Assembly (NCBI RefSeq): GCF_014203355.1
Contig: NZ_JACHIR010000001.1
Coordinates: 1,054,001-1,118,000, forward strand
Direction of reading: 5' to 3'
DNA length: 64,000 nt
Source: Kutzneria kofuensis
GTDB lineage: Bacteria > Actinomycetota > Actinomycetes > Mycobacteriales > Pseudonocardiaceae
In this document: positions 1-64,000 of the stretch, piece after piece
Layout: every line of letters begins with the position of its first letter
Numbering within the stretch: position 1 is the first letter of the stretch
The notes under the pieces: generated by a model
What the model was told of the DNA's origin: nothing
Databases searched by the model: none
Seen by the model: the letters and a program-made list of their open reading frames with translations, nothing else
Made by a program: the position numbers and the translations under genes

Positions 1-15
1 GGATAGGGTCTGCCC

Positions 16-471
16 GTGACTCCCACGCGCGGCTGGCTGAACGAACAGCAGCTGGCCACCTGGATCGCGTTCAACCGCGTGCTGTCCCGGCTGCCCGCCG
101 CGCTGGAGTCGCAGCTGCAGCAGGACGCGCGGGTCAGCTACATGGAGTACCACGTGCTGGCGCGGCTGTCCGACCAGCCGTCGCGGACGTGCCGGATGAG
201 CGCCCTGGCCGATCTCGCCAACTCCGAGCTGTCCCGGCTCTCGCACCTGGTGCGGCGGCTGGAGAAGCGGGGGCTCGTGCGACGGGAGCCCGATCCGAGC
301 GATGGCCGCTACACCAACGCGATCCTCACCGACGCCGGCCAGCAGTTGCTCGTCGAGATCGCGCCCGCGCACGTGGACCGGGTCCGCGACCTGGTGATCG
401 ACTCCGTCGAGGATTTCGCCGCGCTGGAACGGGTCTGCCTGCGAATCCTGGACCGGATCACAGCGCGCTGA
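16..471 (+). CDS. MarR-family transcriptional regulator
   Basis: Encodes 151 residues with the MarR winged-helix layout: an N-terminal dimerisation helix, then the DNA-binding core around residues 55-110 (MSALADLANSELSRLSHLVRRLE as the recognition region, GLVRREPDPSDGRYTNAILT as the wing) and a C-terminal helix. The DxRxxxxxLT wing signature is seen as DPSDGRYTNAILT. MarR proteins act as dimers in the cytoplasm and usually repress genes for efflux or stress until a small phenolic ligand binds. The GTG start is near the window edge, so its upstream partner is not visible. The region after it is occupied by a palindrome and a pseudogene, so the target cannot be inferred. Family call is firm, ligand unknown. 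Confidence 0.9.
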   Translation: MTPTRGWLNEQQLATWIAFNRVLSRLPAALESQLQQDARVSYMEYHVLARLSDQPSRTCRMSALADLANSELSRLSHLVRRLEKRGLVRREPDPSDGRYTNAILTDAGQQLLVEIAPAHVDRVRDLVIDSVEDFAALERVCLRILDRITAR

Positions 472-521
472 TCTCGTCGACCATCCGGGACCACTGAAAT
501 TGAACCGTCTGGGGCCTGTCG

Positions 522-640
522 GTCTCCAAGACCCACAAACCCAGGGCAGGCCCGTCTCAAACCGCTACACACCCGCTGGCGGCAACCGGGTTTGTAGCGG
601 TCCAAGACCCGCGCGGACGGGGTTTGCAGGTCTTGGAGAC
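522..640. repeat. Nested imperfect palindrome
   Basis: The arm at 522-542 (GTCTCCAAGACC followed by CACAAACCC) is repeated in inverse orientation at 620-640 with 19 of 21 bases matching. Inside it, ACCGCTACACACCC at 561-574 pairs with 588-601 with 13 of 14 bases. Weak complementarity continues outside the arms. The whole could fold into one long hairpin or cruciform. It lies between the MarR gene and a truncated acetyltransferase pseudogene, so it may be a strong terminator or the relic of a small palindromic mobile element. There are no coding features inside it. Confidence 0.6.
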
Positions 641-654
641 ACCCAAACCCTGAC

Positions 655-965
655 GGCCTTGGTCTAGAGGTCGATGACAACCGCGAGGCGGTGTGCCCGG
701 CGGGCACACCCGTCGCAGGAACGGTTCGCGACCGGCGCGCGGCGATCCCTGGAGGAGGCGGCGACTCCCGAGGCCGAGCCGTGGTTTCGGGCCGTGTACA
801 CCGGTGGACGCGCCGGTGGGGTTCGTGATGCTCAGCTGGAACGTTCCGCCGGGGCGGCCGGGCATCCTCGGACCGTGTTACCTGTGGCGGCTGCTGGTGG
901 ACGGCCGGCACCAGGGCCGTGGTCACGGCACGGCGAGCCGGTGCTGCGACTGGAGCTCACGGTCT
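655..965 (+). pseudogene. GNAT acetyltransferase remnant, frameshifted
   Basis: Pieces of one GNAT N-acetyltransferase appear successively in three frames. VDDNREAVC is seen at about 670-700, HPSQERF...SLEEAATPEAEPWFRAVYTG at about 707-800, and DAPVGFVMLSW followed by LWRLLVDGRHQGRGHG at about 808-930. The last piece is motif A, the acetyl-CoA pyrophosphate loop (QGRGHG). The reading frame is broken at least twice, there is no credible start, and the C-terminal third is missing. The order of pieces matches the spermidine-acetyltransferase-like GNAT group. The 5' end abuts the palindrome at 522-640, which suggests the gene was damaged there. The stretch from 966 to 1169 shows nothing further. 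Confidence 0.6.
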
Positions 966-1169
966 GACAACTCCAAGGATCGCGTCGATGGGCTCGGTGG
1001 AGCTGGGGTGTTGCCCATCGCGTCTTCGATGCCATGGCCGGCATAGGCCGTTCGGTTGGTGTTGGACGTCCGTTCGGGCGGTCGGCGTGCGGAGGTCTGG
1101 CGGAGTTCTCGGGCGGTGGCACTGTGGACGAGACGGACAGGTCGCGCGGCGAGCGAGGACGGGACCGAC

Positions 1170-2312
1170 ATGATCGACATGGCTTCCGTGGAAGCGTTGA
1201 TGTTCCAGGGCGATCCGCTGGCCGACGCGGTGATCGCCGACCTCGTCGCGACCGGTCGGGTCGATGCCGTGAACGAGGTTCTGAGCCAGTTCCGCGACAA
1301 CGACCAGCCCATTCCGGAGAATCTGCCCGAATCGGTGCGTGCCTATCTCATCGCCACAGACGATCCTCCGCCGTGGGCCGATCTCGACCGAGTGGCGCAA
1401 GCGTACGAGTTCTTCATCGATGACGGAGTGCACGTCGCCTCCGTGCTGTCGTTCGGCGCGATGGTCAACTGCTACGCCCAGCCCCGCCCGTCGCGAGTGC
1501 TGACACTGACGCATCGGCTCAACCAACCACATCGGCGCCTGTCGGAGACATCGCAGTTCGTGCTCAACATGATGGGCCGGCAGCCGTTCGGCGCCGAAGG
1601 TTCGTTCGTGCCCACGATCCAGAAAACGCGGCTCATCCACGCCGCCGTGCGGTACTTCGTCACGCGTTCGGGCCGCTGGGACATCGAGGCGGACGGGGTC
1701 CCGCTGTGCCAGCAGGACATGCTCGGCGCTCTGCTGATCTTCTCGGTGCAGGTGATCGACGGCATGCGCCGCATAGGGATCTCGGTGACCGAGAAGGAAG
1801 CGGCGAGTTACTACTACGTCTGGCGGGTGACTGGCGCGATGCTCGGCATTCCCGCCGAAGCCATGCCCGAGTCCCTCGACGAGGCGCGGGAGCTCAACGC
1901 CGTCATCGTCGATGCCACCTACGGGCCGTCGCCCGAAGGCGTAACCCTCACCCGCGACCTCATACAGTTGTACGAGGACATGGTGCCCGGCAGGGCGTTC
2001 GACGGTGTCGTGTCGGCAATGGTCCGCCAGACGGTCGATCGGCGAGTCGCCGACTGGATGGAGGTCCCGAACTCGCGGACCTGGAACCGTGCGGTGCGCG
2101 CCGGCACATGGTTGATGCGCGTGCTCGAACGCGCCGAGGACCGCAGCACAGTGGCGACGACCATCCTGGACAAGGCGGGCAGTCTGCTGCTGGGCGGCAG
2201 CGTCCGCACACTGACCAACGGCCAGTCGACCGCCCTGAACATCCCGGACGACCTGCGTGAGAAGTGGCTGGACGCGGGCATCTGCCCGGCGAGGCCGGCG
2301 ACCGGGGCATGA
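1170..2312 (+). CDS. MpaB/latex-clearing-type oxygenase (DUF2236)
   Basis: Encodes 380 residues of the oxygenase family that includes mycophenolic-acid MpaB and rubber oxygenase Lcp (DUF2236), b-type haem proteins. Typical family features are the alpha-helical core, DPPPWADLDRV, VASVLSFGAMVNCYAQPRPSRVL, the histidine-containing segment TLTHRLNQPHRRLSET, the VRYFVTRSGRWD segment and GIPAEAMPESLDEA. The start was set at the ATG at 1170, preceded by GAGGACGGG; an in-frame GTG at 1056 would add a low-complexity arginine-rich stretch. No secretion signal is visible. Its neighbours are a pseudogene and a convergent operon, so substrate cannot be inferred. Family call is good, reaction unknown. Confidence 0.8.
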   Translation: MIDMASVEALMFQGDPLADAVIADLVATGRVDAVNEVLSQFRDNDQPIPENLPESVRAYLIATDDPPPWADLDRVAQAYEFFIDDGVHVASVLSFGAMVNCYAQPRPSRVLTLTHRLNQPHRRLSETSQFVLNMMGRQPFGAEGSFVPTIQKTRLIHAAVRYFVTRSGRWDIEADGVPLCQQDMLGALLIFSVQVIDGMRRIGISVTEKEAASYYYVWRVTGAMLGIPAEAMPESLDEARELNAVIVDATYGPSPEGVTLTRDLIQLYEDMVPGRAFDGVVSAMVRQTVDRRVADWMEVPNSRTWNRAVRAGTWLMRVLERAEDRSTVATTILDKAGSLLLGGSVRTLTNGQSTALNIPDDLREKWLDAGICPARPATGA

Positions 2313-2377
2313 CCCATCGACGTCAGGCGAGCACCGCTGGAACAGTGGTGGACCCGGCCAAGGTTGCGTGACGGGCG

Positions 2378-2470
2378 TCAGGCCAGGGCCTGGGCGATGA
2401 GGTCGTGGATCAGGTGCTCGCCGGGGCGGGGCACGGGGAGCTCGAAGGGGTGCACGGGGACAGGGTTCAC
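2378..2470 (-). CDS. Possible 30-residue protein coupled to the ADH gene
   Basis: A GTG codon overlaps the TGA stop of the upstream dehydrogenase gene as GTGA, the same arrangement used by several real genes in this window. The product would be 30 residues, beginning MNPVPVHPFELPVPRPGEHL and ending in an amphipathic stretch (IHDLIAQALA). Third codon positions are mostly G or C, as expected for coding sequence here. It would be the fifth and last cistron of the SnoaL-macrodomain-sirtuin-dehydrogenase operon. It could also be the remaining tail of a longer lost gene. No function is recognised. Confidence 0.4.
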   Translation of the reverse strand: MNPVPVHPFELPVPRPGEHLIHDLIAQALA

Positions 2471-3573
2471 CCGGCGGCGAAGGTGAGGACGGGTTTGAGG
2501 ACCTCGCCGGACTCGGCGGCGGCGAGGGCGTCGGCGATGTGCTCGAACGGGAAACGGGTGACGAGCTCGTGAAAAGGGAAGCGGCCCTGGCGGTGTAGGT
2601 CCAGCAGGGTGTGGATGAGGGTGGTGCTGCGGCCTTCGCCGCCGAGGATGCCGACGATCCGCTTGCCCCACAGGGTGGAGAGGTGATCAAGCTGCACCTC
2701 GGCACGGGCGGGGGCGCCGCCGATGAGGGCGCACAGCCCGCGCATGCCGACGGAATCGGCGGCCTGCCGGCAGACGGACGGGTTGCCGGTGCACTCGAGG
2801 CTGAAGTCGGCGGGACCGTCACAGATCTCGTGCACGGCGGAGACGGGATCGGTGTCCAAGGCGTTCACGGTGTCGGTGGCGCCGAACCGCTGCGCCAAGG
2901 CGAGACGGGAGGGGTGACGGTCGACGGCGATGATGCGGGTGGCGCCGGAGTTGCGGGCGGCCATGACGGCGGCGAGGCCGACGGAGCCGACACCGTAGAC
3001 GACAAGGCTGGCGCCGGCGTGGGGACGGAGCACGTTGAGCACGGCGCCGGCGCCGGTGGAGAGGCCGCAAGCCAAGGGGCCCAACAACTCCAGCGGCAAG
3101 GTCGGGTCGACGGGGACCAGGCCCCGGTACGGCACGACGGCATGGGTGGCGAACGAGGACTGGCCGAAGAAGTGGCTGGCCAAGGGCGTTCCGTCGAGGT
3201 CGCGCATTGCGGTGGAGCCGTCCGAGCGGCCGCCGCCGACGAGAAGATCGCCCAACCGCAGGCAATAGCGAGGCTGGCCGTCGAGGCAGTTACGGCAGGA
3301 GCCGCACCACGGCCAGCCCAGCACGACATGATCACCCTCGCGAACACCCTCGACGCCGGGGCCGAGGGCCTCGACCACGCCGGCGCCCTCGTGGCCGAGC
3401 ACGCCGGGAAGGGGGAACGGGAGGTCACCATGGCGGGTGATGGAGTCGGTGTGGCAGATGCCGGCGGCGACGATCCGCACCAGCACCTCGCCCCGGCGGG
3501 GCTCGTCGAGCAGGACGTCCCGGACGGTGAACGGACCGTGGCGTTCGTCGACGACGGCAGCGGTGATCTTCAT
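2467..3573 (-). CDS. Zinc-dependent alcohol dehydrogenase (aryl-alcohol type)
   Basis: Encodes 368 residues of the medium-chain zinc alcohol dehydrogenase family. Catalytic zinc ligands are Cys in AGICHTDS, His in LGHEGAG and Cys in PLACGLSTG. The structural zinc site is the four-Cys lobe in GWPWCGSCRNCLDGQPRYC. The Rossmann motif GVGSVG is followed by an acidic residue in IIAVDRHPSRL, indicating NAD+ rather than NADP+. The pattern is closest to benzyl/aryl alcohol dehydrogenases. The ATG overlaps the sirtuin stop codon by 4 bp (ATGA), so it is translated from the same operon. In known sirtuin/macrodomain modules this position holds other redox or lipoyl genes, so the enzyme may be a partner or target of the module; that is inference. 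Confidence 0.88.
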   Translation of the reverse strand: MKITAAVVDERHGPFTVRDVLLDEPRRGEVLVRIVAAGICHTDSITRHGDLPFPLPGVLGHEGAGVVEALGPGVEGVREGDHVVLGWPWCGSCRNCLDGQPRYCLRLGDLLVGGGRSDGSTAMRDLDGTPLASHFFGQSSFATHAVVPYRGLVPVDPTLPLELLGPLACGLSTGAGAVLNVLRPHAGASLVVYGVGSVGLAAVMAARNSGATRIIAVDRHPSRLALAQRFGATDTVNALDTDPVSAVHEICDGPADFSLECTGNPSVCRQAADSVGMRGLCALIGGAPARAEVQLDHLSTLWGKRIVGILGGEGRSTTLIHTLLDLHRQGRFPFHELVTRFPFEHIADALAAAESGEVLKPVLTFAAG

Positions 3574-4412
3574 CGGGGGCCTTTCCGCAGAGCGTCCGTG
3601 TCGGCGCACAAAGAAAAGAACTTTCCCGCGTCGTAAGGGATGGCGAGGCCGTTCACGTCGGGCGGAAGCTGGGCGTGGTCCGGGTTGACGCGGATCAGCC
3701 GCGCGCCGGGGGTGCGACGCACGATGGTCTCGGCGGGCCAACGGATGACGGACGGCGTGCTCAGGCCGGCGCCGATCTCCAGGACGACGAGTCCGGGCAC
3801 GTCGAGCAGCCAGTCGGCGAGGCGGCGGCCGGCGGCTGCATACGGGTCGTCGACGAACTCGGGTCCCTTGTGGACGTTGAGGAAGACACGGCCGCCGCAG
3901 TTGGGACAGGCGGGGATGTCGAGGACCGTGCCGGAATCGGGGTCGTAGCCGGCCAGAGCGGCCTCGACGACGGGACGACTGGGCCAGGTTTCGTTGGTAC
4001 AGGGCAGCTCGCACTGGTAGCGGGCATAGTCGCCCTGGGGCGTCCAGATCCGCTCCGCGGCGAAGCCGTTGCGTTCGAATAGACCGTCCACATTGGATGT
4101 CATGACGAAGTGCGGGCGGTCGCCGACGATGTCGCGGAGCCGGCGGTAGAGCGGGTTGCCGCCGGCGCCGAAACGGATGTCGTTGACGTGCACGGACCAG
4201 TAGCCCCACAGCAGCGGCTGGGGCAGCGGCAGGCCGATGAGCTGGTAGCGGGCCCGGAGGCCGAGGCGGTGCAGGGCGGGGAAGAGCTCGGCGAAGCGGG
4301 CGGTGTCGGCGTAGTCGTAGCCGGCGGCGGCGGAAAGTCCGGCGCCGGCGGCGATCAGGATGTGCTCGGCCTCGTCCAGCCACCGGCGACAGGTGTCGAT
4401 CAGCGGGTCCAT
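3570..4412 (-). CDS. Class M sirtuin (SirTM-type), probable protein ADP-ribosyltransferase
   Basis: Encodes 280 residues with the Sir2 Rossmann fold. GAGLSAAAGYD at about 23-33 is the NAD-binding GAGxS motif, and SNVDG at about 106-110 contains the catalytic-loop Asn. Where ordinary sirtuins have a catalytic His (HG), this protein has Gln (TPQGD, about residue 126), the change that defines class M sirtuins, which ADP-ribosylate proteins instead of deacetylating them. Zinc-ribbon cysteines occur at CELPC and CPNC. It overlaps the upstream macrodomain gene by 13 bp and the downstream dehydrogenase gene by 4 bp. The context of a zinc macrodomain hydrolase next door supports a reversible ADP-ribosylation role in the cytoplasm. 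Confidence 0.85.
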   Translation of the reverse strand: MDPLIDTCRRWLDEAEHILIAAGAGLSAAAGYDYADTARFAELFPALHRLGLRARYQLIGLPLPQPLLWGYWSVHVNDIRFGAGGNPLYRRLRDIVGDRPHFVMTSNVDGLFERNGFAAERIWTPQGDYARYQCELPCTNETWPSRPVVEAALAGYDPDSGTVLDIPACPNCGGRVFLNVHKGPEFVDDPYAAAGRRLADWLLDVPGLVVLEIGAGLSTPSVIRWPAETIVRRTPGARLIRVNPDHAQLPPDVNGLAIPYDAGKFFSLCADTDALRKGPR

Positions 4413-5242
4413 GCGGTCAGGTGCTCCTGGTAGGCGGCGTGGTCGTGCGCGCCGAAGGTGTCGAAGACGACGCGGTCGAAGCGGCCGGGATTGGCGTCCA
4501 GCCAGTCGGACACGGTGGACAGTGCGATGCCGGCGGCGCGGATCGAGGGGAAGCCGAAGACGCCGGTGCTGATCCCGCAGAAGGCGATCGTGCGGATCGG
4601 CTCCACCTCGGCGGCCAGGTCGAGGCACGCCCGGTAGCACGAGGCCAGGGCGTGATCGTGCACGGGCAGTGCCACATCGTCCACGATCGGTCCTACGGTG
4701 TGCAGGACATAGCGTGCCGGCAGGTGGTAACCCCGAGTGATCTTGGCGGTGCCGGTCGGTTCGGGAGCGCCCTGGGCGGTGACGATGGTGTGGCAGTCGG
4801 CGCGCAGCTGCGGACCGGCGACGGCGTGGATGGCGTTGTCGACGCAGCTGTGCATCGGCCGGAAGCAACCGAGCAGGGCACTGTTGGCGGCGTTCACGAT
4901 CGCGTCGGCGGCCAGGGTGGTGATGTCACCGCGCCACAACGAGATCCCCGGTCCGACGAGCGGAAGCCGATACGGGTCGGTGACCGTCCGCAGTCGGTTC
5001 TCCCCACCCAGCAACGAATCCAGCACCGCGCTGAGCTCGGCCGACAGTGGCCGCGGCTCACGGAAGGTGAGAGCGGCCCGCAGCGCCTCACGTGGCGACG
5101 CCCCGAGCCAGGAGACGTCGCCGCCGAGCAACCGCAGCGCGGTCTCGGTGAGCTCGGCGAACCGGTGCGGCGACGCGGCCGGGGCGGCCGGACGGAACGG
5201 CTCGTCCAGGCCGACCGCGTCCCGATAGGCGCGCAACAGCAC
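4400..5242 (-). CDS. Zinc-containing macrodomain protein (protein ADP-ribose hydrolase)
   Basis: Encodes 280 residues with an N-terminal helical region (1-95) and a macrodomain (about 96-280). ADP-ribose-binding motifs are WRGDITTLAADAIVNAANSALLG, GTAKITRGYHLPARYVLHTVGP and the phosphate loop CGISTGVFGFP. The segment GCFRPMHSC (126-133) has the Cys/His arrangement of the zinc macrodomains that sit beside class M sirtuins and remove ADP-ribose from modified proteins. The GTG at 5242 is 2 bases after the stop of the SnoaL gene, implying translational coupling; a longer frame exists upstream but runs through that gene. It precedes and overlaps the sirtuin gene. Family call is firm; the natural target protein is unknown. 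Confidence 0.87.
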   Translation of the reverse strand: MLLRAYRDAVGLDEPFRPAAPAASPHRFAELTETALRLLGGDVSWLGASPREALRAALTFREPRPLSAELSAVLDSLLGGENRLRTVTDPYRLPLVGPGISLWRGDITTLAADAIVNAANSALLGCFRPMHSCVDNAIHAVAGPQLRADCHTIVTAQGAPEPTGTAKITRGYHLPARYVLHTVGPIVDDVALPVHDHALASCYRACLDLAAEVEPIRTIAFCGISTGVFGFPSIRAAGIALSTVSDWLDANPGRFDRVVFDTFGAHDHAAYQEHLTAWTR

Positions 5243-5244
5243 GG

Positions 5245-6000
5245 TCAGAACAGGCCGTTGCGGTGGGGCAGCTCGGCCGGGATCGGCGCGATCACGTCCC
5301 AGTGCTCGACGATCTTGTCGTCCTGCACCCGGAACAGGTCCCAGTACGCCACCGGCTCGCCGAACTCGCCCTCGGACTGCACGAGCACCAGGTCGCCGTC
5401 GGCGATGATCCGGTGGATCGTCTTGTACGCCAGGTGCTTGCCCTGCTTGGCCCACTCCGCCGCGGCCGCGCCGAAGCCGTCCAGCCCGTCGGCGGCCTCC
5501 GGGTTGTGCTGGTGGTAGGTCTCGGTGGAGATGAAGTCGGTCAGCACCGAGTAGTCCGCGCCCTGCAACACCTTCTGCGCGAAGTCGGCGACGACGGCCC
5601 GGTTGCGCTCGGTCAGGCCGGAGGCGAACGGCGCCGCCGGGCCGTCGGTCTGCGACCGGCCGCTCGCGGTGTTCTCCACCAGCGGGGTCAGCGCGTCCCA
5701 GTGCTCGGCGAGCTTGCCGTTCGCCACCCGGAACAGGTCGAAGGCGACCAGCGGCGTCGGGCCGAAGCCGTGGTAGACGCCGTGCAGCGCGACCAGGTCG
5801 CCGTCGGCCAGCACGCGGGCCAGTTCGTAGCGGAAACCGCTGGGCAGCTGGGAAACCAGGCTGCGCAGGCCCTCAGGGCCGTCGGCGGCCAGGGCGCTGT
5901 GCTGGCGGTAGTCCGGCGCCACCCAGCGGTCCACCGCGCTGGGATCCTTGTCGCCGAACAGTTCGCCGGCGGCCTGCAGCACGAGATCCTTGGTGCTCAC
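5245..6000 (-). CDS. Tandem SnoaL-like (NTF2-fold) protein
   Basis: Encodes 251 residues made of two SnoaL-like halves. Each half shows the same order of blocks: Y(R/H)QH in the first third, a DGDLV strand in the middle, and AxDLFRVxxxKxxEHWD near the end (residues about 84-104 and 217-238). The SnoaL/NTF2 cone fold is used by polyketide cyclases, isomerases and many small-molecule binding proteins, so no specific reaction can be named. It is the first gene of the operon with the macrodomain, class M sirtuin and alcohol dehydrogenase. The repeat indicates an internal duplication. Domain call is firm, function unknown. Confidence 0.8.
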   Translation of the reverse strand: MSTKDLVLQAAGELFGDKDPSAVDRWVAPDYRQHSALAADGPEGLRSLVSQLPSGFRYELARVLADGDLVALHGVYHGFGPTPLVAFDLFRVANGKLAEHWDALTPLVENTASGRSQTDGPAAPFASGLTERNRAVVADFAQKVLQGADYSVLTDFISTETYHQHNPEAADGLDGFGAAAAEWAKQGKHLAYKTIHRIIADGDLVLVQSEGEFGEPVAYWDLFRVQDDKIVEHWDVIAPIPAELPHRNGLF

Positions 6001-6170
6001 GGGAGTGTCCTCATCGGGTCGGGCCGGCGGGCGGGGCGCCCGCCGATCACCGCTTCACCCTCTCCCGCGGCACGCGTCCGGACGAGGTCGGATCGCGCAG
6101 CGACATGGTCAAAAGTGGACATCAAATGGAGCCGGAACGGCCCCTGATCGAACAACTGGTGGTCGATTCC

Positions 6171-6551
6171 TCACCGGCCGGCCAGCTCCGGCCTCGCCCG
6201 GAGACGCCTGGACAGGACCGGCGTCGCCAGCAGAACCAGCACGCCGACCTCCAGGAGCACGCTGATCAGCGCCTGCGGCGCGGGATCGAAGCCGCGCTCG
6301 ACGAAGCCGCCGATGCCGATCGTGCGGGACAGCACGAAACCCCCGAGCGCGCCGGCCGCGAGTCCGGCGGCGGCCAGCCGCAGGATCAGCACGTCGCCCG
6401 CCAGCAACAGGGCGGCGATCGCGAACGAGCCGCTGGCCTGGAGCAGAAACGCCGGTCCGACAAGGGGAATCGCCCGATAGCCGTGCAGGTACAGGTCCGC
6501 GTGGATGAATCCGGCGGCACCGAGCAGCACCGCGGTGACATACCTGGTCAT
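6171..6551 (-). CDS. Small four-helix membrane protein
   Basis: Encodes 126 residues, nearly all hydrophobic, with about four transmembrane helices: TAVLLGAAGFIHADLYLHGY, the IPLVGPAFLLQASGSFAIAALL region, LILRLAAAGLAAGALGGFVLS and LISVLLEVGVLVLLATPVLS. The ATG overlaps the stop of the upstream metallophosphoesterase gene (ATGA), so it is the last cistron of the ECF sigma-Rieske-cupredoxin-phosphoesterase operon. No conserved catalytic residues are seen and no family name is recognised. It may anchor or assist the exported redox proteins; that is inference from position only. Confidence 0.7.
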   Translation of the reverse strand: MTRYVTAVLLGAAGFIHADLYLHGYRAIPLVGPAFLLQASGSFAIAALLLAGDVLILRLAAAGLAAGALGGFVLSRTIGIGGFVERGFDPAPQALISVLLEVGVLVLLATPVLSRRLRARPELAGR

Positions 6552-7498
6552 GCCAGCTTCACGTCCTTCACGGCCAGCCCCGGATTCCCGGGCCGGTAGG
6601 CGACTTCGCGGATGCCGAGCGCGTCGGCGAGCTTGCCGGCCGGCAGCGTGACGGGGGTCGGCGCGGGCGCGGCGCCGGGCTTGGGCAGCGGATACGCCGT
6701 GGTGGTCGCGCTGTGGAAGGTGATGTTGCCCTCGGTCTTGGTGAACAGCTGGTGCACGTGCCCGTTGAGACACGTCACCGAGGAGAACCGGCGCAGGTAG
6801 GACAGCGCCTGCACGGCGTCGTCGGTGCCCCAGCCCCAGGCCGGGTACATGGCGAACAGCGGGATGTGGCTGAACACCACGATCGGCGTGTCGGAGGACA
6901 GCTTGGCCACGTCCTTGCGGATGAACTCCAACTGGTCGGCGCCGAGGTGCCCCAGCTTCTCCAGGCTCAACGTGTTGACCAGCGCGAGGAAGTGCACGCC
7001 CTTCAGGTCGAAGCTGTACCACCCGTCGCCCGCGGTGCCGGCGCCGAAGGCCGCCCGGTACTTCTGCCCCGCGTCGTCCACGGAGTCGTGCTCGCCGGGC
7101 ACGGTCAGCGTCTGGGCGGTGTTCAGATGGCTCATCATCTGCTTGACCTGGTCGAACTGGGCCGGTGTCGACAGGTGCGTCAGATCTCCGGTGTGCATCA
7201 CGAAGTCCGGCCGGAACGGCAGCGCGTTGACCTGGTTCACGGCGTGCGTGAAGGACTGTTCGACGGCGGTGTTGGCCGTGCCCTTGAAACCGATGTGGCT
7301 GTCGCTGACCTGTACGAACCGCAGCGCGTGCGGATCGGCGAACGGGTCGGGGGCGGCCGCGTCGGCCGGGCCCGAGGAGATGTGGCTGATCACCTCGCCG
7401 CCGGCGACCGTCAGCACCACGGCCGCCCCGAACCACGCGGTGTGGCGCATCAGCTGCCGGCGGGTCATGCCGTGTTCGTCCACTGTGGATTCACTCAC
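6548..7498 (-). CDS. Exported metallophosphoesterase (Tat signal)
   Basis: Encodes 316 residues. A Tat-type signal (RRQLMRH then a hydrophobic stretch, residues about 13-35) is followed by a calcineurin-like phosphoesterase domain with DSHIG, GDLTH, PGEHD, SHIPLF and GHVHQ motifs, the ligands of a dinuclear metal centre. The usual GNHD motif reads GEHD, an Asn-to-Glu change at a position that normally binds metal or phosphate. The GTG start overlaps the cupredoxin stop (GTGA). It would act outside the membrane with the cupredoxin lipoprotein and Rieske protein of the same operon. Substrate unknown. Confidence 0.85.
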   Translation of the reverse strand: MSESTVDEHGMTRRQLMRHTAWFGAAVVLTVAGGEVISHISSGPADAAAPDPFADPHALRFVQVSDSHIGFKGTANTAVEQSFTHAVNQVNALPFRPDFVMHTGDLTHLSTPAQFDQVKQMMSHLNTAQTLTVPGEHDSVDDAGQKYRAAFGAGTAGDGWYSFDLKGVHFLALVNTLSLEKLGHLGADQLEFIRKDVAKLSSDTPIVVFSHIPLFAMYPAWGWGTDDAVQALSYLRRFSSVTCLNGHVHQLFTKTEGNITFHSATTTAYPLPKPGAAPAPTPVTLPAGKLADALGIREVAYRPGNPGLAVKDVKLA

Positions 7499-7908
7499 GG
7501 CGTCACCGTCACGGTCGCGGTCATGAACGGGTGGATGGTGCAGAGATAGGAGAACGTGCCGGCCTGGGTGAAGGTGTACTGGTAGGTGTCGCCCTGGTTG
7601 AGGGGCTTGGAGTTGAGCGGACCGGACTTGCCGTCGCTGGTGACGGTGTGCGGGTCCTGGTCGGAGTTGGTCCAGGTGACGGTGGTGCCGACCTTGACCG
7701 TGATCGTCGTCGGAGCGAAGGCGAAGTTCTTGATGGACACGGTGTTCGTCGCCACCGGAGCGTCCGGGGCGGACTGCGAGCTGGACGGCATGTCCATGCC
7801 GGGCATCGAGCTCGGCGCGGTCGACGACTGGGCCGGGCTGCACGCGGCGAGCGCGACGGCCGCCAGCCCGACGACCGCGATCTCCCATATCCCACGAGGT
7901 TTCCTCAT
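7495..7908 (-). CDS. Cupredoxin lipoprotein
   Basis: Encodes 137 residues. A lipoprotein signal ends in the lipobox LAAC (about residues 19-22), followed by a Ser/Pro/Met-rich linker (SSMPGMDMPSSSQ) and a plastocyanin-like domain. Type 1 copper ligands are visible: His in DPHTVTSD and Cys, His and Met in YLCTIHPFM. It is expected to be tethered to the outer face of the membrane and carry electrons or copper. An ECF-type promoter motif ends about 5 bases before its ATG, so it probably has its own leaderless transcript in addition to the operon message. It precedes the phosphoesterase gene with a 4-bp overlap. Confidence 0.88.
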   Translation of the reverse strand: MRKPRGIWEIAVVGLAAVALAACSPAQSSTAPSSMPGMDMPSSSQSAPDAPVATNTVSIKNFAFAPTTITVKVGTTVTWTNSDQDPHTVTSDGKSGPLNSKPLNQGDTYQYTFTQAGTFSYLCTIHPFMTATVTVTP

Positions 7909-7913
7909 GCCAT

Positions 7914-7933
7914 GGGATACGGGCGGGGGTTAC
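7914..7933 (-). promoter_or_regulatory. ECF-type promoter motif before the cupredoxin gene
   Basis: On the minus strand this reads GTAACCCCCGCCCGTATCCC, and 16 of 20 bases match the motif at 9161-9180 in front of the ECF sigma gene. It overlaps the stop codon of the Rieske gene and lies just before the cupredoxin ATG. The shared sequence suggests both are recognised by the sigma factor encoded at the head of this operon. This is inferred from similarity, without transcript data. Confidence 0.5.
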
Positions 7934-8589
7934 GCGGGCGGTGGCACGAACACCTCGACGTGACCGTTGGACTCGCGGGCGAGCAGGTGCGGCAGCGGCG
8001 GCGGGGCGACCGGAAGCTCGTGCGTCGCCAACGATCCGTCCACATTGAACGACGTCCGGTGGCACGGGCAGTTCAGCTTGCGCTCCGGGGCGTCCAGCCG
8101 CAGCCGACAGCCGAGATGGGTGCAGACGGCCGACACCGCGGACACCTCCGCCCCGGTGCGCCGCAGGAATCCCGCCACCGCGCCGAGATCGAACGGCCGG
8201 ACGCTGCCGTCGGGCAGGTCCGCGGACGCCACCACGGCCCGCCATTCCCCGTTGTCCGGCACCAGGTTCTGGTCCTTCGGCGCGGCGGCCGTGGCGGCAT
8301 CGGTGATCACGTGGTCGATGCCCGCGCCGACCGCGGCGGCGGCCGCGGCGGCGGCCGTCGTGATCTTGACGAAGCGACGGCGGTTTCCCGGCCTGTCCTC
8401 CCCCAGCTCGGCCGCCAGCCGATCCCGCAGGCCGTCGACGAACTCCGCCGTCGGCTCCCCCGGATCCTCCGCCGCCCGCAACAGGATCGCCGCCCGCACC
8501 TCGGCGGCGTCGTCCTCGGACGCCCGGAACGGGCGGGGCCGGCGCTGCCGCAGCAGGTCCTCGACGTAACGCCACACTGGAGTCTTCAC
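7930..8589 (-). CDS. Rieske [2Fe-2S] protein
   Basis: Encodes 219 residues. Residues 1-70 are a charged cytoplasmic region, about 72-95 an alanine-rich membrane or Tat-like segment after NRRRF, and the C-terminal part a Rieske domain with the cluster-binding motifs CTHLGC and CPCH followed by RTSF. It therefore looks like a membrane-anchored extracytoplasmic electron carrier. Its ATG overlaps the sigma-factor stop (ATGA), the position where an anti-sigma factor is usually found; the N-terminal cytoplasmic region could play that role, but no zinc anti-sigma motif is seen. It is followed by the cupredoxin gene, suggesting an iron-sulfur to copper electron path. Confidence 0.88.
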   Translation of the reverse strand: MKTPVWRYVEDLLRQRRPRPFRASEDDAAEVRAAILLRAAEDPGEPTAEFVDGLRDRLAAELGEDRPGNRRRFVKITTAAAAAAAAVGAGIDHVITDAATAAAPKDQNLVPDNGEWRAVVASADLPDGSVRPFDLGAVAGFLRRTGAEVSAVSAVCTHLGCRLRLDAPERKLNCPCHRTSFNVDGSLATHELPVAPPPLPHLLARESNGHVEVFVPPPA

Positions 8590-9140
8590 GACAGCATCCT
8601 TTCCGCCACCGTCGCGGCCTGCCGGAGCGCCCGGTGTTGCAGCACCTTCGCGTTGCCGACGGAGACCCCCAGCTCGGCGGCGGCCTCCCGGATCGAGCAG
8701 GCGCCGAGGAACCGCAGCTCGAGGATCCGCCGGTAGCGCTCGGGCAGCTCGGCCAGGATCGCCGCCGCCCGGGCCGGCGCGGTCGGGTCCGCCGGCGCCG
8801 GCTCCGGCGCCGACATGCCCAGCTCCTCGTCGAGGGTGGTGATCTCCCGGCCGAGGGTGCGCCGCCAGTAGTCCGCCAGCACGGTGCGGGCCGTGGCCAG
8901 CAGGTAGGACCGGACCTCACCGACGCTGGCCGAGATGCGCAGCGGCTTCAGCGCGGTCAGGAACACCTCGGTCGTCAGGTCCTCCGCGTCCGGCCGGTTG
9001 CCGACCTTGGCGTACATCAGCCGGTGGATCCGGCCGATGTTGTCCCGGTAGACCGCCTCCCAGTCGGCGTAGACCTCCTCGCCCACCAGGTGCAGCCCCC
9101 TCGGCTCGGCCCGTTGCCGCTCGCCCACGCCGCCCACCAT
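8586..9140 (-). CDS. ECF RNA polymerase sigma factor
   Basis: Encodes about 184 residues. Region 2 contains DAEDLTTEVFLTAL and the helix that melts promoter DNA, and region 4 contains LPERYRRILELRFLGACSIREAAAELGVSVGNAKVLQHRAL, a helix-turn-helix for the -35 element. It heads the operon with Rieske, cupredoxin, phosphoesterase and membrane proteins. The ATG at 9140 directly abuts GGAGG, so a GTG a few codons later may be the real start. A promoter-like motif at 9161-9180 recurs upstream of the cupredoxin gene, consistent with autoregulation. Confidence 0.88.
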   Translation of the reverse strand: MVGGVGERQRAEPRGLHLVGEEVYADWEAVYRDNIGRIHRLMYAKVGNRPDAEDLTTEVFLTALKPLRISASVGEVRSYLLATARTVLADYWRRTLGREITTLDEELGMSAPEPAPADPTAPARAAAILAELPERYRRILELRFLGACSIREAAAELGVSVGNAKVLQHRALRQAATVAERMLS

Positions 9141-9160
9141 CCTCCACCCGTCCCCGAGAA

Positions 9161-9180
9161 CGGGTACGGGGCGGGGTTAC
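9161..9180 (-). promoter_or_regulatory. Candidate autoregulated promoter of the ECF sigma gene
   Basis: The minus-strand sequence is GTAACCCCGCCCCGTACCCG, about 20 bases before the sigma-factor ATG. It resembles the element at 7914-7933 (16 of 20 identical, conserved GTAACCCC and CGTA/CCC blocks). The AAC block and CGT block are typical elements of ECF promoters, but the spacing is shorter than the usual 16 bases, so it may instead be a regulator site. Confidence 0.5.
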
Positions 9181-9240
9181 ACGGGGAACCGCCGATGACT
9201 GCTGCGTGACCGAGCGGCTACTTCGTGCGATGGTGTCGGC

Positions 9241-10416
9241 GTGGCGGCGGCACGGTTCCGGGATGTGGCGGCGGTGGGCCAGTTCCGGGCGTTGTGGCTC
9301 GCCCACGCGCAGTCGAGGGTCGGCGACCAGCTGGCGCGGGTGGCGTTGTCGGTGCTGGTGTTCGAACGCACGCGGTCGCCGGCGTGGACGGCGTTGACGT
9401 ACGCGATGACGATCCTGCCGAACCTGGCGGGCGGGACGCTGCTGGCGGGGTTGGCGGACCGCTTCGACCGGCGCACGGTGATGGTGGTGGCGGACGTGGT
9501 CCGCGCCGGGCTGGTGGCGGTGATGGTGATCCCGGGCCAGCCGATCGCGGTGCTGGTGGTGCTGTTGTGCCTGGTGCAACTGCCGTTCGCCCCGTTCTCC
9601 GCCGCACGCAACGCGATCCTCCCGAGGGTGCTGCACGGCGACCGGTACATGGTCGGGCTGGCGGTGATGCGCACGACGGACCAGCTCGGGCTGGTCGGCG
9701 GCATCGCGGTGGGCGCGGCGCTGGTGACCTGTCTGGGCACGTCGACGACGCTGCTGATCGACGCGGCGACGTTCGCGGCGTCGGCGATGCTGATCGGACT
9801 GGGCGTCGGCAGGCACCGGCCGCCGCGGGCGGGGCACAAGACCAGGCTGAGCGGGGGGCTGCAAACAGTCGCCGGGAATCCGCAGCTCCGGGCACTGACG
9901 GCGATCGCCTGCGTGAACGGCTTCTACGTGGTGCCGGAGTCGCTGGCGGTGCCGTACGCGGCGCAGCTGGACCAGGGCACTGGGGCGGTGGGCTGGCTGC
10001 TCGCGGCAGTCCCGGCGGGCTCGATCGTGGGCATGATCTGGCTCAAGGGCCTGCGCCCCGACCTGCGGCTACGGCTGATGGCGCCGCTGACGGTCGCGAC
10101 GTGCGCGATCCTCGTGCCGAGTGCCTGGGCCCCGGTGCTGGCGGTGTCGGTGGTGCTGTGGGCGGCGTCCGGGCTGGCCAGCGCGCACGACATGGTGGTG
10201 CAGGGGGCCTTCGTGCAGCGCGCACCGGACGAGTCGAGGGGGCAGGCGATCGGCCTGGCCGGGGCGGCGATGCAGGCGGCGCAGGGCCTGGGCATCGTGC
10301 TGGCGGGTCTGCTGGCGCAGGTCCTCACGCCGGCCGCCGTGGTCGGACTCGCGGGGGCGGCCGGCGTGGTCGCCGCGGTCGGCGCCGCAGCACTGTGGCG
10401 ACGGGCGGCGATCTGA
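9241..10416 (+). CDS. MFS transporter
   Basis: Encodes 391 residues with about 12 hydrophobic helices and the MFS loop motif ADRFDRRTVM between helices 2 and 3 (about residues 71-80). The domain resembles the MFS group of enterobactin-exporter and tetracycline-type drug efflux proteins, with a DQLARVALSVLVFERTRSPAWTAL N-terminus. It probably exports a small molecule by proton antiport. The GTG start is chosen because it directly follows the divergent sigma promoter region; no strong ribosome site is seen. A tiny peptide gene converges on its 3' end. Substrate unknown. Confidence 0.87.
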   Translation: MAAARFRDVAAVGQFRALWLAHAQSRVGDQLARVALSVLVFERTRSPAWTALTYAMTILPNLAGGTLLAGLADRFDRRTVMVVADVVRAGLVAVMVIPGQPIAVLVVLLCLVQLPFAPFSAARNAILPRVLHGDRYMVGLAVMRTTDQLGLVGGIAVGAALVTCLGTSTTLLIDAATFAASAMLIGLGVGRHRPPRAGHKTRLSGGLQTVAGNPQLRALTAIACVNGFYVVPESLAVPYAAQLDQGTGAVGWLLAAVPAGSIVGMIWLKGLRPDLRLRLMAPLTVATCAILVPSAWAPVLAVSVVLWAASGLASAHDMVVQGAFVQRAPDESRGQAIGLAGAAMQAAQGLGIVLAGLLAQVLTPAAVVGLAGAAGVVAAVGAAALWRRAAI

Positions 10417-10432
10417 GACTGCGCCGAACGGG

Positions 10433-10471
10433 TCACTTCCAGGTGTTCTCGCGCCAGGTGTTCTCACGCAT
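10433..10471 (-). CDS. 12-residue peptide MRENTWRENTWK with perfect ribosome site
   Basis: ATG to TGA encodes M, two exact copies of RENTW, and K. It is preceded by AGGAGGTGA, a full match to the anti-Shine-Dalgarno, with 6 bases to the ATG, the best ribosome site seen in the window. The gene runs divergently from the diguanylate cyclase and converges on the MFS gene. It is too short to be judged by codon bias. It may be a leader peptide, a signalling or RiPP precursor, or a translated spurious ORF. No modifying enzyme lies downstream on its strand. Confidence 0.45.
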   Translation of the reverse strand: MRENTWRENTWK

Positions 10472-10605
10472 CGCAGCTCACCTCCTCGCGCGCCTTGGCG
10501 GCCCACCTGCGGATGCCCTAGCAGACGTTGGGCCAACCGGGTGTGGTTCACATGGTCTCCTACCAGCGCAGACGCCGAATGCGCCAGTTCGGTTACGCTC
10601 GTCGC

Positions 10606-11838
10606 GTGGGATGGGTCCGCGGCTTCGAGGTGTGGACCACGCCTCGGCACGTGCTGGCGTACGTGCTGGTGGTCGACGCCCTGGCGGTGCTCGCCACCGG
10701 CGCGACCGCCGCGCTGCTGCCCGTCACCGGCACCGACTGGACACGGCTGGGGATCCTCGCCGCCTGCGTCCTCGCCCACGTGGAGCTGTCCCGGTCCATC
10801 GAACGCACCCGCAAGCTGGCCTCCGGCGCTGGGCCGTTCGTCGACGGGCTGACGGTCTGGCACTTCACCGCCGTGCTGATCCTGCCCGCGCCGCTGGCGA
10901 CCGCGCTGGTCGTGTTCACGCAGACCTACGTGTGGCTCCGTGTCTGGCGGGGCCGGCGGCCGCTGTACAAGTGGGTGTTCAGCGCGGCGACCGTGCTGCT
11001 GGCCACGCAGGCGTCGGCCGTCCTCCTGCTCGCCGCCCCCGGGCCGCATCCCGGCCTGCCCAGCGGCTGGATCGGCCTCGCCTTCGTGCTGGCCGCCGCC
11101 GTGCTCAGGTGGCTGATCAACTACTCGCTCATCCTCGGCGCGATCCTCGTGTCCTCCCCCGACCTGCGCGCCGGCCAGATCGTCGGCGAGTTCGGCGAGC
11201 AGGTCCTCGAAGCCGGGGCCATGGGCATCGGACTGGCCGCCGCCGGCCTCGTCGAGTACGACCCGAGGCTGCTGGTCGGCGTGGTCGTCGGTCTCTACGC
11301 CCTGCACCGCAGCGTGCTGCTGCCGCAGTTCCGCCGCGCCTCGCGGACCGACGGCAAGACCGGCCTGTACACCCCGAACTGGTGGCACCAGATCGCCGAG
11401 GGGGCCTTCACCCGGGCCGTGGCCGCCCGCACCTCGCTCGGCGTGCTGATGCTGGACCTCGACCACTTCAAGCGGCTCAACGACACCCACGGGCACCTCG
11501 CCGGCGACCAGGTGCTGCGGGCGGTCGCCGACGCCATCACCGACGCCGTCCGCAGCTACGACGCCGCATGCCGGTGGGGCGGCGAGGAATTCGCCATCCT
11601 GCTGCCCGATGTCGGCGCCGCCGAGCTCCGGGAGATCGCCGAGCGCCTCCGGAACCAGATCCGCTCGCTGGCCGTCGACATCCCCGACGAGCAGATCACC
11701 GTGTCCATCGGCGGGGCCCTCTACCCCAGCCCCGCCATCGCCAGCCTCGACGACCTGCAACTGGCCGCCGACGCCGCCCTCTACGCCGCCAAGGCCGCCG
11801 GGCGCGACCGGGTGCACCTCGCGCCGCCGGCGAACTGA
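10606..11838 (+). CDS. Membrane-bound diguanylate cyclase (GGDEF)
   Basis: Encodes about 410 residues. The first ~240 contain about six to seven hydrophobic helices, forming a membrane sensor of unknown type, and the C-terminal ~165 form a GGDEF domain. The active site reads GGEEF, which is catalytically competent, and an RxxD inhibitory site (RSYD) is placed exactly five residues before it, so product inhibition by c-di-GMP is expected. DLDHFKRLNDTHGHLAGDQVL contains the metal and substrate residues. The GTG at 10606 lies 7 bases after TACGCT, a leaderless arrangement; the ATG at 10552 is an alternative. It makes c-di-GMP, which controls development in actinomycetes. Confidence 0.87.
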   Translation: MGWVRGFEVWTTPRHVLAYVLVVDALAVLATGATAALLPVTGTDWTRLGILAACVLAHVELSRSIERTRKLASGAGPFVDGLTVWHFTAVLILPAPLATALVVFTQTYVWLRVWRGRRPLYKWVFSAATVLLATQASAVLLLAAPGPHPGLPSGWIGLAFVLAAAVLRWLINYSLILGAILVSSPDLRAGQIVGEFGEQVLEAGAMGIGLAAAGLVEYDPRLLVGVVVGLYALHRSVLLPQFRRASRTDGKTGLYTPNWWHQIAEGAFTRAVAARTSLGVLMLDLDHFKRLNDTHGHLAGDQVLRAVADAITDAVRSYDAACRWGGEEFAILLPDVGAAELREIAERLRNQIRSLAVDIPDEQITVSIGGALYPSPAIASLDDLQLAADAALYAAKAAGRDRVHLAPPAN

Positions 11839-11933
11839 CGGCGCGGAAAAGCCGCTAGTGACCGGCTGAGTGATCAACAGGATGGCGGACGGCTCACTGG
11901 TGCTGGTGGTGAGCGAGCCGTAACGTCGAAACC

Positions 11934-13058
11934 GTGACAGACCGCAATCCGGCCGAGCGCATGGTGGACGCGGCATCGGCCTGGCTCGACAGTCTCGACG
12001 ACGAGCAGCGTGCCGCGGCGGCGTGGCCGTGGCCGGCGGAGGATGAGCGGCATCGCTGGTACTACACCCCGACGGATCACGGCGGCCTGCCGCTGACGCT
12101 GATGAGGCCGGCTCAGCAGCAGTTGGCGATGCGGCTGGTGGCGACGGGCCTGTCCCGGGCCGGTTTCGTGACGGTGTCGACGATCCTGGGCCTGGAGAAC
12201 GTGCTGGACCAGCTGGAGGGCTGGCAGGTCGACTGGGGCCGGGAGCGGGGCCGCGACCCGCAGCTGTACTGGCTGCGGCTGTTCGGCGAGCCGTCGACCG
12301 AGGGCCCCTGGTCGTGGCGGTTCGGCGGGCACCACGTCTCCGTACACCATCTTGTACTGAACGGGACAGTACAAGCCAGCACGCCGTGCTTCCTCGGCGC
12401 CGACCCGGCGGCGTCACCGCTGCTCGGCGGACATCTGCTGCGCCCGCTCGAGGCCGTCGAGGACCTCGCCCGGGACCTGGTCCGCTCCTTCGACGACGAG
12501 CAGACCGCGCGAGCGGTGATCAGCGCGGTGGCGCCGACGGACATCGTGACCGGCAACCGGCCCCGCGTCGGCGCCGGCGACGCCGCGCTGGGGCTGCCGG
12601 AGGTCTGGCGCGGGCGGTTCACCGATCCCCGGCTGGCCGACTCCGTCGAGGAGTTCCAGCGCCAGGCCGACGCCAAGGCCGGCATCCAGCAGTCGCACCA
12701 CGATCAGTTGAGCCTGACGGCGACGCCGAAGGGCGTGCCGGCCGCCGCCATGTCGGCCGAGCAGCGGGATCAGCTGCGAGCAGTGCTCATGACCTTCGTC
12801 GGCCGTGTTCCGGACGAGCTCGCCGAGCGGGAGGCGGCGAAGTTCGCCGGCGACCGGCTGCTCGACGTGCACTTCGCCTGGGCGGGCGGGACCGAGCCCG
12901 GCCAGCCGCACTACTACCGGCTGCAGGGCCCGCACCTGCTGGCCGAGTACGACAACACCCAGCGCGACGTCAACCACGTGCACTCGGTATGGCGGGACCC
13001 CGAGAACGACTTCGGCGACGACGTCCTGGCCAGGCACATCGCCGCCCACCACCGCTGA
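11934..13058 (+). CDS. DUF3500 domain protein
   Basis: Encodes 374 residues with features of the DUF3500 family: an N-terminal block RWYYTPTDHGGLPLTLMRPAQ, the segment FGEPSTEGPWSWRFGGHHVSVHH (about 110-135) rich in conserved His and Trp, the central SFDDEQ region and a C-terminal HFAWAGGTEPGQPHYYRLQGPHLLAEYDNTQRDVNHVHSVWRDPENDFGDDVL stretch with clustered His and Asp residues that look like a metal site. The biochemical role of this family is not established. The GTG start at 11934 is 7 bases after TAACGT, consistent with a leaderless message. A terminator follows at 13107-13134. Confidence 0.8.
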   Translation: MTDRNPAERMVDAASAWLDSLDDEQRAAAAWPWPAEDERHRWYYTPTDHGGLPLTLMRPAQQQLAMRLVATGLSRAGFVTVSTILGLENVLDQLEGWQVDWGRERGRDPQLYWLRLFGEPSTEGPWSWRFGGHHVSVHHLVLNGTVQASTPCFLGADPAASPLLGGHLLRPLEAVEDLARDLVRSFDDEQTARAVISAVAPTDIVTGNRPRVGAGDAALGLPEVWRGRFTDPRLADSVEEFQRQADAKAGIQQSHHDQLSLTATPKGVPAAAMSAEQRDQLRAVLMTFVGRVPDELAEREAAKFAGDRLLDVHFAWAGGTEPGQPHYYRLQGPHLLAEYDNTQRDVNHVHSVWRDPENDFGDDVLARHIAAHHR

Positions 13059-13106
13059 GGCCGCGCGGGCGGCGCATGGAGGAACGCCACCCGCGCGGGT
13101 CACTTC

Positions 13107-13134
13107 GCACGGGCGGCGCCATCGCCGCCCGTGC
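13107..13134. terminator. Bidirectional terminator hairpin
   Basis: A perfect 12-bp stem (GCACGGGCGGCG at 13107-13118 with 13123-13134) and a 4-base loop lies between the convergent DUF3500 and NAD(P)-binding protein genes. Position and symmetry fit a terminator for both strands. Confidence 0.65.
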
Positions 13135-13143
13135 CGGCGCAGC

Positions 13144-13896
13144 TCACTTCTCGCGTTCAGCCGTGAGCCAGGCGGCGAGCCGCGTCTGCGCCAGGCGGAC
13201 GTCCGGGCCGGGCAGCAGGGCGGTCTGCCCGGGGACGCCGCCGAAGAACTTGGCCTGCGGGTCGGTGACCACCGCGCGCGGGTCCTGCCGCGAGTCGAGC
13301 ACCGTGCGGACCCACTCCTCCAGGGTGAACACCTCCGGTCCGGCGATCTCGAAGATGCCGTTGAACGGGTCGCCGGCGGCGGTGCGGGCGACCGCGGTGG
13401 ACACGTCGGCGGCGGCCATCGGCTGCGCCTTCGCGGCCGGCAGCCGCACCGTGCCGTCGACCGTGCACATGTCGGCGATGCCACCGGCGAACTCGAAGAA
13501 CTGGGTGGCGCGGATGATCGTGTGCGGCAGGCCGGCGGCCCGCAGCGCGCTCTCCTGCGCGACCTTGGCCCGGTAGTAGCCGATGTCCGGCGCCCGGTCG
13601 ATGCCGACGATGGACAGCGCCACGTAGTGCCCGACGCCGGCCTCCTCGGCCGCCTCGGTCAGGTTGCCGGTCGAGGTGGTGAAGAAGTCCATCACGTCGT
13701 CGTCGGCGAACGACGGCGAGTTGGACACGTCCACCAGCACGTCCGCGCCCTGCAGCACCTCCTTCAGGCCCTCGCCGGTGAGGGTGTTCACGCCGGTGCT
13801 CGGCGCGGCCGGCACCGCCTCGTGGCCCTCCGCCCGCAGTTTCGCCACGGCGTTCGAGCCGATCAGCCCGGTGCCCCCGATGACCACGATCTTCAT
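13144..13896 (-). CDS. NAD(P)-binding epimerase/NmrA-like protein, ECF41 partner
   Basis: Encodes 250 residues of the atypical short-chain dehydrogenase group. The Rossmann motif is GGTGLIGSNAV (about 7-17), followed by VDVSNSP and the YYRAKVAQE block, which keeps Tyr and Lys of the active-site helix. GLPHTIIRATQFFEF is typical of NmrA-like proteins. It is divergent from the cupin-sigma operon. ECF41 sigma factors are known to be linked with genes for carboxymuconolactone decarboxylases, oxidoreductases or epimerases, and this gene is the partner here. Its promoter matches the ECF41 motif (13929-13955). Substrate unknown. Confidence 0.87.
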   Translation of the reverse strand: MKIVVIGGTGLIGSNAVAKLRAEGHEAVPAAPSTGVNTLTGEGLKEVLQGADVLVDVSNSPSFADDDVMDFFTTSTGNLTEAAEEAGVGHYVALSIVGIDRAPDIGYYRAKVAQESALRAAGLPHTIIRATQFFEFAGGIADMCTVDGTVRLPAAKAQPMAAADVSTAVARTAAGDPFNGIFEIAGPEVFTLEEWVRTVLDSRQDPRAVVTDPQAKFFGGVPGQTALLPGPDVRLAQTRLAAWLTAEREK

Positions 13897-13928
13897 GGTT
13901 GTTCCCTTCGTCTTGGCTCACCAGCTAG

Positions 13929-13955
13929 GACAGGACGGGCGCCCGGTTTGTGACA
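13929..13955 (-). promoter_or_regulatory. ECF41-type promoter for the epimerase gene
   Basis: On the minus strand TGTCACA is followed after exactly 16 bases by TGTC. The published ECF41 consensus is TGTCACA, 16 bases, CGTC. It is the mirror image of the promoter at 14013-14039; the two share long inverted arms (13923-13936 pairs with 14032-14045, 14 of 14 bases). Confidence 0.75.
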
Positions 13956-14012
13956 GCCGGGGCGTCACCGTCTCGGCGGAACGCGTCTCGCCGGCTGCTC
14001 GACGCGGGGAGC

Positions 14013-14039
14013 TGTCACAGATCTCGGGGCTGTCCTGTC
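14013..14039 (+). promoter_or_regulatory. ECF41-type promoter for the cupin-sigma operon
   Basis: TGTCACA at 14013-14019, then 16 bases, then TGTC at 14036-14039, matching the ECF41 promoter motif except for one base. It is 37 bases before the first cupin GTG. The sigma factor at 14976-15845 is an ECF41 protein, so positive autoregulation is likely. Confidence 0.75.
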
Positions 14040-14075
14040 CTAGCTGTCGGACCAGTCCGCGAAAGGGAGGCAGCA

Positions 14076-14510
14076 GTGAGCACGCTGCATGATCACAACC
14101 TGGGAAACCCGTACGCCGACGGGCCGCCGCCGCAGCTGGACGTGATCTCGACGGTGCCCGGCGCACCGCAGATCCCCGAGAACGCCGAGGCCATGACCAT
14201 CCACGTCACGCTGCCGCCGGGCAGCCCGGGCGCGCCGCCGCACCGCCACTCCGGGCCCGCCTACGGCTACGTGCTCAAGGGCGAGATGGTCTTCGAGCTG
14301 GAGGGCGAGCCGGCCCGCGTGGTCAAGGCCGGCGAGACGTTCTGGGAGCCGGGCGGCGACGTCATCCACTACCAGGACGGCAACAACCTGGCCGACCAGG
14401 AGTCCGCGTTCGTCGTCACCATGTTCTGCGTGCCCGGCCAGCCGATGCTGGTCCCGGTCAGCGCGGAGGAGCTGGAGGCGCGCAAGGACCGACGGGCGCC
14501 GCGTACATGA
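14076..14510 (+). CDS. Cupin-domain protein
   Basis: Encodes 144 residues forming one cupin beta-barrel. Metal-site motif 1 is seen as PPHRHSGPAYGYVLKGEMVFELEGE (two His and a downstream acidic residue) and motif 2 around PGGDVIHYQDGNN. Small cupins of this kind bind a metal and either act as dioxygenase/isomerase or bind small molecules. The GTG is preceded by GGGAGG at 7-bp spacing; an upstream in-frame extension runs through the promoter and was rejected. It is the first gene of the ECF41 operon and overlaps the next cupin gene by 4 bp. Confidence 0.85.
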   Translation: MSTLHDHNLGNPYADGPPPQLDVISTVPGAPQIPENAEAMTIHVTLPPGSPGAPPHRHSGPAYGYVLKGEMVFELEGEPARVVKAGETFWEPGGDVIHYQDGNNLADQESAFVVTMFCVPGQPMLVPVSAEELEARKDRRAPRT

Positions 14511-14866
14511 CGACGGCCCCGAAGACGTCGCTGACGGTGGTGGCGCAGGGCCAGCTCGACACGGCCCGCAACTGCCCGCAGAAGCGCAGCGCCCACACCG
14601 TGCACGGCGGGCCCGAGCACTCGCTGCGCCAGACGGTGATCGCGTTGCTGGCCAACGAACATCTGCACGAGCAGGAGCACCGCAGCGAGACCACGGTGCA
14701 CGTGCTGCAGGGGCGGGTGCGGTTGGTCGCCGGGCGCGACTCGTGGGAGGCCGTGCCGGGCGACCTGCTGGCGCTGCCGGACCGGCGGCACCGCGTCGAG
14801 GCCGTGACGGACGCGGTTTTCCTGTTCACGAACGCGGTTTCCGTTGGCGTTCAACCCGACGGATGA
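14507..14866 (+). CDS. Second small cupin protein
   Basis: Encodes 119 residues with a cupin fold: HEQEHRSETTVHVLQGRVRLVAG is motif 1 and LLALPDRRHRVEAVTDAVFLF motif 2. The usual metal-binding pattern is partly kept (HxxEH...H). The ATG overlaps the previous stop as ATGA, so the two cupins are translated together. It precedes the ECF41 sigma gene by 109 bases and is probably in the same operon. It is similar to the cupins found near redox-responsive regulators, but no specific reaction can be assigned. Confidence 0.82.
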   Translation: MTTAPKTSLTVVAQGQLDTARNCPQKRSAHTVHGGPEHSLRQTVIALLANEHLHEQEHRSETTVHVLQGRVRLVAGRDSWEAVPGDLLALPDRRHRVEAVTDAVFLFTNAVSVGVQPDG

Positions 14867-14975
14867 TGCCCGACTGATCCGTCGGGCCGGGGAAGGCGGC
14901 CGGGCCGGCGTACGCTGCGAAGGACAGCGCGCCGCCCGGCCCGGCCACGTTCCCCGTCGAAAGGGATCAGCAACC

Positions 14976-15845
14976 ATGGAGACCACGACCCTGGACGACG
15001 CGGCCGCGGTCTTCGCCGAGGTGCGGCCCCGCCTGTTCGGCATCGCCTACCGCATGCTGGGCAGCGCGGTCGACGCCGAGGACCTGGTACAGGAGGTCTG
15101 GATCCGCTGGCAGACCTGCGACCGGTCCGTGGTCGAGAACCCGGCCGCCTACCTGGCCACCACGGCCACGCGGCTGGCCATCAACGCGACGCAGACCGCC
15201 TACGCGCGGCGGGAGAGCTACGTGGGCCCGTGGCTGCCCGAACCCGTGGACACCTCGGCCGACCCGCAGCTGGGGGCCGAGCGGGCGGCCGCGCTGGAGC
15301 TGGGTGTGTTGCTGCTGCTGGAAAAGCTCACGCCGACCGAGCGGGCCGCGTACGTGCTGCGGGAGGCGTTCGACTACCCGTACCAGCAGATCGCCGAGAT
15401 CGTGCAGACCACCGAGGTGACCGCCCGGCAGTACGTGAGCCGTGCGCGCAAGCACCTGGCCGCCGAGCGGCGGGCCCCGGTGGATCCGGCCGAGCAGCAG
15501 CGCCTGCTGACCGCGTTCGTACAGGCCGCGCAGGCCGGGGACCTGTCGGCGCTGGAGGACCTGTTCGCCGAGGACGTGGTCAGCTACTCGGACGGCGGCG
15601 GCGTGGCCCGCGCGACCAAGGTCGTGGTCACCGGGGCCGAGCAGGTGGCCAAGCTCATCCGCGCCTGGGGGTCCGGCCCCTTTTGGACCGGCCTGGACAC
15701 GGTGCTCGCGACCCTCAACGGCGCGCCCGCCATGGTGCTCAAGCGAGCCGGCGAGACGATCGGCGTGGTCACGGTCACCGGCTCGGCCGACGGCATAGAC
15801 CAGGTGATGTGGGTGATCAACCCGGCCAAGCTCACCGCGGTGTAA
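14976..15845 (+). CDS. sigJ: ECF41 sigma factor with C-terminal SnoaL domain (SigJ-like)
   Basis: Encodes 289 residues. Sigma region 2 (FGIAYRMLGSAVDAEDLVQEVWIRWQ, about 25-50) and region 4 (LTPTERAAYVLREAFDYPYQQIAEIVQTTEVTARQYVSRARKHL) are followed by a SnoaL-like domain from about residue 180, with the YSDGGG and NGAPA blocks typical of ECF41. In this group the C-terminal domain regulates activity in place of a separate anti-sigma factor. The ATG at 14976 follows AAGGGA. Its neighbours (two cupins, divergent epimerase) and two ECF41-type promoters complete the expected locus. The inducing signal is unknown. Confidence 0.9.
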   Translation: METTTLDDAAAVFAEVRPRLFGIAYRMLGSAVDAEDLVQEVWIRWQTCDRSVVENPAAYLATTATRLAINATQTAYARRESYVGPWLPEPVDTSADPQLGAERAAALELGVLLLLEKLTPTERAAYVLREAFDYPYQQIAEIVQTTEVTARQYVSRARKHLAAERRAPVDPAEQQRLLTAFVQAAQAGDLSALEDLFAEDVVSYSDGGGVARATKVVVTGAEQVAKLIRAWGSGPFWTGLDTVLATLNGAPAMVLKRAGETIGVVTVTGSADGIDQVMWVINPAKLTAV

Positions 15846-15866
15846 GGCCGTCCACTGTGGACCGCG

Positions 15867-15891
15867 GCCGGCCCGCTACGCGCGGGCCGGC
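15867..15891. terminator. Hairpin between convergent sigma and metF genes
   Basis: A perfect 10-bp stem (GCCGGCCCGC with GCGGGCCGGC) and a 5-base loop covers the last codons and stop of metF, 21 bases after the sigma-factor stop. It could terminate the plus-strand operon. Confidence 0.5.
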
Positions 15892-16772
15892 ACCAGTCCG
15901 AGGCGTTCGACCACCTCGGTGGTCGCCTTGGACATGTTGAACGTGTAGAAGTGCACGCCCGGCACGCCCTCGTCGATCAGCCGCTGCGCCAGTTCCGTGA
16001 CGATGTCGATGCCCTCGGCGCGGAACGCCTTCGGGTCGTCCACCAGCGGATCCAGCCGGCGGGCCAGCGACGGCGGCACCGGGGCGCCGGACAGCTCGAC
16101 CGTCTTGCGCAGCGTCCGGACCGTGGTCAGCGGCAGGATCCCGGGCAGCAGCGGGGCGTCACAGCCCCGCTTGGCCAGCCGGTCCCGCAACCGCAGGAAG
16201 TCCTCGGCCTCGAAGAACAGCTGCGCGATGGCGAAGTCCGCGCCGGCCCGGAACTTCCGCACCAGGTACTTGGTGTCGGTGTCGAGATCCTCCGACCTCG
16301 GGTGCCCGTACGGGAAGGCGGAGACGCCGACACAGAAGTCGCCCAGGCCCTTGACCAGGGCGACCAGCTCCTCGGCGTAGGACAACCCCTGTGGGTGCTT
16401 GACCCACTCCCCCATCGGGTCGCCGGGCGGGTCGCCGCGCACGGCGAGGATGTTGCGCACGCCCACCGCGGCGTACCAGCCGATGACGTTGCGCAGCTCC
16501 GCCACCGAGTGGTCCACGGCCGTCAGGTGTGCCATCGGCAACAGCGACGTCTCCTGCACCACACGACCGGTGGTCCGGATCGTCCGGTCGCGGCTGGACC
16601 CGCCGGCCCCGTAGGTGACCGACATGAACGCCGGCTCCAGGCCCTCCAACTGCCGGATCGCCAGCCAGAGCCGCTGCTCATCGGCCTCGTCGCGGGGCGG
16701 GAAGAACTCCACCGAGAACACGGGTCCCGGCCCCGTCAGGCGGTCCAGCACATGCGCGCACGACAACTCCAC
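15876..16772 (-). CDS. metF: Methylenetetrahydrofolate reductase
   Basis: Encodes 298 residues, the usual length for bacterial MetF. The TIM-barrel flavoprotein motifs are present: SVEFFPPRDEADE near the N-terminus, PAFMSVTYGAGGSSRDRTI, NILAVRGDPPGD and DFAIAQLFFEAEDFLRLRDRL. It reduces 5,10-methylene-THF to 5-methyl-THF in the cytoplasm using FAD, supplying the methyl group used by MetE next door. A cobalamin riboswitch lies directly upstream on the same strand (16812-16960), and a strong terminator separates it from metE, so it has its own B12-regulated transcript. Confidence 0.95.
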   Translation of the reverse strand: MELSCAHVLDRLTGPGPVFSVEFFPPRDEADEQRLWLAIRQLEGLEPAFMSVTYGAGGSSRDRTIRTTGRVVQETSLLPMAHLTAVDHSVAELRNVIGWYAAVGVRNILAVRGDPPGDPMGEWVKHPQGLSYAEELVALVKGLGDFCVGVSAFPYGHPRSEDLDTDTKYLVRKFRAGADFAIAQLFFEAEDFLRLRDRLAKRGCDAPLLPGILPLTTVRTLRKTVELSGAPVPPSLARRLDPLVDDPKAFRAEGIDIVTELAQRLIDEGVPGVHFYTFNMSKATTEVVERLGLVPARA

Positions 16773-16811
16773 CGCGTGTCAGCTCCATCCTCGTGGACAA
16801 CACAGCCGGGC

Positions 16812-16960
16812 CCGCGGCCGGTGTCTGACTCCCGACCCGCCGCCGCTCCCACCAGGTGGACGCCGCGACGCGCCGGTCACAGTGGCGGGACCGCGCCGGA
16901 CTCGCACCGGCTTCCCTGCACCGCGGGCCGGAAACCGATCTTACTGGGTCGGCCTCGAGA
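16812..16960 (-). promoter_or_regulatory. Cobalamin riboswitch upstream of metF
   Basis: On the minus strand the conserved core is seen: GGGAAGCCGGTGCGAGTCCG, then GCGCGGTCCCGCCACTGTGACCGG, and near the 3' end GAGTCAGACACCGGCC. These are the class I cobalamin (B12-box) elements. Binding of adenosylcobalamin or a related corrinoid would reduce metF expression. Outer boundaries are estimated. Confidence 0.88.
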
Positions 16961-16989
16961 AGCCCTCGACCGGCGTCCACCATGTGGAC

Positions 16990-17026
16990 CGCCGGTGCCG
17001 TGTCCACTGTGGACACGGCACCGGCG
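16990..17026 (-). terminator. Strong terminator after metE
   Basis: A perfect 17-bp stem (CGCCGGTGCCGTGTCCA at 16990-17006 with 17010-17026) and a 3-base loop begins 7 bases after the metE stop codon. It separates metE from the metF riboswitch. Confidence 0.75.
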
Positions 17027-17032
17027 GCGCCG

Positions 17033-19345
17033 CTAGCGCGACCGCAACCGGCCGGTGGCGGCGACCAGGTTGGCCAGGGTGGCCCGGACCTCGGGGTAGC
17101 CACGGGTCTTGAGGCCGCAGTCGGGGTTCACCCACAGCCGCTCGGCCGGGAACGCCGCCGTGGCGGTGCGCAGGTGGCCGACGATCTCCTCGACCGACGG
17201 GACGCGCGGCGAGTGGATGTCCCACACGCCCGGTCCGGCCTCGTTGGGGTAGCCGGCGCGGGCCAGGTCGGCGACGACGGCCATGTTCGACCGGGCCGCC
17301 TCCAGGCTGATCACGTCGGCGTCCATGTCGATGATGGCCTGCAGCACGTCACCGAACTCCGCGTAGCACATGTGGGTGTGGACCTGGGTGTCGTCCCGCA
17401 CGCCCGAGGTGGCCAGCCGGAACGAGGCGACGGCCCAGTCCAGGTACGCGGCGCGGTCGGCGGTGCGCAGCGGCAGGGTCTCCCGCAGCGCCGGCTCGTC
17501 CACCTGGATGACCTTGATGCCGGCGGCCTCCAGGTCGACGACCTCGTCGCGCAGGGCGAGGGCGACCTGGCGGGCGGTGTCGCCCGCCGGCTGGTCGTCC
17601 CGCACGAACGACCAGGCCAGCATGGTGACCGGGCCGGTCAGCATGCCCTTGACCGGGCGTTCGGTCAGGCTCTGCGCGTAGGTGGCCCACTCGACGGTCA
17701 TCGGCGCCGGCCGCGCCACGTCGCCGACGATGATCGGCGGCCGGACGTAGCGGGTGCCGTACGACTGGACCCAGCCGTGCTGCGTGGCCAGGAAGCCGGT
17801 GAGCTGCTCGCCGAAGTACTGGACCATGTCGTTGCGCTCCGGCTCGCCGTGCACCAGCACGTCCAGGCCGATCCGCTCCTGCTCGGCGACGACCGAGCGG
17901 ATCTCGGCGCGCATCGCCTCCCGGTAGGCGTCCTGGTCGAGCCGGCCGGCCCGCAGCGCGGCGCGGGCCTTGCGCAGCTCGGCGGTCTGCGGGAACGAGC
18001 CGATGGTGGTGGTCGGCAGCTCCGGCAGCCGCAGCCGGTCCCGCTGGGCCTTCGTCCGCTCCCCGTACGGGCTCGTGCGGTGCAGGTCGGCGTCGGTGAC
18101 GGCGGCGACACGCTCCCGCACGGCCGGCACCTTGACGATCGGCGAGGCCGCACGGGAGGCCAGCCGGCTGGCGTTGACGTGCAAGGTGTTGCTGATGGCG
18201 TTGCGGCCCTCGGTCAGGCCCCGGCGCAGCGTGACGATCTCGTCCAGCTTCTGCCGCGCGAACGACAGCCAGCCGGCGATCTCCGGGTCCAGGTCGGTGT
18301 CGAGGGTGACGTCGAGCGGCACGTGCAGCAGCGAGCAGGACGCCGCCACGTCCACCGAGCCGGCCAGCCCGAGCAGCGTGCCCAGCGTGCCGAGGGCGTC
18401 GGCCAGGTCAACGGCCCAGACGTTGCGGCCGTTGACGACGCCGGCGACCAGCCGCTTGTCCTGGACGCCGCCGATCTTGGCCAGGCCGTCGAGGTTGGCC
18501 GCGGCGTTGCCGGTGAAGTCCAGCGCCAGGCCCTCGACCGGCGCGGACGCCAGCACCGGCAGCGCGTCGCCGAGGCGGTCGAAGTAGGAGGCGACGAGGA
18601 TCTTCGGGCGCGCCGGCTCGGCCGCCAGGGCCGCGTAGGTCTCGGCGACCTTGCCCAGCACGTCGGCCGGCTGGTCGGTGACGAGCGCCGGCTCGTCCAG
18701 CTGGACCCACTCCGCGCCGGCCGCGCGCAGTTGCCGCAGCAGGTCCACGTACAGCGGGACGACCCGGTCGAGCAGGTCCAGCGGCCGGAAGCCGTCGGCG
18801 CCGGTCGGGTCCTTGGCCAACAGCAGGAAGCTGACCGGGCCGACGAGCACCGGCCGGGTTCGCACGCCCTGGTCGAGGGCCTCGGCGAACTCCGCCAGCG
18901 GCTTGCCGGCGTCCAGCGTGAACCGGGTGTCCGGCCCGAGCTCCGGCACGAGGTAGTGGTAGTTGGTGTCGAACCACTTGGTCATCTCCATCGGCGGCGC
19001 GTCCGCGGTGCCGCGCGCCATGGCGAAGTAGCGGTCCAGCCGGCCGGCCGGGGTCGTCGCGTCCGGCACGGCGGCGAGGTGCCGCTCGGGGATCGCGCCG
19101 AGCAGCCACGCCGTGTCCAGGACATGGTCGTAGAACGAGAAATAGTTGCTCGGGATCTCGTCGATGCCGGCGTCGCGCAGCTCGGCCAGGTTCTGCCGGC
19201 GCAGCTCACGCGCCGTGCCGAGCAGGGCATCGGCGTCGACACGGCCCGCCCAGTACGACTCGATCGACTTCTTCAGCCGGCGGTCGGCGCCCTGGCGAGG
19301 ATAGCCGTACACGGTGGCACGGCTGGCGGTGCTTGTCGGGGTCAC
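17033..19345 (-). CDS. metE: Cobalamin-independent methionine synthase
   Basis: Encodes 770 residues, the normal MetE length, with two TIM-barrel halves. The N-terminal half begins TVYGYPRQGADRRLKKSIESYW. The C-terminal catalytic half has TTTIGSFPQT and PMTVEWATYAQS, plus the zinc and homocysteine site: the HTHMCY motif and NPDCGLKTRG supply His and Cys ligands. It transfers the methyl group of 5-methyl-THF to homocysteine without B12. The GTG at 19345 follows AAGGAGA at 6 bases; the frame continues upstream only through the riboswitch. Regulation by the cobalamin riboswitch (19478-19675) means it is expressed when B12 is scarce. Confidence 0.95.
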   Translation of the reverse strand: MTPTSTASRATVYGYPRQGADRRLKKSIESYWAGRVDADALLGTARELRRQNLAELRDAGIDEIPSNYFSFYDHVLDTAWLLGAIPERHLAAVPDATTPAGRLDRYFAMARGTADAPPMEMTKWFDTNYHYLVPELGPDTRFTLDAGKPLAEFAEALDQGVRTRPVLVGPVSFLLLAKDPTGADGFRPLDLLDRVVPLYVDLLRQLRAAGAEWVQLDEPALVTDQPADVLGKVAETYAALAAEPARPKILVASYFDRLGDALPVLASAPVEGLALDFTGNAAANLDGLAKIGGVQDKRLVAGVVNGRNVWAVDLADALGTLGTLLGLAGSVDVAASCSLLHVPLDVTLDTDLDPEIAGWLSFARQKLDEIVTLRRGLTEGRNAISNTLHVNASRLASRAASPIVKVPAVRERVAAVTDADLHRTSPYGERTKAQRDRLRLPELPTTTIGSFPQTAELRKARAALRAGRLDQDAYREAMRAEIRSVVAEQERIGLDVLVHGEPERNDMVQYFGEQLTGFLATQHGWVQSYGTRYVRPPIIVGDVARPAPMTVEWATYAQSLTERPVKGMLTGPVTMLAWSFVRDDQPAGDTARQVALALRDEVVDLEAAGIKVIQVDEPALRETLPLRTADRAAYLDWAVASFRLATSGVRDDTQVHTHMCYAEFGDVLQAIIDMDADVISLEAARSNMAVVADLARAGYPNEAGPGVWDIHSPRVPSVEEIVGHLRTATAAFPAERLWVNPDCGLKTRGYPEVRATLANLVAATGRLRSR

Positions 19346-19477
19346 GGGGCTCTCCTTCGCGAGTCCACGTGGACCCGCGGGCGCGCGCGTGACCGGCCTC
19401 GACCGGCATCCGGTCGGGACTGGAGCGACGACCCACCCGCGAGGTCTCGGCCAGCACCCCACGGTCGTGGGATGCAC

Positions 19478-19675
19478 AGCGGGCAGGTCTTCGGACTCGT
19501 GGGCGGTCCGGCGCTCGCCGGGTTTCCTACTGGCCGTCGCTTCCCAGGCCGGGTGGCCCAGTGCCGTCTGACGGCGGTCGTTCCCACTCACCGCTGCGGG
19601 GCAGTCCCGGATTCGCACCGGGTTCCCTCTTGCCTCGGTCGCCGTCGTGTAGCCCACGGCGCCCGAACCAGCTGC
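19478..19675 (-). promoter_or_regulatory. Cobalamin riboswitch upstream of metE
   Basis: On the minus strand: GAGGCAAGAGGGAACCCGGTGCGAATCCGGGACTGCCCCGCAGCGGTGAG spans the conserved core, and CCCACGAGTCCGAAGACCTGCC is the 3' conserved part, about 130 bases before the metE start. The motif order is that of class I cobalamin riboswitches. Boundaries are approximate. Confidence 0.92.
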
Positions 19676-19715
19676 GCTGCCCACTGTAGCGCCGGGGTGG
19701 TGGACCACCGCTAGA

Positions 19716-19730
19716 GTTAACGCCGTTAAC
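19716..19730. promoter_or_regulatory. GTTAAC palindrome, likely operator
   Basis: GTTAACGCCGTTAAC is a 15-base palindrome 18 bases before the ATG of the epimerase-family gene and on the 5' side of the metE riboswitch. It is AT-rich relative to its surroundings and has the size of a TetR/GntR-type half-site pair. The protein that binds is unknown. Confidence 0.5.
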
Positions 19731-19748
19731 CCGACCTTGGGAGGACCG

Positions 19749-20636
19749 ATGCGCGTTGTCGTGGCCGGCGCGTCCGGCGTGATCGGGACCGCGCTGACGC
19801 CGGTCCTGCGGGCCGCCGGGCACGAGGTGATCCGGCTGGTCCGCCGCCCGGCCGCGGCCGCCGACGAGCGGTCGTGGGATCCCGACGCGGGCGTCATCGC
19901 CGACGGGGCGCTGGACGGGGTCGACGCCGTGATCAACCTCTGCGCGGTCGACACCACCGCCGAGCGGTGGACCCCGTCGTTCAAAGCCGCACTGCTCTCC
20001 AGCCGCGTGGTTCCGACCCGGGTACTGGCCGACGCCGTCGCCGCGCACGGCGTTCCCGCGCTGCTCAACAGCTCCTCCGTCGCGTACTACGGCGACACCG
20101 GGGACCGCGTCATCGACGAGTCCGCGCCGGCCGGCGCCGGGTTCCTGGCCGAGATGGACCGTGACCGCGAGGAGGCGTGCAAGCCGGCCTCCGACGCACG
20201 GGTTGTGTTGCTGCGCACCGGAATCGTGCTCTCCCCCACCGGCGGCCTGCTCGGCCAGCTGCGCCCCATGGTCGCCTGGGGCGCCGGCGGTCGGATGGGC
20301 ACCGGTCGCCAGTACCTGTCGTGGATCTCCCTCGCCGACGAGGTCGCCGCCATCCGGTTCGCCCTGGAACAGCAGGACATCAGCGGCCCCCTCAACCTCT
20401 CCGGCCCGCAACCCGTCACCAACGCCGAGATGGTCCGCTCACTCGGCCAACTCCTGCGCCGCCCCACCCCCTGGGTCTATCCCGCCTGGCTGCTCCGCCT
20501 CTTCGCCGGCGAACTCGCCGACGCCGGCGCCCTCACCGGCCAACGCGCCGTACCCGATGCCCTGATGCGCCACGGCTTCGAGTTCCAGCACCCGACCGTC
20601 GCGGAGGCGCTGGCCGCCGCGGTGCGGGGCAGTTGA
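19749..20636 (+). CDS. TIGR01777-type epimerase/SDR protein
   Basis: Encodes 295 residues of the atypical SDR group that includes SulA/YfcH-like proteins. The nucleotide-binding motif GASGVIGTAL is at about residues 7-16, followed by VDAVINLCA, LLNSSSVAYYGD (catalytic Tyr in a YYG motif), VLLRTGIVLSP and YLSWISLADEVAA, with a C-terminal domain ending HPTVAEALAAAV. All are family signatures. The ATG at 19749 follows GGGAGGA; a TTG 12 bases earlier was rejected. A palindromic operator precedes it. The physiological reaction of this family is not settled. Confidence 0.87.
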   Translation: MRVVVAGASGVIGTALTPVLRAAGHEVIRLVRRPAAAADERSWDPDAGVIADGALDGVDAVINLCAVDTTAERWTPSFKAALLSSRVVPTRVLADAVAAHGVPALLNSSSVAYYGDTGDRVIDESAPAGAGFLAEMDRDREEACKPASDARVVLLRTGIVLSPTGGLLGQLRPMVAWGAGGRMGTGRQYLSWISLADEVAAIRFALEQQDISGPLNLSGPQPVTNAEMVRSLGQLLRRPTPWVYPAWLLRLFAGELADAGALTGQRAVPDALMRHGFEFQHPTVAEALAAAVRGS

Positions 20637-21176
20637 TGTCCTTGGGGGCGTCGAGGAGCAGTGAGACGGCGATGGTGACGACGTTGTCGCGGGTGAAGAC
20701 GTCGACGCCGCCGAGCTTGTCGGCCCAGCGCTGGACGATCTCCGGCTCGACCTGGTCGGCGATGGCGTCGTAGTAGAGCTGGAAGCCGGCCCAGCTGTTG
20801 CCGGGCTCGACCTGGCTCGTGTAGTCGGCGAGCCTGGTCCGGCCGACGACTCGGTTGGTGGTGTTCCACAGGTCGTAGGTGAAGTCGCGGGAGTCGCGGA
20901 TGTCCTTCGGCGTGCCGAGGCGGTGGACGTGGCCGCCGACGAAGGTGTCGATGTCGAGCTTGGCCAGGACGTCGTGGGCACGGAGCACGCCGGGCACGGA
21001 GTCGGCGGTGCCCCAGGCCTTGAACGGGGACGCGGCCGCGCGGTGACGGGCAGCGCCGCGAAGGTCTTCTTCGGGGCGGCGGCGGCCCGGCCGGTCGAGT
21101 TCGTCGCTCCGAGGCCCGCAGCCGCGCCCGGACCGGCCGCCGCGGCACCGAACGCCAGCGCTCCCCGTCGAGTCAT
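20637..21176 (-). pseudogene. MBL-fold metallohydrolase remnant with internal deletion
   Basis: The N-terminal signal peptide (MTRRGALAFGAAAAG, Tat-like, from 21176) and mature start (PKKTFAALPVTA) are in one frame. The C-terminal part (PGVLRAHDVLAKLDIDTFVGGHVHRLGTPKDIRDS, then a helical domain ending SLLLDAPKDIN) continues in another frame from about 21010. The metal-binding HxHxDH part of a metallo-beta-lactamase fold, about 150 residues, is missing. The natural stop is also lost, so the frame runs on antisense into the neighbouring epimerase gene. The pieces match exported MBL-fold hydrolases. This is a broken gene. Confidence 0.6.
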
Positions 21177-21371
21177 CTGTCCTGCCGTCACCTTCCCCTC
21201 TCTCAATACATATATCTGTATATCTATTGCGAGGCTAGCAGGCGACCGGGCATCGCCGGTCGATCGAGTGAGGACATGGCCGGACGGACGGATTCGGTTG
21301 CGCGTTCGTCCCCCGGACACAGGTCGGCCCGGCACGAACGACTGTTCATGCCGGGCCGAACGTGATTTCCG

Positions 21372-22136
21372 CTACTCCGCGGCGATCTGCCGGATGCGGG
21401 CGTCCATGGCCGGGCTGTTGCCGGTGATCTGCTTGAACTCCGCCAGTTCCAGCGCGAGCCCCTCGTCCAGGGAAAGCTCGGCCGACCGCACGAGGACCCG
21501 CTTAGTCGCGTAGACGGCCTCGGTCGGCAGCTCCACCAGCTTGCGGCACCACTCGACGGCGGCGTCGACGAAGCCCTCGTTCGGCAGCACGGCGTTGACC
21601 CAGCCGACCCGCAGCGCCTCCTCGGCGCGGAACACCCGGCCGCGCAGCAGGACCTCGGCGGCCAGGCCCGGCCCGATCAGCCGGAGCAGGCGCGGCGTGC
21701 CGCCACCGCCGGTGGTGATGCCGACGTTCACCTCGGGATTGCCCAGGTGCGACCGCTCCGAGGCGACCCGCAGCTGGCAGGCGATGGCCAGCTCGTTGCC
21801 GGCGCCCCAGGCCTGGCCGTCGATGGCGGCGACCACCGGCTGCGGGATGTCCCGCACCAGGTCGGTGACCCGCCGCCAGGCCGGCGGCCCGTCCTCGCCC
21901 TCGCCGCGGCCGAGGCGCTGCAGGTCCTCCAGGTCGCCGTGCGCGATGAAGTAGCCGTCCACGCCGCCGGTCAGCATCACGGCCTTCAGCTCGTCGGAAT
22001 CCTTCCCGACCCGCTCCAGCAGATCGCCGAGCTCGGCGATGGAGGCGAAGTCGAGATAGTTCCGCGGCGGCCGCGTGTACGTCAGAACCGCGATGCCATC
22101 GCGGTTTTCCAGAGCCCAGTTACCCACTCGGCCCAT
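21372..22136 (-). CDS. Enoyl-CoA hydratase/isomerase family protein
   Basis: Encodes 254 residues of the crotonase superfamily. The oxyanion-hole segments are YFIAHGDLEDL and AIDGQAWGAGNELAIACQLRVAS. The residues equivalent to the two catalytic glutamates of enoyl-CoA hydratase are kept (NPEVNVGITTGGGGTPRL and GLAAEVLLRGRVF). The first oxyanion loop has His where Ala or Gly is common, so substrate range may differ from housekeeping beta-oxidation enzymes. It acts on a CoA thioester in the cytoplasm. It stands alone and is divergent from the SRPBCC gene. Confidence 0.88.
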   Translation of the reverse strand: MGRVGNWALENRDGIAVLTYTRPPRNYLDFASIAELGDLLERVGKDSDELKAVMLTGGVDGYFIAHGDLEDLQRLGRGEGEDGPPAWRRVTDLVRDIPQPVVAAIDGQAWGAGNELAIACQLRVASERSHLGNPEVNVGITTGGGGTPRLLRLIGPGLAAEVLLRGRVFRAEEALRVGWVNAVLPNEGFVDAAVEWCRKLVELPTEAVYATKRVLVRSAELSLDEGLALELAEFKQITGNSPAMDARIRQIAAE

Positions 22137-22295
22137 TATCCGAGAACGGCGTCACCAGCGGCAACGGCACGTTCGGGCATCGACCCCGGTCCGAATTGAC
22201 GCCACCAGGGTGTCGGCCGGTGACTCACCCTGGGGCGAGCGACCCGGGTCCGGGGCGACGATTTTCCCGTCACACCGACCAGGGAAGGAAATCCG

Positions 22296-22724
22296 ATGTC
22301 CGTCACCCGTTTTCACCTCGTCTCCACGCTCAGCCCGGCCGAGGCGCTGGCCGTGCTCACCGACTTCGGCCCGGCCCGCGCGCAGAACTGGCCGTCGATC
22401 GACACCGACCACTTCCAGGTGCACGCGGTCGGCGACACCTGGGCCGAGGTCACCGAAGGCACCGCCGCCGCCTGGGAGCGGGCCCGGTACGAATGGGACG
22501 CCGCCAAGGGGCGGGTCACCGTGTCCACGCACGAGTCGAAGCTGTTCGGGGCCGGCGGCGGCTGGGTGTTCCAGCTCAGCGCGGACGGCGACGGCACGCG
22601 GGTCGACGTCGAGCTGACCCGGGAGCCGCACAACTTCAAGCAGCGCCTGCTCGCCGCCGCGCTGCCGATCGTGGGGCCGGCGAGCCTGCGGAAGTCCTTC
22701 GCGGCGGCGTTGAAGGCTAGGTAG
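22296..22724 (+). CDS. SRPBCC-like small protein
   Basis: Encodes 142 residues with the START/SRPBCC pattern: an N-terminal strand (VTRFHLVSTL), a helix (SPAEALAVLTDFGPARAQNWP), successive beta strands (HFQVHAVGDTWAEVTEG, RARYEWDA, VSTHESKLFGAGGGWVFQLSA, RVDVELTREP) and a long C-terminal helix. Such proteins bind hydrophobic ligands or act as cyclases. GGAAGG-like bases precede the ATG. Its last 8 bases overlap the convergent LuxR gene. No specific ligand can be named. Confidence 0.7.
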   Translation: MSVTRFHLVSTLSPAEALAVLTDFGPARAQNWPSIDTDHFQVHAVGDTWAEVTEGTAAAWERARYEWDAAKGRVTVSTHESKLFGAGGGWVFQLSADGDGTRVDVELTREPHNFKQRLLAAALPIVGPASLRKSFAAALKAR

Positions 22725-25410
22725 CCAACGCCCCTTCCAGCTCGCGGCGGGACGTGATGCCCAGCTTGGTGAAGACCTTGCGCAGGTGCCACTCGACCGT
22801 GCGCGGGCTGAGGAACAACACCGCCGCGATCTCGGGATTCGTCTTGCCGGCCACGGCCAGACGGGCGATCTGGGACTCCTGCGGGGTGAGCTCCTCCTCG
22901 TTGACGGGGCCGGTGCGTTTGCGGACGGTCTCGCCGGTGGCGGTGAGCTCACGGGCGGCGCGGGCGGCGAAGGACGCGGCGCCGCAGGCCTGAAACAGCT
23001 CGTGGGCGGGGCGGAGGTACGTGCGGGCGTCGGAGCGGCGGTTGCAGCGACGGAGCCACTCGCCGTAGAGGAGTTGGGCGCGGGCGACGAGAAAGCCGAG
23101 GCGGCCGGTGGAAAGGCGGGAGATGGCCTCCTCGTACTTGTCATCGGACGGGGAAACGAGCGCATCGGCGAGGGCCTGGGTGCCCAGGGCCCAGTCGGTG
23201 CCGGCGGAAAGGGTGTGTTCGGCGAGACGGTCGCGAGCCTCGGCGGCGACGGCGGTTTCGCCGGCGTGGGCGGCGGCCTCGACGAGCTCGCGGAGCGCCC
23301 AGTGGGTGACGGCGAGGTGCCCGGTGGCCTGCTGGGCGGCGGAGGCTGCGGCCGAGTAGCGGCCGAGGCCGTTGTTGAGCAGGGCACGGGCGTGGTGGGC
23401 CATGGCCGTCACGCGAGCCTCGCCACGCTCACCGGCATCCCGGCTGACGGATTCGATCAGCTCCAGCGCCGGCTTTTCCTCGCCCCGCAAGGAAACCAGG
23501 GTGAGGGCGGCGAACGGATCGCCGGCGAGGCCGGTGGCCTCCTGCATGGACCGGGCCTCGTCCAGCAACGCGGAGGCGTCGGCCAACCGAGCGTCGGCCA
23601 GCAGCGCGCCGGCGCGCAGGGTCAGCGTCGTCGGCAGGACGAAAAGCGCGCCGGCGCTACGAGCGGCGCCGACCGCCCACGCGGTGAGCCGATGCCACAC
23701 GGCGTCGTCCCACACCTCCTGCGCCACCGGCACGGTCAGCCACAGCAGGCCAAGGTCCTCGGTCAAAGCGCGGGTGAGCTGCGGCAACGCCGGCTCGTAG
23801 CCGTCCAGCGCCCACGTCGACAACCCGGTCAGCAGCAACCCGGCCGGATCGTCACCGGCGGGCAAGGCCCGGCCGGCTTCGGCGGCCGGGCGCAGGTCGT
23901 CGCCAGCATGCAGAGCAGCACCGAGCGCAGTCAGATACGTCTCCCGAGCGGCGACCAGATCGAGCCCTTCCAACCGCTGCGCGGCGGCGAGCAGCGGCGG
24001 TCCGGCGGCACGCCCCCGGTTGACGGCGAACGCGACCTGGGCCCGCAGCCGCTCCACGCCGGCCTGGTGCAGCGGCTCCAACGGCCCGAGTTCCGCAGCT
24101 GCCAACAACTCCGGCACCTTGCCCGGTTCCCCGGCGGCGAACCGGGCCTGCGCGGCGGCCAAGGCGCGGGCGGCGCGCGGCTTCGGGTCGGCGGTCAGCT
24201 CGGCGGCCCGTTCGAGGAACGCGGCGGCAGCGGCATGCCCGCCGCGAGCGCGGGCCCGATCGGCCGACTGCTCCAGCTCGGCGGCAACCTCCTCGTCCAG
24301 TCCGACCGCGGCGTGCGCCCGATGCCAGGCCCGCCGGTCGGGATCCTGCCGCGGATCGGTGACGTCGGCGAAGGCCTGATGCACCTCGCGCAGCTGGGCC
24401 GGTGTGGCGGACCGCCAGCTGGCCGACCGCACGAGCGGATGCCGGAACCGAACCCGGGCGCCGAGTTGGATCAGCTCGGCGGACTCGGCCGGCGCGGCGG
24501 CGTCCGGCCCGACCTTCAGTCGCTCCAACGCCCGCCACAGCAGCGGCACGTCACCGAGCGGCTCGACAGCGGCGGCGAGCAACAACATCTGCGTGTCCGC
24601 CGGCAGCTCCGCGATGCGCCGCTGGAAGCCCTGCTCGATCCGGTTGGCGATCGGCGACGCATTCCGCCCACCGAAGCCGAAGGCCAGCTCCGCCGGCGAG
24701 AGGCCGCGCGGAAGTTCCAGTAGCGCCAACGGGTTTCCGTGCGTATCGGCGACGATCCGGTCCCGGACCCGCGCGTCCACCGGCCCCGGCAGCACCGAGT
24801 CGAGCAGCACGCGGGCGTCCCCGTCCGGCAGCCCGTCGACCCGCAGTTCCGGCAACCCGCCGAGGAGTTCCTCGTCGCCGGGGCTGCGCGCGGCGAACAC
24901 CAGGGCGACGGATTCGGCGTCGAGTCGCCGCGCGACGAAGGTCAGGATCACCTCGGACATCCGGTCCAGCCACTGCACGTCGTCCACCACGCACAGCAGC
25001 GGCCGCTCCGCCGCCGCCTCGGCGAACAGGCCCAGCACCGCGAGCCCGATCAGCAGCACGTCCGGCGCGGGGCCGGAGCGCAGCCCGAAGCCGATCTCCA
25101 GCGCCTGCCGCTGCGGCTCGGGCAGCCGGTCGACGTGCCCCATCAGCGGCGCGCACAGCCGTTGCAGCGTGGCGTAGGCGATCTCGCTCTCGGGTTCGAC
25201 GCCGATCGCCCGCGAGACGCTGTCGCCGGGCATGGTGTCGGCCAGGTAGTCCAGCAGCGCGGTCTTGCCCGCGCCGGCCTCGCCCCGCAGCACCAGCACC
25301 CGGCTCCGCCCGCCGCGGACGTCCCGCAGCAGTCGGTCGAGGGTTTCCTGCTCGCGTCGTCGTCCCAGCAGCACGTCGGCGAGCCTACCCGGGCCCAGCA
25401 CCGTCCACAT
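22717..25410 (-). CDS. LAL-type LuxR regulator (AAA ATPase with LuxR HTH)
   Basis: Encodes about 897 residues. The N-terminal ATPase has Walker A GEAGAGKTA and Walker B LLCVVDDVQWLD, preceded by LLGRRREQETLDRLL as in large ATP-binding LuxR (LAL) regulators. A long TPR-like helical middle (about 350-820) is followed by a C-terminal LuxR helix-turn-helix (LTPQESQIARLAVAGKTNPEIAAVLFLSPRTVEWHLRKVFTKLG). These proteins activate secondary-metabolite or sugar genes upon ligand and ATP binding. The start was set at the ATG at 25410; an ATG at 25461 is possible. It follows a TetR gene. Target unknown. Confidence 0.9.
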   Translation of the reverse strand: MWTVLGPGRLADVLLGRRREQETLDRLLRDVRGGRSRVLVLRGEAGAGKTALLDYLADTMPGDSVSRAIGVEPESEIAYATLQRLCAPLMGHVDRLPEPQRQALEIGFGLRSGPAPDVLLIGLAVLGLFAEAAAERPLLCVVDDVQWLDRMSEVILTFVARRLDAESVALVFAARSPGDEELLGGLPELRVDGLPDGDARVLLDSVLPGPVDARVRDRIVADTHGNPLALLELPRGLSPAELAFGFGGRNASPIANRIEQGFQRRIAELPADTQMLLLAAAVEPLGDVPLLWRALERLKVGPDAAAPAESAELIQLGARVRFRHPLVRSASWRSATPAQLREVHQAFADVTDPRQDPDRRAWHRAHAAVGLDEEVAAELEQSADRARARGGHAAAAAFLERAAELTADPKPRAARALAAAQARFAAGEPGKVPELLAAAELGPLEPLHQAGVERLRAQVAFAVNRGRAAGPPLLAAAQRLEGLDLVAARETYLTALGAALHAGDDLRPAAEAGRALPAGDDPAGLLLTGLSTWALDGYEPALPQLTRALTEDLGLLWLTVPVAQEVWDDAVWHRLTAWAVGAARSAGALFVLPTTLTLRAGALLADARLADASALLDEARSMQEATGLAGDPFAALTLVSLRGEEKPALELIESVSRDAGERGEARVTAMAHHARALLNNGLGRYSAAASAAQQATGHLAVTHWALRELVEAAAHAGETAVAAEARDRLAEHTLSAGTDWALGTQALADALVSPSDDKYEEAISRLSTGRLGFLVARAQLLYGEWLRRCNRRSDARTYLRPAHELFQACGAASFAARAARELTATGETVRKRTGPVNEEELTPQESQIARLAVAGKTNPEIAAVLFLSPRTVEWHLRKVFTKLGITSRRELEGALAT

Positions 25411-25490
25411 GCGACCGAAAACTGGCGGGATCCGTGGGATCTTCTGTACTTGCGGGTCCATTTTTCGCGACGTTGGCCGGAGGCATGGAT

Positions 25491-26099
25491 TCAGTGCTTT
25501 CCGCTCGGCCGCAACTGGGCCCCGCGCAGGTGATCGAGGCAGAAGTCCAGCGCCGCCTCGAGATGTCGCGCCGAGCCCGTCGTCATCAGGATCACCACGC
25601 CGCCCTGGATCGCGGCGATCACGGCGGACGCCGCGGATGGGGCGTCGAGTTCCGGGTCGATCTCGCCGAGGTCCTGCATCTGTCGGATGCCGATCTCGAC
25701 CTGGCGCTGCCACTGCACGAACAGCTGCCGGGTCACCTCCTGCGCGGCCGGGGTGCGCCGGTCGATCTCCGTGATCAACGCCCCCAGGGGGCAGTTCACC
25801 CCCAGCCGGCGGTAGCGGTCGACAACGACGTCGCGCCACCGCCGCCAGGCCTCCCATGACGTCAGTTCGCTCAGGTAGGGCTGCTGGTCCTCGATCACGC
25901 GGTCGGCTTCGCGCTGGGCCACCGCGAGCAGCAGTTGCTCCCGCCCCTCGGGGAAGTAGTGGAACAGCTGGCTCTTGCCGGTGTTGCTGCGGCGGCCGAT
26001 GTCGTCCAGGGTCACGTTGCCGATGCCGCGCTCACGGATCTCCGTGGCCGCGGCCTCGATGATCCGCTGCCTCGTCGCGGAGCCCTTTTTCGTCAGCAC
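25491..26099 (-). CDS. TetR/AcrR-family regulator
   Basis: Encodes about 202 residues with the TetR N-terminal helix-turn-helix (TRQRIIEAAATEIRERGIGNVTLDDIGRRSNTGKSQLFHYFPEGREQLL) and a ligand-binding C-terminal domain containing VNCPLGALITEI, typical of the TetR_C group related to YcdC/RutR-like repressors. The GTG at 26099 lies 7 bases after TACATT, a leaderless arrangement; a longer ATG frame to 26141 was not preferred. It probably represses itself and a neighbour such as the membrane protein gene just upstream or the LAL regulator downstream. Confidence 0.88.
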   Translation of the reverse strand: MLTKKGSATRQRIIEAAATEIRERGIGNVTLDDIGRRSNTGKSQLFHYFPEGREQLLLAVAQREADRVIEDQQPYLSELTSWEAWRRWRDVVVDRYRRLGVNCPLGALITEIDRRTPAAQEVTRQLFVQWQRQVEIGIRQMQDLGEIDPELDAPSAASAVIAAIQGGVVILMTTGSARHLEAALDFCLDHLRGAQLRPSGKH

Positions 26100-26127
26100 G
26101 GTATCGAATGTACCGCTCGGTCCAGTC

Positions 26128-26661
26128 TCAGGCGGCCACACGGGCCCGGCGGGCCTTCCAGGCCAGGATGCCGGCCTGGACCACGAAGAACGTGCCGCCG
26201 GCGGCGGTGTACATGATCAGCGCGGTCAGCGAGGGGTTGTCGCCGAGGGCGACCGGCAGATAGCTCCCGCCGGCGATCACCGACAGCGTGCCGGCGATGA
26301 GCAGCGGCCACTGCCGTCCCAGCTCCGGGCCTCGGCGGCGCAGGGCGGCGACGAGCTGCGCGAGGCCGGACACGATCGCCCACAGGCCGAAGACGAACAG
26401 CACCGGGCCGACGCCGCTGAGGGCAGCGAACCCCAACCCGACCGCCGCCGCGCCGCTCAACGCGGTGTTGAACACCTGCAGTTTGCGGCCCAGGGTGCCG
26501 GCGCGGACGTCAAGCAGCGTGGCCACGACGTCGATCAGCGGGTAGATCACCAGCAGCGCGATGACGAGACTGCTCAGCGGCGTGTGCACCAGGGCGAACG
26601 CGGCGGACCAGGCCAGCGCGACCAGGCCGCGGACGAGGTAGATGCGACGGAGGGAGGACAT
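26128..26661 (-). CDS. DUF308-like membrane protein
   Basis: Encodes 177 residues with about six hydrophobic helices arranged as paired hairpins, e.g. YLVRGLVALAWSAAFALV, LSSLVIALLVIYPLIDVVATLLD, LSGAAAVGLGFAALSGVGPVLFVFGLWAIVSGLAQLVAAL and PLLIAGTLSVIAGGSYL. The RG...W and GLWAIVSG patterns resemble DUF308/HdeD-like proteins involved in acid or envelope stress. It is transcribed toward the TetR gene with a 28-bp gap and is a likely target of that repressor. Function is not established. Confidence 0.72.
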   Translation of the reverse strand: MSSLRRIYLVRGLVALAWSAAFALVHTPLSSLVIALLVIYPLIDVVATLLDVRAGTLGRKLQVFNTALSGAAAVGLGFAALSGVGPVLFVFGLWAIVSGLAQLVAALRRRGPELGRQWPLLIAGTLSVIAGGSYLPVALGDNPSLTALIMYTAAGGTFFVVQAGILAWKARRARVAA

Positions 26662-26741
26662 CGGTAGGACCCCTTTCGACCAGGCGATCGGTTACGGGAA
26701 CCACCTTCGCCGCCAAAGTGGCCCGCTCGCCCCCGGGACGG

Positions 26742-28451
26742 TCACTGGTGCGCCCCCTGGGGTTGCGCCAGCCGGCCGTCGGCCACCACCAGCACCCGGT
26801 CGGCGATGGCCGTCAGCCGTGGGTCGTGGGTGATCAAGATAGTCGTCCTCCCGGCGGTCAGCCGCCGCAGCGGCTTGATCAGGCGGTCGACGGCCTCGGC
26901 GTCGAGGCCGGCCGTCGGCTCGTCGAGCACGAGCACCGGGGCGTTGGCCACCATGGCCCGGGCGATCGCGACCCGCTGCCGCTGCCCGCCGGACAGGCCG
27001 TGGCCGTGTTGCCCGATGACGGTGTCGTAACCGTTCGCCAGCTCGGTGACGAACCCGTGCGCGTCGGCGGCGATCGCCGCGTCGACGATGTCCCGGTCGG
27101 TGGCCGTGGCCGAGCCGTAGGCGATGTTGTCCCGGATCGTGCCGTGGAACATCAGGGTCTCCTGTTGCACCAGGGCGACGTTGCGGCGCAACGACTCCAG
27201 GGTCAGCCGACGCAGATCCACGCCGTCGAGGGAGATCGTGCCGGTGTCGGGGTCGTAGAAGCGCAACAGCAGCTTGGCGATGGTGGACTTGCCGGCCCCA
27301 CTGGCGCCGGTGACCGCCACCAGCTCGCCGGGCCGGACGTCCACTGTGAACTGGTCGATTGCCGGCCGGATCGCTTCCGGGTAGGCAAAACTCACTGATC
27401 GCAGCCGCACGTGTCCCGTGGCCCGGGCCAGCGCACAAGCATCCGGGGCATCGGCCAGCGGCGGTTCCGCGTCCAGCAGCTCGACGATCCGCTCCGAGCC
27501 GGTGGTGGCCGCGGACACCATCACCCGCAGCTGGCCGAGTTGTTGCAGCGGCCCGTAGATGTACGTGAGGATCGCGGCGAACCCCAGCACGCCGCCCAGG
27601 CTGAGCCGGCCGGTGGCGACCTCCCAGGTGCCCAGCGCGACGACGCCGAGCACGCACGCCGTCTCCGCGATGTGCACGACCGGCGCGTAACACGCGCCCA
27701 GCCGGGCGATCGACAGGTTGGCCCCGAGCATCCGGGTTCCGGCCGCGAGCAGGCGCTTCTCCTCGGTCTCCTGCCGGTTGTACGCCTGCACCACGGCGAC
27801 ATTGGCGAGGTTCTCCTCGATGATCGCCGTGATGTCGCCGTTCAGGGCACGCCGCTCCCGCGACCGGTCGTTGATGCGACGGGCGAACCGTCGGGTGATC
27901 GCCGCGAAGATCGGCGCGACGACGAAGGCCGCCAGCGCGAGCTCCCAGTTCAGGTAGAGCGCATAGCCGGCGAAGAACACCGCGCTGAACAGCGCGGTCA
28001 CCGCCTGCACCAGGCCGGAGCTGACGAACCGCTCCACGGTGTCGATGTCGTCGGTGAGCCGGGCGATCAGGTCGCCGAGCCGGCGCCGCTCGAAGAAGTC
28101 CGGCGTCAACCGCTGGAGGTGCCCGAAGACCTTGGTACGCAACCGAAGCAGGAACCGCTCGCCGGACCTGGCGGTCAGGTACTCGCCGCCGAACACGAAC
28201 AGGCCGGACAGCACCGCGACCCCGGCCCAGACGCCCGCGGGCAGCCAGAACGCCGCGAGGTCACCCGACTTGAGCGAACTGTCCACAATGGTCGCGAACA
28301 TGGTGACCGCGACCGAGTCGCAGGCGGCCGCGCCGACCAGCAGCAGGCCGCCGGCCGCGAGCCACCGCCGGTCGTGCCGGGTGAGCGGCCAGAACCGGCG
28401 GAACACCGCCCGCGTCGACAGCACCGGCGTGGTGGAATCCACTGTGCACAC
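26742..28451 (-). CDS. ABC exporter, fused permease and ATPase
   Basis: Encodes about 569 residues. An N-terminal six-helix exporter domain (about 30-310) precedes an ATPase with Walker [11 protein letters not shown]-loop QQETLMF, signature LSGGQ, Walker B VLVLDEPT and H-loop ITHD. This is the homodimeric exporter type that moves peptides, lipids or drugs out of the cell; there is no C39 leader-peptidase domain. GTG at 28451 was chosen; another GTG lies at 28442. It is directly downstream of the 39-residue Pro-Arg peptide gene, with a hairpin between them, so partial readthrough would couple the two. Export of that peptide is inference. Confidence 0.9.
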
Positions 28452-28467
28452 TCCGTTTCGGACGGGC

Positions 28468-28500
28468 GACGGGCCCGCGGCGGTGTGCCGCGGGCCCGTC
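28468..28500 (-). terminator. Attenuator-like hairpin between peptide and ABC genes
   Basis: A perfect 13-bp GC stem (GACGGGCCCGCGG at 28468-28480 with 28488-28500) and a 7-base loop lies 7 bases after the peptide stop and 17 bases before the ABC transporter start. No U-run follows, so partial readthrough is plausible. Confidence 0.65.
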
Positions 28501-28507
28501 GGCCAGG

Positions 28508-28627
28508 TCAGCGCTGGTAGTTGCGCGGCCGGACCTCGACACGCGGGGTGACGCGGGGCACGACCACGATGCGCGGCGTGACCCACTGGCGCGGGATGTC
28601 GTACTGGCGGGGAGTGGTGTCAGCCAT
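28508..28627 (-). CDS. 39-residue Pro-Arg repeat peptide
   Basis: An ATG preceded by AGAGGTG at 6 bases encodes 39 residues starting MADTTPRQYD. PR pairs occur at residues 6-7, 12-13, 18-19, 24-25, 28-29 and 34-35, so the peptide is a near-perfect hexamer repeat of the form xPRxxx with beta-branched residues between. It is basic, has no Cys or signal peptide, and ends NYQR. A stem-loop follows, then an ABC exporter gene; a two-component system is divergent. The composition recalls proline-arginine-rich antimicrobial peptides and also fits an unmodified or RiPP-type secreted peptide. No known family is recognised. Confidence 0.7.
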   Translation of the reverse strand: MADTTPRQYDIPRQWVTPRIVVVPRVTPRVEVRPRNYQR

Positions 28628-28783
28628 GACTACACCTCTTTCTTGTCGGTTCGCCCACCGGCGGCGGGCACGGGGACAACGTTAGGGAAGCTCCCGTTTC
28701 ACCGGCGTCTCTCCGCGTCGATATGCGGATGAAACAAGTGTTGTGCGAGGGTGAGTCCGAAAACGACGGTGCGGAGGTCGAAG

Positions 28784-29452
28784 ATGCGCGTGCTCGTGGC
28801 CGAGGACGAACCCGTGCTGGCGGCCTTCATCGCCGAGGGCCTGAGACAGCAGGCGATGGCGGTCGACATCGCCCACGACGGGCTGACCGCGGCGCAGAAG
28901 CTGGCCGCCGACGAGTACGACGTGGTCGTGCTGGACCGGGACCTGCCCGGCCAGCACGGCGACGACGTGTGTCGGGAGATCGTCGCCGACGGGCTGCGGG
29001 CCCGGGTCCTGATGCTCACGGCGATGGGTGACGTGCGGGAACGTGTTGCCGGGCTTCGGCTCGGCGCCGACGACTACCTGGCCAAACCGTTCGACTTCGA
29101 CGAGCTCGTGGCCCGCATCGACGCCCTCGGCCGGCGCGCCCGGCCGGCCGTGCCGCCGGTGATGCGGCACGGCGACATCGAGCTGAACACCGCGCTGCGC
29201 CAGGTTCTCCAGAACGGCCGCTACGTTTCGTTGTCCGGCAAGGAGTTCGGCGTCCTGCACGCGCTGATGGCCGCCGACGGAGCCGTGGTCAGCGCCGAGG
29301 AGCTGCTCAGCGGCGTGTGGGACGAGAACGCCGACCCGTTCACCAACGCCGTCCGCATCACCATGTCGCGGCTGCGGGCCAAGCTCGACGACCCGCAGGT
29401 GATCGAGACCGTCGCCGGCGCGGGATATCGGCTGCGCAGGGAAACCCCATGA
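28784..29452 (+). CDS. OmpR/PhoB-family response regulator
   Basis: Encodes 222 residues. The receiver domain has the acidic pocket (VAEDE), phosphorylation Asp in VVLDRDLPG, Thr in LMLTAMG and Lys in LAKPF; the C-terminal winged helix (about 130-222) has the ITMSRLRAKLDDPQVIETVAGAGYRL recognition region. ATG at 28784 follows GGAGGTCG. It overlaps the kinase gene by ATGA. The pair is divergent from the Pro-Arg peptide and ABC exporter genes and may control them; this is positional inference. Confidence 0.93.
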   Translation: MRVLVAEDEPVLAAFIAEGLRQQAMAVDIAHDGLTAAQKLAADEYDVVVLDRDLPGQHGDDVCREIVADGLRARVLMLTAMGDVRERVAGLRLGADDYLAKPFDFDELVARIDALGRRARPAVPPVMRHGDIELNTALRQVLQNGRYVSLSGKEFGVLHALMAADGAVVSAEELLSGVWDENADPFTNAVRITMSRLRAKLDDPQVIETVAGAGYRLRRETP

Positions 29453-30570
29453 GACGTATCGCGCTGCGGACCCGGCTGACGATCATCCACACCGGACTGT
29501 TCCTGCTCGCCAGCCTGATCGTCGTCGGCCTGATCTACTGGCAGAACCGGCAGCGCATCCTGGGGCTGCGCGACCAGGTGTCCCCACGGATCATCTCGGC
29601 CCCGAACGCCGTGCCGCGGATGTACACCGACCAGGTCTTCGGTGACGTGCTGGCCGGCCTGCTCCTGCAGTCCCTGCTGACGTTCCTGGCGCTGGGCGCG
29701 GTCGCCGGGGTGCTCGGCTGGTGGCTGAGCGGGCGGGTGCTGCGCCGCGTGCACGCGATGACCGCGCAGGCGCAGCGGATCTCCACCGCCAACCTGCACG
29801 AGCGGATCGCGCTGGACGGGCCGCAGGACGAGCTCAAGGAGCTCGCGGACACGTTCAACGGGCTGCTGGCCCGGCTCGACGACGCGTTCCAGGTGCAGGG
29901 CCGCTTCATCGCCAACGCCTCGCACGAGCTGCGCACTCCGCTGGCCGTGACGCGTACCGTGATCCAGGTCGGGCTCTCGTCCACGGAGCCGGACCGGGTG
30001 CGGCGGGCGAAGGAGGAGTTGTTGCGCAGCAACGACCGTTCCATCGCGTTGATCAACGGCCTGCTCCAGCTCGCCCGCGGCGAGCGGGAACTCGAACGCC
30101 ACGACCGGGTCCGGCTGGACACCGTCGTCGAGAACGCCGTCGAGGAAACCGATGCTCCGTCCGATGTGACGATCGACGTGCACACCGAGCCGTGTGAGGT
30201 GCTGGGCGACGAGTTGCTGCTGAGCCAGGTTTTCCGCAACCTGCTCGACAACGCCGCCCGCTACAACGTTCCCGGCGGCAGCGTGTCGATCCGGGTGACC
30301 GCCCATGGGCAGTTGACCGTTTCCAACACCGGTCCGGTCGTGCCGGCCGACGAGGTGGCGCTGCTGTTCGAGCCGTTCCACCGGGCGACGGACGCCAAGG
30401 ACGGCGTCGGGCTCGGTCTGTCCATCGTGCGGGCCATCGCCGCCGCCCACGGCGGGCGAGTCGCCGCCCGGCCCCGACCGGACGGCGGACTCGTCGTCAC
30501 CGTGGAGATCCCGCTCAGTGGAACAGCGACTGGCCGGAGACCGACCGCGTCGAGCCGTCCTTCAACGTGA
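29449..30570 (+). CDS. Sensor histidine kinase
   Basis: Encodes about 373 residues. Two membrane helices (about 12-32 and 70-92) flank a short extracytoplasmic loop of about 40 residues, followed by a HAMP domain, the H-box SHELRTPLAVTRT with the phospho-accepting His, the N-box NLLDNAARYN and the G-box GLGLSIVRAIAAAHGG. The final 18 residues (GTATGRRPTASSRPST) look non-conserved and are antisense to a small convergent gene, so the frame may simply lack an earlier stop. It phosphorylates the response regulator encoded just upstream. The short sensor loop is typical of kinases that sense cell-wall-active peptides with an ABC partner. Confidence 0.92.
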   Translation: MRRIALRTRLTIIHTGLFLLASLIVVGLIYWQNRQRILGLRDQVSPRIISAPNAVPRMYTDQVFGDVLAGLLLQSLLTFLALGAVAGVLGWWLSGRVLRRVHAMTAQAQRISTANLHERIALDGPQDELKELADTFNGLLARLDDAFQVQGRFIANASHELRTPLAVTRTVIQVGLSSTEPDRVRRAKEELLRSNDRSIALINGLLQLARGERELERHDRVRLDTVVENAVEETDAPSDVTIDVHTEPCEVLGDELLLSQVFRNLLDNAARYNVPGGSVSIRVTAHGQLTVSNTGPVVPADEVALLFEPFHRATDAKDGVGLGLSIVRAIAAAHGGRVAARPRPDGGLVVTVEIPLSGTATGRRPTASSRPST

Positions 30571-30643
30571 TCGTGGTGTTGCCGGCCGCCGTCGACCAGG
30601 CCTCGGTGGTCGGCTTCGACGCCGGCCCCGGCTCGACGATCAC
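30515..30643 (-). CDS. 42-residue protein coupled to the patatin gene
   Basis: A GTG overlaps the patatin stop as GTGA and opens a 42-residue frame ending with the strand-like TITLKDGSTRSVSGQSLFH. The sequence is not low complexity and has high GC at third positions, so it looks genuinely coding. It overlaps the 3' end of the histidine-kinase gene by 56 bp on the opposite strand. No family is recognised. Confidence 0.5.
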   Translation of the reverse strand: MIVEPGPASKPTTEAWSTAAGNTTITLKDGSTRSVSGQSLFH

Positions 30644-31593
30644 CCGTTCATCTTGTCCAGGAAGGCTTTCCCCGCGGCCAGGCCGCGGTCGAACAACAGC
30701 TGCGCCTGCTCCCTGGTCATGCCGAAATCCATCGACGAGACCTCGGTGGTGTCCACGGCGATCGTGCGCCGGCCGATGCCCTCGTCGTCGAGGTGGTACT
30801 GGTTGTTCGACACCGACAGGAACGTGTCGATCATGCCCTTGGCCTCCCCGAGCGCGGAGGTGATCGGCTTGTCCACGAACGGCGGCGTGGCGCTGATCCG
30901 GACCGCCCAGGTCGGCCAGCGGGGAGCGCGGCCGTCGTTGCGGTCGAACAGGGTCACCGGGAAGTTGGCCAGCAGCCCGCCGTCCACCCACGTGACCTGA
31001 TCGCCCTTGCCGGTGGTGAACTGGTAGGGCCGGAAGAAGAACGGGTACGACATCGAGGCCCGCACGGCGTCGACGATCCGCTGCTCGCCGGCCGGCTGGT
31101 CGTACTGGTCGTAGTCCCACGGCAGCCGCACCAGCACCTGACGGGACAGGTCGGTCGCCGCGACGACCAGCGAATAGGCCTGGTACTCGTACATCGAGCC
31201 GTCCGGGTCGTCGAGCCGGAGATCGCCGAAGGTCGTCACGCCGACGGCCTGCAGCAGCGGTTCGAGCCACTCGTACAGGTAGTCCCCGCTGTACATCCCG
31301 TCGTGCAGCAGGAGTTCGATGCCGCGCCCCACGTTTCCGGCGACTCGCTCCAGCACCGTGTCGTCCTTGAACGCGGCGTACTCCATCTCCCGCATCACGG
31401 GCTCCAGCTTGTGCAGGTCCTCCCCCGCCCGCTGGTACGCCGCGACCAGCGCGGCGACGATCGCCCCCGCGCTGGTGCCGGCGATCCGGTGGAACCGGTA
31501 TCCCGCGTCGTACAACGGAAGTATCGCGCCGAGCGCCGCGATTCCCTTGACGCCACCGCCCTGGACGACCAGGTCGACGTTCTTGGTCGCCAT
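30640..31593 (-). CDS. Patatin-like phospholipase
   Basis: Encodes 317 residues. The patatin motifs are GGGVKGIAALG (oxyanion glycine loop, about 12-22), the nucleophile elbow GTSAG with catalytic Ser (about residues 39-43) and the DGG motif of the catalytic Asp (WVDGGLLANFPV). Such enzymes hydrolyse phospholipids or acyl esters. There is no signal peptide, so it should act in the cytoplasm or at the inner membrane face. It lies between two very small genes on the same strand, with a 3-bp gap and a 4-bp overlap, forming a three-cistron unit. Confidence 0.92.
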   Translation of the reverse strand: MATKNVDLVVQGGGVKGIAALGAILPLYDAGYRFHRIAGTSAGAIVAALVAAYQRAGEDLHKLEPVMREMEYAAFKDDTVLERVAGNVGRGIELLLHDGMYSGDYLYEWLEPLLQAVGVTTFGDLRLDDPDGSMYEYQAYSLVVAATDLSRQVLVRLPWDYDQYDQPAGEQRIVDAVRASMSYPFFFRPYQFTTGKGDQVTWVDGGLLANFPVTLFDRNDGRAPRWPTWAVRISATPPFVDKPITSALGEAKGMIDTFLSVSNNQYHLDDEGIGRRTIAVDTTEVSSMDFGMTREQAQLLFDRGLAAGKAFLDKMNG

Positions 31594-31596
31594 GGC

Positions 31597-31758
31597 TCAG
31601 CCCACCGCGCAGCGGTAGGGGATCCGGGCGAGAACCTCACCGGTTCCCTGCATGGGTAGGGAATTCGTGGTGCCGGTGGTGTTCGGGTCGGGCACGGTGA
31701 CCAGATTGAGGTGCCCGGCGACGAACGCCAGGCGCGAGCTCTCAGCGGGTAGTCGCAT
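31597..31758 (-). CDS. 53-residue hypothetical protein upstream of patatin
   Basis: The frame from ATG 31758 to TGA, three bases before the patatin ATG, encodes 53 residues beginning MRLPAESSRLAFVAGHLNLV and ending RIPYRCAVG. Most third codon positions are G or C, which supports coding. Spacing to patatin suggests translational coupling. The ribosome site is weak, and the ATG could be preceded by a leaderless promoter. No domain is recognised. Confidence 0.5.
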   Translation of the reverse strand: MRLPAESSRLAFVAGHLNLVTVPDPNTTGTTNSLPMQGTGEVLARIPYRCAVG

Positions 31759-31978
31759 GCGCGCAATCGCACAGACCGGCGCGGCGGCCGGTCAAGGATC
31801 GCCGTGATCGGTCGCGGAAACAGACCGGAAACCGTGCGCGTTCGGTCCGGGTGCGTGCCCCGGCCGGCCGGTATCCCCGAGACCCGTGCCCCGCACCGGC
31901 CTAGACTGTCGTACCGGATCGTCGACATCGTGGCCAGGACGGATCCGGCCGCTGACCGGACGCGAGGGAGGACGCGGG

Positions 31979-32383
31979 ATGGCTTGCCGCATCAGCGAAA
32001 TCGTGGTCGAGGCGCGTGATCCCGAGCGGCTCGCGGCGTTCTGGGCCGAGGTGCTCGGCTACGTCGTGATCGGCCGGGAGGGCAACGCCGTGGAGATCGG
32101 GCCGCCGGACACGGGGTTCGGCGGCCCGCAGCCGACGCTGGTCTTCGACCGGACCAACGACGCCCCACGGGTGAAGCTGCCGCTGCACCTCGACGTCAAC
32201 CCGACCGACCGTGACCAGGAGGACGAACTGGCGCGGCTGCTCGCCATCGGGGCGCGCCACGCCGACGTCGGACAGACCGGCGACGAGAGCTGGTACGTGC
32301 TGGCCGACCCCGAGGGCAACGAGTTCTGCCTGCTCCGCCGCAGGATCGACCCCGTCAGTCAGCGGGCGCGGGGCCCGCGGTGA
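31979..32383 (+). CDS. VOC-family (glyoxalase-like) protein
   Basis: Encodes 134 residues with two beta-alpha-beta-beta-beta modules: ISEIVVEARDPERLAAFWAEVLGYVVI in the first and LPLHLDVNPTDRDQEDELARLLAIGARHADVG...SWYVLADPEGNEFCLL in the second. The DPEGNEFCL ending is the family signature. Members include bleomycin-binding proteins, dioxygenases and lyases, so the reaction cannot be named. ATG at 31979 follows GGGAGGACG. Its 3' end overlaps a small convergent gene by 29 bp. Confidence 0.87.
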   Translation: MACRISEIVVEARDPERLAAFWAEVLGYVVIGREGNAVEIGPPDTGFGGPQPTLVFDRTNDAPRVKLPLHLDVNPTDRDQEDELARLLAIGARHADVGQTGDESWYVLADPEGNEFCLLRRRIDPVSQRARGPR

Positions 32384-32543
32384 CGGCGCCGACGATCAGC
32401 CCGTGCGGCTGAGCGGAGTCGTCCACCGCCCCCAGGTTCCACGGCAGCGTGATGTTCGGGTCGCTGGTCACGCCACGGGGATCGGTGTCGTTCGGCGCGA
32501 CGACGGTGAGGCCGGCCGGCTGGCAGATTCGAGGTACACTCAT
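32355..32543 (-). CDS. 62-residue hypothetical protein
   Basis: ATG at 32543 opens a 62-residue frame, MSVPRICQPAGLTVVAP to GAVTAGPAPAD, with the residues NITLPWNLGAVDD in the middle. The composition is not that of an antisense shadow and third positions are GC-rich. It overlaps the VOC gene end by 29 bp in convergent orientation. No ribosome site is obvious and no family is recognised; it could be spurious. Confidence 0.4.
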   Translation of the reverse strand: MSVPRICQPAGLTVVAPNDTDPRGVTSDPNITLPWNLGAVDDSAQPHGLIVGAVTAGPAPAD

Positions 32544-32719
32544 CAGTGCCGAATCGTGACGTCACGAGGCCGCCGGCGCACCCTCCGCGATGGCCGTCCG
32601 CGGCCTGTTCGAACTCCCGGCCAGCGGCTCGGCGACCGGGCACGAATTCGGGGGGTGAACGGGCACCGTCGAGGCGTGGAAGCGTCCGATGTGGAGCGAT
32701 GGGTCGTACGGTGGGCGGC

Positions 32720-33118
32720 ATGATGAAGCCACTGTCCGCCGACCAGCACGACGCCGTTCTCGCCGAGGGCCTTGCGGTGCTGGTGTTCCGGGTCGCCGAG
32801 AGCCCGGCCTGCCAGAACTTCCAGCCGGAGCTGGACGCGTTCGTGGCGAAGCGGCCGGAGATCGCGGTGTGGACCGTGGAGGCGATGGAGCAGCGGGACC
32901 TGGCGGAGCGGCACGGCCTGCGGGCGCTGCCGACGATCGTGGTCTACCGGGACGGCCTGCCGGCGCGCCGGTACGCGGGGGCGATGTCGGCGGCGGACCT
33001 CGAGGAGGAGGTGGACGAGCTGGCCGAGGCGGACATGCAGGAGGAGTACAACGACTGGATGGTGGAGATGCTGGAGACCGGCGAGGCCGGGTCGCCGCAC
33101 GTGGGCACCCGCCGCTGA
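32720..33118 (+). CDS. Thioredoxin-fold protein with a single active-site Cys
   Basis: Encodes 132 residues with the thioredoxin order: a strand (VLVFRVAES), the active-site position PACQNF where CxxC is reduced to CxxF, a central helix, the strand-helix pair IAVWTVEAMEQRDLAERHGLRALPTIVVYRDG including the cis-Pro (LPT), and an acidic C-terminal tail. Lacking the resolving Cys, it cannot be an ordinary disulfide reductase and may be a monothiol or binding protein. ATG at 32720 lies 7 bases after TACGGT (leaderless). Confidence 0.78.
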   Translation: MMKPLSADQHDAVLAEGLAVLVFRVAESPACQNFQPELDAFVAKRPEIAVWTVEAMEQRDLAERHGLRALPTIVVYRDGLPARRYAGAMSAADLEEEVDELAEADMQEEYNDWMVEMLETGEAGSPHVGTRR

Positions 33119-33120
33119 GC

Positions 33121-34458
33121 CTATCCGGCGGCCCGCCGGCTGAGCACCAGCCCGCCGAGCAGCGTCGACACGACGAGCACGGCGTTCAGGGGCGTCCAGC
33201 CGGCGGTCGGCCCGAGCAGGGCCACGAGCACACCGCCGAGGCCGATGAGCACGGACTGCCCGAACAGGTCGGACATCTGCAACGCGGCCGTGTTGAAGCC
33301 GCGTTCCGTCTCCGGTGACAGGCGCAGCACCAGCACGGACACGCTCGACGTGGCCAGGCCCATGCCGATGCCGGAGACAGCCCACGCCGGTCCCGCCAGC
33401 CACGCCGGCCCCCATGCGGGCGCGACCAGCGTCACCAGCGCCACTCCGGACGTGATGCCGAGAAAGCCCCATCGCATGAGCAGGGCTTCGCTCACGCCCG
33501 GACGCCGCGCCTGCAGCCACGAGCCGATCGCCCAGCCCACCGCGGCGGTGGTCAGCGGCACCCCGGCCAACGCCGGCGGGTAGCCGTGCACCTGCTGCAA
33601 CACCAGCGGCAGGAACGCCTCGCTGCCCATGAACGCCCCGGACATCAGGCTTCGGGCCAGCACCGCGCTGGGCAGTCCGACCCGCGCGGTCACCGTGCCC
33701 TTCGGCAGCAGCACCAGCACGGCCGGCGCCAGCAGGGCCAACCCCGCCGCGACGACCGCGATGCCGACGGCGTCCGGGTGATCACCGGCCCAGCCCAGCA
33801 CCGCCAGCCCGACCGCGGCCGCCACGGCGGCGACGACCTGCCCTCGGCGGCGCTGTCCGTCCGTCGGCTCGAACGCCGGCAGCCGGCGGGCCACGAGCAC
33901 CACCAGCGCCCACCCGGTCAGCACGAACGGGACCAGGCCGAGGAAGATCCAGTGCCAGTTGAGGTACTGCGTGACCAGGCCGGCGATGGTCGGCCCGACC
34001 AGCGACGGCACCACCCAGGCCGCCGACATCGCCCCGATGACGACCGGCCGGTCCCGCTCCGGGTACACCCTCGCGATCGCCACGTACACCGCGACAACCT
34101 CCGCGCCACCGCCGAGACCCTGTAGCGCGCGGCCGACCAGCAGCTGCGTCATGTCGCCGGCGGTGCCCGCGACCAGCAGCCCGAGGGCGAACAGCAACGG
34201 CCCGACGATCAGCATCGGCGCCGGCCCGCGGCGGTCGCACACCCGGCCGCCCAGCACGTTGCCGACCACCTGCGTCGCCAGGAACATCGTGAACGGCCAC
34301 GAGTACAGCGACTCGCCGCGCAGGTCGTGCACCAGGGTCGGCAGCGCCGTGGTCACGCCCATCGACTCGAACGCCGCCAGCGTCACCAGCATCAGCAGGC
34401 CGGTGGTCGCCGCGCGGCGGTCCGGCGCCCAGAGCGCGCTCCCCGTAGCCACAGTCAC
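33121..34458 (-). CDS. MFS transporter
   Basis: Encodes about 445 residues with 12 to 14 membrane helices. Family motifs are GGRVCDRRGPAPMLIVG (loop 2-3), LVGRALQGLGGGAEVVAVYVAIARVYPERDRPVVIG and WHWIFLGLVPFVL (drug:H+ antiporter pattern). It probably exports a drug-like compound. It is divergent from a methyltransferase gene across a 53-bp region with a perfect 14-bp palindrome. It sits next to the thiopeptide cluster, so it might serve as exporter for it, though the shared regulation has not been shown. Confidence 0.87.
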   Translation of the reverse strand: MTVATGSALWAPDRRAATTGLLMLVTLAAFESMGVTTALPTLVHDLRGESLYSWPFTMFLATQVVGNVLGGRVCDRRGPAPMLIVGPLLFALGLLVAGTAGDMTQLLVGRALQGLGGGAEVVAVYVAIARVYPERDRPVVIGAMSAAWVVPSLVGPTIAGLVTQYLNWHWIFLGLVPFVLTGWALVVLVARRLPAFEPTDGQRRRGQVVAAVAAAVGLAVLGWAGDHPDAVGIAVVAAGLALLAPAVLVLLPKGTVTARVGLPSAVLARSLMSGAFMGSEAFLPLVLQQVHGYPPALAGVPLTTAAVGWAIGSWLQARRPGVSEALLMRWGFLGITSGVALVTLVAPAWGPAWLAGPAWAVSGIGMGLATSSVSVLVLRLSPETERGFNTAALQMSDLFGQSVLIGLGGVLVALLGPTAGWTPLNAVLVVSTLLGGLVLSRRAAG

Positions 34459-34475
34459 CCCACGACTGTGCAGTA

Positions 34476-34489
34476 TCCAGCGCGCTGGA
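34476..34489. promoter_or_regulatory. Palindromic operator candidate between MFS and methyltransferase genes
   Basis: TCCAGCGCGCTGGA is a perfect 14-base palindrome located in the short divergent promoter region, 23 bases before the methyltransferase GTG and 18 bases from the MFS start. It is placed to control both genes. Confidence 0.5.
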
Positions 34490-34511
34490 GGTCCAGTGCC
34501 ACGATCGTGGG

Positions 34512-35342
34512 GTGAACGATGACACCTGGGCCGAGCTGGCCGACCAGTTCGCCGACGAGGCCTACGCCTCCGTGAAGGGGTATGTGCGGACCTACGTGCT
34601 GCACCGGCAGCTGCTCGATCACCTGCCGCCCCCTCCCGCCCCTGTTCTCGACGTCGGCGGCGGGGCCGGCCACCAGTCGTTTCCGCTGGCCCAGGCCGGT
34701 TACGACGTGACACTCCTCGACCCTTCCGAGGCGATGCTGGCCAAGGCCCGCGAGCGCCTCGCCCGACTGCCGTCCGAGGTCCGGCAGCGGGTCACCTTCG
34801 TGCACGCCGACGGCGAGAACGCGGTTCAGGCCGTCGACGGCCGCCGCTTCGCCGCCGTCCTGTGCCACGGCGTGCTGGGCTACCTCGATCACCCGGAGCC
34901 CCTCATCAACCAGCTGTGCCTCTGCGCCGCCGACGGCGGCATCGTCTCCATCATGACCGCCAACGCCCACGCCATGGCCGTCCGCCCCGCCATGGAACGC
35001 CGCTGGGCCGACGCCCTCGCCGCCTTCGACTCCCGTACCGAGATCGGCGTCCTCGGCGTCCCCGGCCGCGCCGACACCGTCGAGGAACTCAGCTCCGTCC
35101 TCCGGAGCCAGGGTGTCGAACCCCTTGGCTGGTACGGGGTCTGGCTGTTCGTCGACTGGTTCGAGTTCAGCGGCACCGACCTCGACCCCGCCGACGCACC
35201 GCGGATAGCCGCCGTCGAACTCGAAGCCAGCCGCCGCGACCCGTACCGGGGACTCAGCCGCGTCTTCCACCTCGTGGGCCGGAAAGCAGGGCCGCCAGAG
35301 CCCGGGCCGGCCGCTAGGGGAACGGATGCGGATACGGGTTGA
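34512..35342 (+). CDS. SAM-dependent methyltransferase (class I)
   Basis: Encodes 276 residues. SAM-binding motif I is VLDVGGGAGHQSFPLA, the acidic end of strand 2 is in VTLLDPSEAML, and motif II is AVLCHGVLGYL, as in the tRNA carboxymethyltransferase-like (CmoM/YcgJ-type) group. Substrate is not predictable. GTG is followed by AACGATGAC; no strong ribosome site. The last 29 bases overlap the convergent YcaO gene of the RiPP cluster. It may be an unrelated neighbour, or a tailoring enzyme. Confidence 0.85.
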   Translation: MNDDTWAELADQFADEAYASVKGYVRTYVLHRQLLDHLPPPPAPVLDVGGGAGHQSFPLAQAGYDVTLLDPSEAMLAKARERLARLPSEVRQRVTFVHADGENAVQAVDGRRFAAVLCHGVLGYLDHPEPLINQLCLCAADGGIVSIMTANAHAMAVRPAMERRWADALAAFDSRTEIGVLGVPGRADTVEELSSVLRSQGVEPLGWYGVWLFVDWFEFSGTDLDPADAPRIAAVELEASRRDPYRGLSRVFHLVGRKAGPPEPGPAARGTDADTG

Positions 35343-37296
35343 TCTCCTCCGGCCGCAGCGGCATATCGCGGTAGCCGAGCGCCTGCGGGACACGGTGCAG
35401 CCGGGGCAGGCCGTGCACCCGCCGGAACTCGTGCCCGAAGGTCATCGGCAGCGTCCCCGGGATGATCACCTTGACGCAGCTGAACCCGCCGACCCGGTGT
35501 TCCGGCGTGGTCTGGTCCACGACGACGACATCGAGCCCGGTGTCGAGGTAGCGCCCGACCATGTCGATCAGGTCGCTGGTCAGGTCGAGATTGTCGGCGG
35601 GCGGGCGGGCGGCGGCCATCTCCGCCAGCGTGCGCCGGCCGGCGGAGGCGATCAGGAAGTCGAAGCGGTCGAACACCGCCGGGCTGGCGTACAGCAGCGA
35701 ATGGTCGGGCATCCGGTGGACCAGCGACGAGTCCTCGGCCATCCGCCGCGCGCGGTCGGCGTTCTCGAGATACGTCCGGTTGAGGCCGCTCATGACCGGC
35801 CCCAGCTCGAACAGGGCATTGCGCAGCGCGTGCTCCGGGTCCAGGTGCGCCCCGCCGGTGGACACCGTCCTGGCCACGTCGCCGCCACCCGGCGAGTTCA
35901 CCGCCAGCAGCCACACGCACGGGATCCGCTGCTCGACGGTGGTGTCGAAGGCGAGGATCCGCCACCCGGTCTCGTCCTCGATCCGCTGGCGCAGCAACGG
36001 GATCCGGCGGTCACGGGCCGAGTCCAGGTCGATCCGGGGCACCGCCATCCGGGCGTACCAGGTCATCAGGAAGGCGTCGCGTTCGGCCACCTCAAGGATC
36101 CCGTGCAGGATGGCCTCCTCCAGGCAGCCACCCAGCGCGCACCCGTTGGAGGTCTCGAAGGCGATCTTGGGTTCGCGCGGCTTGGTGCGGTGCAGGCCGT
36201 AGTACGCACAGCTCTCGGGCACCAGCACGGGACGACGGTGGGCGAAGGAATAGCCCCACACCCAGTCCAGTTCCAGGTCGTCGTCGAACCGGGCGAACGG
36301 GAACGACGGCCCGTAGCGCTCCGGCGGGTACAGCCCGAGCGAACGCGGGTCGATCGCCTCCCCGCGAACCTCCGCGTACCGGGCGCGCACGGTGGTCCGC
36401 TTCCCCCCGGGCTGCATTCCGCCCCAGCGCTCGATCGATTCGAGGACCGCGGTCAACTCGCTGGTCCGATAGCTGTCGCTGCGCCCCCAACTCCACTCCA
36501 CGCCGTTCCCGCCGCCGCGCAGGCCCATCGACGCCACCGCGACCGCGATCCCGGCCTCGTCCCCCATGTCCACCGCCCGGATCAGGCCGGTCTCGCCGTC
36601 GACGTACGTCCGGATCAGCTCGTCACGCTCGTCGGCGACCGACCGCAGCCGGTAGGTGTCCGGCGCCGGCTTCGGTCGCGGGGACAGGGTGATCTCGGCT
36701 CCCTCCGCCGTGTCGTCGGGCAGGGAGCCGCACGCCGGGCACAGCGGATCGGGCAGGAACGTGTGCGTGGTGACGGTGACGTCGGCCAGGTGCAGATGCA
36801 GCACGGCCTTGTCGGTGCGGGGCAGGGTGGAGCCGTCGACCAGCCGCCGGACCTCCTCGACCGCCAGGGCGGCGACGGCGTGACAGCCGAGGGCCGTGAG
36901 CCAGGAGGACGGACGGCTCACGAAGGCGTCGGCGTTGCGCTCCCACACCGCGTCGAGTTCCGCCCCTCGCTGCCGGGCCCTGGCGGCGCGCAGGTCGGCG
37001 CAGCTCGCGCAGCCCGCCACGCCGGGCCGCGTCACGGGCCCGATCACCGCGTGCCCGAGCCTGGTGAAGACCGGAAGCCAGGGAATTCCCGCCTCGGCGC
37101 AGGCGGTCCGGGCAGCGGCGTGGGCCCGGGTGTCCCAGGCGTCGCTGGCCAGCACGAGTGCCCGGACCCGGTCGAGCCCGTCGGCCGGGTCGTCGACGGT
37201 GACGGGCACGAGCCCGGCCTGGTCGGCCAGGAGTTTCCCGATCACGGCGTGCAACGCGCCGGAACCGCTGAGACCGACGCGCGCCCGGGGGCTCAT
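35314..37296 (-). CDS. YcaO cyclodehydratase of the thiopeptide-type cluster
   Basis: Encodes 660 residues. The N-terminal ~220 residues look like a truncated cyclodehydratase C-protein with two CxxC pairs (CASC and CPAC) that bind zinc. From about residue 230 is a YcaO domain (VASMGLRGGGNGVEWSWGRSDSYRTSELTAVLESIERWGG, GCALGGCLEEAILHGILEVAERDAF) with ATP-binding acidic clusters, ending in a proline-rich PYPHPFP tail, the C-terminal motif of azoline-forming YcaO enzymes. It uses ATP to turn Cys (and perhaps Ser) of the precursor into thiazolines. ATG overlaps the E1-like stop (ATGA). It corresponds to TbtG of thiomuracin synthesis by position and type. Confidence 0.9.
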   Translation of the reverse strand: MSPRARVGLSGSGALHAVIGKLLADQAGLVPVTVDDPADGLDRVRALVLASDAWDTRAHAAARTACAEAGIPWLPVFTRLGHAVIGPVTRPGVAGCASCADLRAARARQRGAELDAVWERNADAFVSRPSSWLTALGCHAVAALAVEEVRRLVDGSTLPRTDKAVLHLHLADVTVTTHTFLPDPLCPACGSLPDDTAEGAEITLSPRPKPAPDTYRLRSVADERDELIRTYVDGETGLIRAVDMGDEAGIAVAVASMGLRGGGNGVEWSWGRSDSYRTSELTAVLESIERWGGMQPGGKRTTVRARYAEVRGEAIDPRSLGLYPPERYGPSFPFARFDDDLELDWVWGYSFAHRRPVLVPESCAYYGLHRTKPREPKIAFETSNGCALGGCLEEAILHGILEVAERDAFLMTWYARMAVPRIDLDSARDRRIPLLRQRIEDETGWRILAFDTTVEQRIPCVWLLAVNSPGGGDVARTVSTGGAHLDPEHALRNALFELGPVMSGLNRTYLENADRARRMAEDSSLVHRMPDHSLLYASPAVFDRFDFLIASAGRRTLAEMAAARPPADNLDLTSDLIDMVGRYLDTGLDVVVVDQTTPEHRVGGFSCVKVIIPGTLPMTFGHEFRRVHGLPRLHRVPQALGYRDMPLRPEEINPYPHPFP

Positions 37297-39323
37297 CGCA
37301 GCACCACCTGTACGGCGTAGGGCATGACCTCACTCATCTCGGGATCGTGGTCGAGGGGCACCGCGACCGGGACCCGGCCGTTGCTGCACAGCGCTTCGAC
37401 CATGTTGCGCAGCCCGGTGTCCGGTCGTTGGCGGGCGGGCTCGTCACCGCGCAGCCGCGGCGGCAGTTGTGGCACCGGCGGCGGCGCGTAGGCGTTCTGG
37501 CCGTGCATGCGGGCCTGGCAGGCCAGCAGGACCTGTTCGAGGCCGTCGCGCAGCGCGTCGGTCACCCGGGGAGCGCTGGTGTAGCACACGGTCTCGGTGC
37601 CGAGGCAGAACGCGTACGTGGGGACATCGAGCGATCCGGTGGCGTCGTAGACCCACACGGCCGCGTCGAGCGCCGCCAGCAGCCGACGGTAGCGCTGGCC
37701 GATCTCGTCGAGGAACGTGTACCGAATGTCCACAACGGACAGTGGCTGCCGGCCGGCTCCGGCGAGTTCGGCGACGGTCAGGTCGAGGCAGCGCCCGGCG
37801 ACGCCAGCGGTCACGGCCTCGGCCCAGTCGTACCCCGCGGTGGCCCCGGCGGACAAGGCGGCCCGGACCGATCGGGAACGCAGCACCGGAAACACGGTTT
37901 CGACGGGCACCTCGCACGGTTCGCCGTCGGTCAGGCGCGTTCCCCACACCCGGCCCCTCGGCTCGCCGGCGGTGAGAGCGACGAGGCCCTCGGCCGGGTC
38001 GTCCCCGCCGGTCGGCTCGTCGGACGCGGCCAGCAGCCGACGGGGATCGACGAACAGTGACCCGTGGACGGCGAACGCCCGCACCGCCGCACGGTGGCGA
38101 GCGGCGGCGAAGTCCGGGCCGGCGGCGATCACCGGGACCGGTGCGCGCCGCTCGCCCAGCAGGCCGAGCGGGTCCGCGACGGTCACCTCGGACACGTGCA
38201 GCGGAAGCTGGGCGAAGTCCCGCTCGCCGATCGCCCGGAACGGCCCGAGACGGTCGTCGACGAGCTCGGCGGCCCGGCGCGAGAACGTCTCCTCGTCCAG
38301 CCGGGGCCCACGGCTCAACTGGTTGACGGTGTGCCGGAACTCGTCGGCCGTCTGCGGCCGCGCCGAACCGGCGAACGGATGCGGCAGCACCCTGTGGTAC
38401 GTCGTGCTCAGGGTCCGCAGGTCGAACCGAGCCAGCCGGGGGCCGACATCGTCGGTGTCGACGAGACCGGTCACCTCGCGGAACACCCGGTGGACCACGT
38501 GATCGGCCAGCACGGCGGCGACGTCCGGCGGCGCCGGCTCGGCGCTGTCCTCCCGCTCCGGCAGCGAAAGCCGCAGCCGCGCGTCGTCCCAACCGGCCCG
38601 GCCCGTCGACGGCAGCGGACCGATCCACGCCTCAGCGCCGGTCATGACCACCTGCACCAGCCGGGTCCCGCTGTGCCGGCAGATTCGCGTCAGCAGCCGG
38701 GTCCGGGCCGGCGATTCGCTGTCCGAGACATGCACGACCACGGTGGCGTCGGCGACCATTCGCTCCAGCCGGTCCGGCTCGGGCTCGCCGACCACCAGCC
38801 GGTCGGCCCCGCGGCGCCGGGAACCCCCGAGCACGCCCGTGAGCTCGTCCAGATCGGTCGCGCAGTCGTCCGTCACCACCACCGTCACGTTGTCCATGCC
38901 CGACCGCGGCCCGGCGGCCGCGCAGGCGACCAGGCTCCGGCCGGCGCCGATCAACACCGTCGGGCAGTTGCGGTACTGGACGAACCGCACGACGGCGGTG
39001 TCGACGAAGTCGTCGATGAAGTGCACCTCGGCCGCGTGCGGCGCGAGCACCTGGTCCGGCGGCAGGCCGCGCGCCGAGACGTCCTTCACGAGCCCGCGCT
39101 CGTGCAGGGTGCGCACGACGTCGCTGACGAAGGCGCCCCGGTCCACCGGCAGGTGCGCGACGAGTTCGTCCAGGGACCGCTGCCCGTCGAGGAACGGGGC
39201 CAGCCGGTCGATCCACGCGGCGATGGTCTTGCCGGTCAGCGTGACCGGTCCCTTGTTGGTGAGCCAGTACACCCCGTCGGGGACCGGCGCGAAGTACGCG
39301 TCCCGGGCGAGTTGGGGTTTCAT
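37293..39323 (-). CDS. RRE/ocin-ThiF-like leader-binding protein
   Basis: Encodes 676 residues. Residues about 15-95 form a PqqD-like winged helix (RRE) that holds the leader peptide (LTNKGPVTLTGKTIAAWIDRLAPFLDGQRSLDELVAHL). Then a ThiF/E1-like Rossmann part (TVLIGAGRSLVACAAAG) with a degenerate nucleotide motif and a long helical C-terminal region. In thiopeptide systems this protein (TbtF type) delivers the precursor to the YcaO partner and lacks its own adenylating activity. ATG shares one base with the SagB stop (TGATG). The longer frame to 40733 is antisense noise. It is cistron 6 of the cluster. Confidence 0.88.
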   Translation of the reverse strand: MKPQLARDAYFAPVPDGVYWLTNKGPVTLTGKTIAAWIDRLAPFLDGQRSLDELVAHLPVDRGAFVSDVVRTLHERGLVKDVSARGLPPDQVLAPHAAEVHFIDDFVDTAVVRFVQYRNCPTVLIGAGRSLVACAAAGPRSGMDNVTVVVTDDCATDLDELTGVLGGSRRRGADRLVVGEPEPDRLERMVADATVVVHVSDSESPARTRLLTRICRHSGTRLVQVVMTGAEAWIGPLPSTGRAGWDDARLRLSLPEREDSAEPAPPDVAAVLADHVVHRVFREVTGLVDTDDVGPRLARFDLRTLSTTYHRVLPHPFAGSARPQTADEFRHTVNQLSRGPRLDEETFSRRAAELVDDRLGPFRAIGERDFAQLPLHVSEVTVADPLGLLGERRAPVPVIAAGPDFAAARHRAAVRAFAVHGSLFVDPRRLLAASDEPTGGDDPAEGLVALTAGEPRGRVWGTRLTDGEPCEVPVETVFPVLRSRSVRAALSAGATAGYDWAEAVTAGVAGRCLDLTVAELAGAGRQPLSVVDIRYTFLDEIGQRYRRLLAALDAAVWVYDATGSLDVPTYAFCLGTETVCYTSAPRVTDALRDGLEQVLLACQARMHGQNAYAPPPVPQLPPRLRGDEPARQRPDTGLRNMVEALCSNGRVPVAVPLDHDPEMSEVMPYAVQVVLR

Positions 39324-40708
39324 CAGGGCCTGCCTTCCCGGTCGGCGCCGGTGGACGGCGACGGCCGCCGGCTGCCCAACGTGAACGCGCCCACGCTCGA
39401 TTCGGTCATCGGGTCCAGGCCGGTCGCCTCGGCGAAGAAATCGGCGGCTCCCACCGCGATCGCGCACGGAGCCAGCCCCATCGCGGTCGCGACGAGGTAC
39501 ATGTTCTGGTACAGCACGCCGACGTGCTTGAGCATCAGGGCGTACCCCGTGCCCTCGTACTTCCACATCAACCGGCCGAACCGGGCGGTGACCACGAGCA
39601 GCACCTGCGGCAGGCCGGCCCACTTCAGCAGTGCCCGCACCGGGGCCGGATGGGCCGGCCCACGGGTGAGCCGGTGGGAGTGGGCGTCGTAGTGGTAGAG
39701 CCCGGCGTGCAGCCCGGTGACCGAGCGCACCACGGGATAGATCTCGAGTTCGTGCAGGCCGCCACCGGCCGGATAGGGCCGGTCGGAGATCTCCTGGCCG
39801 CCGTGCACGCCGACGCCGCGCACCCTCGCGCAGCGGAAGAGGAACTCGCCGAGCTGGTCGAGCGTGAGCGGGTTGTCCTCGTCGCCTTCCCGCACCGAAC
39901 CGCGGTCCTCGATCACCGCCGTGAGCGTGGGGTCGGTCGTGCGCAGCCGGTCCAGGTCCGGTTTCGCCAGGGGGACGTCCGGCCCGTCGAAGGGGCGGTG
40001 GCGTCCGGCCAGCGGGGCGAACCGCCCCTTCGCCCAGTAGGTGCCGCCGGTGCCGTCGATCTTGCTGCTGTGGTGGTGGAACCACAGTTCGTGCGCGCTC
40101 CACTGAGCCAGGCGCAGCTCCTCGGTCTCGGCGTCCGGCTGGTGCGTGAGGAAACCCTCCCGCCACAGGTCCACGACCAGCCTTCGGCCGACCTCCGCGG
40201 AGAGCTGGTCGGGGGCGTCGACGCGGGACATCGGGGTCAGCGTTGCGGCCACGAACGCCAGCACCCGGGGATCGTGGATGTGCACGTCGCAGGTGGCCGC
40301 CGCCGACTCGACGAGAATGTCCGCGCCGTCGCGGCGCAGCACGGCGAAGCGGGACAGCAGGACGCGGGCCGGCACCGGATCCTGCCCGGCGCCGCGCCGC
40401 CGGCGGCGTGGCCGCAACGTGTACAGCGGCAGGTTCTCGTTGCCCCAGACCGTGGTCGTGAGCCATCCCCCCGACCGCAACCGTTCCAGCAGCGGCATGG
40501 TGAGCCCGTCGTCCAGCAGGTCGTCCACGGTGCAGGCGGTGGCCAGCCGGCGCAGGGTCACGAGCTGGTCGGCGGTCAGCCGTCCCAGCGACTCGCTGCG
40601 CGGACGGGCGACCAGGAACACCTCGCCGCCCTCGCCCACGGCGCAGTGCACGCCGGGGAGCAGCCGCACGGTCTCGGACAACGTCATGTGGGTGGGGCCG
40701 TCGATCAC
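39323..40708 (-). CDS. SagB-type azoline dehydrogenase
   Basis: Encodes 461 residues. The C-terminal ~250 residues carry the FMN-dependent nitroreductase-like dehydrogenase domain (SDRPYPAGGGLHELEIYPVV, then GVLYQNMYLVATAMGLAPCAIAVGAADFF); the N-terminal part contains two winged-helix-like segments. It oxidises thiazolines to thiazoles. GTG overlaps the previous stop (GTGA). It is TbtE-like by type and position in the cluster. SagB dehydrogenases are a hallmark of azole-containing RiPPs. Confidence 0.92.
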   Translation of the reverse strand: MIDGPTHMTLSETVRLLPGVHCAVGEGGEVFLVARPRSESLGRLTADQLVTLRRLATACTVDDLLDDGLTMPLLERLRSGGWLTTTVWGNENLPLYTLRPRRRRRGAGQDPVPARVLLSRFAVLRRDGADILVESAAATCDVHIHDPRVLAFVAATLTPMSRVDAPDQLSAEVGRRLVVDLWREGFLTHQPDAETEELRLAQWSAHELWFHHHSSKIDGTGGTYWAKGRFAPLAGRHRPFDGPDVPLAKPDLDRLRTTDPTLTAVIEDRGSVREGDEDNPLTLDQLGEFLFRCARVRGVGVHGGQEISDRPYPAGGGLHELEIYPVVRSVTGLHAGLYHYDAHSHRLTRGPAHPAPVRALLKWAGLPQVLLVVTARFGRLMWKYEGTGYALMLKHVGVLYQNMYLVATAMGLAPCAIAVGAADFFAEATGLDPMTESSVGAFTLGSRRPSPSTGADREGRP

Positions 40709-41802
40709 GTCGTACCACGCAGAACGAGCTCACGGGGGTCGGCCGCGTCGCCCGGCGCCGGGAGCGACACTTCGGCCGCCGGTCGCCCGAAGAGGTCCTC
40801 CGCCGCGTTGGCCGCGAGATGGCACAGCAGGAAACGCTCGGCCGGGGCCAGCCCCAGCCTGGTCAGGTGCAGGTAGGTGTAGTTGAGCATCAGTCGGAAC
40901 TTGGCGAACCAGACCGGGTCCACCACGACGTCCTTGCGAGCCCGGTGCAGCGGGCTGCGGCGCATTCGCTCGGCGTACTCGGCGCTGTCCGAACGCGGGC
41001 CGGCCGCGAACCTGAGCAGGTCGGATTCGATGAGTTCCGCCCCACGCCGCCAGTACGGCGTCATCACCTCCACCCACGGCCGGACGAACGGCACGCACGG
41101 CCCGGCGGCGTCGACGGTGGCGAGCACCGCCTGGACCCTGCCGGTCAGCGCTTCCGCATGCTGCTCGTAGTGCCGCTGCCAGGCCGGGCGCAGGCCCTCA
41201 CCCTCGGGCATCCACGACAGGAACGCCTCGGCGTGCGAACGGAACGACACGAACCCCCGCGCGAAGCCGATACCGGACAGGGCGTGCGCGGTGGCCACCA
41301 TCAGGTCGAAGCCCAGTCGCAGCAGCTGCCGGCCGCCCCGCAGGGCTTCGGTCATGTCGAAGGCCAGCGGCGTGGTGTCGACGTAGAAGTCGGCGAGCAG
41401 GTCGGCCGCGGCCGTGGTGCCGAGCACGTGCAGCCGCTGGTCGTAGTCCGCCTCGTGGATGGAGTTGTCCGGCCGCAGCGGCACCAGGTCGCCGCGTTCC
41501 TGTTCCAGTTCGGCCAGCCGCGCGTGCTGGGCGTGCAACTGCCGCGGGTCGACGATCGCGGTGGACGGCTGGTCACGGAGATAGCCGCCCACCACCTCAC
41601 GCACCGCCGGCAGCACGAACTCGTCGTACATCCGTTGGCCGGCCTCGAAATTGAGCCGCAGATGCGGTCCCTTCAGCCAGTGTGGCACGTAGTAGGCCCG
41701 CACGCCGGCGGGCAGCTGCCGGAACAGCGGCCGCACCGCGTCCAGGACGAGGCCGGTCTTGTCGTCGTCGTAGTAGTAGACGTGCACGCTGCGCCACCGC
41801 AC
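40705..41802 (-). CDS. Thiopeptide-type LanB C-domain protein (candidate pyridine synthase)
   Basis: Encodes 365 residues of the lantibiotic-dehydratase C-terminal/thiopeptide biosynthesis family, beginning WRSVHVYYYDDDKTGLVLDA with the characteristic HWLKGPHLRLNFE motif. Thiopeptide clusters encode two such stand-alone proteins: one eliminates glutamate from Ser/Thr, the other joins two dehydroalanines in a formal [4+2] cycloaddition to the central pyridine. Being the third enzyme gene and the longer of the two, it is placed at the TbtD position, but the assignment between the two paralogues is tentative. GTG starts 3 bases after the previous stop. Confidence 0.82.
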   Translation of the reverse strand: MRWRSVHVYYYDDDKTGLVLDAVRPLFRQLPAGVRAYYVPHWLKGPHLRLNFEAGQRMYDEFVLPAVREVVGGYLRDQPSTAIVDPRQLHAQHARLAELEQERGDLVPLRPDNSIHEADYDQRLHVLGTTAAADLLADFYVDTTPLAFDMTEALRGGRQLLRLGFDLMVATAHALSGIGFARGFVSFRSHAEAFLSWMPEGEGLRPAWQRHYEQHAEALTGRVQAVLATVDAAGPCVPFVRPWVEVMTPYWRRGAELIESDLLRFAAGPRSDSAEYAERMRRSPLHRARKDVVVDPVWFAKFRLMLNYTYLHLTRLGLAPAERFLLCHLAANAAEDLFGRPAAEVSLPAPGDAADPRELVLRGTT

Positions 41803-41805
41803 GGC

Positions 41806-42786
41806 TCAGCTCTCCTTGGTCAGGTCGTGGATGGTCCGGCCGGCCAGGTACCGCAGCGCGCTTTCGCCGCCGATGGACAGGCCGATCCGGTTGCACATCA
41901 GGTGTGCGCACTGGTCGAGCACCCGCAGCACCGCGGCCTGGGTGTCGACGGCCCCGGCGCGGTTCGGCCGCCGCGGCACGAACCGGCCGTGCGCGATCTC
42001 GTCCGCGACCACGTCCCGGGCCCGCGTCACCGACCGTGCCCACAGGGTGTTCGTGCCCTTGTGCGGCAACAGGTGCAGCACCGAGGTGGCGGCCCGCATC
42101 CGCTCGGCGATCGCGTGCAGCCGCTCGTACTGCCGGCGGTACCGCTCCTCCATCTCGCTCACGGCCTGCTTGTCCCATCCCGGGGGCAGCGTCGCGAGCC
42201 CCGCGGAGGACACGCCCAGATACGTCCGCAGCTGGGCCGATTCCGGCACGCACAGGAACCACGTCAGCAGGATCAGGCAGAACGCGAGGGTGGCTCGCTG
42301 ATCGGGGGACGGCCGCGCGGCCAGCATCTCCAGCGCGATCTGGCTGGACTCGCCGAAATGCCGTTCGATGGCCAGAATGGACTTGCCGTCGCCGAACCGG
42401 TGACCCTCCCGCACGTACGGGATGAACACCACCGAGTTGTTCGGGTACATGCGGGGCAGCGGCGTCGTCGCCTCCCACTGCGCCATGTGGGCGGCGGAGC
42501 GGGCGTACTCCTTCTCGTCGAGGCGGTCCGGCGCCGGGCGTCGTCGCAGGTACTCGTCGCAGCGTCGCTCGACCAGTTCCCGCACCTCGACGCCGGACCG
42601 GCCCCGCGCGGGGCGCACCCGCAGGCGAACGTGCGGGCCGCCGTCCCAGTAGCGCAGGAAGAAGAACTGCCGTGCCAGTCTTCGCCGCGTCAGTTCCCTG
42701 GTCAGCGGGGAGATCAACTCCCCGACCAGGACGTCAAGATCTCCGTGGTAGAACACGTGGGCGCTGACCCAGTCATGCCCGCTCAC
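41806..42786 (-). CDS. Thiopeptide-type LanB C-domain protein (candidate elimination enzyme)
   Basis: Encodes 326 residues of the same family as the next gene: WVSAHVFYHGDLDVLVGELI at the start and FLRYWDGGPHVRLRVRP, typical of stand-alone lantibiotic-dehydratase C-domains. It should remove glutamate from glutamylated Ser to give dehydroalanine, complementing the upstream glutamylation enzyme (TbtB/TbtC split). GTG follows directly after the LanB stop (TGAGTG), so it is translationally coupled. Which of the two paralogues performs elimination or cycloaddition needs structural comparison. Confidence 0.85.
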   Translation of the reverse strand: MSGHDWVSAHVFYHGDLDVLVGELISPLTRELTRRRLARQFFFLRYWDGGPHVRLRVRPARGRSGVEVRELVERRCDEYLRRRPAPDRLDEKEYARSAAHMAQWEATTPLPRMYPNNSVVFIPYVREGHRFGDGKSILAIERHFGESSQIALEMLAARPSPDQRATLAFCLILLTWFLCVPESAQLRTYLGVSSAGLATLPPGWDKQAVSEMEERYRRQYERLHAIAERMRAATSVLHLLPHKGTNTLWARSVTRARDVVADEIAHGRFVPRRPNRAGAVDTQAAVLRVLDQCAHLMCNRIGLSIGGESALRYLAGRTIHDLTKES

Positions 42787-45477
42787 TCACACCTCACTCG
42801 CGGACAACTCGATGATGAACTCCGTCACGCGCGGGTCGGCGGGATCGAGCCCGCACCCGCCCTCGGGTGGCGGCAATGCCTCGTCGAAGATCACCAGCCC
42901 GCCGCGGTCCTTCAGCATGTGCTCGAAGGCCGCGCCGAGGAAGAAGTTCGCGAAGTCCACGAACATCGGCTTGCGGGCCTTGGAGAAGAACTGGCTGCGC
43001 CAGTCCGCGTCGGGATCCATCACGCGCACATAGCAGCGTTGCGGGATGCCGGACGCGCGCAGCCAGGCGACCATGCGGAGCAGGAGACTCGCGTCGTCCT
43101 CGCCGGCGGCCCGAGCCGGCACCTCGGCGACGGGAACGAACCAGCGGGCCCGTTGGAGGGTGACCCGGCCGACCTCGACCCGGGGCAGATGGCGGGGAAC
43201 GACGTCCGGCGCGTCGAGCGGATAGACGGGCGAGTAGGCGGCGTGCACCAGGTGCGACGGGCCGAACGCCGACAACAGCAGGAGGGCGGCCGGCGGCAGC
43301 AACGTGTCCCCGAGCATGCCCAGGTGGGCCGGCAACACGTGGACGCCGAGCCGGTTGGAGCGCAGCCGAATCAGGTCGGTCTCGGCGTCGTGCACCACGG
43401 TGAGGTCGGACAACGGGATCCGCTCACCGTCGGGCCGGTCGCTCGTGGTGAACGGGTAGTCGATCTCGTAGGGGGCCATCGGCGCCCGCAGGTTGACCGA
43501 GTAGTCGAAGACGCCGGATATCTCGACCACCACCGGATCCGTGCCCCGCATCCGCGACGGCGCCGGGGCTTGGCGGGCCGGGGTCGGCTGGTCCGCGCCG
43601 GCCTGGGCGGCCAGCCGCAGCCATCGGCTGCGGCCCCGCCCGTAGCCGCCGCCCACCATGTTGACCGCGAGCCTCAGGTCGTCACCGGTCAGGTACGGCT
43701 GCACGTAGCAGGCGACCGAGCCCGGCGCACGGACCCACGAGGGCCAGCTGTCGACGAGCCGGGCCAGAGCCTGCGGAGCGACCCGGGCCACGCCGGTGTC
43801 GTCCGTCGCCGACAGCATGAAGTCGAAGGACCGCACCCGCAGCCGGTGCAGTTCCTCGATCCGGGGCACGCCGGACCGCTCCAGGTAGGCGGGCGGCGCC
43901 GGAATGCTGAGCCGGATCAGGGGACGCAGCTCGGCCAGCCACGGCTCGCACTCGTCGTCGGGGCGGCGGAGATCTTGCTGGATCGCCTGGTGCAGAACGA
44001 GGAACGGCACTCTCGCGCCCGGGCCGAACCGGCGGCCGACATAGCTGGCGATGGACAGCCGGGTCGGCAGCAGCCAGTCGTGCAGCGCCAGCCAGCGCCG
44101 CACGACATCCAGGTCGTCCAACGCCGGCCGCCACCGTGGCAGGGCACACTCCAGCCGGGCGTGCGGGAACATCGACGTCTCGTGGGTGGCGCCCTTGCGC
44201 ATCCGCTCGATCGTCGGCTCCGGCAGGTCGAGGCGGGCCGCGACGGCGCTCACCTGCTCCGCGGGCACGTCCCGGCTGGTCGGCTGGACGTCCAATGCGA
44301 ACGGACGGTTCAGCTCGGCCCGCAGCTGCTCCACCAGGTCCACGACCTCCGGGCCGACGGCGTCGTCGGCGCCCGCCGACCGCAGCCAGGCGAGCAGTTC
44401 CGCCAGCGGCCGCTCGGACTGGTCGACGACCGGGAGCCGCCGTTCGAGTAGCCCGATCTCCACCAGCCGGTCGAGGAACGGGCGCAGTTGCGCCGGGTCG
44501 GCGCCGGTCTGCGCGGCCAGCAGCGCCACCAGCTCGGCCACCGTCCGGCGGTCGCCCTCCTGGCGGGCGGTCCGCAGGCACTCGGCGAGCGCGGGCGACA
44601 TCGGCACCCTCATGATCGACTCATCCGGGCGGGGCCCGATGAAGCTCACGGAGTCGTCGGTGACCAGCGTGCTCGGGTTGAGGCGGACGGGCAGGCCGTC
44701 CCCGAGGGCCGGTCGGCCGGCCAACTCGCGGACCAGTCGGCCGAGCACCCCGCGGTCGAGTTCGAGCACCCCTCGCACCGCCAGGTCTCCGGTGACACCG
44801 ACCGCGGGCCCCCGGTCGGTCCAGTCGCCGAGCACGCTCGTGGTGAACGTGCTGTACGGACTGGTCTTGGCCGCCGCCCGGGACAGATAGCGCGCCACAC
44901 CCACGATGGTGCGTCGCCGCAGCCTGCGTCCGTCGTCGGCGAGCCACTTGTGGATCTCCGCGAACAACGCCGGGCTGGCCCGGCGCAACGCGTTCTGGAA
45001 CAGCGGGTGAGCGCAGGCGCGGCGCAGCGGCTCCTGCTTGCGCTCGACGTCGTCGGCAAGCGCTTGCGGCAGCCTCGCGCGGCACCGGTCCCGATCCCCC
45101 AGCAGGGCCAGCCAGCGCTCGAGGTCCAGGACGAGGTCGGCCGGCAGCGCCTGCGTCACCTCCTCGTTCCACTCCCCCTTGCGCGGCGCCCGAACCTGGT
45201 GGATCGCCCGGCGTAACGCCACGACCCGCGGCTTGACGGGGGACTCCGACAGGGTCCCGATGACGTCGAACAGCGCCTGCTCGAGCACTTCCGCCGCGAC
45301 GGCCAGGCCCCGGTCGAGGTCGATGATCTTCTCGACCAGCTCCCACGACTCCTCCAGGCGCAGTTCCTGGAGCACCGACGCCGGCAGTCCCGTGACCCGG
45401 GCGACGAGCGGAGTCTCCAGCCGGTATCGGCTCAGTGCCTGGACCCTTCCGTTCAGCGGACCCGCGGCCAGCACCAC
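42787..45477 (-). CDS. LanB-like glutamylating dehydratase
   Basis: Encodes about 896 residues of the lantibiotic-dehydratase N-terminal (glutamylation) family. Recognisable segments are YRLETPLVARVTGL near the start, SRAAAKTSPYSTFTTS (the conserved SPYSTFT-type motif) and the C-terminal DADWRSQFFSKARKPMFVDFANFF. It attaches glutamate from Glu-tRNA to Ser residues of the precursor; without a fused elimination domain it needs the downstream partner. The GTG at 45477 follows GGAGG at 9 bases; the frame extends further upstream through the stem-loop and was rejected. It is the first enzyme gene after the precursor. Confidence 0.9.
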   Translation of the reverse strand: MVLAAGPLNGRVQALSRYRLETPLVARVTGLPASVLQELRLEESWELVEKIIDLDRGLAVAAEVLEQALFDVIGTLSESPVKPRVVALRRAIHQVRAPRKGEWNEEVTQALPADLVLDLERWLALLGDRDRCRARLPQALADDVERKQEPLRRACAHPLFQNALRRASPALFAEIHKWLADDGRRLRRRTIVGVARYLSRAAAKTSPYSTFTTSVLGDWTDRGPAVGVTGDLAVRGVLELDRGVLGRLVRELAGRPALGDGLPVRLNPSTLVTDDSVSFIGPRPDESIMRVPMSPALAECLRTARQEGDRRTVAELVALLAAQTGADPAQLRPFLDRLVEIGLLERRLPVVDQSERPLAELLAWLRSAGADDAVGPEVVDLVEQLRAELNRPFALDVQPTSRDVPAEQVSAVAARLDLPEPTIERMRKGATHETSMFPHARLECALPRWRPALDDLDVVRRWLALHDWLLPTRLSIASYVGRRFGPGARVPFLVLHQAIQQDLRRPDDECEPWLAELRPLIRLSIPAPPAYLERSGVPRIEELHRLRVRSFDFMLSATDDTGVARVAPQALARLVDSWPSWVRAPGSVACYVQPYLTGDDLRLAVNMVGGGYGRGRSRWLRLAAQAGADQPTPARQAPAPSRMRGTDPVVVEISGVFDYSVNLRAPMAPYEIDYPFTTSDRPDGERIPLSDLTVVHDAETDLIRLRSNRLGVHVLPAHLGMLGDTLLPPAALLLLSAFGPSHLVHAAYSPVYPLDAPDVVPRHLPRVEVGRVTLQRARWFVPVAEVPARAAGEDDASLLLRMVAWLRASGIPQRCYVRVMDPDADWRSQFFSKARKPMFVDFANFFLGAAFEHMLKDRGGLVIFDEALPPPEGGCGLDPADPRVTEFIIELSASEV

Positions 45478-45522
45478 GGCTGTGTTCCTCCATCTCTGTG
45501 TGACCCCGGTTCCCGGGGAAAG

Positions 45523-45564
45523 CCGCGGGTGTCGACGACGCGCCACCGCCGTCGACACCCGCGG
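45523..45564 (-). terminator. Stem-loop between precursor and enzyme genes
   Basis: A perfect 15-bp stem (CCGCGGGTGTCGACG at 45523-45537 with 45550-45564) and a 12-base loop lies 32 bases after the precursor stop and 45 bases before the dehydratase start. In RiPP operons such structures allow high precursor expression with limited readthrough into the enzymes. Confidence 0.75.
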
Positions 45565-45596
45565 ATCTAGTGAGCAGTCCTAGCGACGACTAGTCG

Positions 45597-45842
45597 TCAC
45601 CAGCCGCCGTGACCGCCGTGGCCACCGTGGCCACCGTCCCAGCCGCCGTCCCAGCAGCTGCAGCTACCGCAGCTGCAGCTACCGCCACCGCAGCTGCAGC
45701 TACCCGAACAGTGCGACGAGCTGGACGCCTCGTTCTCGGCCATACCGTGACCGGCCGTCAGCGACTCGACGGTCAGACCACGGTCGGTCAGGGTGAACAC
45801 GTCCATCGACAGGTCGCCGAGGGCGTACTGAACCTTTTCCAT
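45597..45842 (-). CDS. Thiopeptide-type precursor peptide with Gly-His-Trp tail
   Basis: Encodes 81 residues after a strong ribosome site (GAGAGGAGTGG). Residues 1-39 are a thiopeptide-type leader: LGDLSMDVFTL, then VESLTAGHGMAENEA. The core (40-81) begins SSSSHC and has seven Cys (45, 49, 51, 56, 58, 61, 63) and eleven Ser, mostly as three GSCSC units, followed by two WDGG, three HGG and a final W. Expected processing is thiazole formation at Cys, dehydration at Ser and pyridine formation between two dehydroalanines. Described thiopeptides have cores near 12-18 residues; the long Gly/His/Trp tail is unusual. It is the first cistron of the cluster. Confidence 0.88.
   Translation of the reverse strand: MEKVQYALGDLSMDVFTLTDRGLTVESLTAGHGMAENEASSSSHCSGSCSCGGGSCSCGSCSCWDGGWDGGHGGHGGHGGW
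45654..45704 (-). repeat. Three exact 15-base repeats in the precursor core
   Basis: The 15-mer GCAGCTGCAGCTACC (plus strand) is found exactly at 45654-45668, 45669-45683 and 45690-45704; each copy encodes GSCSC on the minus strand. Two GG codons separate the second and third copy. This DNA-level identity shows recent slippage or duplication in the core. Confidence 0.85.
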
Positions 45843-46474
45843 TGAGAACCACTCCTCTCTTTCCAGAATTCAACGGTCACCACAACGTTCATCCCGAATA
45901 CCCGTGGGACGGATACACGTGAACGAACAATCAGCGTCCGCCCAGAACAGGTCGGCCAATAATCAAAGGCGCCCTACCGGGTACGCCCGCTCGCCCGACA
46001 ACGTCGCAGATCGGCTGTCGATCGGACCATCCATCCCATGCACACGAACGGCGACGACGCCGATGGGGAATGCGAAGCGGTCAAAACAAGGGCGTGTCAC
46101 ACCTTTCGTTTGACCACTGGGCGAACGGGATCGACTGTAACGAAGAAGATCACGGCCAGAGAGAGGCCAACTGGCTGGCCCCCGGGCCGTGGGCCGCCGA
46201 CGCCCGACCGGGCCTGCCCGCCATCACTCGGCGCCGGCTCGGCCGAGACGCCGACGCCCGTGCGCCGCCGGCATCGATTGCGCGGGCCCCACGGGACGCA
46301 GCCGGGACAACGGGCTCGATGCCGCGGCGCGCGGCCACCCCGCCGCAGATCCGTGACGGCACGACAGCGCCGGGCTTCGCAGGGCCAAGCGCCTGGCCTC
46401 TTGTTGACCGGGGAAGCACCGAAGACAATCCTTGGGCATCTCTCGCCGAATTGACAGCAGAGGACCGAAGTGCC
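45843..46474. other. Upstream region of the thiopeptide cluster, no clear gene
   Basis: About 630 bases between the divergent precursor and HxlR genes. Base composition is lower in GC than the genes beside it. It holds the precursor promoter, whose -35/-10 elements cannot be picked with confidence, and possibly an N-terminal extension of the HxlR gene, as that frame stays open to 46070 but with non-conserved composition. No other ORF looks coding. Confidence 0.5.
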
Positions 46475-46990
46475 GTGAAATCGACCGACGCCACCGAGCC
46501 GCCCTTGGACTCGGAATGGCGGGACGACGCCGCGGTTCCAATCCCGGCGACACACCTCGCGAATTGGAGCGAAGTCGCCGAGGTGATCGAAACCATCGCT
46601 CTCAGGTCGGCACTGCCCGTTCTGGTTGCGCTGGGCCACGGCTCGATGCGTTACAGCGAGCTGTCCCGCTCGCTGCACATGGACAACAAACAGCTGAGCC
46701 GGGTTCTCCGGCGCCTGCGGGAAGCGCACATCGTGGCCAGGCAGGTGAACGGGGCACAGCGGCCGGTTCAGGTGCGATACCACCTGACCCCGTCCGGCCA
46801 GAACCTCGTGGCGATCCTCGCCGAGCTCGAGTCCTGGCGCCTGCCCGAGGATGACCGGCACACCCGCCGCGCCGCACGCCAGGCACGCCCCGACGACGGC
46901 GAGGGCTCGCCCTCGACCCTCATCGGGGGACACCACGCGGGGGCCAGCCGCATGGCCCCTTCCGCCGCCGAAAACCCGTCAGCAAACTGA
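46475..46990 (+). CDS. HxlR/winged-helix transcriptional regulator
   Basis: Encodes about 171 residues from the chosen GTG. The conserved HxlR-like helix-turn-helix is at about 30-105 (WSEVAEVIETIALRSALPVLVALGHGSMRYSELSRSLHMDNKQLSRVLRRLREAHIVARQ, then the wing RPVQVRYHLTPSGQNL). HxlR proteins are dimeric sensors of redox, thiol or aldehyde stress. Standing divergently from the thiopeptide precursor, it is the best candidate for a local regulator of the cluster. The C-terminal ~50 residues are Arg/Gly/Pro-rich and poorly conserved. The start is uncertain. Confidence 0.75.
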   Translation: MKSTDATEPPLDSEWRDDAAVPIPATHLANWSEVAEVIETIALRSALPVLVALGHGSMRYSELSRSLHMDNKQLSRVLRRLREAHIVARQVNGAQRPVQVRYHLTPSGQNLVAILAELESWRLPEDDRHTRRAARQARPDDGEGSPSTLIGGHHAGASRMAPSAAENPSAN

Positions 46991-47127
46991 TCATCGCAAA
47001 TACGCCGACAGTGATTGTCGACAAGGGAGTCACAAGGTTGTTCGACCAGGCCCGGGTCTCACGCGACGACAACACCCGGCATCGCGCGAGAACGAAAATC
47101 GGAGCGCCAGGCAACGGGCGAAAGGAA

Positions 47128-47409
47128 ATGAACCGCATCCGCGCGGCGGCGGGCGCTTTTCTCCGCCAACTCACGGGGACGAACTCGGACCGTGACCGTC
47201 TCGCGATTCTCACACGCGGCGTCGTCACGGAAATCGTGGAAATCCCCAGAAAGGCCTCGCACGCGGTCGCCCTGTCCGGTGTCGACGCCCATCTCGTCTC
47301 GATCAGCACACGCCGGCCGGCGGTTCGCCCGGCCGGCGGGAGCGCCGTGGCCCGCGACGACGGCCGCCCGGCGGACACCACCGCCTCCGGCGAATCCCCA
47401 ACCCGGTGA
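47128..47409 (+). CDS. Possible 93-residue hypothetical protein
   Basis: ATG at 47128 follows GAAAGGAA at a good distance and opens 93 residues starting MNRIRAAAGAFLRQLTGTNS, with strand-helix alternation (RLAILTRGVVTEIVEIPRKASHAVALSG) and a disordered C-terminus. Third positions are about 80% GC. A longer frame starts at 47011. No family is recognised, and the surrounding DNA is somewhat AT-richer than average. Confidence 0.4.
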   Translation: MNRIRAAAGAFLRQLTGTNSDRDRLAILTRGVVTEIVEIPRKASHAVALSGVDAHLVSISTRRPAVRPAGGSAVARDDGRPADTTASGESPTR

Positions 47410-47880
47410 TTGCCGGGCGGCCACGGACCTCCGCACCGGTCTCCGACGAGGAACAGCCCGCGGCGACGTTCGCAACCCGATATACATTCCGCCCGGCCAG
47501 TTTACCGACCCGCTCTCACCGACAAAAGGGGCCAGATTCGGGCGGACGCCACAAGAAATCCATTGTCGCGACAACTAAACAAACCTGGCCGCGTCATCGG
47601 CCAAATTTGGACAGAAAACCACTCCACAGCCCTCTTGCGATCATCGGCGCGACGCGACAGTGTGAATCACGATCACCATGAATGACATCCGAATCGGGCG
47701 TGGTCGACCACGTATCACCTCGATTCGGGTCGATTCGCCCCGCACGATTACGGCAGTGGAGGTGATTGGATCGCACGACGCGACTCACCACGCATTCCGC
47801 ACCGTTTCACAGCAAGGGACAGGACCGACAACCGCCGATCGCAGGGCGACCGTCGAAGCCGCCCACAGAGGAGCCCCACC
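47410..47880. other. AT-richer non-coding stretch
   Basis: About 470 bases of visibly lower GC than the rest of the window, e.g. runs of CAAATTTGG and CCGATATACATTCC, before the secreted aegerolysin-like gene. No frame has coding composition. It probably contains that gene's promoter and suggests acquired DNA or a large regulatory region. Confidence 0.45.
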
Positions 47881-48414
47881 ATGAACTCAACGCATCCGAC
47901 TCGCCGCCGCAGGCTTTCCGCCGTCACGTGGTCAGTGCTCGTAGCGGCACTCACCATGGGGAGCCTGGCCCTGGTGCCCGGCCAGGCATCGGCCGCGCAG
48001 GAGCCGCCCGCCGCGCCGGCGGCGGCCCGCTCCACCACCGTCGCCCTGAACAGCAACGTGGACTGCACACTGGTGCGGACCGAGGCGCGGCTGGACAGCG
48101 GCACGTGGACCAACGAGCCGCCACTGGTCATCAACCAGCGGGGCCGCGGCGAATGGGGGTCGGAGTCGAACCAGTTCCTCAGGGGAACCGAAGGAGCCGC
48201 CAGCTACTTCACCGTGGGCTGCACGGATCCGAGCCTCAACTTCAAGACGGTCAAGGTTCACTGGAAGAACCCGTACTTCGGCAAGAACGACTATGACGCG
48301 GCCGGCACCGACCCCGCGTTCCAGGTGTCGTGGCTCGCGTCGGGCAGCAACGCCGATCGCGTGACGTTCACCCTCGACTACGCCCGCGCCGGCGGCGACG
48401 CCCGCACCAGCTAG
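47881..48414 (+). CDS. Secreted aegerolysin/ET79-type protein
   Basis: Encodes 177 residues. A signal peptide (residues 1-38, RRRRLSAVTWSVLVAALTMGSLALVPGQASA) is followed by the compact beta-sandwich pattern of crystal protein ET79 and aegerolysins: a LDSGTWTNEPPLVINQRGRGEWGSESN block, then LRGTEGAASYF, HWKNPYFGKNDYDAAG. Members bind membrane lipids such as sphingolipids or ceramide-phosphoethanolamine and are part of two-component pore formers or insecticidal proteins. GAGGAG precedes the ATG. No partner MACPF gene is visible nearby. Confidence 0.8.
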   Translation: MNSTHPTRRRRLSAVTWSVLVAALTMGSLALVPGQASAAQEPPAAPAAARSTTVALNSNVDCTLVRTEARLDSGTWTNEPPLVINQRGRGEWGSESNQFLRGTEGAASYFTVGCTDPSLNFKTVKVHWKNPYFGKNDYDAAGTDPAFQVSWLASGSNADRVTFTLDYARAGGDARTS

Positions 48415-48477
48415 TTCCGGTCACACCCGGGTCGATCCCCTCGGTCGTCGAGCCGAGGTCGACCTCGCACTGCTCCC

Positions 48478-48526
48478 GCTGTGGCCTCGGGGACTCTCAT
48501 CAGGATCGAGTCCCCGAGGCCACAGC
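48478..48526. terminator. Bidirectional terminator
   Basis: A perfect 19-bp stem (GCTGTGGCCTCGGGGACTC with 48508-48526) and an 11-base loop lies between the convergent secreted-protein gene and the membrane-protein gene. It is among the longest perfect hairpins in the window. Confidence 0.8.
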
Positions 48527-48532
48527 CGCGTC

Positions 48533-48976
48533 TCACCGGGGTTCACTCGCGGACCGGTCGGCGTCGACCCGGAGGTGGTGCGCCGACGTCTCGCGGTTCG
48601 TCCGCGACCAGCGGGCGGTCAACCCGAACAACAGCACCGTGTCGAGTGCGATCATCAGCACGGCCCAGACCGGATACGCGCCGATCCAGAAGACCTGCGA
48701 GACGGCGTGCAGGGCCACGAGCACGATCGCGGCCATCCGCGCCCACGCCGCCAGTGTGAGCAGGCCGACTCCGACGACGACCAGGACCGCGCCGAACACC
48801 AGCAGCACCAGTCCCCAGGTGGTCATGTCGACCAGGTAGAACCGGTCCTGGACGGCAACCACCTGGGCGCGCCGGCCCAGCACCACGAGTCCTTCGACGA
48901 CATTGACCGCACCGGTCACGATGAGCAGCACGCTCGCGAACACCGCCCACCCCGACCCGATCTCTCTGGTGGTCAT
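48533..48976 (-). CDS. Four-helix membrane protein (DUF7144-like)
   Basis: Encodes 147 residues with four membrane helices (WAVFASVLLIVTGAVNVVEGLV, TTWGLVLLVFGAVLVVVGVGLLTLAAWARMAAIVLVALHAVSQVFW, YPVWAVLMIALDTVLLFGL) and an acidic-basic C-terminal tail. The GxWAVFASVLLIVTGAVNVVEGLV start and the TxWGLVLLVFG loop are typical of actinobacterial integral membrane proteins of the DUF7144 type. ATG at 48976 follows GGCGGAG. Function is unknown. Confidence 0.75.
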   Translation of the reverse strand: MTTREIGSGWAVFASVLLIVTGAVNVVEGLVVLGRRAQVVAVQDRFYLVDMTTWGLVLLVFGAVLVVVGVGLLTLAAWARMAAIVLVALHAVSQVFWIGAYPVWAVLMIALDTVLLFGLTARWSRTNRETSAHHLRVDADRSASEPR

Positions 48977-49398
48977 CTCCGCCTCTTCCCGCCAGGCGCC
49001 CGTTTCCACCGGACGCGTCACCTGTGCGGGCACGGCCCCGGTGGTCGCCCGGGGTCCGCGCCGCACCTGCCGCCAGACGAACGTAGGACACGAAAACCGT
49101 TGCCAAATGGCGCATGTGCGTCAGCGACACGGATGCCCACGGCGTCAGGATGCCGCGGCCGGCCCGTTCGGACGCCGAATTCGAGGATCGTTCACCATCG
49201 TCACGGCGATCGCGGAATTCGCCGCACGGCGCCGGGCCGGCGTTGGACGAGCGCCCGCACAACCGGGTGAGTGTCCGATTCCGCCGTCATCACCTCGATG
49301 ACACGCCGGGCCGATCGGAAGTCCTTGCCAGAGCACGGTTTCTCGTGGCGCGCAATGCCTCGCCCGGCCCCACCCGATTATGGCAGTATGGCCTGATT
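48977..49398. other. Intergenic region, no gene seen
   Basis: About 420 bases between divergent genes. The frame of the following regulator stays open upstream but with poorly structured sequence (PTDAHGVRMPRPARSDAEFED...), so it is not taken as coding. Promoters for both directions should lie here. Confidence 0.4.
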
Positions 49399-51729
49399 AT
49401 GGCCCGTTGCCCAGCAGGCGCGTCCCCGACGAACCTCCCCGCGGATCTGGGCGGCTTCATCGGTCGCCGACGCGAACTTGCGCAGATCAAACAGTTGTTG
49501 TCCGCCTCACGGTTGGTCACGCTGACCGGGGTCGGCGGAGTGGGTAAATCCCGGTTGGCCGTGCAGGCGGCCGCCGGCATGCGGCGCGCCTTCCCGGACG
49601 GGGTGTGGCTGGTCGACCTGGCCGAGTTGCGCGACGCCGCGCTGTTGGCGCAGACGGCGGCGAGCGCCTTCGGCTTGGGCGATCGATCGTTCCGGCCGCC
49701 CCTGGTCACGTTGACCGAGCATCTGGCCGATCGGCGCCTTCTGCTGGTATTGGACAACTGCGAGCACCTGCTGGCCGCGTGTGGCCAGCTGGCGTACGCG
49801 TTGCTCGGCGACTGCCCGAAACTCCGCGTCCTGGCCACCAGCCGCGAACCGCTGGGCATCTCCGGCGAGGCGATCCGGCCGGTGCCGCCGCTGTCCGTGC
49901 CGGACCTGTCCCAACCGAGCGGGAAGCGGGAAGGGCACCGCTACGAGGCCGTGGCGTTGTTCACCGATCGCGCTGCCGCGACGGTTCCGGAGTTCCGTCT
50001 CACCGAGGACAACTACGTTTCGGTGGTCGGCATCTGCCGCCAGCTCGACGGGATCCCGCTGGCTATAGAACTGGCCGCGGTGCGGCTGCGGGTGCTCTCG
50101 CCGCAACAGATCCTGGACCGGCTGGCCGACCGTTACACCCTGCTGGCCCAGGACAGCGGGAGCGAGCAGACGCGGCACCAGACGTTGCGCGGCTGCATCG
50201 AATGGAGCTTCGAGCTCTGCTCGCCGGACGAGCAGCTGCTGTGGGCCCGGTCGTCGGTCTTCGCGGGCAGCTTCAACCTGGAGGCGGTGGAAGCGGTCTG
50301 CGCCGGCGAGGGCCTGCCCGAGGACGACATGCTCGAACTGGTCACCGGACTGGTCGACAAGTCGGTTCTGGTGACCGACAAGCACGGATCGGAACTGCGC
50401 TACCGACTGCTCGACACGCTCCGGGAATTCGGACTGACGAAACTGCGCGACCGCGGCGAGGAGACGCGACTGCGCCGGCGGCACCGCGACTTCTACGAGC
50501 AATTGCTGCTGCGGGCCGAACGGGAGTGGATCAGCCCGCTGCAGGAGTACTGGCTTGCCCGGTTGGACCTGGTGCACGCCAACATCCGTGCCGCACTGCG
50601 GTTCTGCCTCACCGAACCGGGCGAGGCGGAGTCCGCGTTGCGGATGGCGGTGAGCCCCTGGCACTTCTACTGGTGGTCCCCCGGCCGGTTCAGCGAGGGC
50701 AGGCGCTGGCTGGACCGGGCCCTGTCCCAGGCCCGGCAACCGTGCGTTTGTCGCGCACGGGCACTGCTGCTCGGCAGCCAGCTGGCTGTCGTCCAGGGCG
50801 ACTTCGACTCCGGCCGGTCGCTGCTGGCCGAGGGCCGGGCGCTCGCACAACGGCTGGGCGACGCCGACAGCCTCGGCCGGCTCGGTTACGCCACCGGCCA
50901 TCTCGCGCTCTGGGCCGGCGACGTGCCGGCCGCGATCGTGGCCTACGAAGAGGCGCTCGCGGCCGGGTCACCGGATCTGAACCTGCGGGTCGACACCCTG
51001 CACGCGCTCCTGGTGGCCGTGGCCGTCGCCGGTGACGCGCGGCGCGCGCGGACGTGCCACCAGGAAGTCATGGCGATCACCCAGCCCAACGGGGAACGCC
51101 GCCACCAGTCCCACGCGCGGTGGGCGTTCGGATTGTCCGCGTGGCAGCAGGGCGACCTGCGGCGGGCCACCGATCTGCAACACCAGAGCCTGCGGCTCAA
51201 GCGCGGGTTGAACGACGTCCAGGGCACGGCGTTCTGCCTGGAAGCGCTGGCCTGCGTCGCGACCTCGGACCACCGGGAGAGCAGGGCCGCGACGCTGCTC
51301 GGCGCGGCCGAGGCGCTCTGGCAGTCGATGGGAACCTCGGTGGCGCCGTTGAAGCCCGTCTTCGACTACCACCGGGACTGCGAGCGGCAGGCCCGCAGCG
51401 CGCTCGGCGGGAAGAAGTACGAGGCCGCCTTCCGCGAGGGCGGCAGGCTCACGTTCGACGAGATGGTGGCCTACGCCCTCGAGACGGAGCCGGGCGCGAC
51501 GGCGACGCCGTCCGCGGCGGGTTCGACACCGCTGACCCTGCGCGAGCGGCAGGTGGCCAGGCTCGTCGCCCGGGGGGCGAGCAACGAGGACATCGCGGGC
51601 GCGCTCATCATCAGCCAGCGCACGGCCGAGGACCACGTCGAGCACATCCTGGCCAAACTCGGGTTCGCCTCGCGTATTCAGATCATTTCCTGGTACCTCG
51701 AACACCAGGCGTGTTTCCTCCCGGACTAG
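49399..51729 (+). CDS. NB-ARC/LuxR-type regulator (first paralogue)
   Basis: Encodes 776 residues. The P-loop ATPase has GVGGVGKSR (about 40-48), RRLLLVLDNCEH as Walker B, and the RHQTLRGCIEWSFELCSPDEQLLW block typical of the predicted ATPases of AfsR-like proteins. A TPR-like helical middle and a C-terminal LuxR helix-turn-helix (LTLRERQVARLVARGASNEDIAGALIISQRTAEDHVEHILAKLGF) follow. Such proteins activate secondary metabolism. ATG at 49399 was chosen, the frame upstream lacks conserved sequence. It is closely related to the protein at 55513-57837. Confidence 0.92.
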   Translation: MARCPAGASPTNLPADLGGFIGRRRELAQIKQLLSASRLVTLTGVGGVGKSRLAVQAAAGMRRAFPDGVWLVDLAELRDAALLAQTAASAFGLGDRSFRPPLVTLTEHLADRRLLLVLDNCEHLLAACGQLAYALLGDCPKLRVLATSREPLGISGEAIRPVPPLSVPDLSQPSGKREGHRYEAVALFTDRAAATVPEFRLTEDNYVSVVGICRQLDGIPLAIELAAVRLRVLSPQQILDRLADRYTLLAQDSGSEQTRHQTLRGCIEWSFELCSPDEQLLWARSSVFAGSFNLEAVEAVCAGEGLPEDDMLELVTGLVDKSVLVTDKHGSELRYRLLDTLREFGLTKLRDRGEETRLRRRHRDFYEQLLLRAEREWISPLQEYWLARLDLVHANIRAALRFCLTEPGEAESALRMAVSPWHFYWWSPGRFSEGRRWLDRALSQARQPCVCRARALLLGSQLAVVQGDFDSGRSLLAEGRALAQRLGDADSLGRLGYATGHLALWAGDVPAAIVAYEEALAAGSPDLNLRVDTLHALLVAVAVAGDARRARTCHQEVMAITQPNGERRHQSHARWAFGLSAWQQGDLRRATDLQHQSLRLKRGLNDVQGTAFCLEALACVATSDHRESRAATLLGAAEALWQSMGTSVAPLKPVFDYHRDCERQARSALGGKKYEAAFREGGRLTFDEMVAYALETEPGATATPSAAGSTPLTLRERQVARLVARGASNEDIAGALIISQRTAEDHVEHILAKLGFASRIQIISWYLEHQACFLPD

Positions 51730-51865
51730 GGCGACGCCGGTTCGACCGGATCCCCTTCTCGAACCGGTTGGAGCAGCGCGCGACGCACGGTGTCGGATCG
51801 TCGGCGTCCGGTCAGCGGATCATCGGTCGTGCCGGCCACGCCCTGTAGTGACACCCGTCCGTTCG

Positions 51866-51896
51866 GCGACAACAGGTAGTTCTCCCGTGTTGTCGC
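51866..51896. repeat. Hairpin carrying a shared 15-base motif
   Basis: GCGACAACA and TGTTGTCGC form a perfect 9-bp inverted repeat around GGTAGTTCTCCCG. The 15-mer AGGTAGTTCTCCCGT (51874-51888) recurs exactly at 57888-57902. It lies between the first LuxR paralogue and the GAF-ANTAR gene. It may be the binding site of the LuxR regulators. Confidence 0.6.
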
Positions 51897-52059
51897 TCGG
51901 CCAGGTCGGGCACGCTCCATTCCACGCGACGGTCGCCAGACACGCCCCGTGACGTCATCAGGCACGCGGGCGTTCACCGCGGCATCACTTCCACTGGGTG
52001 GCCGCCCGCGCGGCCCGACGGGCCGCCGGGCAGGGAAAACGGAAGGTGTGGACTGTCCG

Positions 52060-52794
52060 ATGAAGGACCCGAACACGATGACAGCGAGGGACGACGATCG
52101 CCTCGCTCGGGTGATGGAGGCCGTCCGGGCGCTCGCCCGCACCGAGGGCCGGCCGGTCGGGATCCGACACGTCTGCCAGGCGTGCGCGACGATGGTGCGT
52201 GCTGGCGGGGTCGGGCTGTACCTGATCGGGGATCTGGGGTCGGGCGAGCCGATCTACGCCACCGACGTGGTCAGCGAGCAGATCATGGACATGCAGATCA
52301 CGGTCGGCGAAGGGCCGGGGGTGTACGCCCTCGACGGGCTCAGCCCGGTCCTGGCGCCCGAGCTGACGAGCATGTCCAGCCTCCGCCGCTGGCCGCTGTT
52401 CGCCCCGGCCGCGGTCGAGGCCGGGGCGCCCGCGGTGTTCGCGTTCCCGTTGGTCCAGCACATGATCTCGGTCGGAGTCCTGGAGATCCACCGCACGGCC
52501 GAGGGCGACCTGTCCGACGACGAGATCTCCGACGCGCTGTTGTTCGCCGACGTGGCGGTGTCCCTGTTGGCCGATCTGGTCGAGGCCGGCCCCGACGACG
52601 CCGACGAGTTCGAGTGCGGCGTCGGCGCGCGCTGGGGCGAGATACACCGGGCCATCGGCGTGGTGTCGATACAGCTGGAATCCGGCCTGACCGAGGCGTT
52701 CCTCCGGCTCCGTGCCCGGGCCTTCGCCACCGGCCGGCCGCTGTCGGAGATAGCCGAGGACGTGCTCACGCAGCGCATGCGGTTCAACCCGTGA
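52060..52794 (+). CDS. GAF-ANTAR RNA-binding antiterminator
   Basis: Encodes about 244 residues. A GAF domain (about 30-170: AGGVGLYLIGDLGSGEPIYATD...VGEGPGVYALDG...FAFPLVQHMISVGVLEIHRT) and a C-terminal ANTAR domain (WGEIHRAIGVVSIQLESGLTEAFLRLRARAFATGRPLSEIAEDVL) are clear. ANTAR proteins bind paired RNA hairpins and prevent termination in response to the signal sensed by GAF. The ATG at 52060 follows GGAAGGTG; another ATG lies 18 bases later. Its RNA target could be one of the hairpins in this region; that is untested. Confidence 0.9.
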   Translation: MKDPNTMTARDDDRLARVMEAVRALARTEGRPVGIRHVCQACATMVRAGGVGLYLIGDLGSGEPIYATDVVSEQIMDMQITVGEGPGVYALDGLSPVLAPELTSMSSLRRWPLFAPAAVEAGAPAVFAFPLVQHMISVGVLEIHRTAEGDLSDDEISDALLFADVAVSLLADLVEAGPDDADEFECGVGARWGEIHRAIGVVSIQLESGLTEAFLRLRARAFATGRPLSEIAEDVLTQRMRFNP

Positions 52795-52812
52795 CGGCGG
52801 CCGGCGAGGCGC

Positions 52813-53616
52813 TCACACGCCCATGCCGCCGTCGACCGGCAGCGCGGCGCCGGTGATGAAACGGGCAGCGTCGGAGGCGAGGAACACCACGGCGTCCGCC
52901 ACGTCGGCCGGCTCGCCCAGCCGGCCCAGCGGCGTCCGCCCGACCACCGCCCCGACCGCCTCCCGCACACTGGCGAACAGGCCGAACGCCACCACGTCCC
53001 GGGTGAGCCGCTCGCCCATCCGCGTCGGCACCAGTCCGGGTTGGACGCAGTTCACGCGCACGCCGTAGCCGAGCCTGCCCGCCTCCACCGCCGCCACCCG
53101 GGTCAGCCGGTCGACACCCGACTTCGTCGCGGAGTACGCGGCAATGCCGGGAAAGGCGATGCTCGCCGCGACCGACGCGACGTTGACGACCGCGCCGCCG
53201 TCACCGGCCGGCCCGCCCGGGCGCATGGCCCGAAAGGCGTGCTTGATGCCGAGCGCGGTGCCCAGCACGTTCACGTCGAGCATCCGTCGCACGGCTCGCG
53301 GATCGAGGTCGACGACGAGACCGGACACCTCGACCCCGGCGTTGTTGACCACGATGTCGAGGCCGCCCATGGCGGTGATCGTGTTGATCACCGCCTCGCC
53401 CCAGCTCGCCTCGTCGGTCACGTCGAGCCGCTCGAACCGGGCCGCCGCCCCGGACCGCGCGAGCGCGTCGACGCATCCGCGGCCGAGTTCCTCCCGGACA
53501 TCGCCGATGACCACCGCGGCCCCGGCGCGGGCGAGCGCCTCGGCCATGCTCGCGCCCAGTCCCCGCGCGCCACCGGTCACCAGCGCGGTTCGGCCGGTGA
53601 GGTCGTAGCACCCCAT
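52813..53616 (-). CDS. Short-chain dehydrogenase/reductase
   Basis: Encodes 267 residues of classical SDR. The cofactor motif TGGARGLGAS is at about 15-24, the D of VIGDVREE favours NAD, the active-site Ser (VNVASVAASIAFPG), Tyr and Lys (YSATK) are all present, and the family ending DGGMGV is typical. ATG at 53616 follows GGAGGAGGT. It reduces or oxidises an alcohol/ketone; substrate unknown. Related to 3-alpha-hydroxysteroid or 3-oxoacyl reductases by general pattern. Confidence 0.92.
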   Translation of the reverse strand: MGCYDLTGRTALVTGGARGLGASMAEALARAGAAVVIGDVREELGRGCVDALARSGAAARFERLDVTDEASWGEAVINTITAMGGLDIVVNNAGVEVSGLVVDLDPRAVRRMLDVNVLGTALGIKHAFRAMRPGGPAGDGGAVVNVASVAASIAFPGIAAYSATKSGVDRLTRVAAVEAGRLGYGVRVNCVQPGLVPTRMGERLTRDVVAFGLFASVREAVGAVVGRTPLGRLGEPADVADAVVFLASDAARFITGAALPVDGGMGV

Positions 53617-54209
53617 GGCGCCTACCTCCTCCACACAAGGCGAGCATCGATCACTTCCGCCGCACCGTCGTCGACCATGTCACCGCTCGGCCGACGACGG
53701 TCGGGAAGCGCATTCCACCAGGAACATGAGGACATGTCGGTCTCCGAAATTCGTGGCCAGTATGCGGCAGGGACCACTACGCGCCTTGCCGACTCGGTTG
53801 TCTTCTGCTGCCGGTCCGATAGCGTCGCAGCGGTGGCGAAAAGGAGGTGGTCCCAACAGATCGCGCGCCCGCGCCGCGATCTCAGGATCGCACACCACGC
53901 CTGGAACGTCGCACGGACACATGGCCGCCGAGCGCGCACGGGGACACGATGGGAACTGCTGGACTTCCCGTAGTTGAAACAGATCCGCTACACCGGACGG
54001 GTGTCGTCGGCGCTGGGCCGCCCGGCGGAAAGCGATAAGCGGCTGAGCGGGTGAGCTGCCGGCACGGCGACGGTGTGGAGTTGCACACCCTCTCCGGCCA
54101 GGTCCATTCTGGCTTCAGCTGGTGACACCCACCACGTCGCAGGTCGATGAAACACCATGGTGGAGCCAGGAGCGCGAGTCCGCCGCCGCAACCGTGCGAC
54201 TCCCCCGCC
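53617..54209. other. Intergenic region before the PIMT-like gene
   Basis: About 590 bases without an accepted gene. A minus frame at 53680-53922 (80 codons, mid-range GC at third positions) ending in GDRHVLMFLVECASRP was examined and not called. ATG at 54147 in frame with the methyltransferase would add a non-conserved stretch. Promoters should lie here. Confidence 0.4.
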
Positions 54210-55439
54210 ATGACGCCGGCAATCGACTACGCAAAGCAATTCATCCAGCCGAGGATCAGCAACGACATGACCGTCCCCAACGTGGCCGACCCACGCAAAC
54301 GGTTCGCGTACGACCTCACCCAGCGAGGACTGCTGCGGGACCCGAAGCTGCACGCGGCGTTCGACCAGGTGCCGCGCGAAGCCTTCCTCCGCCACTTCTT
54401 CCGGCCGGCGCTGGACGGAACGTCCTACGACACGGTCGACTTCCGGCACCCCGCGTGGCTGGACATGGTGTACAGCGACGGCGCCTGGCCCATCCAGCTC
54501 GACGGTCGCAGCTGCGCGTGGGAGCTTCCGCACGGCTGCCGGTCGCTCAAGGGCTCGCCCACCAGCACGAGCACGTCGCCGAGCCTGGCCGCGCTGATGC
54601 TCGAGCAGCTCGATCTGCGTTGCGGGCACCGGGTTCTGGAGATCGGGACCGGCAGCGGCTACACGACGGCCCTGCTCTGCCACCGGCTCGGCTCTCCGCT
54701 GGTGACGTCCATCGACATCGACCCGACGCTGGTCGACCGGGCCCGGACCCAGCTGGACAGCTGTGGCTACTACCCGGCCGTCGGCATCTCCGACCACGTC
54801 AGCGGCGACCCGGGCAACGACCCCTACGACCGCCTGATCGCCACCTGCGGCGTGCCGGCGATACCGCCCGACTGGCTCCGGCAGGTCCGCCCGGCCGGCG
54901 TGATCCTCGCGCAGATCTACCGGGAACTCGGCGTCAACGCGCTGATCCGGCTCACCGTCGACCCCGACCACTCGGCGCAGGGTTTCTTCCTGCCGTACCA
55001 GGGCGGTTTCGCCCCGACCCGGTCGTACCGGCCGATCGACCCCGGCCAGCGCTTCCGGCGCGCCATCCACGAACACGGCGCGGTCCGCCCCACCGAGCCC
55101 GGACTGGCGCTGGCCCTGCCCAACCAGACGTCGTCCCTGGTCATGTTCGCCGGCCTGCTGATGCCCGGGGTGGCGCGGTTGGACCTTCGGCCGCTGTCCC
55201 GCGAGCCGCAGACCTGGCTGTTCCACCCCGACGGCTCGTGGGCGTGCCACAACACCAGGAGCCACACGGTCGAACAACACGGTCCCCGCCTGCTGTGGGA
55301 CCACGTCGAACGCCTCTACCGCGAGTGGTGTGCCCTCGGCCGGCCGTCGCGCGAGCGGTTCGGGCTCACGGTCACCGCCGAGATGCAGTGGCTCTGGCTG
55401 GACTCTCCCCGCGGCGATCACCAGTGGGTGTTGAGCTGA
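54210..55439 (+). CDS. PIMT-like O-methyltransferase of the RiPP type
   Basis: Encodes about 409 residues. The isoaspartyl methyltransferase signature is present: a helix RKRFAYDLTQRGLLRDPKLHAAFDQVPREAFLRHFF, the loop SPTSTSTSPSLAALMLEQL, and the SAM motif VLEIGTGSGYTTALLCHRLGSPLVTSIDID. The PYDRLIATCGVPAIPPDWLRQVRPAGVI region and a ~200-residue C-terminal extension match the RiPP-associated subgroup (lanthipeptide or ATP-grasp peptide systems), which methylates Asp of a modified peptide and drives aspartimide formation. No ATP-grasp or lanthipeptide gene is near. The precursor at 45597-45842 has two Asp-Gly sites; a link is speculative. An ATG at 54267 is possible. Confidence 0.85.
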   Translation: MTPAIDYAKQFIQPRISNDMTVPNVADPRKRFAYDLTQRGLLRDPKLHAAFDQVPREAFLRHFFRPALDGTSYDTVDFRHPAWLDMVYSDGAWPIQLDGRSCAWELPHGCRSLKGSPTSTSTSPSLAALMLEQLDLRCGHRVLEIGTGSGYTTALLCHRLGSPLVTSIDIDPTLVDRARTQLDSCGYYPAVGISDHVSGDPGNDPYDRLIATCGVPAIPPDWLRQVRPAGVILAQIYRELGVNALIRLTVDPDHSAQGFFLPYQGGFAPTRSYRPIDPGQRFRRAIHEHGAVRPTEPGLALALPNQTSSLVMFAGLLMPGVARLDLRPLSREPQTWLFHPDGSWACHNTRSHTVEQHGPRLLWDHVERLYREWCALGRPSRERFGLTVTAEMQWLWLDSPRGDHQWVLS

Positions 55440-55512
55440 GTGGGACCGCACGCGTGACGCGGCGCCGACGTCGCCCGCCGACAACCAACCATCGTCCTGG
55501 GGGAGGGAACCG

Positions 55513-57837
55513 ATGCCACCGCAGTGGAAGGGCCGGCTGCCCGGCAGCGCGACGAACTTCGTGAGCCGTCGACGAGAGCTGGCCGCCGCCCGCAAGTTGC
55601 TCTCGACCAGTCGGCTGATCACGATGACGGGGGTTTCGGGCATCGGCAAGTCCCGGTTGGCGCTGCGCCTGGCGATGGACGTGCGACCCGCTTTCCCCGA
55701 CGGCGTCTGGCTGGTCGAGCTCGCCGGCTGTGACAACGCCGACCTGCTCGCCGAGACCGTCGCGGTCGATCTCGACGTGGACCACCGGTGCGGGTCGCCC
55801 GTCGTGAAAACGCTCTCCGCGTTCCTCGCCGACAAGATGCTGTTGCTGGTGCTGGATCACTGCGACGGGTTGACCGACGCGTGCACGCGGCTGATCCGAG
55901 CATTGCTCGCGGCCGCGCCGCGGCTGCACGTCCTCGTCACGAGCAGGAACGCGTTGCGGCTGGGCGGTGAGCGCGTCTTCCCGTTGCCCCCCTTGACGGT
56001 TCCGCACCTGGACCGGCTGCCGCCGGCGACGGGGCTGAATCACTACGGCGCGGTTCGCCTGTTCGCGGCGCGGGCGGCCGCCGCCCATCCCGGCTTCGTC
56101 GTCGACGAGAGCAACTGGGCCGACGTCGCCTGGATCTGCCGCCGGGTGGACGGAATCCCGCTGGCCATCGAGCTCGTGGCCGCGCAGTTGCGCACGATGC
56201 CGTTGCGCCGGTTGGTCGACCTGCTCGACGCGCACTTCCGCGAGCGGACCAAGGCGGTCGAACTGGCGGCGCCGCACCGGTTGCGGCCGCAGCCGGTGAT
56301 CGACTGGCACTTCGACCTGTGTTCGCCGGCGGAACGCCAGGTGTGGAAGCGGTTGTCGGTCTTCACCGGCAGCTGTGACCTCGCCGCCGCCGAGGCCGTC
56401 TGCGGCGGCGAGGACGTCCGCGCCGACGAGGTGGCCGGCATCGTGACGACCCTGCTGGACAAGGGAATCGTGCACCGCCGCCAGGACGGCACCGCGGACG
56501 AGGGGATCCGCTACCAGCTGCTCGCCCCGATGCGCCAGCACGGCCTGGAGCAGCGGTCCCGGTCCACCCGGCGGACGGATCCGAGGATCCGCCACCGCGA
56601 CCACTACCTGAGCCTGGTGGCCGTCGCCGGCACCGACTGGTTCAGTTCGCGCCAGGCGCTGTGGGCCGAGCGACTGCGCAAGGAGCGCGACAACCTGCGG
56701 ACCGCGATCGCGTCCTGCCTGGACGAGCGGGGCAAGTCCCCGCTCGCGCTGCGGATCACCTCGACCCTGCTGCACTTCTGGCTGGCCACCGGCGAACTGC
56801 ACGAGGGCCGCTACTGGCTCGACCGGGCGATCGCGGCCGACTCCTCCCCCACCGTCGAGCGCGCCGATGCCCTGTCGGCCCGCGCCATTCTCACGACGCT
56901 GATGGGCGACGTGGCCCACGCCGGGTCGTCGCTCGCGGAGGCGGACGAACTGGCGCGGCGACTGAACGACCGGCGTTCGCAGGCGTACACGCGGCTGGGC
57001 CTGTCGATGTTGACCACGCACCGGGGCGACCTCGCCGGCGCCGTGATCCTCGCCGAGCAGGCAGTCGCCGGCTTCCGCGACACCGGCGACCTCGCCGGGG
57101 CGCACGCCGCCCTCTCACAGTGGGCCATCGACGCGGCACTGCTCGGCGACTCCACGGCAGCCAGCCGGGCCGAGGACGGTCTCGTGCTGTGCATGACACG
57201 GCAGGCCAGCCGATCCATGCCACACGCCCTGTGGGTTGCGGCATTCGCCGCCTGGCGGCGCGACGAGTTGCGGCGCGCCACCGCGCTGGCCCAGAGCGCG
57301 CTGCGACTGCTCCGCCCGAGCAATGACCGGCTGGCCGTCGCGCTGACGCTGAAGCTGTTGGCCTGGACGGCGATCGGGCAGAACCAGCACACGAAGGCGG
57401 CCCGGCTGCTCGGCGCCAGCGCCTCGCGATGGCTGCCGTCCGAACTGGCGGTGGTGCAGTCGCAGCACTACGCGGCGTTCGACCACCGATGTGAGAACGG
57501 TTCCCGCCAGAGTCTCGGCGACCACCAGTTCGCCACCGCGTACCACCAGGGCGCCCAACTCGGCGTCGATCAGGCGATCGGCTACGGCCTGGGCATGCCG
57601 GCGGCCGACCGGCCGCCCACCGAGTGGACGCGCCAGCACGGAGCACGCTCGCTGACCCCGAGGGAGCAACAGGTCGCCGAGCTGATCGCGCAGGGCATGC
57701 GGAACAAGGACATCGCGGCCACCCTGCTCATCGCCCGACGCACGGCCGAGACCCACGTCGAGAGCATCCTCACCAAGTTGGGCTTCACCACGAGGGCCGA
57801 GATCACGGCCTGGATCGCCGGCACCGGACAATCCTGA
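55513..57837 (+). CDS. NB-ARC/LuxR-type regulator (second paralogue)
   Basis: Encodes 774 residues with the same plan as the regulator at 49399-51729: ATPase with GVSGIGKSR, Walker B MLLLVLDHCD, the DWHFDLCSPAERQVWKRLSVF block, TPR-like middle, and a C-terminal LuxR helix-turn-helix (LTPREQQVAELIAQGMRNKDIAATLLIARRTAETHVESILTKLGFTTRAEITAW). ATG follows GGGGGAGGGAACCG. It directly follows the PIMT-like gene. The pair arose by duplication. Expected to control a metabolite pathway. Confidence 0.92.
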   Translation: MPPQWKGRLPGSATNFVSRRRELAAARKLLSTSRLITMTGVSGIGKSRLALRLAMDVRPAFPDGVWLVELAGCDNADLLAETVAVDLDVDHRCGSPVVKTLSAFLADKMLLLVLDHCDGLTDACTRLIRALLAAAPRLHVLVTSRNALRLGGERVFPLPPLTVPHLDRLPPATGLNHYGAVRLFAARAAAAHPGFVVDESNWADVAWICRRVDGIPLAIELVAAQLRTMPLRRLVDLLDAHFRERTKAVELAAPHRLRPQPVIDWHFDLCSPAERQVWKRLSVFTGSCDLAAAEAVCGGEDVRADEVAGIVTTLLDKGIVHRRQDGTADEGIRYQLLAPMRQHGLEQRSRSTRRTDPRIRHRDHYLSLVAVAGTDWFSSRQALWAERLRKERDNLRTAIASCLDERGKSPLALRITSTLLHFWLATGELHEGRYWLDRAIAADSSPTVERADALSARAILTTLMGDVAHAGSSLAEADELARRLNDRRSQAYTRLGLSMLTTHRGDLAGAVILAEQAVAGFRDTGDLAGAHAALSQWAIDAALLGDSTAASRAEDGLVLCMTRQASRSMPHALWVAAFAAWRRDELRRATALAQSALRLLRPSNDRLAVALTLKLLAWTAIGQNQHTKAARLLGASASRWLPSELAVVQSQHYAAFDHRCENGSRQSLGDHQFATAYHQGAQLGVDQAIGYGLGMPAADRPPTEWTRQHGARSLTPREQQVAELIAQGMRNKDIAATLLIARRTAETHVESILTKLGFTTRAEITAWIAGTGQS

Positions 57838-58185
57838 CATTCCCTCGTTTTCTCACCGGCACGGGCGGAGCTACACCGCGGCCGGGTAGGTAGTTCTCCC
57901 GTAGCCCGCCCGGGGCAACGCGGGCCACACTCACACTCCGTTCGTCCCCGCGTGTTCACACGGTATTCAGCAGTCAGCGAACGAGGTGATGAGGCTTGAC
58001 ACTCGACAGCAGCGGTCTGGCCGACGTCGTCGACATGACGACGAATCCATGGCGGGTAATGGTCCCTGACGCGTTCACGCCATCAAACGTCATTCCGAGG
58101 ACGGTCATGTCCCCGTCACGATCTCGCTTACCACTGTCCATCCAACCGATGAGGCCACCGTTTCATCCTGTAGAGACGAGGGACC
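57838..58185. other. Upstream region of the subtilase gene
   Basis: About 350 bases. Besides the repeat at 57888-57902 and a TTGACA at 57996-58001 without a matching -10 box, nothing is seen. A TTG-started frame of 66 codons here has no coding character. Confidence 0.45.
57888..57902. repeat. Second copy of AGGTAGTTCTCCCGT
   Basis: Exact repeat of 51874-51888, this time flanked by a weaker inverted repeat (GCCGGGTA and TAGCCCG). It lies 50 bases after the second LuxR paralogue and 284 bases before the subtilase gene. It could be the same operator or RNA element. Confidence 0.55.
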
Positions 58186-61100
58186 ATGACGGCTGAACAA
58201 CACCGCGGCCACCGTCGGCCACAGTCCGGCGGGCGCGCCACGCTGATGATCACCCTCGGCGCGCTGACCGCCTCCCTGCTGACAACGGTCGTCCCGGCGA
58301 CCGCGTCGGCCGCCCCCGCCGCGTCACACGGCGCCGCAGCGCCTGCCAGCCGGCCGGCGCCATCCTACCGGGTCACGCTGGTGACCGGCGATGTGGTGAC
58401 CTACACCGCACCCGCCAACGCCGCGCCCTCGGCCACGGTCGAGCCGGCGGCCAGGTCCGGGCCGGCTCCGGTGTTCTCCATCGGCTCCGGACCCGACGGC
58501 TACTACGTGATCCCGTCCGACGCGTCCCCGTACGTGGCCTCGGGCTTGCTCGACCGCGAGCTGTTCGACGTCAAGGAACTCGTGGCCGAGGGACTCGACG
58601 ACTCCTCGGCCCGGACGCTGCCGCTGATCCTCGGGTACAGCGACCGTCCGTCCGGTGACACCCTCTCCCGCCGGGCGCACGCCCTGCCCTCGGCGGACAA
58701 GGAGCTGTCGCTTCCGGCCGCGTCGGCGGCCGCGGTCCGGGTCGACCGGGGCGGTCTCACCGGCTTCTGGCAGGCACTCGTCGGCAAGCAGAGCGACCCT
58801 CGGTTCAGCCCGCACACGCCGTCCAGCCACATCAGCGCCGACCACATCAGCAAGGTGTCGCTGGACCGCCGGGTCCGAGCCAGCTCGGAGCAGCAACAGC
58901 AAGGCACGCAGCAGATCGGCGCGCCCGCCGCATGGGCGGCCGGACTGGACGGCACCGGGGTGAAGGTCGCCGTGCTCGACACCGGCATCGACACCAGCCA
59001 TCCCGACCTGGCCGGCCGGGTCGTCGACGCCGCCAACTTCACCTCGGACCCCGACACCGGCGACGGTTTCGGCCACGGCACGCACGTCGCCTCCATCCTC
59101 GCCGGCTCGGGGGCGGCCTCCGGCGGCCGGTACCGCGGTGTGGCCGACGGTGTGCAGCTGCTCAACGGCAAGGTGCTCGACAGCTCCGGCTACGGCACGG
59201 AATCCACCGTGATGGCCGGCATGCAGTGGGCGGTCCAGGCCGGTGCGCGGATCGTCAACATGAGCCTCGGCGCCGGCGTCACTGACGGCACCGACCCGCT
59301 CAGCGCGTTGGTGGACAGCCTGACCGCACAGACCGGGGTGCTGTTCGTGGTCGCCGCCGGCAACGACGGCGCCGCCATGCAGGTGGAAACGCCGGCGGCG
59401 GCGGCCTCGGCGCTGTCGGTCGGCGCGGTCGACTCCTCCTACCACATGGCCAGCTTCTCCAGCGCCGGACCTCGCCTGCGGGACGCGGCGGTCAAGCCGG
59501 AGGTGACCGCGCCGGGCGTCGGCATCATCGCCGCCCGCGCGCGCAACACCTCGCTGGGCACCCCCGTCGACGACCTGTACACCAGGATGTCCGGCACCTC
59601 CATGGCCACCCCGCACGTGGCCGGCACGGCGGCGTTGTTCGCGCAGTCCCATCCGAACTGGCACGCCGCCGAACTGAAGGCGCTGATCACCTCCAGTGCG
59701 AAGGACACCGGCGCGCCGTGGTACCAGCAGGGCACCGGCTGCGTCGACGTGCCCAGCGCGATGGGCAGCGCGGCGCTCGGCCCACCCTCGGTCTCCCTGG
59801 GACGACTGTCCGATCAGGACGGCAAGACGACCCGCGCGGTGACGTACACCAATCTCACTGACAAGCCCGTCGAGCTGTCCCTGGCCGTGGGCATGAACGA
59901 ATGGGACGGCAAACCCGCTCCCGCCGGATCCGCCCGGCTGGACAAGTCGTCCGTCGCCGTGCCGGCCAACGGCCAGGCGACCGTCAACCTCGCCGTGGAC
60001 TCCACGGCCGGCCCCACCGGTCCGTACGGCGGCGCGATCACCGCGACCACCCGCGGCGGCACGTCGATCCGCAGTGGCGTCAGCTTCTACGCCGAGTCCC
60101 GGATGTTCCCGCTGACGGCCACCGTGACCGACTCGCGCGGTGCCCCGGCGACACCGTCCGGCGGCGAGCTGACCATCACGCGCGACGACTACGACTGGGC
60201 CCATCCCAACTCCAACGACCCGTTCATCCCACCGGTGCTGACGATGCCGCTGGCGAACGGCACGGGCACCATCCAGGTGCCCGCCGGCCGGTACTCGACA
60301 TCGGCGGTCACGGTGGAGCAGGACACGACCATCCGGCGGGCCAACCTGCTGGTCGCCGCGGCGACCACTGTGGACGGACCGACGACGATCTCGCTCGACG
60401 CGCGCAAGGCCGTGCCCGTCGGCGCCTCGACGGGGCAGCCGACGGACCTGCGGGAGCAGTTCGTCTCGGTGCAGCGTGACCTGCCCGACGACCCGCTGCC
60501 CACGTCCAGCGCCTTCCTCGCTCCCGCGGCGGGATGGCAGGCCTACGTGACGCCCACCGCCCCGACCCGGCGCGGGTCGATCTCGGCGGCGGACCGGTTG
60601 ACCCTGAGCCGGTCGGTGGTGGACCTGGAGGTGCGCGGACCGAACCGGGCGACCCTGCACCCGCTCTACGACCCCGCCGCCGTCGCGGGCAAACTCCCCA
60701 AGGAGGCGGCCGTTTCGCCGGCGCTCGTCGGATCCGCGAACGCGGCGGACTTCGACGCGGCCGCGGTCAAGGACAAGCTCGCCGTGGTGGGCTTCGCCGT
60801 GCCACCGGGCACGCAGAATCCGACCGGCTACCTGTGGCAGGCGGTGCAGCAGGCGGCGACGGCGGCGAGCCAGCGCGGTGCTGTCGCCCTCGTTCCGTAC
60901 GTCGACGCCGCGGACGCGTTGCCGATCACTGGCCTGACCGGCACCGCGCTCCCCGTGTTGTCGCTCAGCGGCAAGGAGGGGCGGCAGCTGGCCGACCTCG
61001 CCCGGAGCGGCGGCACGTTGTCGCTGCGCGCCGAGGCGCAGCCCGAGTACATGGACAACCTGTTCTTCCGCGACCGCAACGGCATCTCGGCGGACCAGGT

Positions 61101-62223
61101 TCGCAAGGTCGACCACGCGGACCTGGTGCAGGTGCCGACCCGGTACCACGGTGACCGGCCCGACCTGCTGTTCAAGAAGCAGTGGTTCGCGTTCCCGACC
61201 GACAGCCCGTTCGGCATGGCACTGACCGGAACGCTGCTGCGCGGCCCCGCCTCGCTGGTCGAGTACATCGGGCCGGCGGACGACCACGTGTACTGGAAGC
61301 GGGCCGTGTCGGAGTTCGCCCCCGACGCCGCCGGGAACCCGGACCGGTCGACGATGTTCAGCCTGTACTCGAACGACGTGTACCGCGGCGCCGGACTGCG
61401 GCCGGTGGAGAACTGGTTCGAGGCGCCGATCCACGGCGGCGGTGCGCAGCAGAGCACGTCCCCCGCCGACGGCACGGCGCCGGTGCTGTGCGCGTTCTGC
61501 CTCAGCGACACCGGGCGGTTCGTGCCGGCGTTGCAGTGGATGGACTCCACACCCGGGCACACGGTCGACCCCTGGCAGAGCGGCCAGTACCTGCCCGTGG
61601 TGCACATGTTCCAGGACGACAAGGAGATCTCGGCCATCGGCGGCTTACCCATCGCCGTACCCGAGTTCGCGCTGCCGAGCACGAACGCGACCTACCGCCT
61701 GCAGACCGTGGACAGCCTGCCCTCGACGCCGGCGTTCGGCTGGCCTAGCGCGGCGGTCCAGCACACGGCCACCCAGACCAGCACGTCGTGGACCTTCCGG
61801 CCGCGACAGCCGGCCGGCCCGCTGGCGCCCGGCTACCACTGCCTGCAGGACTGGACGGCATGCGCCTACCAGCCGCTGCTCCAGGTCAGCTACAACCTCG
61901 GCCTGGACCTGCTCAACCAAGCTCCGGCCGGCCGGCTGCACACCTTCGAGGTCACCGTCGGCTACCACTCGGCGGCCCAGCCGCCGGCCCAGGTCAGCCA
62001 GGTGCGGCTGTGGTACTCGACCAACGACGGCGCCAGCTGGCAGCAGGCGGCCGTGAGCGGCGCCGGCGGTCACTACCAGGTTCGCGTCGCCGATCCGGCC
62101 CGGGGCGCTCTCGGGACGACCGGGTTCGTGTCGCTCCGGGTGGAGGCGTCGGACCTGGCGGGCAACCGGATGAACCAGACCGTGCTGCGCGCCTACGCGC
62201 TCACCGACAAGCCGGTCGAATGA
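58186..62223 (+). CDS. Large secreted subtilisin-like serine protease (S8)
   Basis: Encodes 1345 residues. A signal peptide (about 1-43) is followed by a prodomain and the S8 catalytic domain with Asp in VAVLDTGID (about 265), His in GHGTHVAS (about 297), the oxyanion Asn in VVAAGNDG and Ser in GTSMATPHVAG (about 472). A PA-like insert is not evident, and the second half (about 540-1345) contains beta-sandwich and other modules of unknown function. ATG follows GAGGGACC. It would act outside the cell. The SSI-type inhibitor gene convergent to it may restrain it. Confidence 0.92.
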   Translation: MTAEQHRGHRRPQSGGRATLMITLGALTASLLTTVVPATASAAPAASHGAAAPASRPAPSYRVTLVTGDVVTYTAPANAAPSATVEPAARSGPAPVFSIGSGPDGYYVIPSDASPYVASGLLDRELFDVKELVAEGLDDSSARTLPLILGYSDRPSGDTLSRRAHALPSADKELSLPAASAAAVRVDRGGLTGFWQALVGKQSDPRFSPHTPSSHISADHISKVSLDRRVRASSEQQQQGTQQIGAPAAWAAGLDGTGVKVAVLDTGIDTSHPDLAGRVVDAANFTSDPDTGDGFGHGTHVASILAGSGAASGGRYRGVADGVQLLNGKVLDSSGYGTESTVMAGMQWAVQAGARIVNMSLGAGVTDGTDPLSALVDSLTAQTGVLFVVAAGNDGAAMQVETPAAAASALSVGAVDSSYHMASFSSAGPRLRDAAVKPEVTAPGVGIIAARARNTSLGTPVDDLYTRMSGTSMATPHVAGTAALFAQSHPNWHAAELKALITSSAKDTGAPWYQQGTGCVDVPSAMGSAALGPPSVSLGRLSDQDGKTTRAVTYTNLTDKPVELSLAVGMNEWDGKPAPAGSARLDKSSVAVPANGQATVNLAVDSTAGPTGPYGGAITATTRGGTSIRSGVSFYAESRMFPLTATVTDSRGAPATPSGGELTITRDDYDWAHPNSNDPFIPPVLTMPLANGTGTIQVPAGRYSTSAVTVEQDTTIRRANLLVAAATTVDGPTTISLDARKAVPVGASTGQPTDLREQFVSVQRDLPDDPLPTSSAFLAPAAGWQAYVTPTAPTRRGSISAADRLTLSRSVVDLEVRGPNRATLHPLYDPAAVAGKLPKEAAVSPALVGSANAADFDAAAVKDKLAVVGFAVPPGTQNPTGYLWQAVQQAATAASQRGAVALVPYVDAADALPITGLTGTALPVLSLSGKEGRQLADLARSGGTLSLRAEAQPEYMDNLFFRDRNGISADQVRKVDHADLVQVPTRYHGDRPDLLFKKQWFAFPTDSPFGMALTGTLLRGPASLVEYIGPADDHVYWKRAVSEFAPDAAGNPDRSTMFSLYSNDVYRGAGLRPVENWFEAPIHGGGAQQSTSPADGTAPVLCAFCLSDTGRFVPALQWMDSTPGHTVDPWQSGQYLPVVHMFQDDKEISAIGGLPIAVPEFALPSTNATYRLQTVDSLPSTPAFGWPSAAVQHTATQTSTSWTFRPRQPAGPLAPGYHCLQDWTACAYQPLLQVSYNLGLDLLNQAPAGRLHTFEVTVGYHSAAQPPAQVSQVRLWYSTNDGASWQQAAVSGAGGHYQVRVADPARGALGTTGFVSLRVEASDLAGNRMNQTVLRAYALTDKPVE

Positions 62224-62363
62224 CACGGCTCGACCGGGACAACATGTCTCGGTCGAGACGGCGGGCCTAGCGACGAGCGTGACGGGTGGTGCCACCCCTG
62301 CCAGGCACCACCCGTCCGCACCCCGTCACCTGCCGGGGTTCGTCGTCCCCGATCCGCGAGGGC

Positions 62364-62795
62364 TCACAGATCGAAGACGCTGCCGGTGCGCAGGCGCAGC
62401 TTGCACTGGTTCGGGAACGTCTTCCGGTAGTCCACGGTCACCCCGTCCCACACCCCGGTGGCGCTGACGGTCACCGGGTCGTACAGGTCGCTTCCGGCCC
62501 CGCACACCCCCTTCGCCGCGTCGCCGGGCAACCGGTCGAAGTCGCCCGCCGCGGCGGTGATGTCGCGGCATGCCGCCTCACCGTGCGGATGGTCCCCTCC
62601 GACGGGATCGCACCGGAGCGTGCGAGCCTGTTTCCGCTCCTTGTCCCCGGCGCTCGTGACCGCCGTCAACTGCACATACTCCGTAAGGCTCTCCGTAAGG
62701 CTCTGTCCGACCGCGAGCGGAACCGCACCAGCCGGCTGCTCCGCCATTACTCCACTCATGAGCACGATTGACGCAAACAAGAGTCGACACACCAT
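62364..62795 (-). CDS. SSI-family subtilisin inhibitor-like protein
   Basis: Encodes 143 residues with a signal peptide (about 1-25). The mature part matches Streptomyces subtilisin inhibitor: RTLRCDPVGGDHPHGEAAC, GDFDRL, C-x6-YDPVTVSATGVWDGVTVDY and TFPNQC, with the four Cys (62, 76, 98, 131) of the two SSI disulfides. The reactive-site region reads CGAGSDLYDPV; by alignment with CPMVYDPV the P1 residue is Asp (or Ser), not the usual Met, Lys or Arg, and the loop is about three residues longer. ATG at 62795 follows GGGGAG. It is convergent with the S8 protease, its likely target. Confidence 0.87.
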   Translation of the reverse strand: MVCRLLFASIVLMSGVMAEQPAGAVPLAVGQSLTESLTEYVQLTAVTSAGDKERKQARTLRCDPVGGDHPHGEAACRDITAAAGDFDRLPGDAAKGVCGAGSDLYDPVTVSATGVWDGVTVDYRKTFPNQCKLRLRTGSVFDL

Positions 62796-63258
62796 GCCAA
62801 AACTCCCCAAACCTGTTCACCATCACGCCGGTATCCACGCCAGGAGCATCCGGAGCATCACCTCTTCGGCTGAGGTCCGCGCCTCTCGCACATCTTCACC
62901 TGAACGGCCGGTCGAGGACCGCGGACGTCCACAGATCTGGTCACCGGGCGACTCGCGCACGCGGCTCACATGGCGCTTCCGCGCCACGTGTCAAATAATG
63001 GCATCCGCCGTCTATCACGGTGTGGCAACTGCCACCGCAAACGATCCGGCACCACCAGCCGCCGAACGGATGAACAATCGAAGCCGACGCGGTGACGGCC
63101 CGACATCGAACCACTACACCATTTCAGTGACAAATGCCCGACGTCATCACGACTTTCCGACATTCAACCACGTAGAATCGATTCAGCATGCGAACGTGAC
63201 ACCCAATCGCGTGGCGGCCCCCTGGTTAGTGGAGCGTGGACAGGGCAGCCTCATTTCC
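62796..63258. other. Region between SSI gene and ECF sigma gene
   Basis: About 460 bases. It contains promoters for the divergent SSI and sigma genes; the sigma frame remains open throughout but is not conserved, so the region is treated as non-coding. Confidence 0.4.
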
Positions 63259-63828
63259 GTGACGACTCCAACGCTCAGCCGACCGCTCGGAGAGGACGCG
63301 CCAGGAGTACCCAGGCCGTCGGCGGATGCGAGCATGCCCACCCAGAAGCCTCCATCCTCCGCATACTGGATGGAATGCGCCCGAATACGTCAACAACTGG
63401 TCCGAGTGGCGGCACGACGATGCGTCGCACCCACCGAACCCGAGGACATCGTGCAGGAGGCGATCATCCGAGGCGCCGAGTTCGATCGACTGGACATGGA
63501 CCGTGTCCCCCAGTTCCTGACCAGACTGGTGACCCGCCTGTGCGTCGACGAGGCCCGTCACAATGCGGTCGTCAAGAAGATGGCAAGCCATCCCCGGCTC
63601 GTTCCGCAAAGCGCGGACGATCTCGTGGACGTCGTGTGCGACCACGCGGAGGCCCAGTGGCTCGCCTCCCGCCTGGAGGCATTTTCGCCGAAGGACCGGA
63701 AACTGGTTCTGATGTTGACGAGCGGATTCACCCGGAAGGAGATCGCCGAAGAACTCGGCACGACACCGCAGGGCACGCACTCCGCCCTCTACCGCATCCG
63801 CAAGAAGATGGTCGAGCGCTATGGCTGA
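63259..63828 (+). CDS. ECF-type sigma factor
   Basis: Encodes about 189 residues from the GTG at 63259 (an ATG at 63334 is an equal candidate). Region 2 (RQQLVRVAARRCVAPTEPEDIVQEAIIRGAEF...LTRLVTRLCVDEARH) and region 4 (FSPKDRKLVLMLTSGFTRKEIAEELGTTPQGTHSALYRIRKKM) are clear. It is short and lacks an extension. A partial gene of unknown function on the minus strand ends 13 bases downstream; no anti-sigma factor is seen within the window. Confidence 0.85.
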   Translation: MTTPTLSRPLGEDAPGVPRPSADASMPTQKPPSSAYWMECARIRQQLVRVAARRCVAPTEPEDIVQEAIIRGAEFDRLDMDRVPQFLTRLVTRLCVDEARHNAVVKKMASHPRLVPQSADDLVDVVCDHAEAQWLASRLEAFSPKDRKLVLMLTSGFTRKEIAEELGTTPQGTHSALYRIRKKMVERYG

Positions 63829-63841
63829 GGCGCCGCCGGCA

Positions 63842-64000
63842 CTACCCCTGACCCGGCGGGCCGGCGACCCGCAGCCCACGCAGGCCGTCGAGCAGCCACG
63901 CCGCCAGTTCCCCGGCCACCACGACCGAGTTTCCGTGATCGCCCAGGCCGGACACGCAGGTCGCGGCGGCCACCCCCGACAGCGGCGCGCTCACAGTCAG
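63842..64000 (-). CDS. C-terminal part of an unknown protein (partial at edge)
   Basis: From the window end to a TAG at 63842-63844 one minus-strand frame of 52 residues is open with strongly GC-rich third positions: TCVSGLGDHGNSVVVAGELAAW in the middle and VAGPPGQG at the end. It is clearly the C-terminal end of a longer gene that starts outside the window. No family is recognised. Confidence 0.6.
   Translation of the reverse strand: MTVSAPLSGVAAATCVSGLGDHGNSVVVAGELAAWLLDGLRGLRVAGPPGQG

Follow-up and report, generated by a model that had tools for sequence, protein, structure and literature searches.

Organization of the thiopeptide locus

Kutzneria kofuensis is a soil actinomycete, and the stretch of its DNA analyzed here (64,000 nucleotides, referred to as the window) harbors a seven-gene thiopeptide cluster at positions 45842-35314 of the minus strand. 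The initial annotation had proposed a complete thiopeptide-type RiPP cluster encoded on a single strand. Both points are confirmed, as the precursor and each of the six enzymes have family or structure matches, all seven genes lie on the minus strand exactly where they had been placed, and the enzyme roles had been named correctly. For the precursor, the pyridine synthase, the YcaO protein and the SagB protein, the profile scores are far above chance. The features are:

A, 45597..45842, minus strand: precursor peptide (81 aa; NF033399, Thiopep_pre, Kutzneria orthologs)
Hairpin between A and B, 45523..45564, minus strand: 18-nt arms, 94% complementary, 6-nt loop
B, 42787..45558, minus strand: tRNA-Glu-dependent LanB glutamylation protein, TbtB-like (6ec7, PF04738, KTSPYST)
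C, 41806..42786, minus strand: stand-alone LanB C-domain, putative glutamate elimination to dehydroalanine (PF14028, TIGR03891, HLMCNR)
D, 40705..41802, minus strand: pyridine synthase, TbtD/PbtD-like, for [4+2] macrocyclization and leader loss (NF045556, TbtD 5wa3)
E, 39323..40708, minus strand: SagB/ThcOx FMN dehydrogenase, azoline to azole (TIGR03605, CyaGox)
F, 37293..39323, minus strand: leader-binding RRE and ThiF-like partner protein, TbtF/PbtF-like (676 aa; 8t19 match)
G, 35314..37296, minus strand: YcaO cyclodehydratase, E1-like at its N-terminus and ending in PHPFP (TIGR03604, TIGR03882, TruD/LynD)

The order A-B-C-D-E-F-G was also found in two genomes from other genera. All genes had been described as coupled. 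This is correct for B to G, where neighboring ends touch or overlap, whereas A is set apart from B by the hairpin. The 81-nt stretch at this hairpin folds with -51.2 kcal/mol (z -5.2). A hairpin occupies the equivalent place in four Kutzneria relatives (z -4.6, -2.7 and -2.4 in L031, L032 and L033; z -6.8 in K. viridogrisea, L034) and thus occurs in all five species, with an unrelated stem sequence in K. viridogrisea. It probably serves as the 3' end of the precursor mRNA, as an attenuator or as a stabilizer. A second GTG at 45477, in frame with B and with GGAGG just upstream, lies beyond the hairpin and is the more likely start of B than the GTG at 45558.

The DNA similarity to the four relatives ends at 35312-35318 (one strand compared), and the window flank matches nothing on either strand within the approximately 2.6 kb past the YcaO gene in any of their loci. 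Since the similarity stops there and neither protein is encoded on either strand of the four loci over this distance, we excluded the MFS transporter (34713-33121) and the methyltransferase-like ORF (34512-35342) from the cluster. Within the same range, no tailoring gene conserved beside the seven genes was found.

The precursor peptide and its core

The precursor A consists of a leader of 39 residues, terminating in GHGMAENEA, and a core of 42 residues, SSSSHCSGSCSCGGGSCSCGSCSCWDGGWDGGHGGHGGHGGW. Three GSCSC units occur in this core, which has seven Cys and 11 Ser in total and ends in the tail WDGGWDGGHGGHGGHGGW. The sequence thus bears out the core length, the Cys and repeat numbers and the Trp/Asp/Gly/His tail that had been claimed. 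The leader is of the thiomuracin/GE37468 type, with 68.9 bits for NF033399 against a cut-off of 29; for Pfam Thiopep_pre, the score stays below the cut-off (19.9 versus 23.5 bits). The core possesses the required Ser1 and, as possible second serines, those of Cys-Ser-Cys at positions 11, 18 and 23. Residue 2 is Ser and not Cys. All five Kutzneria cores carry Ser at residue 3 and thus lack the Asn3 of the EF-Tu-binding members.

For comparison, we collected cores of at least two Cys and fewer than 70 residues that follow a GHG/GQG/GYG-type leader end with Glu and then ...AS. Among the 22 distinct cores passing this filter, the five from Kutzneria are the longest (38-44 residues; others 11-31), in agreement with the earlier statement of an unusually long core. 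The filter leaves aside, among others, the cores of L004 (14 residues), L036, L041 and L042 (16), L023 (21) and L046 (24) as well as the LPETGAS-type cores of L015 (23) and L030 (25); those missed cores that were measured are all shorter than the Kutzneria cores. Seventeen non-Kutzneria cores were listed, nine of which bear a CSC, and in each of these nine at most six residues follow the last CSC. The CSC serine of the GE2270-type cores L002 and L003 is residue 11, which corresponds to the S1 ... C10-S11-C12 register found here; L005, from another genus, has its sole CSC at Ser22.

The modifying enzymes

Both halves of a split LanB system, a glutamylation protein and a separate elimination domain, are present as B and C. 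B matches the solved LanB-type protein 6ec7, which we take to be TbtB, with E=4e-126, and its LanB N-domain scores 148 bits for PF04738. The motif KTSPYST is shared by the window, L031, L032 and L033, and reads KTSPFST in L034. C scores 140 bits for PF14028 and 82 bits for TIGR03891 (cut-off 48). Its matches to solved structures are weak, including the one to the full-length LanB-type chain 9g04 (E 0.0019), with which its motif HLMCNR aligns. Because of its position, its homology and this motif, which is kept in all five Kutzneria species, C appears to be a TbtC-like eliminase.

The pyridine synthase D clearly exceeds the cut-off of NF045556 (479 versus 325 bits), scores 102 bits for PF14028 and matches TbtD (5wa3) with E=4e-70. 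Tyr310 of D aligns with the residue that we took as Tyr319 of TbtD (index 322 of chain 5wa3, assuming an offset of three residues), and this site is Tyr in all five Kutzneria proteins; the PbtD chain 8ejz has Phe in this column. Tyr319 of TbtD is reported as key for catalysis (PMC12018205). By blastp, the closest match outside Kutzneria is the protein of the family relative G215 (L005/L092; 48%), and in the pyridine-synthase tree L071 is closer to D by path than the G215 protein. D falls in a large branch of this midpoint-rooted tree that also contains TbtD and PbtD, the fork with TbtD having support values of 84/95 and no star; 7 of 43 rows were omitted as duplicates or fragments, and the tree includes no goadsporin-type protein. 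In the close relatives, the dN/dS of D is 0.22-0.26.

The azole synthetase is likewise complete, comprising the RRE/F protein, the YcaO protein and the SagB dehydrogenase. E reaches 156 bits for TIGR03605 (cut-off 78) and matches CyaGox with E=3e-68, the Lys-Tyr pair being aligned. Residues 5-82 of F match the PbtF domain 8t19 (E=6e-20); the TIGR03693 score of F, scanned as 37293-39347, is 125 bits and far under the cut-off of 562. G scores 356 bits for TIGR03604 (cut-off 219) and 144 bits for TIGR03882, matches TruD/LynD with E about 1e-32 and ends in PHPFP in all five Kutzneria species. A lack of catalytic residues, which the initial annotation had regarded as an argument against a product, was not seen; the few residues identifiable in the enzymes are all present. 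Overall, the enzymology is ordinary and the novelty lies in the substrate.

Distribution and evolution within Kutzneria

The precursor family is present in five of the seven Kutzneria genomes searched, namely in the window species and as four orthologs. The core had been called unprecedented. Among the collected cores it has indeed no counterpart outside Kutzneria; it is, however, not a lone oddity but belongs to a family that is diversifying within the genus. In a sampling beyond the host family, NF033399 (E up to 1e-6) matched five out of 394 genomes from the class and five out of 397 from the order, each count including the window genome. One of 14 control genomes gave a weak signal under the cut-off in the family-level precursor search, and a plasmid search with the precursor gave no match. 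We found no description of a Kutzneria thiopeptide in the portions of the literature on Kutzneria and thiopeptides that were searched, and a study comparing Kutzneria genomes (PMC10232511) does not contain the string 'thiopep' in its main text.

Core residues 1-20 are identical in four Kutzneria species, with no non-synonymous and one to three synonymous differences in each of the six pairs. Past residue 20, these four cores vary in the number of GSCSC units (two or three) and in the tail, where no residues other than Gly, Trp, His and Asp occur past the last CSC. The cores of Kutzneria sp. 744 and K. buriramensis each have two GSCSC units and five Cys. The more diverged core of K. viridogrisea has no CSC near residue 11 and its first CSC at Ser22. 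All six enzyme genes are open, and their dN/dS relative to the window is 0.22-0.39 in the three close relatives and 0.49-0.67 in K. viridogrisea.

Proposed pathway and ring closure

The genes, the leader family, the homology and a few key residues of the enzymes and the conservation within the genus are very probably those of a minimal thiomuracin-type thiopeptide pathway that acts on an extended substrate. In such a pathway, the RRE of F would bind the leader and present the core to G, which would convert Cys residues to thiazolines, and E would oxidize these to thiazoles. B would glutamylate selected Ser residues with Glu-tRNA and C would eliminate the glutamate to give dehydroalanines. Finally, D would build a pyridine from dehydroalanine-1 and another dehydroalanine that has an azole on either side (from Cys-Ser-Cys), which closes the ring and expels the leader as an amide. 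The chemical steps, the numbers of azoles and dehydroalanines, the position of ring closure and the retention of the tail are all predictions of this model. Each Cys turned into a thiazole would lose 20.03 Da and each dehydration 18.01 Da. With seven thiazoles and the tail retained, the predicted monoisotopic mass of the window product is 3677.04 Da for two dehydrated Ser and decreases by 18.011 Da with every additional dehydration, down to 3514.94 Da for all 11. For Kutzneria sp. 744 and K. buriramensis, five thiazoles and two dehydrated Ser would give 3337.01 and 3637.13 Da. We count against it that residue 2 is not Cys, that Asn3 is missing, that F stays below the TIGR03693 cut-off and that the structure matches of C are weak.

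One could also imagine a linear peptide with azoles and dehydroalanines in the style of microcin B17 or goadsporin, which would contain no pyridine and whose Gly/Ser/Cys repeat would be turned into a chain of azoles. The GSCSC-containing, Gly-rich core does resemble polyazole substrates in composition, but such a pathway would be expected to lack a pyridine synthase. D is present and conserved, exceeds the equivalog cut-off, retains the key Tyr in all five species, groups with TbtD and PbtD (in the midpoint-rooted tree without goadsporin-type proteins) and has a low dN/dS, and we therefore rejected the linear peptide as improbable. Still less probable is a silent or decaying cluster, retained by descent and without a product. 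The missing common transporter or methyltransferase next to the cluster (approximately 2.6 kb past the YcaO gene in four relatives) would fit such a scenario, but open enzyme genes with dN/dS below one, the invariance of core residues 1-20 in four species and a hairpin kept in K. viridogrisea despite its different stem argue against it.

Within the thiopeptide pathway, our first choice, at about even chances, is closure between Ser1 and Ser11 to a 29-membered ring, in the register known from thiomuracin and GE2270. Ser11 stands in the usual register and is conserved in the four close species; beyond the ring, additional azole/dehydroalanine units from SCSC and the Gly/Trp/His/Asp tail would remain as an arm. 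The same pathway could, with lower but still appreciable probability, form the pyridine at the Cys-Ser-Cys nearest the C-terminus, which holds Ser23 in the window core and Ser18 or Ser24 in its three close relatives. The result would be a giant ring of 50 to 68 members, whose size depends on how many GSCSC units are present, and a tail in which neither Cys nor Ser occurs. With Ser11 as the partner, 30 residues would follow the ring-closing serine, and since at most six follow the last CSC in all nine non-Kutzneria CSC cores, we lowered our estimate for Ser11 from slightly above even and raised that for the later closure a little. The positions of the sole CSC of L005 and of the first CSC of K. 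viridogrisea, both at Ser22, also speak for later closure and against Ser11, and the Gly/Trp/His/Asp composition past the last CSC in the close species is in favor of the giant ring. Such enzymes tolerate extended tails and very large rings in vitro: Laz enzymes process long tails and rings of 14 to 62 members (PMC7210931), and pyritide enzymes accept 68-membered rings (PMC9247985). On the other hand, natural thiopeptides were stated in 2020 to span 26-35 members (PMC7210931), and closure at Ser18 or Ser23 of the window core would give 50 or 65 atoms (62 or 104 at Ser22 or Ser36 of K. viridogrisea). Moreover, Ser23 or its counterpart is absent in two of the four close species, so that the closure position would shift between species, 18-22 residues would still remain after the last CSC, and the conservation of Ser11 would be left aside. 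The macrocycle with a tail, as originally worded, is one among several options for ring closure, and the metal binding or follower role suggested for the tail is speculative. We slightly favor the view that the Kutzneria products are either natural giant-ring thiopeptides (50-68 atoms, set by the repeats) or chimeric ones, in which a normal 29-membered ring bears a polyazole arm as well as a variable Gly/Trp/His tail.

If this is true, the ring-proximal segment would be fixed and the distal part free to evolve by gain and loss of repeats. The four close species, in which the first segment is invariant but repeat number and tails vary, and the diverged fifth represent a natural experiment on how a pyridine synthase picks its second serine. 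The clusters might also be a source of long and possibly more soluble thiopeptides.

An Asn is reported to be required for EF-Tu binding (PMC7136475). In the GE2270-type cores seen here, the Asn of EF-Tu-binding members is at position 3. A dedicated EF-Tu copy was rejected, as each of the seven Kutzneria genomes, with or without the cluster, has one EF-Tu gene (E up to 1e-100). The absence of both Asn3 and a second EF-Tu gene weakly suggests a target other than EF-Tu. The lack of Asn3 speaks against EF-Tu as the target and not against the thiopeptide class.

Comparison with known systems

A close parallel is the thiomuracin (tbt) system of Thermobispora bispora, which resembles the Kutzneria cluster in leader family, enzyme set, gene order, LanB protein (6ec7) and C10-S11-C12 register; D shares 42% identity with TbtD over 356 aligned columns. 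The Kutzneria system differs by its 42-residue core with three GSCSC units, the Gly/Trp/His tail, the absent Asn3 and the lack of a tailoring gene conserved beside the seven. Positions 2, 4 and 9 are Ser in the Kutzneria core, whereas they are Cys in thiomuracin and in L003. In the GE2270 (pbt) system, PbtD is 40% identical to D over 346 columns and the leader-binding domain of PbtF is matched by F, but the Kutzneria core is longer and carries the GSCSC repeats and the Gly/Trp/His tail.

Lactazole (laz) shares the minimal gene content. However, its C, D and E functions reside on fused proteins and are separate in Kutzneria, the leaders differ, and the Kutzneria core is about twice as long. Lactazole needs no azole at position 2, and its enzymes tolerate long tails (PMC7210931). 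The family relative G215 has the same gene order as Kutzneria and also a long Gly-containing core of 26 residues, whose one CSC lies at Ser22 and is followed by only three residues.

Cluster content and integrity of the enzymes

The initial annotation had described a complete thiopeptide gene set on one strand, and the family matches bear this out. Between 45842 and 35314 the minus strand carries seven co-directional genes (A to G), and a near-perfect hairpin lies in the gap between A and B.

Features of the cluster (NCBIfam/Pfam assignments)
45842 (start side of the cluster), minus: A, precursor, thiomuracin/GE37468 precursor family (NCBIfam; 68.9 bits, cut-off 29)
45564-45523, minus: hairpin in the A-B gap; folding energy of the stretch -51 kcal/mol (z -5.2)
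minus: B, LanB N-domain protein
minus: C, LanB C-domain family; pyridine-synthase equivalog 102 bits, under the cut-off of 325
minus: D, LanB C-domain family; pyridine-synthase equivalog 479 bits, over the cut-off of 325
minus: E, SagB dehydrogenase
minus: F, TIGR03693 125 bits, far under the cut-off of 562; a match to the structurally solved PbtF domain at residues 5-82 (E=6e-20)
35314 (end of the cluster), minus: G, YcaO of the SagD type, whose N-terminal region is E1-like

The assignment of F appears to be the weakest of the seven. B is matched by the solved LanB-type protein 6ec7 (E=4e-126), which we take to be TbtB, and D by the thiomuracin enzyme TbtD (E=4e-70) and the GE2270 enzyme PbtD (E=2e-61).

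The initial annotation had also raised the possibility that catalytic residues are missing, so that no product is formed. The few key residues that could be identified are all present. The Lys-Tyr pair of E aligns with that of CyaGox, and G ends in PHPFP in all five Kutzneria clusters; both are functional features of the respective families. C carries the motif HLMCNR in all five, and it aligns with a full-length LanB-type chain that is a weak match. The corresponding region of D reads NYTYLHLTR, likewise in five of five, and the two motifs can be read as a division of elimination from cyclisation. Tyr319 of TbtD is reported in PMC12018205 as a key catalytic residue; if it equals Tyr index 322 of chain 5wa3, which assumes a three-residue offset, it aligns with Tyr310 of D. 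The deposited PbtD chain 8ejz has Phe at this column and is presumably an engineered mutant. In each of the four relatives the reading frames of B to G are open over almost their full length; their dN/dS values against the window are 0.22-0.39 in the three close ones and 0.49-0.67 in K. viridogrisea. Judged from these sequences, the thiopeptide pathway is real and complete, and it is probably working.

Distribution and surroundings of the cluster

The closest named relatives of D are found in Kutzneria buriramensis, Kutzneria sp. CA-103260 and Kutzneria sp. 744 (88-91%), while K. viridogrisea follows with 61%. In each of the four relatives, DNA similarity covers the region from the precursor to the stop codon of YcaO and ends there (about 2.6 kb beyond were compared), so the conserved unit consists of the seven cluster genes. 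No transporter that neighbours the cluster and is common to the relatives was found within these 2.6 kb past YcaO. Upstream, gapped similarity extends to position 49-50 kb of the window in three relatives, which for two of them is the limit of the locus compared, and it does not extend upstream in K. viridogrisea. The identical gene order occurs in two genomes of other genera; in one of these, F is matched as two pieces. Among 390 genomes from the host's taxonomic family, 38 match the precursor family at E <= 0.001 and 18 exceed its cut-off; the pyridine-synthase family is over its cut-off in 23 of 386 genomes from there. A second precursor-family match in the genus (32.5 bits, over the cut-off; G224:C1:2865812-2865949) lies apart from the main cluster.

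An HxlR-type regulator (46070-46990, plus strand) is transcribed away from the precursor and is a possible cluster regulator. Its relatives are near full-length at two of the close loci (L032, L033), a fragment match at the third (L031) and absent in K. viridogrisea. Upstream of the cluster, a region of about 1.6 kb (46811-48484) has 77-82% DNA similarity in L031 and L033 and lies within an 88% block in L032; Pfam gave no match for the frames tested there. Elsewhere in the window there are two cobalamin riboswitches (19465-19687 and 16799-16940, minus strand). A cobalamin-independent methionine synthase has a 1011-aa frame (17033-20068) that contains the former riboswitch upstream of the first protein domain, so this gene probably starts later.

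Hairpins occur at the equivalent site in L031 (z -4.6), L032 (-2.7), L033 (-2.4) and K. viridogrisea (-6.8); for L032 and L033, 2 of 200 shuffles fold equally well. What seems to be conserved over the five species is the structure and not the sequence, since the stem is changed in L032 and L033 and has an unrelated sequence in K. viridogrisea. The hairpin may raise precursor expression above that of the enzymes, by terminating or protecting a short transcript. Given its position and the GGAGG preceding GTG 45477, this GTG is the likelier start of B.

Core peptide, ring closure and target

The window core is 42 residues long and contains 7 Cys and 11 Ser. Residues 1-20 are identical in the window and the three close species (1-3 synonymous and no non-synonymous differences in six pairwise comparisons). 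Beyond them, the number of GSCSC units is two in two of these four species and three in the other two, and a tail of 18-22 residues follows that consists of Gly, Trp, His and Asp only and varies in length and order. K. viridogrisea has a distinct core of 43 residues with a seven-Ser run and CSC at 22 and 36. The core had been considered unprecedented, and its unusual length holds: the five Kutzneria cores (38-44 residues) are the longest of 22 distinct ones passing our filter, the others having 11-31 and the dropped cores, where measured, 14-25. As a single oddity it does not stand, because the precursor family is present in five of the seven Kutzneria genomes searched and absent from two. Nor is a long tail wholly unique to Kutzneria, since 17 residues follow the last Cys in L024, a family match under the cut-off; K. 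viridogrisea has 2. A cluster of the same type in another genome (L004/L093) has the core SCTTCVCVCSCCTS, which we take to resemble micrococcin/thiocillin, and one in a further genome, G215 (L005/L092), is thiopeptide-type with a 26-residue core.

By its position directly after the leader, and by analogy with the family, Ser1 would be one ring residue. Candidates for its partner are the serines flanked by two Cys, at 11, 18 and 23. Rings have 26 atoms for Ser1-Ser10 and three more per additional residue, which gives 29, 50 and 65 atoms, respectively. Applied to Ser11 of GE2270-type cores, this rule reproduces the 29 atoms stated for GE2270A in a section of PMC7136475. Ser11 has about an even chance of being the partner: its register equals that of the GE2270-type cores (L002, L003), and it is kept in all four close species. 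Closure at a later CSC serine is a less probable yet serious option, as at most six residues follow the last CSC in all nine non-Kutzneria cores having one. Moreover, both the only CSC of L005 and the first of K. viridogrisea lie at 22; closure of L005 at Ser22 would mean a 62-membered ring. The remaining probability falls to other serines, such as Ser7, or to no ring at all. The lactazole paper (PMC7210931) gives 26-35 members for known thiopeptide rings, and reports 14- to 62-membered rings as well as tails of up to 18 residues made in vitro; a section of PMC9247985 reports rings of up to 68 atoms for pyritide enzymes.

EF-Tu binders combine 29-atom rings with a conserved Asn, according to part of PMC7136475. 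Position 3 is Ser in all five Kutzneria cores, and each of the seven Kutzneria genomes has one EF-Tu gene, whether the cluster is present or not; this points weakly away from EF-Tu and to another target. G215, with its related cluster, has two EF-Tu genes, one of them divergent, the second being on a different contig from the cluster.

In the literature searched we found no description of a Kutzneria thiopeptide cluster of this kind; the term 'thiopep' is absent from the main text of a Kutzneria genome survey (PMC10232511). The cluster may still be listed in the supplement of a survey. Compared with the known thiopeptide pathways, the enzymes are ordinary, and the novelty is a substrate variant that is common to most Kutzneria members examined.
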